Shown: positions 1 to 64,000 of the stretch, piece by piece | How positions within the stretch are numbered: the stretch's first letter is position 1 | Layout: every line of letters starts with the position of its first letter | Assembly (NCBI GenBank): GCA_023374045.1 | Contig: JAIOTZ010000248.1 | Location: 1 to 64,000, forward strand | Length of the DNA stretch: 64,000 nt | Source of the DNA: Limonium bicolor | Lineage: Eukaryota; Streptophyta; Magnoliopsida; Caryophyllales; Plumbaginaceae | Reading direction: 5' to 3' | Notes under the pieces: generated by a model | What the model saw: only the letters and a program-made list of their open reading frames with translations | The model's database searches: none | Told to the model about the DNA's origin: nothing | Made by a program: the position numbers and the translations under genes

Positions 1-1409
1 ACAACCGCTTTCAGTTGGAAGTTAATTAGTGTAAACTAGATGTGTCCTAGGGTTAAAAACATGATTGTTGATTGTTCTGGTCATTAGTAACCTATTATGG
101 CAGAATTGGCCATGAACTATTAAAGAGATGTATAGCATGATTTTAGGATGAATATGATAGTTTAAACTAAGCTGGGACTTAAGGTCTTAAAGTCTAATAT
201 GTTAGGAACTTATATGTACTGTCTTAGAAGGTTGTTTATGGTTGGATTAACTCCTAAGCTAATCTGGTTAATATTGTGTTGTTATGACCGAAAATGTTAG
301 GAACCAATTATGGTTTGATTCAGGTTGTAATCTATAGTTAAATTATGTCTTAAGCTGATCTAGATGAGATAGTTAATAATAGAACTGAAATGGATATGAT
401 TTGTTTGTTTGATCAAGACTTGGTCTTAAGGTATGATTTATGGTTGTTTGAATTGTTAAGCTGAGATATTTGATGCTGTATGATCTGGCCGAAGGTGCCA
501 TGTAAGATTATGTGATCATAGCCTTTCCTTAAGTGCTGTTTGATTATTGTTATGTCCCTTGTGTTTGAAATTATGAAATGGGCTTTGTTAAGTGACTTGA
601 CTGTTGATTCTTGTTATACTTTAAATTGTTATATTCTGATTAATGAGGATTCAATGAGTAACTCATTGGAATGGATTGTTGAGATATATGGCCATATGTG
701 GAACTTGAGCAGTAACTGCCTTCTTATGAATTATTGGACTCATGGTATGCCTTGGGCTCCATGAGATGCTTCATGGTTTCCTACACTATAGTTTAAAGGT
801 ACTATAGGGGGTGTGCACATCTTTTAGGGCCTGGAGTGCGTTTGGGAAAGGTTGGATCGCCTCAATGATCGGGATTCGTCCCTTGAACTGATTTGTGTGG
901 AATGGAGAAATTGATGACAAGGAAAATATGTGAATTGATTAACATGTACTTGTGCAGGTTTGGATGCCTTATTGTTAATGCTTGAACTCTTGGTTGAGCA
1001 AAGTTTGTGTATACCATCAAGTACTTTACTAAGTTATTTTCTGATGGTAGCTTTGATTTTACTCAGCTTTGCTGATTTTTGGCTTTATGCCCTGTGGTCT
1101 TTTCTTTGTGATTGTATGAATGACCACAGATGCAGGAAATGAAGAAGCTTCTCCTTAGTTGTGGAGACATTCGAGAGTGTGGGCTTTTGGGGCTAGAAGA
1201 CCATCATTTTATTCTCTCTTGGTTTCTAGACTAATGTATTAGGTTGTTCTATAACCTATGTAATACAAGGTTAGTTTGGTTGTAAGTTAAGCCTAAGCAT
1301 TCACATGGTTGTGAGTGTGGCGGTAACGTCCTATAAGACTTATGCTTCCGCTTTATTAATCTGAGCAAGTTTATTATCATATTATGGTTAGTAATTTAGG
1401 GGCGTTACA
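1..1409 (+). repeat. 3' part of a long Ty3/gypsy-type LTR
   Basis: The stretch ends in aggggcgttaca, the same type of terminus as the long LTRs further right (ggggcgttaca at 30228, ggggtgttaca at 48353 and 63057). A ttccgcttt motif lies about 60 bp inside the end, matching the ccgctg motif of the other LTRs. No primer-binding site follows the end, so this is a 3' LTR or a solo LTR and not a 5' LTR. The left end lies outside the window. The short open frames inside show no recognisable domain. Confidence 0.7.
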
Positions 1410-2426
1410 TCTACAATCGCTTCAATTACTATATGGCAACCACAACAATACCTGTTATATCTCTTTTTTTTCAGGCGATAAAATCATGCATTCTGTCTAG
1501 GAAATTCATTGGTGAGTGTTTCACTTACTCTAACATTTATCACTTTTGTAAAGTGAAAAATAAATAATTTTTATTTTATATATAGTATAAAGGATTTAGC
1601 AATTTACTCTTTGACTATTTTTGTCACGTTAATTAATCTAAGTTAAGATTTTGTGAGTGCAGTATTTTGTTAAGAATAGTAAGCTACAAGATTTATATAT
1701 TTAACTTAATGTTTTTTATATCATTTAACTTTTTTAAAAAAATTATTTAAACCGGATAAGTATAATTTTTAAGGAGCATGTTGAAATTTTTTTTGTATTT
1801 CTACATACATGGCAAATATATTTTAATACAGAAAATGTTATTACTAGTAGTATAAAGTAATGAGTTAAATTATTATTGAAGCATTTGCTAAAAAGAAAAA
1901 AAAATTTACATTATTAAAATGACAATAATACACAAATATTCTCCAGTAATGTAATATATAATGAATACACAAAGGATGTGTAGTAGCTAGTTAAGATTAA
2001 GACTAAAAGAAAAAAGCTTGAGATAAGTAAAAATTGTCTGATCGCTCACATGAATTTGGGTGATGAAATCTCTACTCGCGCTCATTTACGATAAAAATAA
2101 TCTAACGGTTTTAAATATAACTAAAGATACATTAAAAGTTATCATCGCCAAAACCGCGCCCGCAATGGTTGGTTATCGCCATCTCAATTGAAGACGTGAG
2201 AAATATCACATCCGTTAAACTTTACGGTAATCTTCACAATGACATTTCAAATCGGAAGGCGCATACGGCAAAGTAGGGTTTACTCATTAGTCATACAAAC
2301 ACGTAATGGATGTACTACACAAGTACACCATTTACAATCGGAAGTTAAGGATGATTCATGTCGTCCTTTGGTTAAAAGAAAAATTCTCTACATTCGAGAA
2401 CCATAGATACGAGAATATAACCAAAT
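1410..2426. other. AT-rich DNA without a recognised gene
   Basis: I see no protein domain here. A 37-base stretch at 1475-1511 is bounded by a pyrimidine-rich tttttttcag and by gtgagtg, so it could be one exon of an interrupted plus-strand gene, but 37 bases are too few to identify. The sequence left of 2427 could instead be the internal leader of the minus-strand copia element whose LTR and primer site lie at 6096-6508. Confidence 0.3.
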
Positions 2427-4592
2427 GCTCACTACAAAAAAAAAACATCATGTTTTTGGCGCAAGGATATAAGGATTGCAACGCAACACTCACGTCAGAG
2501 AATAAGAATCCACACCAGAGGATCGCGTCGCGTAGCTGACCGTCAAAATTTTTCCGAGTATTTTGACGCAAACTCTGGAATAATTTTGATGCAACTTTCT
2601 CGTATAAAATTTAATTCATTCAACTGCAAATGTGGTTGAAGTTATTACTTGTTGCGTCGAAAATTTTTGTGTTCATTTATAAAAAAAAAAAGATTTCAAA
2701 TGCAGCACCTAAAAATCTAACATAAACATAGAATCCAACAATACAATGGGGCAATGCAAACTCAAATACAAATTGCATTCTAACTGTCCACCTCCCATCT
2801 ATCTTGGAGTTTGATTTCACAAATGACATCCTGTTTTCATTGAATAAAAAAAGATCAAACGTCAGCTAAAAAGTTAAACTGATATTAATTGTTATATTAA
2901 ATAAATAGTACAAAATCTGAAATCATACCAATTATTTATGCACAATGCTTCGGTTGGATGGAAGAAGGCTGAGAAAAACACCACTCTGGTGCACAACACC
3001 ACCAATCATTGTGGGAGAAAAAGTAGCATCAGATTTAAGAGCTCCCAGCCCTTCTCATGCAACTGGAAAGAAAGACGACAAACTAGGGAATGAGAAAATT
3101 GAGTGTGAAGAGAGTTACAATTAGCACAAGAGATTTTACAGCCTATAGCATCAATCGGATATAGCAAAACCGGGTTACAACACAAAATTGTATCCATTTC
3201 AAAAGTCAAGTGCAGGTAGAGATTATTTACCTCAAACACAACTCCCCATTTATCAAGTATTGAGTTCTGCATGTTTTAGAATCACCACAAGCAACAAAAT
3301 AGTCGAACATATATCCTGGGAAGGGTTAGGTAGTAGAACAAATAATTATCCATCATCAAACTTACAAACAAGAAAGCCAGACTTGCAACATACTTTAAGC
3401 AAATATGAAAAGAATAAAAATATGCAGGCTGCATATGAAGGGGGTCACCTTTTCATTAGGCGTGACTTTAGACTGTGACTCCTCATCTTCTCCATGAGTC
3501 TATCAAAAGAAAAATGACAAACTGTAGATGAGAAAGATGATTGCACAATTCTTGAGTGATACACAACTTTAGGATTTCATAATTATAAAAAAAAAACACA
3601 ACTTTAGGATTTCATGCGAGAGATTTTAAGAGCACCCAAAATCCATTATATTTGTGATTTTTACATCAAGAAGTTAGCCCTGAGAAGCAAGTATATTATC
3701 TAGCAATCAAAAGAATAAGAATACACAAAAGACAGTTTAGTTAAATCAACAACAACAATGAAAAGTTAAACACTACAGTCTAGAATAAGCATAGAATTGC
3801 TTGAAACATATCATCAAGGAGCTCATAAATTAGAACAAATTGTTTCAGAAAGCATATACATCAAATTTCCCCACCAAAAAGGATTTATATAGGTTGACAT
3901 CCTGATACATTGTACACTAAAATATTGAATCGCAAGATGGACATACATCTGGAAGAATATAATAGGAACATAAATCTAATATAGCATGCATACAAGCCAA
4001 ATGTTGAGGAGAGCACTAGATTGAGATGGTAACAACAGAATTACAAGCACAAACATAAAATATTATAGCATCAAGAGGCAGGACGTTTGACTTTGGAAGA
4101 TAGCTGCACGATTGGAACCCCATATGCTCTTTATTTTCTAACTGAAAAAATGGACACCTAAAAACCCATGTGAAATACCTGTAGGAGTAATGATTTGCTT
4201 CTTAGTAAAGGGTAGGTGCCCTAGCCCATACTCCACTACCTACATACACCCAATTTGCCTATCAAAGGCATGTCTGATTAAACAGATTCTCTTAATGGAT
4301 TACAAGGATGTCTTTACCCACAAACCATGCACTGCTGTCATCGTGGGCAGATGTATGCATTCCCCTATATCTGCAGCAAAAACAAGAAGGCACTGATATC
4401 TTAATACTAACTGAAGCAAAAAATAGAAAGAAAAAGGTATGTTCTTCAAATTCAACCGGTCAGATTTCCCATATTTATCATATGACTACAGAATAACTAG
4501 GCAAACAGGGCAGTAATGGAAATCAATTTGTCAATAGCATCCTAGAATCTAACTCATGGAGCAGTAATGAAAGATAACATGAGATAGGTAAT

Positions 4593-5130
4593 TGGAAAAG
4601 GGGACACCATTCGATTCTGGTTAGACCACTAGATTAAAGCACAACCATTGAAATTATCCTTTCCCCGACTATTCACCATCAACGAGTAGCAAAATCCTAC
4701 ACTATAAAAGATTGGATGGTGGAATGGTAATCAATGGCTAAGAAATTTAGTTTGTGCAGGTGACTGTTCCAATATGAATCAGCCTAGGTGATAGATCTTC
4801 TCACTCTAATCGATGGTTTTTGCCAAATCAATTCACATCAACCAGACTCGTTGGCCTGGTTACCAAACAGCAGCGAACAATACTCAACCAAATCCTTTTA
4901 CACTGAAGTATGTTCAAATCCACTTTCTATCACACTCTTTCGACAATTTGCACAAGTAGGAATAGCTTAATCTTCAACTCCACCGCGCTAGATTGGGACT
5001 CCTTAGGCCTTTCAATCAAAAGGCAAGTGATTGAATTGGAACGAGAAATTAACTTCGTTAAGGACAATGCCGACTCATCTGCTCCTCTGTTCAAGAAATC
5101 TAGCGGAATTACTAGAAGCATTTTGATAGC
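4593..5130 (+). pseudogene. LINE (non-LTR retrotransposon) ORF2 3' fragment
   Basis: Read in frame through stops, 4593-4720 gives GKGDTIRFWLDH, then PLKLSFPRLFTINE. This is the usual start of the region after the reverse transcriptase in plant LINE ORF2 proteins. The open stretch at 4788-4970 continues with PDSLAWLPNSSEQYSTKSFY, the zf-RVT type signature. The stretch at 4950-5050 (RNSLIFNSTALDWDSL..SIKRQVI) fits the extreme C terminus. Several stops and at least one frameshift break it, and the catalytic reverse transcriptase itself is absent. This is a dead, 5'-truncated insertion, and 5' truncation is typical of LINEs. Confidence 0.7.
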
Positions 5131-6090
5131 TTGTTGTTGTCACTCAATTTCTATTCATTTTGTTTTAAAATCTTGTTCTTCTATATTGTTAAGAAAAGCT
5201 TTACAAGCTTCAGTATCTCCCTTTGCTGTCAGCTACTTGTAAAAAAATATGGCTATAAAATGACACATGAAGATGCTCAATAGCTTTACAATCCACAATT
5301 TTAATTAAGCACGCATTATGATTGGAGCATGGATATTTAGAAGTAATTGACCATTAGATAGATTTTGGCACGTTAGCAATTTATCCGTACAAGCTAAAAC
5401 TTCCCTGGATAATTGTTTCATGCCCGCCGAAGCATTCTAAAGCTAGTAGGGTACAAAAAAGAAGGCTGTAGAAACCAAGGACACGATGAATCAAAGGTAA
5501 ATGAAGCGCAAAGAAACCTTGAAATCTTTGGTAAATCATTAGAGAAAAAATAAGGGACACCGAAAGTAGTGAGGGAACCATATGATTGCGAAATCAATCA
5601 AAGCATTGAAGATGGAAATAACGACAAGAAAAGCCAAAAAAAAATGTAGAATCACGGAAATCTGAACTGAAAGAAACAAATTAAAGCTTAGCGCAAAGAG
5701 CTATGAAACCGTACCTTTGGCCGAGCTCAATCAAAAAGCTAAGGTGAGGTGAGATTGTGCTAGAAGAGAGATTAAGCTGACTGAGGGGAGAAATCACTCA
5801 AGTTAAGAAGGCATGGTCGGTGGCCACAGAAAACCCTAAATAGAGGTGAGAGTTCTTTTAGTTTTTGATCTATGAAAAGTATGAAGACAGAATACCAAGT
5901 AGGCTTTTTTTTAAAAAAAAATAGACCAGATTATTGACGGTAGAGTATATTTTTCTACGGTGCATTAATATTGCGTAATAATTAGTGCACCATATCCACG
6001 AAACTACTAATACGTCCTAATTTATCTGAAAACAGATCGATGAGACCTTCACTTGCTTGTTAAATATGATCTAAAAGTTTACTTATTTTG
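5131..6090. other. Unassigned sequence inside the candidate CACTA element
   Basis: No recognised coding sequence. It probably includes the LINE 3' end near 5240. The stretch at 5700-5850 looks like the leader of a minus-strand transcript, but no open frame of interest follows on that strand. Confidence 0.3.
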
Positions 6091-6095
6091 TAGTG

Positions 6096-6107
6096 GCTCT
6101 AATACCA
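6096..6107 (-). promoter_or_regulatory. Primer-binding site of a minus-strand copia element
   Basis: Read on the minus strand this is tggtattagagc, one base off the complement of initiator Met tRNA (tggtatcagagc). It follows an LTR end (ccttca) after one spacer base. The internal region would extend left, but it is interrupted at exactly this point by the candidate CACTA end. Confidence 0.55.
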
Positions 6108-6108
6108 T

Positions 6109-6508
6109 TGAAGGAATTTCTTACTTGTATGTGAAGAAATTTGTCTTTGAATAATTACCGATCTTCTTTCTCGAACTATGGTATCCCGGTATTGAATCGG
6201 AGGTGCAATTCAATTATATTCACGAAGTAATTGCATTCGACGATCTTGTTTGTACAAACAATTTGGTGAGAGAAGATGTATCGTAGAGAGAGATTTGATA
6301 ATGGAAGAATCCCCCTCAAATGCTATAGCCATGGATATATATATATAGGCATAGGAAGTCTCTTTTCATAAAGACATTTCTCTTGCATGGGTTGTGTCTT
6401 TTCATAAAGACATATCCTTCTATAGGGATACTTCCTTTTATAAGGACCCATTAGGATTAACAACTTAATCCAAATGGAACTTACTCATGCAAATTACTAA
6501 AATAGCCC
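6109..6508 (-). repeat. Ty1/copia-type LTR, minus strand
   Basis: On the minus strand the segment runs from about 6508 down to an ...ccttca end, followed directly by the primer-binding site. It holds a TATA run (6334-6348) and two copies of a tctttatgaaaaga motif upstream of it. The upstream edge is approximate: the tandem-gene sequence resumes at 6510 in the middle of an exon, so this LTR or its element truncated tandem unit 0. Confidence 0.55.
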
Positions 6509-6509
6509 T

Positions 6510-7190
6510 TGAAGCTGGAGAACCGGAATTTGAAAATGAGAATTGAGTCGTTGGAGGAGAATTGCTGGTAAGTTTGGTAACTTTTTGTATGTTTGTTTAA
6601 TTTGTGTGCGATTTGGTAAATTTGTATGTTTGTTTAATTTGTGTGCGATTCGGTAAATTTTTATTTTCCTTCGTTGTTGACAGAAGACCATAAGAAGATT
6701 CGATGGTGTTGTTTTGACTCTTTGATGGTAACCTTCTGTATTATATAGTTATTTGTCTGCTTATTTTACAATCCAAATGAGAGAGAACGTGTCTTTGTGT
6801 TTTTCTTTGTTGTTATTGCCACTTTTATTCTATAATTACTTTTGTTTTCTTTTTTTTTGTAGGTGCATCAATTTTTAAGCACCAACCACCTACTTACATC
6901 ATTTTTTTCCGTTGAAATCTCAAGTTCCCACTGAAGCCCCCTCAAATTAGGTTCCTTACAGTTGGTGGAAGATCTCTTTCAGTTTTTGTTCTCGCTCTTT
7001 CAGTTTTTGTTCCCGCTCTTTCGAACATGCATGCATCAGAAAACAAAAACTTCAGTCAGTTACTCGTGAATATTCTGGCAGTACCGATATACAACTTCAT
7101 TCTTTTTTTGAGCCAAAGCGAAATCATCTTGTTTTGTTTCTGTAAGCAGTAGCCATCTATGAATGTTATACAACTTACTTTCTTGTTGCC
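6510..7190 (+). pseudogene. Tandem unit 0: 3' part of the membrane/coiled-coil gene
   Basis: This is a near-identical copy of the downstream half of the 1.25-kb repeat units at 9657-14509. It contains the end of the coiled-coil exon (KLENRNLKMRIESLEEN), a short intron starting gtaagt, a 44-base exon beginning gaccataagaag, a second intron ending ttttttgtag, and the following exon-like sequence. The membrane-domain half is missing. At about 7190 it diverges: instead of running into another ATGGGAGCA unit it leads into the distinct coding stretch at 7378-7671. Confidence 0.6.
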
Positions 7191-7377
7191 CAACAGATTG
7201 TTTGTACAATATGAATATCTATCTTCACCACACTTTTTGTTTAAAAAAAATAGAGTTGAATTTGGTATATATTATAATGAAATATCTTATGTTCTAATGT
7301 ATATATGTACAACCTCACTCCTTTCTTATACGCAAAGCAAGGATAGCGTCGAACCAGACAAACACAAAGAAATTACC

Positions 7378-7671
7378 ATGGCGGTGGGTCTATTATCTTC
7401 TTCCTTAGGTTGTGTAGTTATCTTGAGCCCATGGGATCATACTCATGGGAGGAAAGCAACACTTGCAGGCGTCCTTGCAGGGCTATTCTGGGCGAGTACT
7501 GGTCAAACCAGGAATCACGACATCATTAGCATAATGATCTCCACTATCAACGGAGGTGTTACTGCTGTAATGATGTTGGTTGTTCTTCCTCTCCATAGCC
7601 TCCTTGAGTGGACCTCAACACTCGACCAAATAACCGCATCATCACTTTTAGCTTCGAACAACACTAATTAG
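7378..7671 (+). CDS. Hypothetical small membrane protein, 97 aa
   Basis: The frame opens with ATGGCGGTG in a strong plant initiation context (A at -3, G at +4) and ends at TAG after 97 codons. I do not recognise the family. The protein has three hydrophobic stretches: LGCVVIL near the N terminus, LAGVLAGLFWAS in the middle and a longer one, TAVMMLVVLPL, near residue 75. It could span a membrane two or three times. The frame is also open upstream to 7159, where it begins with the MNVIQLTFLL segment that precedes each tandem unit, so this may be an alternative last exon of the tandem gene. Plausible as a gene, but unsupported by homology I know of. Confidence 0.4.
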   Translation: MAVGLLSSSLGCVVILSPWDHTHGRKATLAGVLAGLFWASTGQTRNHDIISIMISTINGGVTAVMMLVVLPLHSLLEWTSTLDQITASSLLASNNTN

Positions 7672-7874
7672 CTTCGAAGCTTCAAATATAGCGCGCCCAA
7701 TTAACCGCATCATCACCACCTACACAATTAATTAATCATCATCCCATCCATAATCCACCTCTACTTTTGATTATAAATTCAATCAATGAATAAAATATAG
7801 ATGTTTCGAGAGAAAAAAGGGAATTACTAACTTCATTCAATTATTATAGATAATTGAGGAAGATTTACGGACCT
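7672..7874. other. 3' flank, AT-rich, no gene seen
   Basis: Short AT-rich stretch after the 97-codon frame, with aataaa-like motifs around 7787-7797 that could serve polyadenylation. Confidence 0.3.
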
Positions 7875-8266
7875 TGTTGGTTATTGTATTTTAGTAATAA
7901 ATAAAAAATAATATTTATTTTAAATATTAGTTACAACCAACGTCTAATAATATTAATAAGAATATTTGTTATTCTTTATTTCTGTTTTGTTATTATTATG
8001 TATAGAGACTCTGGAATAGTTTCCAGAGAGAGACAATATACAGAAACCCTAGTTCCCACATAATACATAGAGAGAGCCATGTTAGGGTTCTTAGGTCGTG
8101 GATAGTGAGGGGACTGCTACTGTGGCAAACCTCCGCCTGGTAGACGTGAAGGATTCAACCGTTGCTGTCAAAGTAAGACGATCCGGTTGACAACGAACAG
8201 AAAGAACGATCCATATAATTCCGCTGCGTTTAAGAGATAGGTACCATAATCTATATATTTCTAATA
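7875..8266 (+). repeat. Ty1/copia-type 5' LTR remnant
   Basis: The segment starts tgttgg and is followed one base past its end by tggtatgagagc (8268-8279), a one-mismatch initiator-Met primer site. It contains an R-region-like leader (agagagacaatatacagaaaccctag) split by gene-like motifs. The end has decayed (ctaata instead of a ca terminus). No gag follows that I can recognise, so the element is truncated or heavily decayed. Confidence 0.5.
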
Positions 8267-8267
8267 G

Positions 8268-8279
8268 TGGTATGAGAGC
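8268..8279 (+). promoter_or_regulatory. Primer-binding site (initiator Met tRNA)
   Basis: tggtatgagagc differs by one base from the canonical plant retroelement site and directly follows the LTR remnant. Confidence 0.5.
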
Positions 8280-9242
8280 TAGATCCATTCTTTTTTGTTC
8301 GATCATTGCCAAGATAATATGCTACCACCGTTTTTTGAGAGCCAGCCGTCGTCAGTAAGTGTTTGATTTAAGAAAAAAATTAAAAGAGTCAACTTTATAT
8401 ACAATCGATTAGTTTGATTGTATTGATGTGCGTTCGATCAGTTATTTTCAACTGATGTTGTCGTCTTTGTATTGTGCGTGTGCGCTCAAGAGAGAACCAC
8501 AATTTTTATTTGTACATGATGATGATGGTACATATATGGATGTGGTGTTTAATTGCTGATGCATGTATGTGAGCCATGTCTCCCGTATAAAAAAAAATCC
8601 GATCTTGTTTTGTAGAGTTGGTGTGTGGTCAGTGCAACCGGCATGTGTATTAATAAATGTTAAATAATGAAGGCTAGACTACGATTAGTATAGGTAAGCA
8701 ACCCTATTTTGTGATTATCTCACGTTTGGGGTTTTTATGGCTATTGATTTTGATGGTTATATTAGCGATATCATAAGATCCAGTGAATCAAAATTATATA
8801 ACAATATTATCTAGAGGACGATCTATTCTTCTTGCGTAGAATTATGTGATCTTGGGTGTGTTGTTGTCAACAATAAACAAACAGGGTTTGAGTATTAATT
8901 TTGATATGATTGGGTTATTTAAAAGCCTCGACGTCAATTTCAGATTATGATGATTAATGATGTGTTTGATCGGCAACTAACTCATACTAGAGTTAGATAT
9001 TGTTTTAATGATATTATATGTGTTTGCTCATGCCGGGTGAGAATTATTATCTATTATATATGTAGATCGATTATGGTATTTCAATGATTATCGATCTGGT
9101 GAGCGATGTTGATTCCGAAAATCAGGATAATGAAATGGGTAGAAAGAGCTGCAGATTAAGATGGCTTAAATATGCGTGCCTGCACGACAACTAATAGAAT
9201 ATAGATGTTTAAGAGACTGATTTTAATTTATTTTCTTTCCAG
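8280..9242. other. Unassigned sequence between copia LTR and tandem gene
   Basis: No gene could be established. A 14-residue stretch around 9139-9180 (GRKSCRLRWLKY) resembles the second repeat of R2R3-MYB proteins, but it is far too short to call and is followed by a stop. Confidence 0.25.
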
Positions 9243-9297
9243 ATGTGCTTGGTGTTGGTGCTAGTCCTGATGATGTTGGTTATTCTCGTCAGTTTTG
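9243..9297 (+). other. Candidate first exon of tandem gene
   Basis: A 55-base stretch between tttctttccag and gtaagtat begins with ATG and encodes a hydrophobic 18-residue run (MCLVLVLVLMMLVILVSF). It would suit a signal peptide or membrane anchor for the downstream units. Joining it to downstream acceptors near 9368 or 9468 soon meets stops, so the exon structure remains unresolved. Confidence 0.25.
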
Positions 9298-9376
9298 GTA
9301 AGTATAGGCGTTTCTATAGCTTTTTGATTTTTTGAGGCTTGTGATCCGTTCTCTTTATCGTGTTGCAGGCTTTTAA

Positions 9377-9646
9377 GTGAATACTGTTCTTATGTTCTAT
9401 TATTCGTATGATTATATATATTTTCTAGCTGTGTTGATTTGTGGGTTGTGGTATTTCGCTATGTGCAGTTCAATCACCAAAGTTTATGGTGATAGCAGTA
9501 TGCTGGGGGTTGATTATGCTGTTGTGGCCATTTATCACGTTTTAATGAATTTGAATACTTCAGCCAGCTTACTGGGATTTTGGAATAGGAAATGTATATC
9601 AATGTGTGAACAATACCATATTAAGATAATTATGGATTGTAGCTGA
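9377..9646 (+). CDS. Unrecognised ORF upstream of the tandem units (89 aa)
   Basis: An open frame with hydrophobic segments (IYFLAVLICGLWYFAM near the N terminus, then YAVVAIYHVLM). It lies immediately upstream of unit 1 and ends 10 bases before its ATG. It could be an upstream part of the same membrane-protein gene, read through an unspliced or mispredicted intron, since candidate acceptors (ttgcag, gtgcag) lie at its start and within it. I do not recognise it and there is no second copy in the window to compare. Confidence 0.25.
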   Translation: MNTVLMFYYSYDYIYFLAVLICGLWYFAMCSSITKVYGDSSMLGVDYAVVAIYHVLMNLNTSASLLGFWNRKCISMCEQYHIKIIMDCS

Positions 9647-9656
9647 CGTTCTGTCC

Positions 9657-10285
9657 ATGGGAGCATTTTCTTGCATTCCCAGCCTTGTGATCAGTAAATA
9701 CAGTATGGGAGATTTAGAACACAGAGATATAATGATGTTGTGGGGGATTATTTTCAGTGTCTGCTGCGGAGAGTGTTTTATTTATGAGAAGTGTGATTCC
9801 AATATAGTGTTTGCACCAGTGTTTAGCGCCATGTGTATGAGGATAGCCTGGTGTTTTGAAATTGAAGGCAAAAGAAAAAATGCTGGAGATATAATAATGA
9901 TACCTACTTTTGTGTTATATATGATACTTGGGGTAGGTTTAGGGGTTTACAATAGAAAGGTTGATAAGCGGAAGATGAAAAAGTGTGCAGTGCGTGAAGT
10001 AAGATTAGGTGAGATGGCAAGGCTGATGATAGAAGATAGGGAAAAAGGGTTGATATATGAAATGAGGGTTATTGAAGAGGCCTTGCAAGATGAAATGATG
10101 ATTAGAGAAAAATAGTTAGATCAAATGAAAATGCAGGAGAACAACCTCAACGACGTGATCAGTGATTTGAGGAAAAAGTTAGAGGAGGAGTCTGATAGGC
10201 TTGGGTTTACAAGGATGATAAATGAGTTGAAGCTGGAGAACCGGAATTTGAAAATGAGAATTGAGTCATTGGAGGAGAATTGCCG
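9657..10285 (+). pseudogene. Tandem unit 1: membrane + coiled-coil protein, premature stop
   Basis: The unit starts at ATGGGAGCA. The first part (about residues 1-105) has several hydrophobic segments (DIMMLWGIIFSVCCGECF, APVFSAMCMRIAW, TFVLYMILGVGLGVY). Then comes a highly charged, heptad-like region (MARLMIEDREKG...IEEAL, then NDVISDLRKKLEEESD and LKLENRNLKMRIESLEE), probably a coiled coil. Unit 1 alone keeps the frame across gataagcgg between the two parts. However, it carries TAG at 10113-10115 where units 2 and 3 have CAG. The coding exon ends at a gtaagt donor (10286), and splicing to 10406 gives a stop three codons later. I do not recognise the family. Confidence 0.5.
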
Positions 10286-10906
10286 GTAAGTTTGGTAAAA
10301 TTATGTATGTTTGTTTAATTTGTGTGCGATTTGGTAAATTTTTGTATGTTTGTTTAATTTGTGTGCGATTCGGTAAATTTTTATATTTTCCTTCTTTGTT
10401 GACAGGAGACCATAAGAAGATTCGATGGTGTTGTTTTGACTCTTTGATGGTAACCTTATGTATTATATAGTTATTTGTCTGCTTATTTTACAATCCAAAT
10501 GAGAGAACGTGTCTTTGTGTTTCTTTGTTGTTATTGTTACTTTTATTCTATAATTACTTTTGTTTCCTTTTTTTTGTAGGTGCATCAATTTTTAAGCACC
10601 AACCACCTACTTACATCAATTTTTTCCGCTGAAATCTCAAGTTCCCACTGAAGCCCCCTCAAATTAGGTTCCTCACAGTTGGTGGAAGATCTCTTTCAGT
10701 TTTTGTTCTCGCTCTTTCAGTTTTTGTTCTCGCTCTTCGAACATGCATGCATCAGAAAACAAAAACTTCAGTCAGTTACTCGTGAATATTCTGGCAGTAC
10801 CAATATATAACTTCATTCTTTTTTTTGAGCCAAAGCGAAATCATCGTTTTGTTTCTGTAAGCAGTAGCCATCTATGAATGTTATACAACTTACTTTCTTA
10901 TTGTCC

Positions 10907-11227
10907 ATGGGAGCATTTTCTTGCATTCCCAGCTTTTTGATCAGTAAATACGGTATGGGAGATTTAGAACACAGAGATATAATGATGTTGTGGGGGTTTA
11001 TTTTCAGTGTCTGCTGCGGAGAGTGTTTTATTTATGAGAAGTGTGATTCCAATATAGTGTTTGCACCGGTGTTTAGCGCCATGTGTATGGGGATAGCCTG
11101 GTGTTTCGAAATTGAAGGCAAAAGAAAAAATGCTGGAGATATAATAATGATACCTACTTTTGTGTTATATATGATACTTGGGGTAGGTTTAGGGGTTTAC
11201 AATAGAAAGATTGATAGCGGAAGATGA
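10907..11227 (+). CDS. Tandem unit 2: membrane-domain half
   Basis: The frame is open from 10874 (MNVIQLTFLL precedes MGAFSC), and the unit's own ATG is at 10907. It encodes the hydrophobic membrane half with three likely spanning segments and ends at TGA 11225-11227. The stop results from one missing A in gatagcgg relative to unit 1 (gataagcgg). The coiled-coil half continues in another frame from an ATG overlapping the stop (ATGA). Either the gene is split in two or this is a frameshifted copy. Confidence 0.45.
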   Translation: MGAFSCIPSFLISKYGMGDLEHRDIMMLWGFIFSVCCGECFIYEKCDSNIVFAPVFSAMCMGIAWCFEIEGKRKNAGDIIMIPTFVLYMILGVGLGVYNRKIDSGR

Positions 11228-11538
11228 AAAAGTGTGCAGTGCGTGAAGTAAGATTAGGTGAGATGGCAAGGCTGATGATAGAAGATAGGGAAAAAGGGTT
11301 GATATATGAAATGAGGGTTATTGAAGAGGCCTTGCAAGATGAAATGATGATTAGAGAAAAACAGTTAGATAAAATAAAAATACAGGAGAACAACCTCAAC
11401 GACGTGATCAGTGATTTGAGGAAAAAGTTAGAGGAGGAGTCTGATAGGCTTGGGTTTACAAGGATGATAAATGAGTTGAAGCTGGAGAACCGGAATTTGA
11501 AAATGAGAATTGAGTCGTTGGAGGAGAATTGCCGGTAA
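11224..11538 (+). CDS. Tandem unit 2: coiled-coil half (104 aa)
   Basis: This ATG overlaps the TGA of the membrane half by the pattern ATGA. The 104-codon frame reads MKKCAVREVRLGEMARLM, then alternating charged and hydrophobic residues with strong heptad character through LEENCR. It is the most intact coiled-coil half in the array (no internal stop). The annotated stop falls inside the gtaagt donor region, so after splicing the C terminus would differ by a few residues. Partner and role unknown. It could be translated only by reinitiation or from its own transcript, so it may equally be a pseudogene. Confidence 0.4.
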   Translation: MKKCAVREVRLGEMARLMIEDREKGLIYEMRVIEEALQDEMMIREKQLDKIKIQENNLNDVISDLRKKLEEESDRLGFTRMINELKLENRNLKMRIESLEENCR

Positions 11539-12159
11539 GTTTGGTAAAAATTTGTATGTTTGTTTAATTTGTGTGCGATTTGGTAAATTTTTGTATGTTT
11601 GTTTAAATTGTGTGCGATTCGGTAAATTTTTATATTTCCTTCTTTGTTGACAAAAGACCAAAAGAAGATTCGATGGTGTTGTTTTGACTCTTTGATGGTA
11701 ACCTTATGTATTATATAGTTATTTGTCTGCATATTTTACAATCCAAATGAGAGAACGTGTATTTGTGTTTTTCTTTGTTGTTATTGTTACCTTTATTCTA
11801 TAATTACTTTTGTTTTCTTTTTTTTTGTAGGTGCATCAATTTTTTAAGCACCAACCACCTACTTACATCAATTTTTTCCGCTGAAATCTCAAGTTCCACT
11901 GAAGCCCCCTCAAATAGGTTCCTTACAGTTGGTGGAAGATCTCTTTCAGTTTTTGTTCTCGCTCTTTCAGTTTTTGTTCTCGCTCTTGCGAACATGCATG
12001 CATCAGAAAACAAAAACTTCAGTCAGTTACTCGTGAATATTCTGGCAGTACCAATATATAACTTCATTATTTTTTTTTTGAGCCAAAGCGAAGTCATTGT
12101 TTTGTTTCTGTAAGCAGTAGCCATCTATGAATGTTATACAACTTACTTTCTTGTTGTTC

Positions 12160-12788
12160 ATGGGAGCATTTTGCATTCCAAGCTTTGTGATCAGTAAATA
12201 TGATATGAGAGATTTAGAACACAGAGATATAATGATGTTGTGGGGGTTTATTTTTAGTGTCTGCTGCGGAGAGTGTTTTATTTATGAGAAGTGTGATTCC
12301 AATATAGTGTTGCACCGGTGTTTAGCGCCATGTGTATGGGGATAGCCTGGTGTTTCGAAATTGAAGGCAAAAGAAAAAATGCTGGAGATATAATAATGAT
12401 ACCTACTTTTGTGTTATATATGATACTTGGGGGTAGGTTTAGGGGTTTACAATAGAAAGGTTGATAGCGGAAGATGAAAAAGTGTGCAGTGCGTGAAGTA
12501 AGATTAGGTGACATGGCAAGGCTGGTGATAGAAGATAGGGAAAAAGGGTTGATATATGAAATGAGGGTTATTGAAGAGGCCTTGCAAGATGAAATGATGA
12601 TTAGAGAAAAACAGTTAGATCAAATGAAAATGCAGGTGAACAACCTCAACGACGTGATCAGTGATTTTAGGAAAAAGCTAGAGGAGGAGTCTGATAGGCT
12701 TGGGTTTATAAGGATGATAAATGAGTTGAAGCTGGAGAACCAGAATTTGAAAATGAGAATTGAGTCGTTGGAAGAGATTTGCCGGTAA
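12160..12788 (+). pseudogene. Tandem unit 3: frameshifted copy
   Basis: Same layout as unit 2. The membrane half lacks tct after gcatttt, lost a T in gtgtttgca (frameshift near 12310) and shares the gatagcgg deletion. The coiled-coil half (12474-12788, 104 aa) remains open and ends LEEICR. The membrane part cannot be made as it stands. Confidence 0.5.
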
Positions 12789-13408
12789 GTTTGTTAAAAA
12801 TTTGTATGTTTGTTTAATTTGTGTGCGATTTGGTAAATTTTGTATGTTTGTTTAATTTGCGTGCGATTCGGTAAATTTTTATATTTTCCTTCTTTGTTGA
12901 CAGAAGACCATAAGAAGATTCGATGGTGTTGTTTTGACTCTTTGATGGTAACCTTATGTATTATATAGTTATTTGTCTGCTTATTTTACAATCCAAATGA
13001 GAGAACATGTCTTTGTGTTTTTCTTTGTTGTTATTGTTACCTTTATTCTATAATTACTTTTGTTTTCTTTTTTTTGTAGGTGCATCAATTTTTAAGCACC
13101 AACCACCTACTTACATCAATTTTTTCCGCTGAAATCTCAAGTTCCCATTGAAGCCCCCTCAAATAGGTTCCTTACAGTTGGTGGAAGATCTCTTTCAGTT
13201 TTTGTTCTCGCTCTTTCAGTTTTGTTCTCGCTCTTGCGAACATGCATGCATCAGAAAACAAAAACTTCAGTCAGTTACTCGTGAATATTCTGGCAGTACC
13301 AATATATAGCTTCATTATTTTTTTTTGAGCCAAAGCGAAGTCATCTTGTTTTGTTTCTGTAAGCAGTAGCCATCTATGAATGTTATACAACTTACTTTCT
13401 TGTTGTCC

Positions 13409-14040
13409 ATGGGAGCATTTTCTTGCATTCCAAGCTTTGTGATCAGTAAATACGGTATGAGAGATTTAGAACACAGAGATATAATTATGTTGTGGGGGTT
13501 ATTTTAGTGTCTGCTGCGGAGAGTGTTTTATTTATGAGAAGTGTGATTCCAATATAGTGTTTGCACCGGTGTTTAGCGCCATGTGTATGGGGATAGCCTG
13601 GTGTTTCGAAATTGAAGGCAAAAGAAAAAATGCTGGAGATATAACAATGATACCTACTTTTGTGTTATATATGATACTTGGGGTAGGTTTAGGGGTTTAC
13701 AATAGAAAGGTTGATAGCGGAAGATGAAAAAGTGTGCAGTGCGTGAAGTAAGATTATGTGAGATGGCAAGGCTGGTGATAGAAGATAGGGAAAAGGGTTG
13801 ATATATGAAATGTGGGTTATTGAAGAGGCCTTGCAAGATGAAATGATGATTAGAGAAAAACAGTTTGATCAAATGAAAATGCAGGTGAACAACCTCAACG
13901 ACGTGATCAGTGATTTGAGGAAAAGTTAGAGGAGGAGAGGAGTCAGATAGGCTTGGGTTTACAAGGATGATAAATGAGTTGAAGCTGGAGAACCGGAATT
14001 TGAAAATGAGAATTGAGTCGTTGGAGGAGATTTGCCGGTA
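13409..14040 (+). pseudogene. Tandem unit 4: frameshifted copy truncated by LTR A
   Basis: The membrane frame stops about 30 codons in, because bases are missing in gggggttattttag compared with the other units. The coiled-coil half has further indels (gaaaagggttg, gaaaagttagag, duplicated gaggag). The 3' part of the unit is interrupted at 14510 by the LTR of a minus-strand gypsy element. Confidence 0.55.
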
Positions 14041-14509
14041 AGTTTTCTTAAAATTTTGTATGTTTGTTTAATTTGTGTGCGATTTGGTAAATTTTTGTAT
14101 GTTTGTTTAATTTGCGTGCGATTCGGTAAATTTTTATATTTCCTTCTTTGTTGACAGAAGACCATAAGAAGATTCGATGGTGTTGTTTTGACTCTTTGAT
14201 GGTAACCTTATGTATTATATAGTTATTTGTCTGCTTATTTTACAATCCAAATGAGAGAACGTGTCTTTGTGTTTTTCTTTGTTGTTATTGGTACTTTTAT
14301 TTATAATTACTTTTGTTTTCTTTTTTTTGTAGGTGCATCAATATTTTAAGCACCAACCACCTACTTACATCAATTTTTTCCGCTAAAATCTCAAGTTCCC
14401 ACTGAAGCCCCCTCAAATTAGGTTCCTTACAGTTGGTGGAAGATCTCTTTCAGTTTTTGTTCTCGCTCTTTCAGTTTTTGTTCTCGCTCTTGCGAACATG
14501 CATGCATCA

Positions 14510-17161
14510 TGTAACACCCCTACCGCTAATACTGTCATTACCATCCAATATCTTTATACAATCCAGACTCACGCAGCGGATACTTACATTCTCAACGGTG
14601 GGTGATACAATGCCGTTAGCCACCCACGTGACTAACAAGGCTACTACTACTACTACTACATACAGCATCGGTCTGATGGACCGGAATATCCGAATACTAC
14701 ACACTTACAATACATACTCCAATTACCATATCAAATACTAGAACTTCCCATTCATTACAATACTCCATAAGTTCAATACAATATAATACACCGAGTTTAC
14801 TAAGATCCTTATACAAATACAACACCTCTCTCAATTTCATAAATACTCCTTAGAGTCTAACCACTACCCATTCCTCACAAACTACTTATTTTCTAAGTAC
14901 AAGGTGTACCCCTTGGTACACTACTACTTCAAGGTTACAAGTTCAATACTATTCTCTACGATCTACACTGTCACCGGTCTCTTATTGCGACCATGTCTGC
15001 TTCGGGTACCTGCACACTAAAAACGTTCCCCTAGGGGGTCAGCTTTCGCTGCATATGATAACCGCATACCCCGCGTACTAGTGAGGGTACGCCGACCACT
15101 TGGTCGAATACATGCAGTTCATTTTATTCATACATACATGCATACATGCTTTCATACATTATACTACAATTTTACGCAAGGAATACATACATACACTTCA
15201 ATACATACATGGTAAACCATACAAGCCAGCAGATACATACTTACCTTTCCCGATATCCACAATACACAATACATATACAATACATACACAATACACCATA
15301 CTTGTTAGCTCCTTTTTGTCCACCCGGGTTAATCAGGTGAGATTACTCTTTACTTGTTACACAATACTTACGCATACATACTCATTCTTTACTTACTTAC
15401 TTACTCTAGTCAAGTCGTGGGACCTCCGGCCCGGGGACTACTCTGTCCCCCCACCGGGATTTACTTGGTTCACCAATCCAGGATGCTACCCATTTAAGGG
15501 GTTTGGGCCGTGGACCAGTTTAAGAACCAGGAATCGGATCCAACCACTTGTGTCTCCTCATCCTCACGCGTGGCCGAAACTATATCGGACTTCTACTCGT
15601 TCCAATTTATCCAATACTTAAGTTAGGAGTTAGGTAGTTAGGAATTAGTAGAAGTCATTCATTCAAGCCACATACACAAATACATTACTCATATACACAT
15701 CCATACAAAATACAATACAATATACAAGTACACTATGAGATATAAATACACTTCATCATCATTCATATATTTCATGAATATACAAACTATTGTTCAAGAC
15801 AAATATCAAGACAATGTAAAACAAGCACAAGTAAGTGCAATATAGTCCGATTCATGCATTATCTTATTAGGTGATAAAATAAGCACACAAATCGGGGTAA
15901 CCAGATTAGGATACAGGGCATGAAGAAATCATACCTTTCACCGTTGACTTTGGACTCACCGACTCCCTTCGGTGTTCTACTATTTGAATCCTATTACATA
16001 CATACAGTTGGATGGTTAATTATCCATAATTAACCTTACTGATTACTTTCCTAAGTTTCCTAGTTATATACTAACTCTTTGTTACTTAAATACATTTACT
16101 TACAATTGTTTTCTAAGCTTGTTTATGGCCTTAATCACCATTAAACATCATTACTCATGTCTTAATTATCTTATACTATCATTACCCATCATCACCCATC
16201 CTTAGAATACCTTTTAAACTCATTCTGTAAATTTTGGGGTGGTCCGGGTTTGTGTCCGGGGATACAAACCCGGACCAATACTGGAATTGAGTTACGGGTG
16301 GAATTGTGTGTGGTCCGGGTTTAGGGAAGGGTTTTACAAACCCGGACCATACGATTGTATCTCTCGGGTATGTTTCTATGTGGTCCGGGTTTAGGTCATA
16401 GTTTACAAACCCGGACCATGTGTTTGTAAAACCTCTCGGGTGTATTTTAGGGGGTGGCCGGGTTAGGTCTTGGTTTGCAAACCCGGACATCCATTCTGAA
16501 ATACATTCTGTCGTGTTTTTTTGACTGGTCCGGGTTGTGTACTTGTTTACAAACCCGGACAAGTTGCAGTATTGTAAAATATATATGTTTTTTATTATGT
16601 TTCAACTCCAAACTTCTACCAATCTCTCCCCGATATTCCTACATATAATCTAGGGTGTTTTGACCCTAATTAGGCAATCAAAACTAACCTAATCCTCCTT
16701 ATACCTATCTGTTACAAAACACTCTCCACTGTCCAATTTTCCTCCTGTTACAGTTTTTTTGCTCTTCAACAAATACTACAGATTTTCTCCATACTTCTTC
16801 CCATTATTCCTATGGCTCTTTCATTGCCTCATTTGCATTACACTCAACCCAAAGCCTTACTTAGTACAATACTCATTTTGCTAAATCTTACACATTAATT
16901 CTTCCTTGTTTCTCCAACACATCTCAATACTTCCTGCTACAGATTTTATATCTTTTCATTCTCTTACCACAACTACACTCCTTAGTTACTAAATCATCTC
17001 TACTAAAACCCATACACACCTTTGGTTCTTCATTCACCAAGTCATTCTTAATGCACAATTCCTACTAAAATTTTGCCATAGTTCACCTACTTTTCTTACT
17101 TATCCACACATCTCCTTTCTCATCAAATTCATCCCTATTCTAGCCAAACCTCAAGGGTTCT
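14510..17161 (-). repeat. LTR A: 3' part of a long gypsy LTR, minus strand
   Basis: It starts tgtaacacccctacc, the inverse of the ggggtgttaca terminus, and is the inverted homologue of LTR B (about 32030-34480 plus 63063-63330). The two match across the ends and the hairpin array. It was interrupted at 17161 by element II, and the remaining 5' portion of the LTR (the equivalent of about 30505-32030) is nowhere in the window on this strand. Short open frames inside consist of atacata-rich sequence and show no domains. Confidence 0.8.
16233..16563 (-). repeat. Hairpin array in LTR A (5 units)
   Basis: Five units of the form ggtccgggtt(t) - loop - (a)aacccggacc, some imperfect, spaced about 65-75 bp. 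Ctctcggg spacers follow some of the units. Each unit can fold into a GC-rich stem of about 10 bp. Confidence 0.75.
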
Positions 17162-20028
17162 TGTAACACCCCTACAACGCACTTACCAACTACCGAATTT
17201 CGCAGCGGAATCAAACACCTCAACAGCAACTAAACACTATGGTGCTACAACGCCGTTAACCACCCACGGGGTTAACTAGGCAGAATAAATACAGTGTATC
17301 GGTCTGATGATCAGACTCCGAGCATAGGTCCTAACATCCGTACATAAACAAACAAACCATACCGAGTATTTATCTTACATACCAATCGTAACCTTAAACA
17401 ACCTGTCACTGTGAACAACAGTACCAAAAAAACAACACTACGGGAGCACAGGCGCATCCCGGGTTTATTATACATATACTGAAGTATTCCAGCAGCCTGG
17501 ATCTAGAGCCACTCCGCTTCTTCGATCCTCATCCTGTAAATAAAATATGGAGCCCCCAAAGGGGGTCAGCAACCTTTTGCTGGTATGGTTAACGCGCAGC
17601 CCATCGGCTACCGGGATACGCGCAACCAATTGTCATGATAACATGGCATTTTTTTAAACATCCAACATATATGTAACATAGCTTAGCAAGGGAAATTGCA
17701 TAGCACAACAATAATACATAACACCACAATTCGGTTCACACAAGGAACCTTCCACCATAATTAGTATACATAGTGAGCCTAGAGATTATTGCCAATCTCA
17801 TGCCAAGCTCGTTACCAACCTCGTTACCGTCCAGTTATATCGAACGGTTAACTTAACCCAAGGCGTGTCGGATATAGTAATCCCAAGCACACGACCGAAA
17901 CAACATTTGTATGCCCCTGTGGCCCGACGTGAGTCAGTAAACTAGCTTTGGATAAGCTAAGGGAAAGTTGAAACCAAATTGGAATACAACTCATACATAC
18001 ACCAAGAGAGTCGAACCGGATAGACATCGACTCCCATCATCACACGCGTGGCCGGAACATGACCGGACTCCTCAATTCCCGGGTAGCACTTGTTAGTGAT
18101 TACACAAATAAACTTGTTAAGTCACACACAAACAAGTGTTTAGGTCTGGTTAGACACACCAAGGAAAGGAGTCACAACAATACAATATTACAGTATAACG
18201 ACTGTAAACTCTTTTCATGTCTTAGTCTTATAAGGTCGTAACACACAGAAAAGCAAACAACACCCAAGCCGGTGTAGAACCGGTAGGCAAGACTGCAAGA
18301 AAACCATACCTCGGTCCTTGCCTCGACTCGTTCCCACCTTGAGAGAATCCTATACACATTTAGTAACGTCGGTCAATTAACGTACTAGTTCACCGTTAAC
18401 ATTAACTACTTCATATTTCTAGTTATTTCATTTCCACATTTTATTTTAACTCCTCATCCCTTAAACTATCATTATAACACTCCTGATATGTCATATATAA
18501 CCTCATAATTTCCCTACTAACTTATTCCTATCATTAGACATCATTTAATATCCTCGAACTAATATTTACGTAGTGGTCCGGGACTTGGTCCCTTACTTAG
18601 GTCCCGGACCTATACTTAACAAATTCCTCGGTTATTTTTAATGGGGTGGTCCGGACTTTACCCAGGTCCTAAGTCCCGGACCATTCTAAGCAAATTCTCG
18701 GTAATTTTTTACAGGTTGGTCCGGGTCCTTACATATGGACTAAGTCCGGACCTACGACCACGTATAATTCTCGAAAATTTTAAGGGGTGGTCCGGGCCCT
18801 TACATAGGGTTAAGTCCCGGACCTCTTCCTATTTACAACTCTCGGACTGATTTCGATATATGGTCCGGGACCTCTTCCAGACCCTAGTCCCGGACCAAAC
18901 TTACAGAAGCGACGAACTGGATTTTTTCATGCTCTGTTTCGCGAGTTCTCTTCCCCTATCTGTTATATAAACTTCCCAGTACACCCTTATACTCAAAATT
19001 TCACCCAATATACACCACATAACAACGTAGTGCACAATTTAAATGCATAAATCTTAAACACTGAATTTCCCACAATATATTTGCCTCTCACTGCAAATAC
19101 AAACAGCAGTTCGTATGTTTTTTACTAGTCTTTTGAGAACATTTTTCTAAGTCATAACCATTGGCTCTTTAGGTAGTTTCAGTAGACAACGTAAGTTCTA
19201 CCTTTGGTTAACATAAAACATATAGGAAAACCATTTCTTTGAGTTTCCATACCTTGAAGCAAAAGGAGAAGAACAATACAATAGAAGATGAAACTCAAGC
19301 TCTTCCCATGGAGATTCCTCTTGGCACCAAAGTGGAGCTCTTGAAGATTTGAAAGGAACTACGTCGAAGAGCTTGAAGAAACTAAGAGATCGGTGGTCTC
19401 GGTTTTAGATTGGACAAGTGAGTAAGAAGTTACAAAAATCTGAAGTTGCATGTTTGTGGTGTGCTGTTCGGTCGTGAAAGAGAGGAAAGGAAGGAGAGGC
19501 TACGTGAGATAGTAAGGAAAATAAAAGAGAATGAGTGATGGTGGGGTTCACTTATTGTAGTTTCCTTTTGAAGATATTTAACTAAGTAAAGCAAATAGTG
19601 CTTTTTCAATTAGTACATATCTTCTCAATTAGCTAGTAGTAGTACGTGTGGTGATTCACCACATGTTAACCGACCTCCACTTAACAAAGGGGGTTAATTA
19701 GTCTTTATTTCTCAATTAAACTACACATGTAATATATATTACAAACTAGCTTATTTAGTTACTTTTCACCATAACAAAACACATAAAAGTGGAATATTTA
19801 TTTCTTATTATTTTAAACTGCTAAATGTGTACTAAATAGTACACATATATTATTAAAGAGTATTGATGGACATTTAGCCATTCAAAACTCATTTACAAGA
19901 CAATTTCATTTAGGCAATTAATTATATTACTATTATTAAATTGTTTACTAATATTTCTAAGACTCTTTTTAGTCTTATTAATTTATTATTTAATATTTAA
20001 ACCACTTATTAAGGTTTGGGGTATTTCA
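17162..20028 (-). repeat. 3' LTR of element II
   Basis: Bounded by tgtaacaccc on the left and ggggtatttca on the right, so the minus-strand reading starts tgaaatacccc. The polypurine tract lies immediately next to it. At 2867 bp it is shorter than the LTRs of element IV (about 3.8 kb). It shares the gaccgatac module, the gttaacc palindrome and the cccc hairpin with the other LTRs. Confidence 0.85.
18572..18898 (-). repeat. Hairpin array in element II LTR (5 units)
   Basis: Five stem-loops of the type ggtccgggac...gtcccggacc, about 65-75 bp apart, separated by ctcgg-containing spacers. The stems are the same type as in LTR B. Confidence 0.75.
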
Positions 20029-20046
20029 ATCTACCCCCCTTAAAAG
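20029..20046 (-). promoter_or_regulatory. Polypurine tract of element II
   Basis: The minus-strand reading ttttaaggggggtagat abuts the 3' LTR start. Just upstream lies the hairpin aactttggggacaaagtt, seen also before LTR B (and slightly changed before the 3' LTR of element IV). Confidence 0.8.
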
Positions 20047-20270
20047 AACTTTGTCCCCAAAGTTCATACTTCCCAATTTCTAAACATAAGAACACGGGGA
20101 GAAATTTTAAAACAATACCTCCAGAAACAACATTACAAAACATTACCATCATGCTTACATAACCACGACTTAAGGTCCCAAACACATAATACCATTCAGA
20201 CTCCAAGGTCTGTAACATAACATAGACAATGTATATAATACATGTCGAATGCATCCATAACCGAAACGGC

Positions 20271-20286
20271 TCTACCCCCCTTAAAA
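20271..20286 (-). repeat. Second polypurine-tract copy in element II
   Basis: Sixteen bases (minus strand ttttaaggggggtaga) are identical to the polypurine tract at the LTR border, 241 bp upstream of it and next to the hairpin ggtacggggcgtacc. Element IV has the corresponding duplicate at 59049-59064. Confidence 0.7.
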
Positions 20287-20350
20287 AGGGGTACGCCCCG
20301 TACCCTACACATATAAACACTAAGAAGTAAACAGTGATGGGTACTTCGCC

Positions 20351-20701
20351 TCATCTTATCTTCCAGCTCCCAAGGGCCTCCTCAACGTCCTGGTTAGACC
20401 AGAGGACCTTCACCAGTCGTACTGACTTATGGCGAGTGTCTCGAGTCTTAGTATCCAGAATCCGTACGGGAGTCTCCACTGACCGCATGGTCGGCTCTAA
20501 GGTTAGCCTCTCAGGCTGAGGAAGTACATGAGACGGATGAGACATATACTTCTTCAACTGGGACACATGGAATACATCATGTACCTTGCCCAGCTCAGCA
20601 GGTAAATCAAGTCTGTAAGCTACTGGTCCTATCCGCTCCGTCACAACATAAAGCCCCACATATTTCGGGCTCAACTTTCCTTTCTGGCCAAATCGAAACA
20701 C
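20351..20701 (-). pseudogene. pol: Integrase C-terminal domain plus chromodomain, element II
   Basis: The open stretch begins [10 protein letters not shown], the SH3-like C-terminal domain of chromovirus integrases, continues with [10 protein letters not shown], and ends with the chromodomain core LVKVLWSNQDVEEA. A frameshift just after (alanine-leucine in place of the usual T-W-E-L-E) removes the last helix. Chromodomains target integration to particular chromatin, which fits the repeated nesting of related elements here. About 116 residues are readable. Confidence 0.8.
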
Positions 20702-21650
20702 TCTCCCTTCATGGGGATACCCTAAGAATAATATGATCGCCTACAGCAGCGAACTCCAGGTCACGTCTGCGCCACATCAGCGTACGACTTCTGTCTATCC
20801 TGAGCTTGCTTTCATGTTAGCCCGGATTGGCGAAACGTCTGGCAACTGCCTGAACCGTTTCCATACTCTGGTCCTATGATGACCGTCTCACTCGACTCAT
20901 CCCAGCATAAGGCGTGCGGCATGGTTACCGTACAATGCCTGGAAGGGAGACACTCCTTGATCGAAGCATGGTAACTGGTGTGTTATAACTAAACTCGATC
21001 AGATGTTAGCTCAATCACTCAGTGGGTCTGAAGTCAAGTGCCAAGTGCACGTAACAACCTCAAGTGTTAGATGAGGTCACTACTATGACCATCTCTGTCT
21101 GTGTGGTGAAACGCCGTACCAACTTCACGTACCCTATCAGCTTGCTGTACCCTAGCGCATTCGCTGATCATCCGAATACCGTGATCGAATCGGTACAATC
21201 GTGTCTAAGAATCCTAATCGTCTATGTCAAATGATGTCATGGTATCTCAATACACACGGTCTGCAGTACTTAGCCAGCTATGCCTAGCTGTTCAAGTGCT
21301 TCTCATCAAAGAGCTCGAAGTTTAGCCACTTTCGAGTGTCTTTCATCGGTATGAATCGGCCACTTTGGTCGTCGGTCTACCCACAACCCAAATCATATTC
21401 AGACCTCCCCTTGTAGGCGGAAGCCCTACTACAAAGTCCATAGAGATGTCATGAAACTTCCACTCAGGCACTGGCATTGGCTGTACCATACCACCAGGCC
21501 TTCGGTGCTCAAACTTGACCTTCTGACAAGTGAGACACCTCAACACATAATCATTTACATCCTTTTTCATTCCAGCCCACCAGAAATAACGTTTCATACC
21601 CTTATACATCTTGAAGCTCCAGGGTGAATCGAAGTCGTAGAACTATGGGA
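20702..21650 (-). pseudogene. pol: Integrase core, element II (frameshifted)
   Basis: The longest open piece (21343-21609) contains the zinc-finger end (RCLTCQKVK) and the start of the catalytic core (WKFHDISMDFVVGLP, first catalytic Asp). The rest, down to 20702, is broken into short frames by many indels, although phrases such as SPFQALYG can be found out of frame. Not functional. Confidence 0.7.
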
Positions 21651-21670
21651 TTCACTGAGTATGCGCTCCT

Positions 21671-22310
21671 TCAGCTCGCGCTACTCCTGGGTATACACAG
21701 TCGGCCATTAAGCCTAATCAGGTCATCATCGTGGAGTCTAAGTCGTACTTCTGACCCTCGAATGTGCGTCAATAAGCTTCGTTGTTTAATCTCCACCATA
21801 TACTGATCCGTCATCTGAGCACTCCGCACCTCTTCAACCAAGCTAGTATGAGAGACTAGCGAATGGAGAGAGTGTGCTCGGCGACTCAATGCGTCAGCTA
21901 CCACATTCGCCTTACCCTCCTTATACTGTAAATCGATGTCATAATCATTCAAAAATTCAACCCACCTTCTCTGCCTCATGTTCAACTCTTTCTGAGTGAA
22001 CAAGTATTTCAAGCTCTTGTGGTCAGAATAAATCGTCACACTTACCCCATACAAGTGATGTCGCCATATCTTCAGTGCGAAGACAATGGCCCCAATTCTA
22101 AGTCGTGGGTAGGGTAGTTCTCCTCATGCTTCTTCAGCTGTCGGGAGGCGTATGCTACGACCTTCCCGTGTTGCATCAACACACAACCCATACCCCTGCC
22201 TGATGCGTCGCAATAAACCTCAAAACCATCTGGACCGTCTGGTATAGTCAGGACTGGTGCAGATGTCAGAGCATCCTTGAGCTTCTGAAAGGAAATCTCA
22301 CAGTCAGCTG
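21671..22310 (-). pseudogene. pol: RNase H and integrase N-terminal linker, element II
   Basis: The open frame 21671-22054 reads [20 protein letters not shown] then [20 protein letters not shown] and [10 protein letters not shown], the standard end of the gypsy RNase H domain, followed by the linker to integrase. The first part of RNase H (22060-22310) is out of frame. Confidence 0.8.
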
Positions 22311-23160
22311 TCCACTCGAATGGGCATCCTTTTTCATCAAGGAAGTCATCGGCTTCGAGATACTGGAGAAATCCCTCACAAATCTCCTATAATAACCTGC
22401 CAGACCGAGGAAGCTCCTGATATCGGTAACCGTCTTCGGCCTAGGCCAGGTGCGTACTGCATCTATCTTTGCCGGATCACAGCGATCCCGGCTTCAGAAA
22501 TCACATGACCAAGAAAGGATACTTGGTTCAACCAAAATTCACACTTTGAAAATTTAGCATACAACTGATTCTTTCTCAGTATTTTGCAACACATCTCTAG
22601 GTGGCTTTCATGCTCACCTCTGGATTTCGAATACACAAGTATGTCATCAATGAAGACTACCACTGAGTTGTCCAACTGATCTTGGAACAAAACGGTTCAT
22701 CAGGTCCATGAACTTAGCTGGTGCATTGGATAACCAACGGCATAACCGTAAACTCATAGTGTCCATATCTGGTTCTGAACGCTGTTTCCTCTATATCACT
22801 GTCCTTAACTGCAATCTGATGATAACGGATCGTAAATCTATCTTTGAGAACACTGATGCTCCTCTCAACTGATCAAAACAAGTCGTCGATGCGTGGTAAA
22901 GGATAACGGTTCTTCACCGTAACTGCATTCAGCTCTCGATAATCAATACAAAGGCGGAGGCTACCGTCCTTCTTCTTCACGAAGAGGACCGGCGCTCCCC
23001 ATGGTGAAACACTAGGGCGGATAAAGCCCTTGTCGAGTAGGTCTCTCAACTGCTCCTTGAGCTCTTGTCATCTCTGCTGGAGCCATACGATAAGGTGCCT
23101 TCGCAATAGGTCCGGTGCCTGGAATCAAATCAATCTCAAACTCAACCTCCCGTGCTGGCG
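22311..23160 (-). pseudogene. pol: Reverse transcriptase, element II
   Basis: The open part at 22463-22690 holds the catalytic [11 protein letters not shown] motif (gypsy version of YxDD), followed by KFSKCEFW and LGHVIS. Upstream, the palm and fingers motifs are recognisable on the minus strand but in several frames, including a break at the ...LDYRELN-type region near 22930. Inactive. Confidence 0.8.
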
Positions 23161-23288
23161 GCATGCCCGGCAGTTCCTTAGGAAATACATCAGGAAATTC
23201 CGAGACTACCGGCACATCTGGGCTAAACTCAGGGTCTCTCTCTATGTCCTGGACATAGCAGAGGTATACATCATTCCCTCGTCGTAAC

Positions 23289-23769
23289 TCACGATACATG
23301 GCCATGGCGGTGTGTGATCTGTGTCGAAGGCTCCCTGGGCCTCTGGCGGTATGATATAGTAACCCCATGGACTCCGAAGAAGCAGTCGATGCTCGGCACA
23401 TAGGATTCTACCTTGTACCGCTCCAACCAGTTCATCCCGATAATCACATCAAAACCAAGTCCGTCGAACTCTATCAAGTCGATCGGAAACTCTTCCTCCC
23501 TGATACGTATCACAACGCCTCGGTAGTAGCGGGTACACCTGATCCGCTCTTTCGACGGAGAGTGACTACAAAAGTCCGGCATCCCTTCACCGTCTAACCC
23601 CAGCCTCTTCGCAAATGATAGCGAAATGAATGTATGTGAGGCTCCAGAGTCGAACAAGACCGATGCATCCACGCCATCCACTGGAAAGGTACCGGTGAGG
23701 ATAGTGCCACTCTTGCTGGCTTCTGCCTTATTGCAGACACTAAGCATACCTCCCGTCCGTGTGCACAGC
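23289..23769 (-). pseudogene. pol: Protease and upstream linker, element II
   Basis: The frame 23289-23747 contains the aspartic protease signature LFDSGASHTFIS, with LTGTFPVDG upstream and GFDVIIGMNWLERY downstream. Relative to element IV one base is missing near 23740, which shifts the first codons. The likely exon start is at 23769, directly after an ATGAATTAG acceptor that is conserved with element IV. Confidence 0.75.
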
Positions 23770-23942
23770 CTAATTCATTTGCAAACCATAAGTATACAGT
23801 AGTAACACATTGGGCATACTTCAAAAAATGTCTCTTATTCATAACACACTCCTTACACCATAAGTTGGTTTACATTGTAGACATGGTTAAAGTAGCTTCC
23901 TTAGCATACAACTGGCTTAATACGTTACATGATTACACAAGG

Positions 23943-24486
23943 CTAAAACTGCCTGAAGGTCAAATTCAAACGTCCGGGTTTCAGATGTGTGGCATTTACC
24001 ACTGCTGATGGTGCGGTATTCAGTTTAATCTTCTTGATACCGTGATAAACATCCTTGATGTCCACCCATAATTAAACACATCTCCTGATTTCAACACTAA
24101 TTTCCTTGTGAGGTCACCACGCTTCTGCTCGCCATATATAAACACTGCGGTATCACCAATGGACCAAGACACCACGGGTACTCCCTTACTTAGAGACTCG
24201 GGTGACTCGTCCTTATCTTGGTGTAACCCCAATCGTCCACCTTCTGGTAGAAGTTCACAACACATAGATCTGCCTTAACGTTCGGAATCGGTTCTGATTC
24301 AACTTGCTGAGCAATTCCCACGGCGTGATTAACGACCGCAAGGAACTCCTCAGGTATACCTGGTACAGTGCTTCATCCTCGGCTCGCACTTCTTGATATG
24401 ACTTGGTGTAAGGATTCCAGTCCTTACCCATGCACATAATCTTCAGTTCATCTTCGAACCACTCGGGTACTCGGGTGTGTAGAAAC
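23943..24486 (-). pseudogene. AlkB-type 2OG/Fe(II) dioxygenase domain, element II (N-terminus lost)
   Basis: Minus-strand reading starts mid-domain at the break with LTR D and proceeds through MCMGKDWNPYTKSYQEVRAE, then a frameshifted part, GRLGLHQDKDESPESLSKG, VPVVSWSIGDTAVF, LVLKSGDV, and ends at a stop after RLNLTFRQF (TAG at 23943-23945). The order and motifs match AlkB family dioxygenases, most like plant ALKBH1-type proteins as I remember them. HxD of the Fe site (HQD) is intact. The distal His is present in the DNA but out of frame. This domain is not a usual part of gypsy elements. It is separated from the protease exon by about 175 bases. Confidence 0.85.
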
Positions 24487-27400
24487 TGAAATACCCCTAA
24501 ATTAATTTAAACTAATTTAAATTATTTAGGGGATTTCTTTTATTAAACCTTAATAATACTATTAAGTATTAAATTATTTTATGGAATTATGAATATTAAA
24601 TTATTATATGGAGTTATGAATATTAAATTATATATGGGATTATGAATATTAAATTAGTATATGGAATTGTGAAATTTATTTAGGGGGTTCTCCTATTTAA
24701 CCCTAATTATATAATTATTATATAGTATTATGAATTTAATAATAAGATTTATAAGTCAATAAATCTTGGGAAATTATTTAACACTCTAAATGATTATAAA
24801 GATTTTAGGAAGTGTTGGAACATTGTTTTGAAACATAACATAAAAGTCAATATAAAATTCTAGAAACCTAAAGCTTATTAAGCCTTGCTAGGGTTGACTT
24901 TTTGAGAATGGTCAAACCAGGCCATGAAACCTATACCAATAAAATAGGTTATGGAAACCATGAAGATCGATTAAAAGAACGTCAAAAACGGATCATCCTA
25001 GCCAAAGTTATGTAGTTTGAAGTTTAGAGCCAAAATTTCATAAGTGCCACGTGTCAGCCTCTCGTGCGTCCCAAAACTTAGCAGATTTTACCTCTTGATT
25101 TTCTCCAGCAAACAACCGTTTTTGACCTAACTTGTGACGGCCATATCTCTCTCATACTTCGAATTTTCCAGTGCCGTCTTCACCACTCTCTTCTCCTTAA
25201 TTCCCTCTTTACATTCATAACTCATACAAGCCCTAACTCCATCCACATCAACGGGAAAGTCGTTCTCAAGTGGGCACCTTTCACAGTCGTAATCCAGTTT
25301 CCAGTTTCATCCGATTTCAGGTAATGTTCGTCTTGCCAAACTTCCTCGTCTTTCAACCAATTTCGATTTCTTTAGCTCGTTGTGTAGATCACTAATCCAT
25401 CTACAACTTTCATGTTTATTCCCAAGCCTGATTCATAACCGTTTGGAAGTTATAGTCGCTCAAAGTTCCGGATTTTCAGCACATAAAATCATACCGGAAA
25501 CAGAGAGGTAAAACTCGTAACTTTCGGGTCAATTTTCTTTCTGTATAATGCGTGTTAGGATTAGTTCTAGTTATCAATGTGTAGATCTAAGTGTCATCTT
25601 TCTAATGAGCCCAAAATTAAAGCTTAACTCGATCTGTGCAATAACTTATAGATCCTCGAAGGTTGCTTCCTAAACTGGTCGAAAGTTCAAGTTTTCCAGA
25701 AAAACGTTTTCGAATCGCTTCGATTCGGGCAATTCCGGTGAGCTTTCTTCAATTCCTCCGATTATGCTAACCGGTTTTACAATTCCGACCTAACCCATGT
25801 TTCAATTGTGTCAATTACGTATATTAAGAGAATTGATGGATTTGTGTTCTCGAATCGTACTCGGAAATTAGTAAGAACCCTAACTCTCGTATCAACCTCG
25901 AATCTTGATGAATACTGAATGAAAGTTGGGGAAAACGGTACCATTAGAACCGGAATTCGATTTCGAATCCATAGAAACAAGAATCGTGAATTTCGTTCTG
26001 TAGATCGAGAGCTATAGGTGAATTAGTACTCGGTTTCGATTTGAATCCTCTGAAGAACTCGCGCAAACGGGCCGTCGATCTCAGTTAATAAAGATGGACG
26101 GCCACGATTAAAACATACGAATTTAAATGTATAAGTTTTATATTGTTTCCAGGAATTAAACCCTAACTTGTTTAATTAATTAAGTGCCTCCCGAATGTAT
26201 TTTGACTTGAAATTTTAACCATAGATTCCTTATTTTATGTAGTTTATTTGATGTAAATTATTATGGATTTGGAGTTTTTAAACATAGGTTATGATTTTTA
26301 CAAGTTACGGCTTTTCTGGAATTATTGGCTAAATAAAAAGATATTTTTATGAAATAAAAATTTTATAATATGTCTAAAATGTTATATTACTGTATATTAA
26401 ATTTAGGAATTTTTGGGCAATGGTAAAGGGTTTTAAAAATTGTGTTTATGAGTTTTTCATAAGAATAACCTATATAAAAGTTTTTAATGTAATCAAAATT
26501 AAGTATAGTTGATTAATGAATTTATAGGTTGGGGAAAATATAATAGGACCAATTAACATTTTATAACAGTAAGTTTATAAATGTTTTGTATAGCTTTTAA
26601 GAGAAAAGAAATTATTTACATATATGTATATTTACTTATTTAAGTAGGAACTTGTATAAATTAAGGAATTTAGTTATCCTACATTTTATTTACTATATTA
26701 TGGGAGTTGATATTTTTAATTAAACTAAGGGATAAAATAGTAACTTGGGTTAAATTAAGGAACTAAATTAATCTACATTCATATTAATTATATAATATGG
26801 TAGTTAATAGACTTACCGAAACTAAGGGAAATACTTATTTTATTAACCATATTTTGGATGTAGGTGGTGTGTAAAAGTTAATAAATAATTAAATACATAA
26901 AAACTACATAAAATAAGTTTTGTAAAATCCTAGTATATATATGAATATATACACAGTAAACATAATAAAAGTAAATACCTTATAGGAAATATAATACGAA
27001 GGAATTATAAGTTAAACTAAACCTCTACATAATACAAATAGAAGAATATTATATGAGGTGGTATTAAAATTATAGTAATGTATTAGGCTTAAAGAGTTAC
27101 CTTTAAATTTCTAAGATTCATATAAACAGTGTTAAATACATGTATAATTTAGTCAATGACCCCAATGTAAACCTATAATTGGGTGGTTAGAAATTAATAA
27201 GTTATAATTTAGGAGTATTTGTAAGTAGAGTAACATAAGTGTTACACAAATAGATCTTATTATATAATTAATAATAAAATAAATGAAATACTTTTACATT
27301 TAAATGTTCTATTATATAACAATAGTAAAAAAATAAGTTACACTTTTCATCTTCTGTGAATAGGATGATAAGTCTAGATTTAATTATTTCTTAATATTTA

Positions 27401-30228
27401 TAGTATTGAGTAATAACTTAATATTTTAAGATAAAATCATTAAAAGGATTATGATATAAAACTATATTAAACTATGATAGGAGATTAATCTAAATAATAA
27501 TCCTTAAGTTTCTTCTTGGAATTAGTTAAGCCATATAAAAACATTCATTATCAATATTCAGGATGTGAGTTATAAATAAGTGATGTACATAATAGTTAAA
27601 GATTTTCAGGAAGGTTTTTAAATAGGAATTTGATACTTAAACCTGTGAACCTTTGTCAGATAAAACTAAGTTACATAAGATATTATATGGATATACTTTA
27701 CGGTAATGGACATAATGATAGGTTATGTTGAATATAAGATATGAGAATTTTCAGATAGATTATCTTATTACATAATTAACAATTTCAATTGTGAATCAGA
27801 ATTTAGCTCTTAGATAAATTTTACATTATGTCGAGATATAATGTTTATCCTAAATACAATAGGAAATTAATTTATTAAGTTATTCCTTTGAAACCTTTGG
27901 TCTTGTAAGTGATATAAAATGTATTTAAGACATAAGTTTATTAAAATTTAGTATAAAAGGATTATACATGGTCTATAGAGAGAATGTGTGTAAAAGTAAA
28001 ACAGTTAGGGAATTAAATGTAGTAGGATACATAAAAGGTTATCTTAAAACACCTTATTATAAAGATATGGTTAAGTAAATAATATACCTTATGGATACTA
28101 AATGTAAGAGTTCGATAAGTCTAAGTTAATAATAATATAGTTATTTCAATACGAGAGGTAATTCAACATCTATGGCAAGATTATTAGACGGTTATGATAG
28201 GAAGTCATTCTGAGCTAGGATATGATATTGAGTTTAGTGGCTCAATTAAGTTATAATAAAAAGTATCTACAACACTATGATTCCATATACACGATGTAGA
28301 TCTTAAAAAAATTAAGGGGGACCTAATCATGATGGTTTATTTGGTATTATTGATAAAGTACATAATCATTACATTGTGAATTAATAGTATAGTATTCTAA
28401 GATAAACCTATTATAGGTCATGAGACGATGTTTATTCTAAAGTAAGAATAAAAGTATTGAGCTTAAGAATTGTTATTGAAATTCTAAGATGGGTTGAATA
28501 ACATATAATGCACTTATGTTAGAAAGGGGCTTTTATGTAGGAATTATGGTTAAGTATGGGTAAAGTGGATAAGGGTGGAACAATTAACAAGTGTTAGTAA
28601 AATACATTCCTGGTCTTACAACCTTGGGCTATACAACCTTCTAAAATAAGTCAAAGGCTGTACATAACATTTAAGCGAGGGCTTATAAGGTAATTGAGGT
28701 TTGGAAATGAGAGAGGAATTTATTTAAGTTTTTACCTAGGATACGGTGTGATAGTAAGTTATCTTTAATGTTCCTCAGAGAATTGTTGAATGTTTGCACG
28801 AGTATATAGAACTGCTACAACATTGACCAGGTACGATTTCTCGTACTCAGCTGACGTGTTTTGGACTTTATGGAATGTTTTGTACGATTTCTCGTACTCC
28901 GATATTTTTGATGATTGACTTGTGGAATGTTTTGGAACACCAACTGATCTTGAATGGATTTCAAAAGGGAAACTGTTTGGGTGACTAACTGAGCTTGCTG
29001 TGACTAACTGAGCCTGTATGTGAAACTTCCTTGGTTATTGGTTCCCCTCCATCTGGTTGTTTCACTAGATATTAACTGCCTAGGGTTTACGCTTCTGCAC
29101 TCTGTAGGACTGAGTGTTTTTGGTATTGCTCTGGTGCAGTTAATATCTAGTGGGGTAACTAGGAATATAGGAAAGTATATGGTATTGGTAAATTCTTCCT
29201 TTGGACTATGGGTATTGTTTCATCCATGAGTCGAGTTTGATCAGCCTAATTGAGAATGGATTCTTTCTATTGGGTATTAATTGTTGAGGGTTTACGCCTC
29301 TGCACTCTGTAGGACTGAGTGTTTTGGTATTGCTCTTGTGCAGTTAATAATCTAATGGGAATATGGGAAATGTTAATCTTGGTACTGAGTATGGATTATT
29401 TATACTAAGTGGTGCACACATTTTCACCGATGACTGAGAACGGGTCGGTGGCAGCGGAGGTCTGCTATACCTCGCCCATTGTGCAACTGACAGCGGAGGT
29501 CTGTTTACCTCGCCCTTGTGGCAACTGACTGGCGGTGGGGGCCATCTCTCCCAATTGGTTTATTCCACTCTTGAGTATATTTTGTCTATGGGAATCATCT
29601 TCTGAAATGGTGGAGACATAAACTGTCTACCACGGTCATGGATATTAATGTCACTTCTAGTCCTTGTGACTACTTAAGTCTTTCTCTTCTTAACCAGAAT
29701 TGGTTCTAACCTCAGCAATGGGTGCTTACTAACTATGTGGTGTGACTACTTAAGTGGATGACTTGGTTTGGAAGTTCTTTATCTCTATCTTTGTCTTGTT
29801 TTCTTTTCTCTTTAACTTGATTGTTTTGAAGTGCTTTATCTCTGTTTTACTTTAAGAGTTGTTTTCATGTTACTGTTTATTTTGAAGAGTTATGCTTTAT
29901 AAGTTTGTTTTTGGAGAATTGTACCTTCCATTCCAGGGAACTGACCCGCCCCTTTTTGGGGTGGGCTGCTTGGTTTCATCTTGCAGGTAAATTGATTTAC
30001 AGGTGGCCACGAAGAGAATGAGCGTTTGGGTTGGGACTAGGTTTTTGTGGAGAGAGAATATGTTTAATTTCTATTATGTTGTGTTAAGTTTTCTCGAGTT
30101 CAGACCGTAGCTTTTGTGGATTGTAAGTTGTAAATTGGTGAGGTTTGGTGCCGGGTGTTTGAACCCGATGATCTGTACGCCTTTAGTATTTTATTTCCGC
30201 TGTAATTATGTTAAGTAGGGGCGTTACA
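24487..30228 (+). repeat. LTR D: very long (5.7 kb) solo-like LTR
   Basis: Starts tgaaatacccctaaatt and ends taggggcgttaca, with a ccgctg motif near the end and a gacccgcccc...ggggtgggct hairpin followed by ttgcag at 29940-29986, as in the other long LTRs. The middle (26100-28900) is strongly AT-rich and contains no coding sequence I recognise. At 29440-29560 there are two agcggaggtctg repeats. The flanks do not form a target duplication (gaaac versus ctgtg). On the left is element II on the minus strand, on the right element III on the plus strand. Confidence 0.65.
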
Positions 30229-30504
30229 CTGTGGGATTGTAATGTGCATGGCATTGCTTTGGGATAGTTTTGCACTGTATGTATGTATAAACCTTGTAGA
30301 GTAAAACCGGATGGTTGGATGTGATGCGGATTGGAGTAATTATGGTATATTGGTATGTTATGGAATGTAAACCATGAGTAATGAAATTGGGAATTGTAAG
30401 GAGGAGGAATCATGGCTTTGGTATTAGACATGTAAGAATGAGTAAGCATCGTAAACCTATAACCTTGAACAACTTTGAGGACAAAGTTCTTAAGAGGGGT
30501 AGAT
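30229..30504 (+). mobile_element. Element III: 3' untranslated tail with polypurine tract
   Basis: Non-coding tail ending in the hairpin aactttgaggacaaagtt and the polypurine tract aagaggggtagat, immediately before an LTR start tgaaatacccc. Everything upstream of element III has been lost at the junction with LTR D. Confidence 0.7.
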
Positions 30505-33500
30505 TGAAATACCCCGAACTTAAATATGGTGATTAAATTATCCTAATAGGTATTTAAGAGCCTCATAATGCTTAAGCAATTTTGGTAAGGAAAATAAACC
30601 CAAAGAAATAAAGAAACGCTTAAAAAGCGAAAAACGTAAATAAGTGTTAAATAACCATAGGAGGTATGAGACCTCGGTTAGCATATTTATGGATTCTAAG
30701 GGCTTAATAAGACCTACATAATATATGGGAACAACTCCTGAAGAAAACGGATCCAAATAATGTATTAAAACGCTAGTAGAGCTTTAGTGCATGTTTTTCG
30801 AGAAAACCCGAAAACGTGACTTTAAGTGGTCAAACGAACCCGTAAAAATTAAGAATCATTAAATAATAATTATTAAGCATTTATTGAAGCTTAATAACCA
30901 ATAAAAATAATTAAACGAGAAAATTCCGGAAAACGGGTCCGATTAGTGAATAGTACCGAAACCGGGTAATTAACGAGCGTTTTCTGTAAAAGACGAAAAC
31001 ACCTCCAACTGGTAGTAATAGGGGGGGGGCGGTTTTATCTGCTAATTAACCCCTCACACACTAGCTAATTAATTAAAGGGCAAAAAGCAAAAAGTGAGAA
31101 AAAGTAAAAAGTACCTCACATACTCCCTCTCCTCTCATTTCTCTTCTCTCTCTCCCATTTCTTTCTTCCCCATCTTACTCCCTCTCTATTCCTCCATCCT
31201 GCTGCGATTTTGATCCCCACTACAAAAATGGAAGCTCTCTCTCTTCTCCATGCTCCACTTTCATTTGAGCTCCAAATGTAAAAATAATTACATATTTGTA
31301 ATCCCCTCATCATCATCCTACATTTATCTCTTTTCAAAATCCAAAATGAGGAAGTTCATTTTCGTGGGTATACCCCATTGGTGAAAAAGTGGCATCAATG
31401 TGTAGCTTGGAGTCCCCTCTCTCCATTGAGGTAAAAATCTACATGAAAAACTCATTTTTTTTTCACCATCTCCTTTCATAACCGATTTTTACCCTTTGTA
31501 ATGCCTTGTTTTCTCTCTCTATTTTGAGCATCAATTTCACCTTGCAATGGTGGTGGATTCTCCTTCTTGAACCAAGGGCTAAAACCCCTCCTAAAATACT
31601 CCAAAGGTAACCCTAGGAATCTTGCTTAAAACATTTCAATGAACTAGCATTAATTTAAGGGTTAGTATATTAATTATACTTGGTTTTGTGCTTTGGGTGA
31701 TGGGAATGGAGTTTGGCAACTCCATTCCCCACATAACCGATTTGTGCAAGAAAGAGAGGAGAGAAGAAGTGGAAAAGAAAAGAGGAAATAAGAGCTTAAG
31801 GTAAGAGCTCATTCTTGGATGGTAAATTTAATGCATTAGAGTAATGGGAAGGGTAAACCAATTTAAGGAACCCAAAATATTGTATTGGTATTGTAGCATT
31901 GGAATTTTGGGTATTTGTGAACCAGTATGTGAATTATAGGCCTTAGAGCCATGTATTGTATATGCGTATTAGTATTATGGATTGAGGAAGTATTGATGAA
32001 TTGGTATTGTATTGGTTGCTGGTAGGACCCTTGTATGGGTGTGGCTAGATTAGGAATGAATTTGATGAAAAAGTGTATATGTGGAGAAGTAAGAAAAGTA
32101 GGTGAACTATGGCAAAATTTTGGTAGGAATTATGTATTTAAGAATGACTTGGTGAATGGGAGAACCAAGGTGTGTATTGGAGCTAGTAGAGATGTGTAGT
32201 AACTATGGAGTAGTAGTTGTAGTATGAGAACTAAGAAGGTAAAAATCTGTAGCAAGAGTTGTTGAAATGTGTTGGAGAAACTAGGAGAAGTTATGTGCAT
32301 GACCTAGTAAAAAGAGTGTTGAACTTGAGGAGGTAAGGTAATGCATTGTAGGCCTCAGAAATGACATTAGTAGATGAGAAATATATGGAGGATGTAGGAG
32401 CCAAAATCTGTAGCAAGCACAACTAGAGAAATAATGTAAGTGCTAGAGTGCAAATGTAGGAAATATGTTTGTGAATTGGTTTGAAAAGGAATAAGGAGTT
32501 GGTAAAGGATTTGAGCATGTGTAGAAGCTTAATTAGGTGCTTAAACATGTATGAATAAGTGTGGGAACAATGGGGAATTAATTGGGCAAGTTAGCATTGT
32601 AACAGAATTGGAGAAACTTAAAAACTGTAAAAGTTTAGCAGGGTCCGGGACCTTAGTCCAGGACTAAGTCCCGGACCAGTGTACAAAATTATGCCGAGAG
32701 TTGATAACAGAGGGTGGTCTGGGACTTAGGTCCCATACAAGGACCCGGACCACCCATCAAAATAGGCCGAGAGTTGCAGTAGTATGGGTCCGGGACTTGA
32801 CTTATGTGCGAGGACCCAGACCAAGCTGAAAATATGTTCGAGACTCAAGATTGCTTCTGGTCCAGGACTTACCTTAAGTATAAGGTCCCGGACCATAATT
32901 GAAATCAGGCCGAGAGTAGTGACCGCATGTTGGTCCGGACTTAAGACTGGACAAGGCCCCGGACCAACACAGAATTGTAAAAATAAGTTGTTTAAATGGT
33001 TTATAAAGTAAGGAAGTGAATGGTAATGATAGTATAAATAATTAGTACTTAATTAATGATGCTTAAGGATCATTAAAGGTATATACAAGTTGGAGAAGTA
33101 GGTAAGAAAGTTGTAAGTATATGAACACTAAGTTAAACCGAAACAACGGGATAACGGGGTAGTTCGGGAGTAGTAACTATGTATGTATTGCAATGCTTAG
33201 TATTAATTGAACCATTTGGCATGTAGTCATTGGTTCGAGACTAGGATTCGAGGAACAAGTAAGGACTAAGGAACAAGCGACACCCGATAGAGTAAATTGC
33301 AGTAAAAGGTATGATTTCTTCATGCCCTGTATCCTAATCTGGTTACCCCGATTTGTGTGCTTATTTGATCACCTAATAAGATAAATGCATGAATCGGACT
33401 ATATCGCACCTACTTATGCTTGTTTACATTGTTCTTGATATTCGTCTTGAACAATAGTTTGTATAATTCATGAAATATATGAATGATGGTGAAGTGTATT

Positions 33501-34480
33501 GTATCTCGTAGTGTACTTGTGTATTGTGTTGTATTATGTATGGATGTGTATATGAATAATGTATTTGTGTATGTGGCTTGAATGAATGACTTCTACTAAT
33601 TCCTAACTACCTAACTCCTAACTTAAATGTGAGTAAATTGGAATGAGTAGAAGTCCGATATAGTTTCGGCCACGCGTGAGGATGAGGAGACACAAGAGGT
33701 TGGATCCGATTCCTGGTTCTTAAACTGTTCCATGGCACAAATCCCTTAAATGGGTAGCATCCTGGATTGGTGAACCAAGTAAAGCCTGGTGGTGGGACGG
33801 TGTAGTCCCTGCCCAGAGGTCATACCGACTTAACATGAGTAAGAGTAAGTAAGTAAGTATGGATCAGTAAGTAAGTAAAGTATGAGTATGTATGCGTAAG
33901 TATTGTGTAACGAGTAAAAGAGTAATCTCCACCCGATTAACCTGGGTGGACAAATGAAGCTAACAAGCATGGAGTACTGTGTATGTATTGAATGTGTATC
34001 GCGTATGTGTATCCCGGAAGAAGGTAAGTAAGAATTTGGTTGATTTGTATTGTCTTCCTTGCGTGTATTGTACTGTGTGTATGTATGTATGCCTTGTAAA
34101 GTATTGTAGTATTATGTACGAAAGCATATATGCATGTATGTATGAATAAAATGAATCGCATGTATTCGACCAAGTGGTCGGCGTACCCTCACTAGTACGC
34201 GGGGTATGTGGTTATCATATTCAGCGAAAGCTGACCCCCTAGGGGAACGTTTTTAGTGTGCAGGTACCCGAAGCGGGTATGGTCAAGGTAAGAGACCGAT
34301 GGCTACACTTGGATGGTTAGAAGTAGAATGTAGAAGTGTACTATGTGGCACACCCCTTGTACTTAGGAAGTAAGTAGTTTGTGAGGAATGGGTAGTGGTT
34401 AGACTCTTAATGAGTGTGTATGGAATTGAAAAAGGTATTGTACTTGTACAAGGATCTTAGTAAAACTCGGTGTATTATAC
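30505..34480 (+). repeat. LTR B (3' LTR of element III), first part
   Basis: Starts tgaaataccccgaac and runs without a recognisable gene to the insertion point of element IV. It continues at 63058-63330, so its total length is about 4.2 kb. It is the plus-strand homologue of LTR A. It includes a gggggggg run at 31021, ct-rich leader-like sequence near 31110-31200, a gtatgtatgtat microsatellite-like stretch near 34080, and the shared cacgcgtg and cccctagggg modules at 33671 and 34233. Confidence 0.85.
32640..32970 (+). repeat. Hairpin array in LTR B (5 units)
   Basis: Five units with stems like ggtccgggac...gtcccggacc, separated by spacers carrying ccgagagt. The stems are similar to those of element II but differ in detail (for example ggtccaggac...ggtcccggacc). 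Confidence 0.75.
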
Positions 34481-36168
34481 TGAAATACCCCAAACATAGT
34501 TATGTTGTTTAAACACTAAAATAAGGTGTAGTAAGACTAAAAGAGTCTTAGAAACATTAGTAAACAATTTAAACCATAGAAAACACAAATAAATACCTAA
34601 GGTCAATAAAGGCCAAAATGTGCTCCAAGCTTGGGATAAGCTTGGTTAAGACCTAATAAGCTTATCAAGACTTCATTTATATATTAATGAATATAATAAA
34701 CCAATTACCAAAGAAAACCAAGCTTGAAAACAAGTTAAAACACAAAATGTGCTTTAAGGAGTCTTGAAGCACGTTTTTGAAAAATTGTCTTGTAAATGAG
34801 TTTTGAATGGCTAAATATCCATCATTACTCTTTAATTAATATGTGTACTACTTAGTATCGCATTTGGAAGTCTATATCAATGAGAAATCAAAAATTTCAC
34901 ATCTATGTGCCTTGTTTTAGTGAATAGTAACTAAAATAAGCTTGTTTGTAACATGTTTATATAAGTATTAAAAATTGCCCAACAAGGACAAAAATACCCT
35001 TATTATAATAATAGGGGCCGGTTTTCTTATAAGGGATGAGTCATCCCCTTGTTAATTTGATAAGATAGAAATTGATAAAGTAAATCACTATTTACTTTTA
35101 CTTAAATATCTAAACAAACTAAGTCTTCTTCATTCTCTCATTTCTCTTGTTCCCACCGTCTTCTACCTTCCTTCTCTCTCATTCACGGTTTGCTACAGCC
35201 CACACCAAACTCCATCTTTGACCACTTATATCTCTTAGCTCATTTTGCCAAATCAAATTCTAAGACACCATTCTCTTCCTCTCATCAAGCTCTTCAATCT
35301 TATCTTCTCAAAATCTCAAGAGCTCCATTTTGGTGCCAAGAAGAATCTCCATGGGAGGATCTTGAGCTCATCTTTTCATATATTGTTGTTCTCCTTTGCT
35401 TCTAGGTAAGGAAACTCAAAGAAAAATAACATTTCCTTCATGTTTGGTGTTGTGTCCGAAAATCACCATTGATGGTGTCTTACCTTGCTTGTTCTAGCTT
35501 CATTTGAATCTTCCAAGGGCTTGGTGGAGTCCTCTCTTGTTACATATCTAAACTCTCTTTCCATTCCAAGGTAAAACAATCATCTTAATACTTTAAAATA
35601 ATATATGTAACTAGGGTTTACAATGAGGTGAAGCATAAAGCTTGTATACTCATTTTATCATTTGTATAATGTTTAGAAGTTGACAAGCAACTAAAAAGCC
35701 TTGCCAATTTAGTCAAGGAAACAAGAAGAAGTTTTTGGAGGAAAAGAGGTAAATATGCTAACCTAATGTGGTTTAAAGTCTTAGGAGAAATGAGCTTATA
35801 TTGCTTATGAAAATGACTTAAGGCCAATGGTAAATGACTTAGAAGAATGCTCTCAAGGGCTTTTGTAAAACATATGTATTGTTGAGTGTATTTGTAGGTC
35901 AAAGGGAAATATAATGTGGGAAATTCAATGTTTATGGTTTATGCACTTTAAGGGCCTAAGAGCCATGTTATTTAAGGGCCTAAGTGCCAAGCAATTTAAA
36001 TAATGCACTATATTATGATGTAGTGTAGTTTGGGTGAAATTTGTGTATAAGAAGGTTGTTGATGGATTTAAGTGTTCTTGGATGTTCATGTTGAAAACTA
36101 TGTGCTTTGGTGTGACAAGATGTTAGTAGAACCCATGTAAAAAAAATTAGGTAATAGATAAGAAGTTT
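34481..36168 (+). repeat. 5' LTR of element IV, first part
   Basis: Matches the start of the 3' LTR (59293-60967), including the ct-rich stretch with the tcatcaagctcttcaa segment. It is broken at 36168 by the copia insertion (target aagttt) and resumes at 46244. Confidence 0.88.
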
Positions 36169-37379
36169 TGTGGGAGTATGAAGGTGTTGCTGAGATAGTT
36201 AACCAGATCAAAGAGTCAATCACACTTCTCAAAAAGAAGAGTCAGTCAACCTCGAAAGAGCGAGAGTCAATCTATGTGAAGTCATCAATCAGTTATGAAA
36301 TTCAAGGAGCAACGTCCACTAAACCATAACAGTCATCAACTATCATCCTTGGGCCGAAATTCATGCAAAATGTGAGCAAAATCCAAAGCCTTGACTTTCT
36401 GGTAATTCGAGGAGTCTGTCGGTCAGTTGCGAAAATTAAGGAGCAAGTACAGCAACTACATTGACTTACAACGGTCATCAACGTTCAGACTTGGACCAAA
36501 ATTCTCTCAACATGGCACTAATCAGAAGACTTGGCTTCAGCTTCCGAATATGGCTCCAGCTTCCGAAATTCAAGGAAAGAGTCATTGGTTCCTGAAATTT
36601 CGGAACTGAAAGAGTCAGTCTACTACATCAGACGTGAAAGTCATAATTGAACGTTGCCAAGTCGTCCAATGGATTGGTAATTGTCCGAAAATTAAGGGTC
36701 AAGGCTTAGCAACGTTCATAAAGAAGATAGGACCGGATTTTAAGCAACTACAACGTTCAGATGGCAGAAAATTCGGAAGCAGACCTCACCACCGGCTCCA
36801 CTATATAAGAGAGTAGTAATTTCATTTCTCATTGCAGCTTTCCAGAGAGAATCATTCATAGCATTTGTTTAGAGAAAGCTTTGCCTATTTTAGAGAGAGA
36901 GAGAACGAAAAAGAGAGAGAGAAGTACTAGTTTCGTTTGTGCATATCGATAGAGTCTTTCTAGGTAGGACCTAGTTTTCACTACACTTATCATTGAGCTG
37001 ATCAGATATTGTATTGGGTGAGTGAGTGAAAACCACGAAGTAGATCTCATCTACTGAGTGGGCATTATAAGTTGTTTTTGTTTTGACCAGGAAATAAAAT
37101 AACTTATATTGTGTATCCTGCTGAGTTCGACAGAGTCCTCCACCTTTCGAGTGTAATCCATTTAGCACCGCTAAGTCTATCTTACTTTACTACCTTGAGC
37201 AACTGCTTCCGCGCACTTAGTTCGACTAAGTGTTTCAACGTCTCAAGTGTTTTCACAGACGAAGTTCGATTGAGTGCCTCTACATCACAGAGTGCTTCTC
37301 ACTTACGAAGGCTGATTGAGTCAAACCAACTCTTAGACTCACACCTTGGGTTGGTTTGAGTTAGCCACCCGATCCTACA
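36169..37379 (+). repeat. 5' LTR of the copia element
   Basis: 1211 bp, bounded by tg and ca, followed by the primer site. It contains several gagtca/agtcaatc repeats, and a TATA box at 36802. The 3' LTR halves (40370-41091 and 45738-46237) match it closely. Confidence 0.9.
36802..36809 (+). promoter_or_regulatory. TATA box of copia LTR
   Basis: tatataag within ggctccactatataagag, with the R-like leader downstream. The same motif lies in the 3' LTR at about 41014-41021. Confidence 0.6.
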
Positions 37380-37381
37380 TG

Positions 37382-37394
37382 TGGTATCAGAGCC
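37382..37394 (+). promoter_or_regulatory. Primer-binding site of copia element
   Basis: tggtatcagagcc, perfectly complementary to the 3' end of plant initiator Met tRNA, two bases after the LTR. Confidence 0.9.
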
Positions 37395-37424
37395 TTGCTT
37401 AGGCTGACAGTCAATCAACGAGAA

Positions 37425-38505
37425 ATGGTAACCGTCGGTTGGGGTGACTCAGACTCCGACGATCAAGGCACGGAGTCCAGCGACTTGGTATGTCTCATGG
37501 CACATGATACGACTGAGTCCATGATCCCCGACAATGAGGTAACTCGTTCTCATCTTGAAACAGATCTTTATCGTATATCTCCTATGGGTTTTAAGACTTT
37601 AATTGCTAAAATTGTCTCTGAGACTAACTCTCTCAAAGCTAGTCTCACCAGTAAAATTTCCGAGTTAACTGAGGAACTCGAAATCTCAAAGGGTCTCATG
37701 TATGCTTTAAGAGACGAAGCTGAGGAACACAAAGACTATCTCTTGCTCCCTTAGATTAGACTTACGAGACTCTCGGCGTCGTGTTGACTCCCTTAAAAAG
37801 GAGCTCAACAAAACCAAGAGTCCTACTGAATCCAACCAAAGGGAACAGGAAGAGTCACTCACTGAGATTGACTCTCTCAAACATGACCTCATTGTTTTCG
37901 CTGACAAGTGTTGTTCTTTGCAGAATGAGTTAAATAGTTCAGAATCTCAAGTTATCTCTCTAACCTCTTCTGTTGAGCAACTCTCTCGAAACTGAAAGAA
38001 AAGGAACATGCACTCTCTCTCAAACCAGTCAACTTCATCAAACAGGTAACTCCATCAGAATTGCCCGAGTGGGCTAACTCCAAGATCAAGAAGTTAGTCA
38101 AGATCGTGATAATTTTCGAAAGGAAGTTGAAAAACTCTCCCAAGAGATAGTCAATATACGATCTGGAGTTAGATCCACTCAATCGAAGCCCAAGTGGCAT
38201 AAAGGTAAATTCGATATCCCTAAAAATATGTCCAAATCCAACAACAACCCAAGCGCCAGCAACAAAAAGAAAATTTTGATTCTTGGTGGAAAGGACAGCA
38301 AAAATACGTCAATTCCTCCCCCACTAAGATTTGTGGTTATTGTGGGAGTCTTGGACATCGAGATAGTGCCTGTGAAAAGCTTCACAAGGATGTGTCATTT
38401 AATGTCAAGAGACTCAATCTTATCCTTGAGGCACGAGAAAAGCTGAATAAATCTGGTTCAAAAAGGGGAACCAAGTATATTTGGGTTCCCAAAACTACCA
38501 AGTGA
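37425..38505 (+). pseudogene. gag: Copia gag with coiled coil and zinc knuckle
   Basis: The frame opens with MVTVGWGDSDSDDQGTESSD and has a leucine/glutamate-rich coiled-coil region (LTSKISELTEELEISKGL). It stops at 37754 and continues in other frames after indels. A single CX2CX4HX4C zinc knuckle (CGYCGSLGHRDSAC) lies at about 38329-38372 in a shifted frame. The end KYIWVPKTTK at 38500 precedes the protease, as is common in SIRE/Maximus-type copia gags. At least two frameshifts make it inactive. Confidence 0.75.
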
Positions 38506-38515
38506 TTCTTTACAG

Positions 38516-38758
38516 GTGGAAGTGAGCGTGGAGATGGACTATGTGTACTTGGACAGAGGGTGCTCCAGAACTGGAAATCCTGACAAATTCAGCTCGCTTT
38601 CATCCTACAAAGGAGGTAAGGTCACCTTTGGAAACAACAACCAAGGTGAAATCATGGGAGTTGGCTCCGTAGGTAACCCCTCCAAGTTTAAGGTAGATGG
38701 AGTCCATCTGGTCACTGGACTTCAACCTAGTCTGTTAAGCATTTTTTCAAATTTGTGA
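38516..38758 (+). pseudogene. pol: Copia protease remnant
   Basis: Reads YVYLDRGCSRT, then FSSLSSYKGGKVTFGNNNQG and GVGSVGNPSKF, the copia aspartic protease region. The catalytic D-S-G is changed to D-R-G. It ends at a stop where a large deletion follows. Confidence 0.75.
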
Positions 38759-38889
38759 AAAGATTCAATTTAGTACTTCTCTCATATCGTTTGCAAAGTT
38801 TTTGATGAACGTACAGGATCTCTAGAACCACAGGACGTAAAGAAGGAAATACATACAAGAAGTGTCTAAATGCCATACACTCTGACGAC

Positions 38890-39390
38890 CAAGTCTGTCT
38901 ATGTGCTCGCTTTCAAGCAGCACCCAAACAGTCCCATATCAAGACGGTCAAGCGAATCTTTCGATACTTAAAAGGAACCAATCAACTTCATCTATGGTAC
39001 ATTCGTTCCCCTATATTATTTTATCTAGTTTTAGTGATTCTGATTGGATAGATTCCCTCCATGATCGAAAGAGTACATCTAGCAATGCAAAATTCCTTGG
39101 TCTATGCTTAGTCTCTTGGCCCTCTACAAACAAATTTTGCTGAGATCAAATTGGCATTTTTTTGTGATAACAATTGCGTATTTAAAATCTCTGAAAACAC
39201 AGTCCAACATTCGAGAACCAGACACATTGAAATACATTTCCATTTCTTGAAGGACTGTGTTGAGAAAAAGCTAATTCAACTTGACTTTGTTCCAATAGAG
39301 GATCCGCTAGCAGATATCTTTGCCAAGCCTCTTCCTACCACCAGATTCGAGGCACTCCGTTCAGCAATTGGAATGACTCAATCAACGTAA
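38890..39390 (+). pseudogene. pol: Copia RNase H C-terminal remnant
   Basis: After the deletion the sequence resumes with HIKTVKRIFRYLKGTNQLHL (end of reverse transcriptase and start of RNase H), then, in other frames, a segment with SDSDWIDSLHDRKST and finally FCDNNCVFKISENTVQHSRT and DPLADIFAKPLPTTRFEALR, a standard copia RNase H C terminus. It has in-frame stops near 39050-39130. Confidence 0.8.
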
Positions 39391-40359
39391 GACGATAGTC
39401 TCTCTCCTTCTTTGGCTGTATAATTAGTAGGTGTTGTTTGCGTACTGTTTGAGTCAATCCGTGTCTCATATTGATAGACTGTGTCTGGTCTTTGTGTCCC
39501 TTTGCGATTTTCTCCAAAAAAAAAAAAAAGGGAGAGAGGACAAAGGCAAGGTACTCCCGCTAACTTGTTTATCCTGAACCAAACAGACCTCGTCCACTCG
39601 GTTATTAAGCCTTTAAGGGTGCTTCATCACCTAACTTCCTAAGGATGCGGAACCTGGGAAAGTTGGCCCAAAGCTGTTACATGGGTGGAGAGAAAAGTCT
39701 GGGGGATGGAGACAGTCCCTGTGTTGCTTAACTTGTAAAATATCTATGCATTGCAAATATAGAGCTATAAAGTCTTCAAAAATACAATGCAAAGCAACAG
39801 GGATCATACAAGTTATGAGTATGTGGCAATGAAAGGTTTTGTGGAATATGACAATACTTCTTGCCCTTGTCGTCCATGAGTATGTTTACATTATGGATAC
39901 AGTCTATTTGTTTTTTTAATGTACGGATTGACTTAGACTCTGTTGCAAACTTCTCTTACTGATGACAGCAAAAAGGGGGAAGTAGTGAATCCCGTCTCTC
40001 ACGAACGAGGCACTCTGGCTATGTTCTGGATTGACTCTGTCTCTGTGTGACTAGGTCTTTGGTGAAGTTTGGATATTCTGTTTCGTTTTTACTCTGTTGG
40101 TACTAGATCATGTTGGTTGCAGTTTTCTTAACTTAGTCATATATTCCCTTTTTCCAATCTCTCTTAGTAGGTCGTGGTTTGCCAAAATTGTGCTCATCGA
40201 TTCAGGGGGACTCTAGCAAGAGTTACTCAATCTATGCTGTGATTAAGGGGGAACCTAGACCTGGACAGGGTTAGTTCCCCAAAATTCTTTTTGCTCTTGT
40301 CTTGTTTTGCAGATTGACTCATTCGGGATTCACAAAAGAGTTTTGCTATCATCAGCAAC
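39391..40359 (+). other. Copia 3' untranslated region
   Basis: No coding domain seen between the RNase H stop and the polypurine tract. It contains an A13 run near 39516 and a second purine-rich aaaaagggggaag at 39970. Confidence 0.5.
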
Positions 40360-40369
40360 AAGGGGAAAC
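40360..40369 (+). promoter_or_regulatory. Polypurine tract of copia element
   Basis: aaggggaaac directly before the 3' LTR start tgttggag. Confidence 0.8.
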
Positions 40370-41091
40370 TGTTGGAGTATGAAGGTGTTGCTGAGATAGT
40401 TAACCAGATCAAAGGAGTCAATCACACTTCTCAAAACAAGACAGAGTCAGTCAACCTCGAAGAGCGAGAGAGTCAATCTATGTGAAGTCATCCATCAGTT
40501 ATGAAATTCAAGGAGCAACGTCCACTAAACCATAACAGTCATCAACTATCATCCTTGGGCCGAAATTCATGCAAAATGTGAGCAAAATCCAAAGCCTTGA
40601 CTTTCTGGTAATTCGAGGAGTCTGTCGGTCAGTTGCGAAAATTAAGGAGCAAGTACAGCAACTACATTGACTTACAACGGTCATCAACGTTCAACTTGGA
40701 CCAAAATTCTCTCAACATGGCACTAATCAGAAGACTTGGCTTCAGCTTCCGAAATATGGCTCCAGCTTCCGAAATTCAAGGAAAGAGTCATTGGTTCCTG
40801 AAATTTCGGAACTGAAAGAGTCAGTCTACTACATACATCAGACGTGAAAGTCATAATTGAACATTGCCAAGTCGTCCAATGGATTGGTAATTGTCCGAAA
40901 TTAAGGGTCAAGGCTTAGCAACGTTCATAAAGAAGATAGGACCGGATTTTAAGCAACTACAACAACGTTCAGATGGCAGAAAATTCGGAAGCAGACTCCC
41001 TCACCGGCTCCACTATATAAGAGAGTAGTAATTTCATTTCTCATTGCAGCTTTCCAGAGAGAATTCATAGCATTTGTTTAGAGAAAGCTTG
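40370..41091 (+). repeat. 3' LTR of copia element, first part
   Basis: Starts tgttggagtatgaagg and matches the 5' LTR up to gagaaagct, where the solo LTR is inserted. It resumes at 45738 with ctttgcctatttt and ends at 46237. Confidence 0.9.
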
Positions 41092-44000
41092 TGAAATACC
41101 CCAAACTTTGGTATGTTGTTTAAATATCAAACTATGGCATGTAAAGGCTAAAAAGTGCCTTAGAAACATCAGTGGACAATTTAAAATATAGTAAAGTGCA
41201 GTAAAGCACTAAGACACAGTACGAGCAAAAACATGCTCTAAGCTATGAGTGAACTTGGTTAGGACCCAAAGAGCCTACCAAGACTTAATAACATTTAATT
41301 ATGATTTTATAAGGCTAATTAAGTCCTTAGGAAACTTTGGTAGACAATGAAACCAAACAAAACACAAGGTAATACCTTAAAGTCAATATGAGCAAAATGT
41401 GCTCTAAGCTTGGGATAAATGTGTATAAGCCTAATGGTCATACCTATGCCATATTTATATGTTAATGAACATATTAAATCAATTACCAAAGAAAACCAAG
41501 CTTGAAAACAAGTCAAACACAAAATGTGCTTTAAGAAGTCTTAAAGCACGTTTTTGAAAAATTGTCTGTAAATGAGTTTTGAATGGCTAAATGTCCATCA
41601 TTACTCTTTAATTAACATGTGTACTATATAGTATCACATTTGGGTGGCTATATCAATGGGAAATCAAAAATTTCACTTCTATGTGCCTTGTTATTGGTGA
41701 ATAGTGATTTTTATAACTAGTTTGTAACATATAATGTTATAAGAGATTAAGTTGGTCAACAAAGACTATGATACCCTTCTACTAATAAGGGGGCCGGTTT
41801 TTGGTAGTAATGAGTCACCAAACATGCTAACTTGTTAAGTAAATAAAGGTGACTCATAGGTTACTATTTGCTTTAAGTTATAAATATCCTTAAAAGCAAA
41901 ACCAATCTCATTCTCCCTACCTTCTTCAATTCCCACGGTTGAAAGGCTTCTCCAACCTCTCTTCTTGCTCTCTTTTACGAGCTGCTACAGCAACACCAAC
42001 ATCACCATTGTTTTCCATCTTTGACCACTTGTAAAACCTAGCTCACTTAACCAAATCAAAAACAAACACCACCATTCTCTTCCTCTCATCAAGCTCTTCA
42101 ATTCTATCCTTTCAAAATCCAAGGGCTCCATTTCGGTGCCAAGAGAATCACCATGGGAGGAGCTAGAGCTCACCTTTTCACATTTCTTGTTCTCCTTTGC
42201 TTCAAGGTAGGAAACTCAAAGAAAAATGACATTTCCTTCATGTTTTGTCATGTCCGAAAATCACTCTTAATGGAGTCATTATATTGCCTTGTTCTAGCTT
42301 CATTCCAAGCTTTCATGGACTAGGAGGAGTCCTCTCTTGATATATATTCAAGCTCTCTTTCCATTCCAAGTAAAACAATCATGTTAATACCTTAAGATAA
42401 TAATGTAACTAGGGTTTACAATGAGATAAGCTTAAAGCTTATATACTCATTTTAATGTTGGTATATGTTTTTAGTTGTTGGCAGGAACCAAATGCCCTAC
42501 CGGTCTACAAGGAAACAAGAAAGAAATTTGTGAGGAAAAGAGGTAAATAAGCTATCTTAATGTGGTTTAATGCCTTAGGAGAAATAAGCTTATAATGCTT
42601 GTTAAAACTACCTAAAGAGCAAATGGTAAATGAGCTAGTAAAATGCTCTCAAGGAGTTTATTAAAGGATATGTATTGTTGGGTGTATTTGCAGGTCAAAG
42701 GCATTATTATGTGGGAAATTCAGTGTTTAAGGTTTATGCAATTTAAGGGCCTAAGAGCCATGCATTTAAGGGCCTAAGTGCCAAGCAATTTAAGTTATGC
42801 ACTATATTGTGATGTAGTGCTTAAAGGGTGAAGTTTGTGTATAATATGTGTTTGATGGATTTTAGGTGTTCTTGGATGAATTAAGGTAAAAACCTAAGTG
42901 TTTGGATGTGGGTATATACTAGAGAAACTATGGCCAAATTGGGAATGTGTAAGAAGTTCTAAGTGTTGTAAGTGAGTTTTGGTGAACTAGGAAGGATTAA
43001 AGTGAATGAATGTTTACTTGAGAGAGAAACATGTATTAAAGTGATTAAGAGTGATGCAAGGATTTAGGCATTATCTTGGAAGTTTTAGAAATCTATGGGT
43101 GTTCTTAAGATGTATTTAAGTCTTGGAGGAGTTTGTTTAAGGTTTAGGTAATGTTGATGTTCAAAGAATAAATGATGTTTAGGTAAGGTTTTGAGTAAGG
43201 AGTTTTAAGAAGTTGTGAAAAGGAGATTTAGTTAGTAGGAAAAGAAGTTGAGAGGTGATGATAAGGTATAGAGGAAACACCTTGGTGTTGTGGACATTAT
43301 AGGTGAAATGCCACCTAGAAATCATAAGGAGAAAACAATGTAAGTGTTAGGAATTTTGTGGAGATATAAGTAAAGGTTTAAGAAATTAGGAACATAGTTT
43401 TGTGAGTGCTTAAGAATATCTTAAGGGTGTGTTTGAAGTGCCAAATGATGTTAGAACACATTAAGAGGCCTTAGGAGAAGTTTGGTGAAGGATTGGCAAA
43501 GTTTGGGTAAGATTAGAAGGCGACCGACCCAGGGGCCGACCCAGTTTTTGGGTCGGTCGAGCCTCTGTAAAATGTTAGGAAATGTTCGGTAATGGACCGA
43601 CCCAGAAGGTTGGGTCGGACATGGGTCGGTCGGGCAAGTTTCAAAGGAAGGAAATGTTCGCACATGGACCGACCCAGAATGGTGGGTCGGACGTGGGTCG
43701 GACGGGCATGTTTATAAGGAAGTAAAAGGGGTCTGTAATGGACCGACCCGATGTGGGTCGGACGGTGGGTCGGTCGGACCAAAAACATGATTTAAGGTAA
43801 GAAATGATATGTGATGATGGGGATTGGTAGGTAATGATGTTATAAGGATGTTATGGACATGTTAGGTGAGTTTAATGACAATAAAGTGGGCTAAAAGTTG
43901 CATTAAAATGTGAGAGTAAAACAAGTTAAAAATGTTAAGTTATATAACTAAGTTAACGGGGGAAAATTAAGCATTGACATTAAATAATCAAGCAAACCCC

Positions 44001-45737
44001 GATGTTAATGAAAACATGTGATGTTAACAGTTGTTCGAGAATTTGCTCGAGGAACATAGGTGGACGTGGTAAAGTGGACTCCGGCGACAGGTATGGTTTT
44101 CTTGCAACCTGTGTCCTAACGGATTACACCGGCTTGTATGCCAATATGTTTTCTTGAGTGTTTGCCACCTTATAAGATTAAAACATGTAATGAGTTTACA
44201 GTAATTCATTTATGTGGCGAATTTGGTATCCGATGCCGTTTAACCTCAATATGTGTTAAACCTTAGCTAACTAAACTAGGAACACATGAGTGATCGGTAT
44301 TCGGAGTTGACGGCCCAAACCTTGGGAACGTGCTAACCACGGCTATGTGTGAGTTAGTTGGATATTGTTGTTGTATGCAAGTGTGTGAACCTTCCTTGTG
44401 TGCTTAACTCGGGATGATACCGTATGGTTGTGGATGTGGTAGGCTCCATAATGGATCTCTACCACTTAATATTTAATGTATGTATACTAATGGGGGTGAG
44501 GAGTCCGGTCTGTTCCGGCCACGCGTGTGAGGATGGGGGTTCGTGCCATTATAGGTTCGACCCTCTGCGTATGTTAAGGTTGTCTTCCCATTGGGTTTCC
44601 AACTTTCCCCTTAGCTTAACCAAAGCTATATTACTGACTCACGTCGGGCCACGGGGGCATACTAATGGTTATGTTATTACGGTGTGCTTGGGATTACTAT
44701 ATCCGACACACCTTTGGTATAAGTTAACCGTTCTATATAACCGGACGGTAACGAGGATGGTAACGAGCTTAACATGGGATTGGCAAAAATCCCTAGGCTC
44801 ACATGGTATACTAACTATGGTGGAAGGTTCCTTGTGAGAACCGTTTTTATGGTGTGTGTAATGTTATAATGCTATGCGAATTCCCTTGCTATGCTTTGGT
44901 ATATATATATATATTGGATGATTTTAAGTGAGTGCAAACTCGTCATGTGTACATCGAAACAAGAAAGGCTTATTATGTTTTGATATTGTGTGGAATGAGT
45001 TATGTTGTAGGATATGGAATTGTGGATCATGGAAATGAATCCCAGTTTGCGACAAGAGGCTTTAGGATAACCCGATTATTGGGTACATGTCGTTTGCTAA
45101 GGAAGTAGCTCCGTTTGGAGGAGAGCCACTCTAGGCTTAAGAAATCATTGGATGGTTGGTTAAGTGTGGATGTGTTGGTTATTGGTTGAGCCCAGTGGGG
45201 CGAAAATTATGTGAGTTATATTAATGGTTTGTATGCATGATTTAAATATGATCAACTGCATGCTAAGACGACAATTAGTCGTGCGTGGCCCGGTAGCATG
45301 CGGGCTGCGGGATTACCATACCAGCAAAGGTGCTGAGCCCCTTGGGGCCACCCCTTTCTCTTCTTTTTCCTATTTCAGGTACGAAGTGCTGGAAGCCGTT
45401 CGAGAGTAGGACGGTGCAGATGTTATACATGGGTAGCCATTTAAATGGCATGAATGTGTTAGGCGTAGTAAGACCGAAATTGTTATCGGCAGTAGTTGTA
45501 AATACTCGGTACAGGGGAAGTGTATGTATATAATAAATGTTGAAGATGGAATGAGTATTGTATTGAGTAATTGCTCGGGAATCTAGTCCATCAGACCGAT
45601 ACAAATGTACATGAATTAGCCTTGTTAGCCACGAAGGTGGTTAACGGCGTGTAACACCATTGGAATAAGTAATGTGATGAGTTGAGTTTCCGCTGCAGAT
45701 TGTTATTATGTGATGGTTGTTGGATGGGGTGTTTTAC
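41092..45737 (+). repeat. Solo gypsy LTR E inside copia 3' LTR
   Basis: Starts tgaaataccccaaac and ends ggggtgttttac (decayed terminus). It is flanked by gcttg and ctttg, a one-difference duplication of the empty-site sequence agctttgcc seen in the 5' copia LTR. Length is 4646 bp with no coding domain. It shares the cacgcgtg (44521), gagccccttggggc (45335) and cagaccgatac (45591) modules. It is a close homologue of the inverted solo LTR at 53178-57740. Confidence 0.88.
43517..43790 (+). repeat. Hairpin array in LTR E (4 units)
   Basis: Four units with stems gaccgaccca...tgggtcggtc or tgggtcggac, about 70 bp apart. The stem sequence differs from the ggtccgggac type but the layout is the same. 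Confidence 0.75.
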
Positions 45738-46243
45738 CTTTGCCTATTTTAGAGAGAGAGAGAACGAAAAAGAGAGAGAGAAGTACTAGTTTCGTTTGTG
45801 CATATCGATAGAGTCTTTCTAGGTAGGACCTAGTTTTCACTACACTTATCATTGAGCTGATCAGATATTGTATTGGGTGAGTGAGTGAAAACCACGAAGT
45901 AGATCTCATCTACTGAGTGGGCATTATAAGTTGTTTTGTTTTGACCAGGAAATAAAATAACTTATATTGTGTATCCTGCTGAGTTCGACAGAGTCCTCCA
46001 CCTTTCGAGTGTTAATCCATTTAGCACCGCTAAGTCTATCTTACTTTACTACCTTGAGCAACTGCTTCCGCGCACTTAGTTTCGACTAAGTGTTTCAACG
46101 TCTCAAGTGTTTTCACAGACGAAGTTCGATTGAGTGCCTCTACATCACAGAGTGCTTCTCACTTACGAAGGCTGATTGAGTCAAACCAACTCTTAGACTC
46201 ACACTTGGGTTGGTTTGAGTTACCACCCGATCCTACAAAGTTT

Positions 46244-48353
46244 TAAGTGTCTAAATGAGTTTAGGTGAACTAGGAAGTGTTAGAAGTGACTAGGTATATT
46301 ACTAGGGAAAGAAGGTGTATTAAGGTGTTTTTAGAGTACAAGAAGAACTTAGGCACTATCTTAGAGATTGTAGAAATCAAATGAGTGTTTTGGAATACAC
46401 CAAAGTCATTTTGGAGTGTTTGAGACTTATGCAAACTTTGGTAAACTAGGAGAAAGTATGAACTTGTGAAGGGATTTCAAGAATGGCATAAGGGAATTTG
46501 GTTTGTAAGGAACATGCATGAAAGATGATGTTAATGGAGAGGAAAATACTTTGGCATAATGGTTATTATAGGCATGAAACACCACTTGGAAATCTAAGGA
46601 GAAAACATTATAAGTGTTAGGAGTTTTAGTAAGAAATGAACAAGTGTTTAAGAGTGTAGAAAATGAACTTTCCTACACGTCCGAACTTCCGTCCGAATTT
46701 GGAAGTCCGGACGTGCCCTGTTGCGTTAAGCTTTCTGAGTCTCGGCCACTGTCCGAACTTCTGTCCGACCCTTGAAGTTCGGACACGACCATCACTTTTC
46801 TCTGATTTTTCCTCGACCTATGTCCGAACTTAGGAAGATCGGACACAAGTTCGGACATACGTCTGGGCTTACCCTTTGAGTCTCGACTTGCATCCGAACT
46901 TGGGAAGCTCGGACACAAGTTCGGACAGGCCACTGTGTTGGCCAAAAATGTTATTTAAGACTAGAAAACGTTGTCTAAAAATGGTGATTAGTTAGTAATG
47001 ATGATGTGAGGTTGTCTAAGACATGTTAGGTGAGTTATAATGACAATTAAAAGGGTGAAAGGTTATAACAAGCGTGAAAATAAAATAACTAGTTACGTGA
47101 AGTAGTAAGTTAACAACGAACTAGTGCGTTAATTAACCGACGTTACTGAATGTGTATAGGATTCTCCAACGGTGGAAACCAGTCGAAGCAAGGACCAAGG
47201 TATGGTTTTCTTGCAGCCTGTTGTCTACCGGTTTACACCGGCTTGTGTGTTGTTTGTTTTTTGTGTGTGTGTTTATGACCTTGTAAGACTTAAATCATGT
47301 AACGAGTGTACAATTGTTAAATATTATTACATTGTTAAGTATGACTCTCTCTTCCCTTGTGTGTGTCTAACAAGACTTAACCTATTGTGTGTGATTGGTT
47401 CATTGAGTTCAATGTTGAACTTCTAACTAGTGCTAACGGGGGAAGTGAGGAGTCCGGTCTGTTCCGCCACACGTGTGAGTATGGGAGTCGATGTCATAAC
47501 CGGTTCGATTCTCTTTGTATGTTATGGTTTTTTTCCAATTTGGTTTCCAACCTTCCCTTTAGCTTAACCAAGGCTACTTTACTGACTCACGTCGGGCCAC
47601 AGGGGCATACTATGTGTTTTCGGTGTGCTTGGATCACTATATCCGAGGCACCATGTGTTAAGTTATACGTTCAATCTAACAGGGCGGTAACGAGTTATGT
47701 AACGAGCTTAGCATGAGTATGGCAACATTCTCTAGGCTCTCCATGGGAACTAATTGTATTGGTTCACTTCCTAAAGGAATTGTTCTTGTATGTTATGTGT
47801 GATGTTGTGTACAATACCCATGTTATGATATATGTATATGTTGTATGTTTTTAAAAGAATGCCATGTCATCATGACAATTAGTTGCGCGTATCCCGGTAG
47901 CCAATGGGTTGTGCGTTAACCATACCAGCCAAGGGTTGCTGACCCCCTCGGGGGCTCCATATTTCTTTTACTGCAGGATGAGGATCAAAGAAGCAGAATG
48001 GCTTTAGATTCTAGGATGCAGGATTACTTTTGATTACTTTTGGATGTTAAGCCCGGGATGCGCCTGTGCTCCCGTGGCAATATATTTTGGTACCATTGTA
48101 TACTGTGACGGTTGTTGGTGTACAGTTTACAGTTATGAATGTAGCAACAAACTCGGTATTTTGTTAATGTATTAAAAGTTATTAGTTCTATGCTCGGGAG
48201 TCTGATCATCAGACCGATACACTTTATTTATTCTGCCTTGTTAACCACGTGGGTGGTTAACGGCGTTGTAGCACCGAATCGTTTAGTTATTGTTTAGTTG
48301 TTAATTCCCGCTGCGATTTCAAGTATTGTTAAGTGCGTAGTAGGGGTGTTACA
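46244..48353 (+). repeat. 5' LTR of element IV, second part
   Basis: Continuation of the LTR after the copia insertion, ending gtagtaggggtgttaca. Matches 60968-63057. It includes cacacgtg-like and gggccac modules, the gaccccctcggggg hairpin at 47941 followed by cttttactgcag, catcagaccgatac at 48204 and gttaaccacgtgggtggttaac at 48239. Confidence 0.9.
46678..46936 (+). repeat. Hairpin array in 5' LTR of element IV (4 units)
   Basis: Units have stems such as gtccgaactt...aagttcggac, separated by gagtctcg spacers. A near-identical array lies in the 3' LTR at 61400-61650. Confidence 0.75.
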
Positions 48354-48358
48354 AAAAG

Positions 48359-48370
48359 TGGTATCAGAGC
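48359..48370 (+). promoter_or_regulatory. Primer-binding site of element IV
   Basis: tggtatcagagc, five bases after the 5' LTR end; initiator Met tRNA primer. It is followed by an inverted repeat gagcgaagtatcgctc that could form a leader hairpin. Confidence 0.92.
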
Positions 48371-48566
48371 GAAGTATCGCTCTGATGGCTAGAATATCGA
48401 GCTTAGGGATATACCGAGTTAGGAAACCTAACCACAGTTACCTAAGAGAACAGTTGTGGAAAGGTTAACCACTAAGTGTGGAATACCTCATTGTCGGGAA
48501 GATGTTACAACCGTTGGACCGATAAGTGTGCAAGCACAGTGCTAATAAATGTTCATGTGAATTCAG

Positions 48567-49248
48567 ATGTCAGGTAGACCACGAGGTCGAGGCCGCAGGC
48601 GCGGCATTGGTGATACCGGGAACCAGGGAGAGAACCCTACGGCACAGGTCATGGCCGACGCTGTTGCGGCCGCCGTAGCCCAGATGGTCCCACAGTTATT
48701 AGCTGCGATGCAGCAGCAGCAAGGCGGTGAGGGTCATCAAGGGCCACAACCGCAACCACAGCGCGCGAGACCAACTGGGTCAAGGCGTTGGCGGATTTGA
48801 GACCACCGTCATTCAGTGGGGAGACCGACCCTAGTAAGCTGGAGGCGTACATCTCCGAGATGGAGACCACTTTCGAGACCTTGGACGTTCCTGCTGGTGC
48901 CAAGGTTCGACTTGCCGCTTACTATCTGAAGGGATCGGCTCAGACTTGGTGGAAGCTGGTAAGAGAGGGAAGAGTTGGTGATCCTACCTTCCAGTGGAGG
49001 GAGTACACGGCCCTGCTGCGAGCCAAGTACTACCCATTCATGTTCAGGAGGCCAAGCGCCTAGAGCTTGACAGTTTGAGACAAGGAGACAAGATGACAGT
49101 TGATGAGTACTACACCGCTTTTATCGGACTCATCCATCTGCTGCCGGATCTGGGCTACTCAGACCGGATTTTAGTGAACCGTTTTTATAACGGATTGAGC
49201 TACCGCCTACGCTACGGTATGGGGCCGAGCGGGTATACCACCTTGCAG
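48567..49248 (+). CDS. gag: Element IV gag exon 1 (capsid region), frameshifted
   Basis: Starts at ATG in MSGRPRGRGRRRGIGD, a basic N-terminal tail, followed by a Q-rich stretch. The capsid-like Retrotrans_gag core then reads LRPPSFSGETDPSKLEAYIS, GSAQTWWKLVR, and in the last part LDSLRQGDKMTVDEYY and GYSDRILVNRFYNGL. Two indels break the frame: a two-base gain in a gcgcgcg run near 48765 and a one-base loss near 49040. In the final frame the exon ends exactly on a codon boundary at cttgcag, followed by gtaatg. It would form the virus-like particle. The stops seen are explained by these two indels and the introns. Confidence 0.8.
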
Positions 49249-49341
49249 GTAATGAACTACAGTATAAGAGAATAAGTATGTACAGTATGTTAATGTGATG
49301 TGAGTTTGTTTAGCGGGGCATAACTAACACCCTAAATATAG
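49249..49341 (+). other. Intron 1 in element IV gag
   Basis: 93 bases from gtaatg to aaatatag, with a branch-point-like taactaac about 15-20 bases before the acceptor and AT-rich composition. The frame stops inside it. Removal joins CAG to GAG in phase 0 and keeps gag open on both sides. Confidence 0.7.
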
Positions 49342-49600
49342 GAGTGCTACCATGCCGCTGCAATTGTTGAGATCACCGTCTGTCTGAGGGACGAGGAGAG
49401 TGCGCTCAAGCGCAAGGCCATGAGCAAGGGCCAAGGCACGCAAGGGCAAGGGGGAGGAAAGAAGAAGAAGCCATACCCCCAGTCCCAGAAAGGACAGCAA
49501 CAGGGTGGCAAGGGCCAGACCCAGACCACCACTGCTGAGGAGCCTCTGCAGCTCACATATGCATATGCAGCCAAGCCTCTACGCTCTTACCCACCCAAGG
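49342..49600 (+). CDS. gag: Element IV gag exon 2
   Basis: Reads ECYHAAAIVEITVCLRDEES then ALKRKAMSKGQ, a Q/G/K-rich linker (QGQGGGKKKKPYPQSQKG) and TYAYAAKPLRSYPPK. The first part continues the last capsid helices of exon 1 (YTTLQ joined to ECYHAAAIVE). No internal stop. It ends with one base of a split codon before gtaaat. Confidence 0.75.
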
Positions 49601-49679
49601 GTAAATAATAAATTCCACTACCGAATCCTAGTGTGTGTTATTACTTTGTGAAGTATGTACTAAGTGTGTGATGTGTTAG
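49601..49679 (+). other. Intron 2 in element IV gag
   Basis: 79 bases from gtaaat to gtgttag with a branch-like tactaag about 20 bases upstream of the acceptor, T-rich, containing stops in the gag frame. Splicing restores a split codon (G + CA). Confidence 0.7.
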
Positions 49680-50024
49680 CAGCTAGCACGGGCTCTGGAC
49701 CGGAGCGCCACTATTACTGTAAGTGGTGTAACGGAGACCACCCCGGCAAGGACTGCAAGGGCAATGATGTGCAGTGCCGATACTGCAAAAAGATGGGGCA
49801 CCGCGACTATGAGTGCTGGCAGAACCCGAACAGCAGAAACTACAGGCCTAAGGGGCAGTGGAAGGGTAAGGCCACCGCGACCACCGATGGCCCGAAGACG
49901 GCGAATCAGCCACCCCCAGATCAGAGGTACACAGATTCCCAGAAGGGGAAGGGGTCGGGACCTAGCAAGGCCACCCTGCATGTGGTGGACCGGTCTGAGG
50001 AGCCAGGGCCCTCTTCTAGACCAG
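49680..50024 (+). CDS. gag: Element IV gag exon 3: two zinc knuckles
   Basis: Nucleocapsid part. The first knuckle is YCKWCNGDHPGKDC (CX2CX3HX4C, shortened by one residue) and the second CRYCKKMGHRDYEC (canonical CX2CX4HX4C). It is followed by a P/S/G-rich tail to PSSRP. It ends with the first base of a codon at ccag before gtactg. If the next intron is retained, translation stops two codons later (TAA at 50032-50034), giving Gag alone. It would bind the element RNA during packaging. Confidence 0.85.
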
Positions 50025-50168
50025 GTACTGCCTAAATTGTTGAATGAAATAAGTGATTGCATACCGCATTTCATGCATATGTGTTAGTGAGTCCAAGTGT
50101 ACTACCATGTGAGTAAAGAATTAAAGTATAGTGTGAAAGTCACCTAAATAGGTAATTTGAAAACATAG
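50025..50168 (+). other. Intron 3 (short form) of element IV
   Basis: 144 bases from gtactg to aaacatag, with an acctaaat branch-like motif about 25 bases before the acceptor. Removal joins the nucleocapsid exon to the AlkB exon in phase 1 (G + GA). The same donor can also pair with the acceptor at 51092-51093. Confidence 0.65.
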
Positions 50169-50910
50169 GAACCTTCAATATTTGTTATCCAATCCCACCC
50201 ACACCAAACCCTGAAGAAACCACCATCAGCATCACCGACTTTCCAATGGAGCAATGTCAGGTCATCCAACCAGGTATGATACTCTTAAATGGATACCTGA
50301 CACCGGAAGCAAAAATCCACATCATCCAACGATGCGACGAACTGGGAGCAGAACCTGGAGGTTTCTACACACCCGAGTACCCGAGCGGATCGAAGATGAA
50401 ATTGAAGATGATGTGCATGGGTAAGGACTGGAACCCTTACACCAAGTCATATCAAGAAGTGCGAGCTGAAGATGGAGCAACTATACCAAGTATACCTTAG
50501 GAGTTCCTCGCGGTCGTTAACCACGCCGTGGGAATTGCTCAGCGAGTTGAAACGGATTCAATTCCAAGTGTTAAAGCAAATCTATGTATTGTGAACTTCT
50601 ACCAGAAAGGTGGACAGTTAGGGTTACACCAAGATAAGGACGAGTCACCCGAGTCTCTAAGTAAGGGAGTACCCGTGGCTTGTCTTGGTCCATTGGTGAT
50701 ACCGTAGTGTTTGTGTACGGCGAGCAGAAGCGTGCTGATCTCGCAAAGAAGCTAGTGTTGAAATCAGGAGATGTACTAGTCATGGGTGGGCAGTCAAGGA
50801 TGCTATTCCACGGCATCAAGAAGATCAAACTGAATACCGCACCATCGGCAGCGATCAATGCCACACACATGAAACCCGGACGTTTGAATTTGACCTTAAG
50901 GCAGTTTTAA
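50169..50910 (+). CDS. AlkB-type 2OG/Fe(II) dioxygenase exon, element IV
   Basis: After a short lead (FNICYPIPPTPNPEE) the domain starts at the internal Met at 50246: QPGMILLNGYLTPEAKIHII, GGFYTPEYPSGSKMKLKMM, GKDWNPYTKSYQEVRAED, GQLGLHQDKDE, SIGDTVVF, LVLKSGDVLVMGGQSRMLF, HGI, then RLNLTLRQF and stop (50908-50910). Length is about 220 residues, close to E. coli AlkB (216). The Fe ligands H and D (50627-50635), the distal His (50809-50811) and the two arginines of RLNLTLRQ are present. Damage: one GAG-to-TAG change near 50500 and one inserted base near 50675. AlkB enzymes remove methyl groups from nucleic acids. The fusion to Gag and a role on element RNA or cDNA are inference. Confidence 0.88.
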
Positions 50911-51093
50911 AGCCTTGTATAATTATGTGAAGTGTTGAACCAGTGTATGTTAAAGATGTTGTATGTGTTAGTTATGTCGACAGTGTAAGCCAACGAATGT
51001 TGTAAAAAGAGTGTGTTAATGAATAAAGTGGAGTTGTTTGAAGTATATCAACCGTGTTGTTACCCAATACTTATTAGTTTGCCAATGAATTAG
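50911..51093 (+). other. Spacer ending in the acceptor for the pol exon
   Basis: Non-coding, T-rich, with a ttgttacccaatacttattag tract upstream of ccaatgaattag at 51082-51093. Element II keeps atgaattag-gctgtgca at the same place. Splicing the donor at 50025 to this acceptor removes the AlkB exon and joins gag to protease in phase 1 with no stop in between. Confidence 0.6.
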
Positions 51094-51660
51094 GCTGTGC
51101 ACTCGGAACGGGAGGTATACTGAGTGTCTGCAATGAGGCAGAAGCCGGCAAGAGCGGCACAATCCTCACCGGTACCTTTCCAGTCAATGGCGTGGACGCT
51201 TTGATCTTGTTCGACTCCGGAGCTTCTCATACATTCATTTCGCTATCTTTTGCGAAGAGGCTGGGGTTAGACGGTGATGAGATGCCAGACTTCCTAGTCA
51301 CTCTCCTGTCGAAAGAGCGGATCAGGTGTACCCGCTACCACCGAGATGTTGTTGTACGAATCAGAGATGAAGAGTTTCCGATCAACCTGATAGAGTTCGA
51401 CGGACTTGGTTTCGATGTGATTGTCGGGATGAACTGGTTGGAGCGGTACAAGGGCAGAATCCTGTGTGCCCCCAAGCATCGAATGCTCTTCGGAGTCCGG
51501 TATGGGGTTACAATATCTTACCGCCAGAGGCCCAGGGAGCCTTCGACTCAGATCATCACCGCATGGCTATGTGTCGTGAACTACGACGGGGAATGATGTA
51601 TACCTCTGCTATGTCCAGGATATAGAGAGAGACCCAGAGTTTAGTCCTGATGTGCCGGTA
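51094..51660 (+). pseudogene. pol: Protease region of element IV pol
   Basis: From the acceptor the frame reads CALGTGGILSVCNEAEAGKS and LTGTFPVNG, then the protease signature LFDSGASHTFIS and GFDVIVGMNWLERY. It processes the Gag-Pol polyprotein. The open frame runs to 51596, then shifts. Catalytic D-S-G is intact. Confidence 0.8.
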
Positions 51661-52570
51661 GTGTCGGAGTTTCCTTATGTATTTCCTAAGGAACTGCCGG
51701 CATTCCGCCTAGCACGAGAGGTTGAGTTGAGATTGATTTGGTTCGGGCACCGGACCAATTGCGAAGGCGCCCTACCGTATGGCTCCAGCAGAAATGACCG
51801 AGCTCAAGGAGCAGCTGAGAGACTACTCGACAAGGGTTTATCCGCCCTAGCATTTCACCATGGGGAGCGCCGGTCCTCTCCGTGAAGAAGAAGGACGGTA
51901 GCCTCCGCCTGTGTATTGACTATCGAGAGCTGAATGCAGTTACGGTGAAGAACCGTTACCCTTTGCCACGCATCGACGACTTATTTGATCAATTGAAAGG
52001 GGGCATCAGTATTCTCCAAGATAGATCTACGATCTGGATACCATCAGATTGCCATCCGTGACAGTGACATTGAGAAGACAGCAATCAGAACCAGATATGG
52101 ACATTATGAGTTTACGGTTATGCCGTTTGGTTATCCAATGCACCAGCCAAGTTCATGGACTAATGAACCGCTTGTTCCAAGATCAGTTGGACAAGTCAGT
52201 GGTAGTCTTCATCGACGATATACTTGTGTACTCGAAATCGAGAGGTGAGCACGAAAGCCACCTGAGAAATGTGTTACAAACATTGAGAAAGAATCAGTTG
52301 TATGCGAATTTTCAAAGTGTGAATTTTGTTGAACCAAGTATCCTTTCTTGGGCATGTGATTTCTAAGCCGGATCACTGTTGATCCGGCAAATATAGATGC
52401 AGTGCGCACCTGGCCTAGGCCGAAGACAGTTACCGATTTAGGAGCTTCCTCGGTCTGGCAGGTTATTATAGGAGGTTTGTGAAGGACTTCTCCAGCGTCT
52501 CGAAGCCGATGACTTCCTTGATGAAGAGGATGCTCCATTCGAGTGGACAGATGACTGTGAGAGTTCTTTT
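51661..52570 (+). pseudogene. pol: Reverse transcriptase of element IV
   Basis: The N-terminal part reads VVSEFPYVFPKELP, then [20 protein letters not shown] and [16 protein letters not shown] (about 51881-51990). The palm motif [11 protein letters not shown] is at about 52208-52240, followed by [10 protein letters not shown]. Several single-base indels split it into at least four frames. All catalytic aspartates are recognisable, but no full-length protein can be made. Confidence 0.85.
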
Positions 52571-53172
52571 TAGAGTCTCAAGGATGCTCTGACATCTGCA
52601 CCAGTCCTGACTTTACCAGACGGTCCAGATGGGTTTGAGGTCTATTGCGACGCATCAGGCAGAGGAGAGTATGGGTTGTGTGTTGATGCAACACGGGAAG
52701 GTCATAGCATACGCCTCCGACAGCTGAAGAAGCATGAAGAAGAACTACCCTACCCACGACTTAGAATGGGTCCCATTGTCTTCGCATTGAAGATATGGCG
52801 ACATCACTGTATGGGGTAAGTGTGACAATCTATTCCGACCACAAGAGGTTAAAGACTTGTTCACTCAAAGGGAGTTGAACATGAGACAAAGAAGGTGGGT
52901 CGAGTTTCTAAACGATTACGACATCAATCTGCAGTATAAGGAGGGTAAGGCAAATGTGGTAGCTGACGCATTGAGTCACAGAGCACACTCTCTCCATTCG
53001 CTAGTCTCTCATTCTAGCTTGGTTGAAGAGGTGCGGAGTGCTCAGATGATGGATCTGTATATGTTGGAGATCAGGCAGAAGCTTATCGATGGCACATTCG
53101 AGGGTCAGAAGTACGACTCAGACTCCACGATGATGACCTGATTAGGCTGAATGGTCGACTGTGTATTCCGAG
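52571..53172 (+). pseudogene. pol: RNase H and linker of element IV
   Basis: Begins [17 protein letters not shown] (first RNase H Asp) and ends with [20 protein letters not shown] and [10 protein letters not shown], then the linker [20 protein letters not shown]. The middle is frameshifted. It is interrupted in the linker to integrase by the solo LTR (target agtag). Confidence 0.85.
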
Positions 53173-53177
53173 GAGTA

Positions 53178-56100
53178 GTGTAACACCCCATCCAACAACA
53201 AAACAAATAAAACAATCTGCAGCGGAAAATATACTTCATCACATTACTTAACTCGTTGGTGTTACACGTCGTTAACCACCCACGTGGCTAACAAGGCTAT
53301 TACATAAACATGTACCGGTATGATGGACTAGATTCCCGAGCGACTACACATTACTGAACCTCCATTAACAATAGAAACAACATACACCTTCCAACTGTAC
53401 CGAGTAGTATTTACAAACTGATGCCGATAACAATTTCGGTCTTACTACACCTACTGTACATTAATAACTTAAATAATTACCCAGGTACAACATCTACCCC
53501 GTCCTACCTTGAACGGCTTCCAGCTCCTCGTACCTGAAATAGGAAATGTAGAGAAAGGGTGGCCCCCAAGGGGCTCAGCACCTTTGCTGGTATGGTAATC
53601 CCGCAGCCCACATGCTACCGGGCCACGCACAACTAATTGTCGTCTTAGCATGCGGTTGATTATATTTAAATCATGCCATGTAACTAAAACACACAACACT
53701 AACACTTCGCCTCAATGGGCTCAACAAACAGGTAACACATCCTTACTTGATAAGTCACTCATAGTGTTCATTACCCTATAGTGTTTCTCCTCTGATGGAG
53801 CTACTTCCTAATAGACGACACTTACCCATTATCGGGTTTATCCTTAAACGCCTCTTATCACAAACTGGGATTCGTATCCATGATCCACATACTCCACATT
53901 TTACAACATATAACATGCATCACATAACAACACATAACAACACTTTTCACGTTTCAACGTGCACATAATAACATCGCAATAGAAATTGCATTACAACAAT
54001 ATCACATAACATAACGGGAACGGTTCTCTTAGGAACCGACCCAAACATTGTTAATTCACTGGTGAGCCTAGAGAATGATGTCACCCCCATGATAAGCTCG
54101 TTATACAACACTCATTACCGTCCTAATAGTCGACGAGTAACTTAAGTTAAGATGGTTTGGGTTTTGTGGCCCGAACACGCCACACAAACACATGTTCCCC
54201 CCTAAACCGATCATAAGTCAGAATAGCTAAGCTTTGGAGTAAGCTAATGGGAGATCATAACCCGTGAGGGAAACAACCATTACAGAGAGAAGGGTAAGGC
54301 TAAAAAGGATACCCACTCCCAAACAACGTGCGACCGCCTAACCGGATTCCTCACCACTGTTAGTACATACTTACTTTTATATTATTAGAGCCCCACTATG
54401 GAGTCTATCACATCTACACACCATACAGTATTACAACTGGGTTAAACATACAAGGGAGATCCCTACATACACACACAAATATCACACATTTAACACACGC
54501 GCATAGCCGTGGTTAGAACGCCCCATGGTTCGGGTCGTTTAATCCGAATACCGAACTCTCATGTGATCCTAGACTCAGTTAACTAAGGTTAACACTTCTG
54601 AGGTTAAATGGTATCGGAGTTGAACACGCCACATAAATGAATTACTGTAAACTCATTGCATGTTTTATCTTACAGTGTGGCAACATACAGAAAAACACAT
54701 TGGCATACAAGCCGGTGTAATCCGGTAGGACCCGGGTTGCAAGAAAACCATACCTGTCACTGGAGTCCACTTTATCATGTCCACTTATGTTCCCTCGAGC
54801 AACTCTCGAACAACTGATAACATCGCATGTACTTTTATTAACATCAGGGTAACATGATTGTTTAAAGTCTAATGCTTATAACTTTTCCCCGTTAACTTAG
54901 TTACATAACTTCACATTTTAACTTGTTTTCTTTTACATTTTAATACAACTTTTCCCCCACTAAATTGTCATTATAACTCACTTAACTTGTCCTTAACAAT
55001 CTTATAACATCATTACTTAATAATCCCCATCATCCTATAACCTTAAACAGATTTTTTTTTTTACATACTTTGGGCCATCCGACCCACCGTCCGACCCACA
55101 ACTGGTCGGACCGTTCCATAAACTTTTCCCGTCTTTTAAATACACCGGTCCGACCCATGTCCGACCCATACATCTGGGTCGGACCATTCCAGAGACTTAG
55201 AGCACACACGTCCGACCCATGTCCGACCCAAGCCCTCTGGGTCGGACCGTTCCAGAACCTATTACTGACGTCTAACAGAGGCTGTCCGACCCAAACTTGG
55301 GTCGGACCCCTGGGTCGGACGCCACCAAAATATGCCCAAACATTGTCAAATCCTCTCCAAACTTCTCTTAAGGCCTCCAATTGTATCTTAACATCATTTG
55401 GTACACTTATATCCTCATACAACATCCATGAAACTCATTATCTATCACCTTAAACACTTACTCATTTCATACCGAAATTCCTAACACTTATGTTATTTCC
55501 TTCTTAGTTTTCCAAGTGGTATTTCATACCTATGATAACCACTATGCCAACTATGTTCCCCACCACTACTACATCATCTCCCAAGCATCTTTTCTTTCTA
55601 AACAACTCCTTGAACATCTTTACAAGTTTATAGCTTCCCATGCAACAAATCACTTCATCCCTTTTCACCAACAATACACAAGTCTTAAACAATCAATCTC
55701 ACCATGAATCTTGAAATGTCCCAATGCATTCTTTTGCATTCTAAATCCTCTAGAACATTGCCTAAGCCCTTTTTACATCTTTAAACACCATGATACATTT
55801 TCTTCCACTAGTTGAACACTTAACCATTTTAAACATTTCCTAACTCACCAACTCATTTTAAACCCTTAGAACTTCTTGTTTATTACCTAAATTTTGACAT
55901 GAACTCTCCTAGAACATTACTAACCAAACACATTGTCTTCACCATCAAACAACCAAGAACACTAAAATCCATCAAACACATTCTTATACACAAACTTCAC
56001 ACATTTAGCACTACATCACATTATAGTGCATAATTTAAATTGCATGGCACTTAGGCCCTTAAATAACATGGCTCTTAGGCCTTAAGATGCATGAATCATA

Positions 56101-57740
56101 ACACTGAATTTCCCCACATTGTATTTGCCTTTGCCCTGCATTACCCTCACAACCATATGCCTTTTACTAAGCCCTTGAGAGCATTCTTCTAAGTCATTTT
56201 CCCTTGGCTCCTTAAATCATTTTCATAAGCAATACAAGCTCATTTCTCCTAAGACTTTAAACCACATTAGGTTAGCACATTTACTCTTTTCCTCACAAAC
56301 TTCTTTCTTGTTTCCTTGACTAAATTGGCAAGGCTTTTTAGTTGCTTGTCGACTTCTAAACATATACAAATAATATAATGAGTACACAAGCTTTAAGCTT
56401 CATCTCATTATAAACCCTAGTTACATATATTATTTTAAAGGTATTAAAGATTGTTTTACCTTAGAATGGAAAAGAGCTTGAATAAGTATTAAGAGAGGAC
56501 TCCTCCTAGCCCTTGGAAGATTCAAATGAAGCTAAAACAAGCAAGGTAAAGACACCATTGTGAGGTGAATTTTCGGAAACAAAACATGAAGGAAACATCA
56601 TTTTTCTTTGAGTTTCCTTACCTTGAAGCAAAGGAGAACAATAATATGTGAAAAGGTGAGCTCAAGCTCCTCCCATGGTGATTCCTCTTGGCACCGAAAT
56701 GGAGCTCTTGGAATTTTGAAAGGATAGAATTGAAGAGCTTGATGAGAGGAAGAGAATGGTGGTCTTAGAATTTAATTTGGCCAAATGAGCTAGGAGATAC
56801 AAGTGGTCAAAGATGGAAAATAATGGTGTGTTTGGTGTTTTCTGTACCAAACCGTGAATGGAGAGCAAGAAGAGATAAAGAGAGGTTGAAGACGTGTGGG
56901 ATGAAGAGAAATGAGAGAATGAAGATTGCTTTTGCTTTTTAGAAGATATTTATACCTTAAAGCAAATAGTAACCATTAGTCATCATTTGTTACTTATACA
57001 CTAACATGTGTGGTGACTCATTACTACCAAAACCGGCCCCCTTTATGTTACTAAGGGTATTTTAGTCTTTGTTAGCCAATTTATTTACTTATACAAACAT
57101 ATGTTACAAACTAGCTTATTTTAGTTACTATTCACTAAAACAAGGCACATAGATGTGAAATTTTTGATTTCCCATTGATATAGACTTCCAAATGTGATAC
57201 TATATAGTACACATGTTAATTAAAGAGTAATGAGGACATTTAGCCATTCAAAACTCATTTACAAACAATGTTTCAAAAATGTGCTTTAAGACTCCTTAAA
57301 GCACATTTTGTGTTTTTAACTTGTTTTCAAGCTTGGTTTTTCTTCAGTAATTGGTTTAATATGCTCATTAACATATTTATAAGGTATAGGTATGACCTTT
57401 AGGTCTTATACAAATTTCCCAAGCTTAGAGCACATTTTTGCTCTTATTGACTTAAGGTATTTTCTTGTGTTCTGTTTTGGTTTAATTGTCTACCAATGTT
57501 TCCTAAGGACTTAATTTGCCTTATTAAATCATAATTGAATATATTAAGTCTTGGTAGGCTCTTTGGGTCCCAACCAAGTTCACTCCAAGCTTAGAGCATG
57601 TTTTTTGCTCAAGCAATGTCTTAGTGCCTTATTGCATTTTACTATGGTTTAAATTGTCACTGATGTTTCTAAGGCACTTTTTAGCCTTTACATACCATAG
57701 TTTAAATGTTTAACAACATATCAAGGTTTGGGGTATTTCA
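53178..57740 (-). repeat. Solo gypsy LTR F inside element IV pol
   Basis: Bounded by tgtaacacccc at 53178 and ggggtatttca at 57740 (minus-strand reading tgaaatacccc to ggggtgttaca), flanked by the perfect 5-bp duplication agtag (53173-53177, 57741-57745). 4563 bp, no coding domain. It is similar to solo LTR E in inverted orientation, including the cggtcc/gggtcgg hairpins and the gcccccaaggggc hairpin at 53562. Confidence 0.92.
55074..55325 (-). repeat. Hairpin array in LTR F (4 units)
   Basis: Four units with gtccgaccca and tgggtcggac arms, separated by gttccag/attccag spacers, about 60-65 bp apart. Same type as LTR E. Confidence 0.75.
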
Positions 57741-57745
57741 AGTAG

Positions 57746-58640
57746 CGCTGAGCTGAAGGAGCGCATACTGAGTGAATCCCACTGTTCTACGACTTCGATT
57801 CACCCCGGAGCTTCAAAAATGTATAAGTGTATGAAACATTATTTTTGGTGGACTGGAATGAAAAAGATGTGAATGATTATGTGCTGAGGTGTCTCACTTG
57901 TCAGAAGTCAAGTTTGAGCACCGACGGCCTGGTGGTATGGTACAGCCAATGCTAGTGCCTGAGTGGAAGTTCCATGATATTTCTATGGACTTCGTAGTAG
58001 GGCTTCCGCCTACAAGGGAGGTCTGAATATGATTTGGGTTGTTGTTGACCGACTGACCAAGGTGGCTCGATTCATAGCGATGAAGGACACCTGGAAAGTG
58101 GCAAAACTAGCAGAGCTCTTTGATAGAGAGATTGTTCGGCACCTGGGTACCGAAGACTATCGTGTCTGATAGGGATACCAGATTCCTCTCCAGGTACTGG
58201 AAATCCACACGGAAGCGCTTGGTACCGAGCTGAAGCTAAGTACAAGCGTTCCACCCCACAGACAGATGGTCAGAGTGAGCGCACCATCCAGACACTTGGA
58301 TATGTTATGTGCATGTGCACTTGATTTTCAGACCAGCTGGATTGACAAGTTACATCTGATCGAGTTTAGCTACAACAACAGTTACCATGCTTCGATCAAG
58401 ATGTCTCCCTTCCAGGCTTTGTACGGTAGACCATGCCGCACGCCAATGTGCTGGGATGAGTCGAGTGAGATAGTCATTATAACCAGAGTACTGGAACAAG
58501 TTCAAGCAGAAGTACGACAGATTCGGGCTAATATGAAGTCAGCTCAGGATAGGCAGAAATCATACACTGATGTGCGCAGACGTGACCTGGAGTTCGCCGT
58601 GGGCGATCAGGTATTTTTGAGAGTATCCCCCATGAAGGAG
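57746..58640 (+). pseudogene. pol: Integrase of element IV
   Basis: Resumes after the solo LTR with the zinc-binding region (KHYFWWTGMKK, RCLTCQKS) and the core: WKFHDISMDFVVGLP (first Asp), TIVSDRDTRF-like sequence near 58160 (second Asp), QSERTIQTL near 58273 (catalytic Glu) and SYHASIKMSPFQALYGRPCR. It joins element cDNA to chromosomal DNA. The frame is broken at several points, but 58266-58670 is open. Confidence 0.85.
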
Positions 58641-59015
58641 TGTTTCGTTTTGGCCAGAAAGGCAAGTTGAGCCCAAAATATGGGGCCTTATGTTGTGACG
58701 GAGCGATCGGTCCGGTAGCTTACAGACTTGATTTACCCGCCCGAGCTGGGCAGGTACATGATGTATTTCATGTGTCCCAGTTGAAGAAATATATGTCTCA
58801 TCCGTCTCATGTACTTCGCCGAAAGGCTAACTTTAGAGCCGACCATGCGATCAGTGGAGACTCCGGTACGGATTCTGGATACTAAGACTCGAGACACTCG
58901 CCATAAGTCTGTGAAACTGGTGAAGGTTCTCTGGTCTAACCAGGACATTGAGGAGGCCACTTGGGAGCTGGAAGATAAGATGAAGGTGAAGTACCCGTCA
59001 TTGTTTACTTCTTAG
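58641..59015 (+). pseudogene. pol: Integrase C-terminal domain and chromodomain of element IV
   Basis: Reads [21 protein letters not shown], then after a frameshift [20 protein letters not shown] and the chromodomain core VKVLWSNQDIEEATWELEDK, ending at TAG 59013-59015. Together with element II this places the family among the chromoviruses (Tekay/Del-like by motif pattern). Classical chromodomain aromatic-cage residues are only partly kept. Confidence 0.85.
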
Positions 59016-59048
59016 CGTTTGTATGTATAGGGTACGGGGCGTACCCCT

Positions 59049-59064
59049 ATTTAAGGGGGTAGAG
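59049..59064 (+). repeat. Second polypurine-tract copy in element IV
   Basis: atttaagggggtagag lies about 230 bp upstream of the LTR-bordering tract, beside the hairpin ggtacggggcgtaccc. Same position and context as the duplicate in element II. Confidence 0.65.
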
Positions 59065-59276
59065 CCGTTTCGGTTATGTGTGTGTACGACATGTATTTGG
59101 ATACATTGTTTGTGTTGTTTGTCATGTTTTTACCGTTGTTGTGTTGTATGTGTTTTGGACCTTGTGTCCGATGTTATGTAAGGATGTTTTAATGTTATTA
59201 TGGAAGTATTGTTGATATATGTTTCCCGTGTTCTAATATTTAGGATATGTGGAAGTATAACTTTAAGGACAAAGTT

Positions 59277-59290
59277 CTTTTAAGGGGGTA
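59277..59290 (+). promoter_or_regulatory. Polypurine tract of element IV
   Basis: ctttttaagggggt-type purine run, preceded by ctttaaggacaaagt and followed by the 3' LTR start tgaaatacccc at 59293. Confidence 0.85.
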
Positions 59291-59292
59291 AT

Positions 59293-62200
59293 TGAAATAC
59301 CCCCAACCTAGTTTATTTGTTTAAACACTACACTAAAAGGTGTAGTAAGACTAAAAAGTCTTAAAACATTAGTAAACAATTTAAAAACATAAAAACACAA
59401 TCAATAAAGGCCAAAATGTGCTCTAAGCTTGGATAATCTTGGTTAAGACCTAATAAGCTTATCAAGACTTCATTTATATATTAATGAATAAATAAAACCA
59501 ATTACCAAAGAAACCAAGCTTGAAAACAAGTTAAAACACAAAATGTGCTTTAAGGAGTCTTGAAGCACGTTTTTGAAAATTTGTCTTGTAATGAGTTTTT
59601 GAATGGCTAAATGTCCATCATTACTCTTTAATTAATATGTGTACTACTTAGTATCACATTTGGAAGTCTATATCAATGAGAAATCAAAAATTTCACATCT
59701 ATGGTGCCTTGTTTTAGTGAATAGTAACTAAAATAAGCTAGTTTTAACATATGTTTATATAAGTAATTAAATTGCCCAACAAGACAAAATACCCTTATTA
59801 TAATAATAGGGGCCGGTTTTCTTATAAGGGATGAGTCCCCCTTGTTAATTTGATAAGATAGAAATTGATAAAGTAAATCACTATTTAATTTTACTTAAAT
59901 ATCTAAACAAACTAAATCTTCTTCATTCTCTCATTTCTCTTGTTCCCACCGTCTTCTACCTTCCTTCTTGCTCTCATTCACGGTTTGCTACAGCCCACAC
60001 CAAAACTCCATCTTTGACCACTTATATCTCTTAGCTCATTTGCCAAATCAAATTCTAAGACACCATTCTCTTTCTCTCTCATCAAGCTCTTCAATCCTAT
60101 CTTCTCAAAATCTCAAGAGCTCCATTTTGGTGCCAAGAAGAATCTCCATGGGAGGAGCTTGAGCTCATCTTTCACATATTGTTGTTATCCATTGCTTCTA
60201 GGTAAGGAACTCAAAGAAAAATAACATTTCCTTCATGTTTGTGTGTTGTCGAAAATCACCATTGTGGTGTCTTTACCTTGCTTGTTTTAGCTTCATTTGA
60301 ATCTTCCAAGGGCTTGGTGGAGTCCTCTCTTGTTACATATCCAAACTCTCTTTCCATTCCAAGGTAAAACAATCATCTTAATGCTTTAAAATAATATATG
60401 TAACTAGGGTTTACAATGAGGTGAAGCATAAAGCTTGTATACTCATTTATCATTTGTATAATGTTTAGAAGTTGACAAGCAACTAAAAGCCTTGCCAATT
60501 TAGTCAAGGAAACAAGAAAGAAGTTTTTGAGGAAAAGAGGTAAATATGCTAACCTAATGTGGTTTAAAGTCTTAGGAGAAATGAGCTTATATTGCTTATG
60601 AAAATGACTTATGGAGCCAATGGTAAATGACTTAGAAGAATGATCTCAAGGGCTTAGTTAAAGTAAAGACATATGTATTGTTGATTGTATTTGCAGGTCA
60701 AAGGCAAATATAATGTGGGAAATTCAGTGTTTATGGTTTATGCACTTTAAGGGCCTAAGAGCCATGTTATTTAAGGGCCTAAGTGCCGAGCAATTTAAAT
60801 AATGCACTATATTATGATGTAGTGTAGTTTGGGTGAAATTTGTGTATAAGAAGGTTGTTGATGGATTTAAGTGTTCTTGGATGTTCAATGGTGAAAACTA
60901 TGTGCTTTGGTGTGACAAGATGTTAGTAGAACCATGTCAAAAAAATTAGGTAATAGATAGAAGTTTTAAGTGTCTAAATGAGTTTAGGTGAACTAGGAAG
61001 TGTTAAAAGTGACTAGGTATATTACTAGGGAAAGAAGGTGTATTAAGGTGTTTTTAGAGTACAAGAAGAACTTAGGCACTATCTTAGAGATTGTAGAAAT
61101 CAAATGAGTGTTTTGGAATACACCAAAGTCATTTTGGAGTGTGTTGAGACTTATGCAACTTTGGTAAACTAGGAGAAAGTATGAACTTGTGAAGGGATTT
61201 CAAGAATGGCATAAGGGAATTTGGTTTGTAAGGAAACATGCTTGAAAGATGATGTTAATGGAGAGGAGAATACTTTGGCATAATGGTTATTATAGGCATG
61301 AACACCACTTGGAAATCTAAGAGAAAACATTATAAGTGTTAGGAGTTTTAGTAAGAAATGAACAAGTGTTTAAGAGTGTAGAAAATGAACTTTCCTACAC
61401 GTCCGAACTTCCGTCCGAATTTGGAAGTCCGGACGTGCCCTGTTGCGTTAAGCTTTCTGAGTCTCGGCCACTGTCCGAACTTCTGTCTGACCCTTGAAGT
61501 TCGGACACGCCATCGCTTTTCTCTGATTTTTCCTCGACCTATGTCCGAACTTAGGAAAATCGGACACAAGTTCGGACATACGTTTGGGCTTACCCTTTGA
61601 GTCTCGACTTGCGTCCGAACTTGGGAAGCTCGGACACAAGTTCGGACAGGCCACTGTGTTGGCCAAAAATGTTATTTAAGACTAGAAAACGTTGTCTAAA
61701 AATGGTGATTAGTTAGTAATGATGATGTGAGGTTGTCTAAGACATGTTAGGTGAGTTTAATGACAATTAAAAGGTGAAAGGTTATAACAAGCGTGAAAAT
61801 AAAATAACTAGTTACGTGAAGTATTAAGTTAACAACGAACTAGTGCGTTAATTACCGACGTTACTGAATGTGTATAGGATTCTCCAACGGTGGAAACCAG
61901 TCGAGCAAGGACCAAGGTATGGTTTTCTTGCAGTCTGTTGTCTACCGGTTTACACCGGCTTGTGTGTTGTTTTGTTTTTCTGTGTGTTTATGACCTTGTA
62001 AGACTTAAATCATGTAACGAGTTTACAGTTGTTAAATATTATTACATTGTTAAGTATGACTCTCTCTTCCCTTGTGTGTGTCTAACAAGACTTAACCTAT
62101 TGTGTGTGATTGGTTCATTGAGTTCAATGTTGAACTTCTAACAAGTGCTAACGGGGGAAGTGAGGAGTCCGGTCTGTTCCGGCCACGCGTGTGAGTATGG

Positions 62201-63057
62201 GAGTCGATGTCATAACCGGTTCGATTCTCTTTGTATGTTATGGTTGTTTTCCAATTTGGTTTCCAACCTTCCCTTTAGCTTAACCAAGGCAATTTTACTG
62301 ACTCACGTCGGGCCACAGGGGCATACTATGTGTTGTTTCGGTGTGCTGGATCACTATATCCGAGGCACCTTGTGTTAAGTTATCCGTTCAATCTAACAAG
62401 GCGGTAACGAGTTATGTAACGAGCTTAGCATGAGTATGGCAACATTCTCTAGGCTCTCCATGGGAACTAATTGTATTGGTTCACTTCCTAAAAGGAATTG
62501 TTCTTGTATGTTATGTGTGATGTTGTGTACAATACCCATGTTATGATATGTATATGTTGTATGTTTTTAAAAGAATGCCATGTCATCATGACAATTAGTT
62601 GCTCGTATCCCGGTAGCCGATGGCTGCGCGTTAACCATACCAGCCAAGGGTTGCTGACCCCTCGGGGGCTCCATATTTCTTTTACTGCAGGATGAGGATC
62701 GAAGAAGCAGAATGGCTTTAGATTCTAGGATGCAGGATTACTTTTGATTACTTTTGGATGTTAAGCCCGGGATGCGCCTGTGCTCCCGTGGCAATATATT
62801 TTGGTACCATTGTATACTGTGACGGTTGTTGGTGTACAGTTTACAGTTATGAATGTAGCAACAAACTCGGTATTTTGTTAATGTATTAAAAGTTATTAGT
62901 TCTATGCTCGGGAGTCTGATCATCAGACCGATACGCTTGTATTTATTCTGCCTTGTTAACCACGTGGGTGGTTAACGGCGTTGTAGCACCGAATCGTTTA
63001 GTTGTTAATTCCTGCTGCGATTTCAAGTATTGTTAAGTGCGTAGTAGGGGTGTTACA
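59293..63057 (+). repeat. 3' LTR of element IV
   Basis: 3765 bp, tgaaataccccc to ggggtgttaca, uninterrupted. It reproduces the split 5' LTR and shows the original sequence at the copia target (gataga-agttttaag near 60958). Contains the hairpin array (61400-61650), gccacgcgtg at 62181, the gacccctcgggggc hairpin at 62656 with tttactgcag, catcagaccgatac at 62920 and gttaaccacgtgggtggttaac at 62954. Confidence 0.92.
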
Positions 63058-63330
63058 TATACTGTATTGAACTTATGGAGTATTGTAATGAATGGGAAGT
63101 TCTAGTATTTGAATTGGTAACTGGAGTATGTATTGTAAGTGTGTAGTACTCGGATATTCCGGTCCATCAGACCGATGCTGTATGTAGTAGTAGTAGTAGC
63201 CTTGTTAGTCACGTGGGTGGCTAACGGCATTGTATCACCCGCCGTTGAGTATGTAAGTATCCGCTGCGTGAGTCTGGATTGTATAAGGAGATTGGACGGT
63301 AATGACAGTATTAGCGGTAGGGGTGTTACA
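63058..63330 (+). repeat. LTR B, remaining 3' part
   Basis: Begins with the target duplication tatac and continues the LTR broken at 34480 to its end aggggtgttaca. The inverse of 14510-14782. A tagtagtagtagtag run at 63186 marks a small microsatellite. Confidence 0.9.
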
Positions 63331-64000
63331 TCTTCGCAAAGAGATTCAACTCCACTAAGGAATTGATCTCCAGGCTTCTTCAGTATGTCTGCACCAAGAG
63401 AGGATAAGATCATTGTCTTGCATTGGTTGACCAATCCTTTGTAGAACAACTGAGATAGTTGTTCCTTGGTGAGGCCGTGGTGTGGACATGTGCGCAGCAA
63501 CCCTTTGAATCTGTCCCAAGTCTCACAGATGTTCTCCGAGCTAGGTTGTCTAAAGTTGTAAATGTCGCCGATCATCTCCAGGGTGCGACTAGGGGGCATG
63601 AATTTGTCATAAAACTTGGTTGCCATGTCCTCCCATGTGGTGATGGTACTGGGAATTAGACTGTGGTACCACTTGCTGGCGTTCCCCATAAGGCTATGGG
63701 GAAAGAGGGAAAGTCTGGCGTATTGGAGGACATTGTTTGTGGAGGTTAGGATGTTTGTATGTTGTAGAAATTTGGTGATGTGGAGCAAGGCATCGTCCGG
63801 GTTTGTACCGTCGAACATACCCAACTCCTTAATGCATCGGATTTGATGATATGGCTTAAGTTTTTTGCCATTCATCGTATTCGTTTTGTGGAAGGAGAGG
63901 GAGGTCGATTGCGGGCTTTTGGCCTTGGTTAGAAGGCCGGTTTTATATTTCGGACGGTAGGTGCTGCCATTGATGTAGGAGGTAGGTGTTGTGATTTCTT
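63331..64000 (-). pseudogene. gag: Tat/Athila-type Ty3/gypsy gag, interrupted by LTR B
   Basis: Minus-strand frame, open from the window edge through MNGKK at 63875 down to the LTR border at 63331. Motifs: GMFDGTNPDDALLHITKFLQ, ARLSLFPHSLMGNASKWYHS, STITTWEDMATKFYDKF, RQPSSENICETWDRFKGLLR and CPHHGLTKEQLSQLFYKGL. This is the Retrotrans_gag capsid domain in the form found in Athila and Tat/Ogre elements. No frameshift is visible in the roughly 220 codons present. The protein is cut by the LTR insertion. Its start lies beyond the window. Confidence 0.88.

What the first reader, a model, noticed from the sequence alone, without database searches (positions are those of the whole stretch)
50169..50910. 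An AlkB-type demethylase domain carried by a Ty3/gypsy retrotransposon
A complete AlkB-like domain of about 220 residues lies between the gag zinc knuckles and the protease, a place where plant chromoviruses normally have nothing. Fe ligands HxD and distal His, and the RxNxTxRQ end, are all present. The sequence is closest, from memory, to plant ALKBH1-like proteins (GRLGLHQDKDES, GDVLxxGGxSR, RPGRLNLTFRQ), and it has no intron, suggesting capture of a host mRNA. Some plant RNA viruses carry AlkB domains thought to protect their RNA from methylation. A retroelement doing the same to its RNA or cDNA is an attractive inference. I know of no standard retroelement family defined by this domain.
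Basis: partly seen in the sequence, partly recalled or inferred. Interest (0 to 1): 0.93.

Follow-up and report, generated by a model that had tools for sequence, protein, structure and literature searches.

The report
Jumping gene with spliced-in AlkB demethylase
A jumping gene with thousands of copies in one genome, likely a plant's, carries an AlkB-type enzyme gene inside an intron, and some copies preserve the two exact joins that alternative splicing would make, so the enzyme is likely produced fused to the particle's shell protein, where it would strip methyl groups from the element's RNA, primer tRNA or DNA copy.

Summary
At 50169-50910 an AlkB domain (PF13532) lies between the zinc knuckle and the protease of a chromodomain-bearing Ty3/gypsy element (34481-63057, TSD TATAC). 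This copy is broken (a TAG and a frameshift). A second, truncated family copy in the window carries it too (23943-24486, minus strand). The host genome (2.92 Gb, unnamed, plant by inference) holds 4149 matches to the unspliced AlkB acceptor of a related subfamily. Forty of the 60 copies fetched (all high-scoring) have an open, in-phase AlkB exon, at dN/dS 0.144. The domain is plant ALKBH1-type (fold match OsALKBH1, TM 0.93), unlike the ALKBH5-like domain of orchid Ogre/Tat elements.

One donor after the zinc knuckle faces two acceptors, AlkB or protease, in the same phase. Retention ends Gag within 21 codons. The genome preserves both exact junctions: 9 Gag-AlkB and 12 Gag-Pro places. So the element likely makes Gag, Gag-AlkB and Gag-Pro-Pol by splicing and would carry the demethylase on Gag into the particle. 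Transcripts, activity and substrate are untested.

New variant of a known kind.

The parts
34476..34480 (.). Target-site duplication TATAC, left (right copy 63058-63062)
   Evidence: Read
34481..36168 (+). 5' LTR of element A, first part (starts TGAAATACC); interrupted by nested insertions
   Evidence: 94.3% to the 3' LTR, 35 mismatches in 1713 columns
36169..46237 (.). Nested insertions inside the 5' LTR (borders approximate)
   Evidence: Self-comparison
46238..48353 (+). 5' LTR of element A, second part (ends TGTTACA)
   Evidence: 97.1% to the 3' LTR, 29 mismatches in 2123 columns
48359..48369 (+). Primer binding site TGGTATCAGAG (initiator tRNA-Met type; the match to the tRNA is recalled)
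   Evidence: Read; chromovirus PBS type in passages of PMC3605345
48567..49248 (+). gag exon 1 (capsid; frameshifted in this copy)
   Evidence: PF03732 1.4e-06 for 48788-49063; donor at 49249
49249..49341 (+). Intron 1 (GT..AG)
   Evidence: Read; in fetched copies donor GT in 50 of 55 scored, acceptor AG in 54 of 55 scored; exactly absent in L096, L145 and L153
49342..49600 (+). gag exon 2
49601..49682 (+). Intron 2 (acceptor ambiguous by 3 nt)
   Evidence: Donor, GT in 54 of 56 scored copies; exactly absent in L096, L120, L145 and L153; acceptor in element A placed by phase
49683..50024 (+). gag exon 3, zinc knuckles, ends SRP(G)
   Evidence: PF13917 0.0026, below cut-off; CxxCx4Hx4C in 45 of 59 copies scored
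50025..51093 (+). Intron 3: one donor (GT at 50025) and two acceptors (AG ending 50168 and 51093)
   Evidence: exact junctions elsewhere in the genome
50169..50910 (+). AlkB exon (ALKBH1-type 2OG-Fe(II) oxygenase), stop TAA 50908-50910; broken here by TAG 50498-50500 and a frameshift at about 50675-50685
51094..51596 (+). Protease exon (start of pol)
   Evidence: PF08284 5.1e-26 for 51096-51593; acceptor AG at 51092-51093
51597..53178 (+). Reverse transcriptase / RNase H region, decayed
   Evidence: 88.3% nt to copy B over 50361-53178; RT and RNase H profiles matched on the related copy in L102
53179..57740 (-). LTR-like insertion into pol, opposite orientation, TSD AGTAG (53174-53178, 57741-57745)
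   Evidence: Ends read
58851..59012 (+). Chromodomain at the end of the integrase
   Evidence: PF00385 25.6 bits, cut-off 25.1
59293..63057 (+). 3' LTR of element A
23943..24486 (-). AlkB domain of second family copy (element B), 5' end cut off at an LTR-like start at 24487; frameshifted
   Evidence: PF13532 7e-13 for 24020-24274; 88.5% nt to element A
20351..23774 (-). Protease to integrase of element B, decayed
   Evidence: PF24626 2.7e-22 for 20351-20740

Best explanation
It is an ALKBH1-type AlkB exon inside the third intron of a chromodomain-bearing Ty3/gypsy retrotransposon family whose genomic copies preserve two exact alternative exon joins, gag to AlkB and gag to protease, so the element likely makes Gag-AlkB and Gag-Pro-Pol by splicing one RNA and the Gag-tethered enzyme would remove methyl groups from the element's RNA, primer tRNA or cDNA in the particle. 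Shown by sequence: the domain, its catalytic residues, the intron borders, the common donor with two acceptors in the same phase, the exact junctions elsewhere in the genome, the purifying selection and the copy number. Inferred: that the junction copies come from spliced RNA, translation of the fusion, packaging with Gag, catalytic activity, and the substrate. By relation to rice ALKBH1 (6mA preferentially in single-stranded or unpaired DNA, PMC10469495) and to ALKBH1 as tRNA m1A58 eraser (cited in PMC7475180), single-stranded cDNA or the initiator tRNA primer is at least as likely a target as m6A of the genomic RNA.
For: Domain and subfamily. Fold of the intact relative P0013 (pLDDT 93.5): best hits OsALKBH1, TM 0.93-0.94. 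TE-type AlkBs form one clade, 98/98, joined to 26 plant ALKBH1-type proteins at 100/100 against 6 bacterial rows. Selection: dN/dS 0.144 over 780 pairs of 40 open copies; differences by codon position 7683/5382/22688; the stretch before the first conserved Met 0.344, the rest 0.116. Splice sites: intron 3 donor GT in 56 of 59 copies scored, AlkB acceptor AG in 59 of 59, protease acceptor AG in 55 of 57. Junctions: 12 genome places with the Gag-Pro join (8 without mismatch) and 9 with the Gag-AlkB join (2 without mismatch), 0 for each reversed pattern. L153 has all three introns exactly removed, L154 only intron 3. L096 lacks introns 1 and 2 between LTRs with 19 mismatches in 4138 columns and TSD TTAGA. 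Intron 3 retained gives a stop within 3-21 codons in 57 of 57 scored, element A included.
Against: No transcript or protein of the element was seen. Junction copies are rare (21 places against 4149 unspliced AlkB acceptors). Only 2 of the 21 junction places were read in context, both of the Gag-Pro kind. Twenty of 60 copies fail my open-exon filter, 4 of them by a shared shift that breaks the Gag-AlkB frame. Activity and substrate are untested. No Gag-AlkB fusion protein was recognised in the 120 rows listed, of which I fetched and read 4.
Confidence: 0.72

Rival explanations
1. The AlkB ORF is expressed on its own, from an internal ATG, and not as a Gag fusion.
For: The database relatives P0013 and P0123 are predicted from the conserved Met; constraint before that Met is weaker (0.344 against 0.116); four copies (L085, L087, L088, L096) break the Gag-AlkB frame before it while the rest stays open.
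Against: The stretch before that Met (xFNICYP...) aligns to host PFDIC and is still constrained; the acceptor AG is kept in 59 of 59 scored copies; nine genome places have the exact Gag-AlkB join.
Confidence: 0.15
2. The target is m6A on the element's genomic RNA, as proposed for the orchid elements, countering host m6A control of retrotransposon RNA.
For: Orchid Gypsy AlkB demethylates m6A ssRNA in vitro (PMC9289625); ONSEN RNA is controlled by m6A and ALKBH9B (passage in PMC12786077).
Against: The domain here is closest to plant ALKBH1 in sequence and fold, not to the ALKBH5-like type of the orchid elements; plant relatives are named DNA N(6)-methyladenine demethylases in databases.
Confidence: 0.35
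3. Passenger capture without function, kept by hitch-hiking.
For: Many copies, including both in the window, are broken.
Against: dN/dS 0.144; related proteins P0007, P0013, P0123, P0124 from other sources, open and in the same clade. The catalytic motifs in 40 of 40 open copies count for less, as these were chosen as open with a set ending.
Confidence: 0.05
4. The junction copies arose by recombination or deletion and not by splicing.
For: They are few (21 places); some share changes and may be duplicates (for example the two C2 places).
Against: Exact exon-exon joins at GT..AG borders for introns 1, 2 and both forms of 3, in different combinations (L096, L120, L145, L153, L154), on several chromosomes.
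Confidence: 0.04

Closest known systems
Phalaenopsis Ty3/Gypsy (Ogre/Tat) elements with 2-ODD/AlkB ORF2 (Gypsy_Pa_2799, PMC9289625)
   Same: Plant Ty3/gypsy LTR retrotransposon family, abundant, carrying a captured AlkB domain with conserved catalytic residues
   Different: There ALKBH5-like, a separate ORF2 of 565 aa, one Gag-Pol ORF, nested in Tat, 6.4 kb LTRs, tRNA-Arg PBS, m6A activity shown; here ALKBH1-type, exon between gag and protease, chromodomain, about 3.8-4.2 kb LTRs, tRNA-Met-type PBS, gag with introns
Plant ALKBH1-type proteins (ALKBH1B/C/D), rice OsALKBH1 (5xeg/5xoi)
   Same: Fold (TM 0.93-0.94) and catalytic motifs; 52% identity of P0013 over the structure alignment
   Different: Most host rows aligned have a longer N-terminal region with an NREKR-like segment that the element lacks; element rows share KR.D and N.TH signatures
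Plant chromoviruses (Tekay, Reina, Galadriel, CRM)
   Same: Chromodomain after integrase, tRNA-Met-type PBS, 5-bp TSD
   Different: Gag-pol as one continuous ORF in the beet chromoviruses described (PMC3605345); here three introns and an AlkB exon
Ogre and EVADE, plant LTR elements with functional introns (PMC12786077; Ogre also PMC9289625)
   Same: Splicing sets which proteins are made
   Different: Ogre: putative intron between Gag and Pol; EVADE: splicing makes a short Gag message; no alternative exon with an enzyme is mentioned in the passages seen

Membership tests
AlkB / 2OG-FeII_Oxy_2 (PF13532) | Profile match | tested here: met
   two of three pieces of A above cut-off; P0007, P0013, P0123, P0124: 127-158 bits
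AlkB / 2OG-FeII_Oxy_2 (PF13532) | HxD...H and RxNxTxR | tested here: met
   In the window; 40 of 40 open copies, the end motif partly by my own filter
AlkB / 2OG-FeII_Oxy_2 (PF13532) | Demethylase activity | not testable with these tools
   Needs an enzyme assay
Plant ALKBH1-type | Nearest solved fold and sequence are plant ALKBH1 | tested here: met
   Beyond OsALKBH1 and E. coli AlkB the TM-scores do not separate animal ALKBH1 (0.57-0.63), ALKBH3 (0.65) and ALKBH5 (0.57); plant ALKBH9/10 were not put in a tree
Chromovirus | Chromodomain C-terminal to integrase | tested here: met
   25.6 bits against 25.1, just above the cut-off
Chromovirus | PBS to initiator tRNA-Met | tested here: inconclusive
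   TGGTATCAGAG at 48359 and in 5 of 6 copies; the match to the tRNA is recalled, not computed
Chromovirus, Tekay clade | RT phylogeny with Tekay | not tested
   No reference RT set at hand; long LTRs are suggestive only (recalled)
Orchid AlkB Gypsy family (Tat/Ogre) | ALKBH5-like domain in separate ORF2, single Gag-Pol ORF | tested here: not met
   ALKBH1-type exon between gag and protease; three introns
Spliceosomal introns in gag | GT..AG borders and exact loss in retrocopies | tested here: met

The most novel reading that the evidence does not exclude
A retrotransposon uses a splicing switch to load a demethylase onto its own capsid protein: Gag-AlkB is built into the particle and erases methylation on the nucleic acids that reverse transcription depends on, most strikingly m1A58 of the initiator tRNA primer or 6mA on nascent single-stranded cDNA. 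That would be a packaged nucleic-acid methyl eraser, gained separately from the orchid case.
Probability: 0.3. Interest if true: 0.95.

Novelty: new variant of a known kind. Interest (0 to 1): 0.85.

Why it matters
Together with the orchid elements it points to at least two separate captures of nucleic-acid demethylases by Ty3/gypsy elements, from different AlkB branches, which suggests that host methylation really limits retroelements. The splice layout predicts a Gag-bound, packaged enzyme and gives testable junctions. Exact intron-less joins in the genome serve as a fossil record of alternative splicing in a chromodomain element, a group described in beet as having one continuous gag-pol ORF.

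Tried and rejected
Private insertion into one copy: rejected. Viral source: no relative confirmed in viral contigs for P0013 or P0007 (2 and 5 pattern stretches, none confirmed). Bacterial source: the 80 genome-contig loci kept of 578 are at most 47% identical, and the 6 bacterial rows used form a separate clade. A first tree (62 rows) did not give one TE clade: two very long bacterial rows disturbed it and one fell among the TE rows. I rebuilt with 40 rows, partly other bacterial rows, fewer host and element rows and trimmed ends, so the 98/98 rests on that choice. Host support there is only 74/87, so where among plants the capture happened is open. Long proteins of Smallanthus, Deinandra and Artemisia that scored high could have been Gag-AlkB fusions but are repeated host-like AlkB domains. 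LTR dating gave no LTR pair for 1 of 6 copies (L087). L150 is open for 245 aa but failed my end filter. Not obtained: host ALKBH1 gene and its introns, number of AlkB-less family members, shifted-junction control, name of the host.

Full report
The finding. At 50169-50910 the window has an AlkB domain between the zinc-knuckle end of gag and the protease of a Ty3/gypsy element. Searched as separate pieces it matches PF13532 and, best of all solved structures, the rice protein 5xeg/5xoi, which the fold search names OsALKBH1. The copy is broken by one stop and one frameshift. Element A runs from 34481 to 63057 between TATAC repeats. Its LTRs differ by 64 mismatches in 3836 aligned columns, gaps not counted. 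Its 5' LTR and its pol are interrupted by other insertions. A chromodomain closes the integrase, just above the Pfam cut-off (25.6 against 25.1 bits).

Not private. Element B on the minus strand keeps the domain at 23943-24486, 88.5% identical over 550 columns. Three profile searches of 5.8 billion proteins scored about 8000 candidates each and listed 120 each (6890, 2188 and 3792 passed their different E-value limits). Among the listed rows four of the element type stand out, P0007, P0013, P0123 and P0124, all from unnamed ena or lgn contigs whose surroundings I could not see. The host genome is held (2.92 Gb, no name; a plant by inference from the nearest relatives and the element type). P0013 found 150 scored matches out of 50036 first-look candidates, at 73-77% identity; by my count 137 of the 150 have no stop inside. 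These are the best-scoring 150, so they over-represent open copies. A pattern for the unspliced AlkB acceptor of this subfamily occurs 4149 times within 2 mismatches, its reversed control 0 times.

Architecture. In 60 fetched copies (rows 1-20, rows 21-60; the other 90 were not fetched), similarity to element A covers the exons and drops in the introns (20 copies), and the borders are GT and AG at three introns. For intron 3 the donor is GT in 56 of 59 scored, the AlkB acceptor AG in 59 of 59, the protease acceptor AG in 55 of 57; for intron 1 the donor is GT in 50 of 55 and for intron 2 in 54 of 56, the exceptions including copies that lack the intron. Intron lengths vary by single bases. Both intron 3 acceptors continue the gag frame in the same phase. 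If intron 3 is kept, a stop follows within 3-21 codons in 57 of 57 scored, element A included. Exons 2 and 3 are free of stops in 34 of 56 and 31 of 59 scored, so many copies are decayed in gag. The layout predicts three proteins: Gag, Gag-AlkB and Gag-Pro-Pol.

Splicing recorded in the genome. L096 and L145 lack introns 1 and 2 exactly and L120 lacks intron 2. L096 sits between LTRs with 19 mismatches in 4138 columns and TSD TTAGA. The exact Gag-Pro join, with intron 3 and AlkB gone, occurs at 12 places within 2 mismatches, 8 of them without mismatch. The exact Gag-AlkB join occurs at 9 places within 2 mismatches, 2 of them without. Reversed patterns gave 0. I read two of the 12 Gag-Pro places: L153 lacks all three introns exactly, L154 lacks only intron 3. 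I read none of the 9 Gag-AlkB places in context, and two of them (both on C2) share the same changes and may be one event duplicated. The simplest explanation is reverse transcription of alternatively spliced element RNA. A shifted-junction control was prepared but never ran.

Age and selection. LTR pairs of 5 of 6 copies examined differ by 11/4157, 31/4155, 26/3753, 19/4138 and 63/4159 mismatches per aligned column, gaps not counted. With a recalled rate of 1.3e-8 per site per year this is roughly 0.1-0.6 million years. Forty of 60 copies have an AlkB exon open from acceptor to stop by my filter. Their mean dN is 0.031 and dS 0.211, ratio 0.144. The part before the first conserved Met, which would have to be reached by splicing, gives 0.344, the rest 0.116. 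The 780 pairs are not independent, and open copies were chosen. In an earlier set of 18 copies, 130 pairs with dS above 0.05 gave 0.17. Pieces of element A, a broken copy, against L081 give 0.157 and 0.247, and copy B 0.277; two further pieces are saturated.

What it is. P0013 folds with pLDDT 93.5. The best structures are OsALKBH1 (TM 0.93-0.94), then E. coli AlkB (about 0.82). Animal enzymes follow at weaker E-values and are not separated by TM-score: ALKBH1 0.57-0.63, ALKBH3 0.65, ALKBH5 0.57. In a 40-row tree the element sequences form one clade (98/98) inside a plant ALKBH1-type group (100/100 against bacteria); an earlier 62-row tree with very long bacterial rows did not resolve them as one clade. 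Plant relatives carry database names such as DNA N(6)-methyladenine demethylase ALKBH1D.

How it most likely works. Splicing to the AlkB acceptor would put the enzyme at the C-terminus of Gag, behind the zinc knuckles, so a share of Gag in each particle would carry it. Substrate: rice ALKBH1 acts on 6mA preferentially in single-stranded or unpaired DNA (abstract of PMC10469495), and ALKBH1 is cited as eraser of tRNA m1A58 (passage in PMC7475180 citing Liu 2016). The element's PBS is of the initiator tRNA-Met type (match recalled; chromovirus PBS type in passages of PMC3605345). Single-stranded cDNA and the tRNA primer are therefore serious candidates beside m6A of the genomic RNA. None was tested.

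What is known. PMC9289625 (outline and parts 1-4 of 7 read) reports an ALKBH5-like domain in Phalaenopsis Ogre/Tat-type elements with in vitro m6A demethylase activity, and no such domain in the other plants of its 121-genome screen. PMC12786077 (passages) says plant LTR elements generally lack introns, with Ogre and EVADE as exceptions. PMC3605345 (passages) describes one continuous gag-pol ORF in beet chromoviruses. Seven searches of the held library showed, in the rows listed (20 of 129, 20 of 91, 3 of 3, 15 of 703, 10 of 29, 7 of 7, 10 of 39), no title or abstract start about an ALKBH1-type domain in a retroelement or an AlkB exon in a chromovirus; most subscription journals and preprints are not in that library.

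Noticed in passing
6509-14509: Tandem array with a period of about 1250 bp (9652-14509, plus a separate unit at 6509-7192), 95-97% alike, likely a satellite.
   Followed up: no
53179-57740: LTR-like stretch of 4.56 kb in opposite orientation inside pol with TSD AGTAG, likely a solo LTR of a related family.
   Followed up: partly
26001-28000: GC content falls to 23% here against 32-51% in the other 2-kb steps.
   Followed up: no
L085, L087, L088, L096 (start of AlkB exon): These four copies share a one-base shift near the start of the AlkB exon that breaks the Gag-AlkB frame while the rest stays open; they may be one sublineage that spread without the fusion.
   Followed up: no
49679-49688: Intron 2 acceptor in element A is ambiguous by 3 nt (two AG in a row, both in phase).
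   Followed up: no
Proteins P0196-P0199, P0122 (Smallanthus, Deinandra, Artemisia): Asteraceae proteins with two or more ALKBH1-type domains or parts of them in a row, one listed with an RRM domain (P0197).
   Followed up: no
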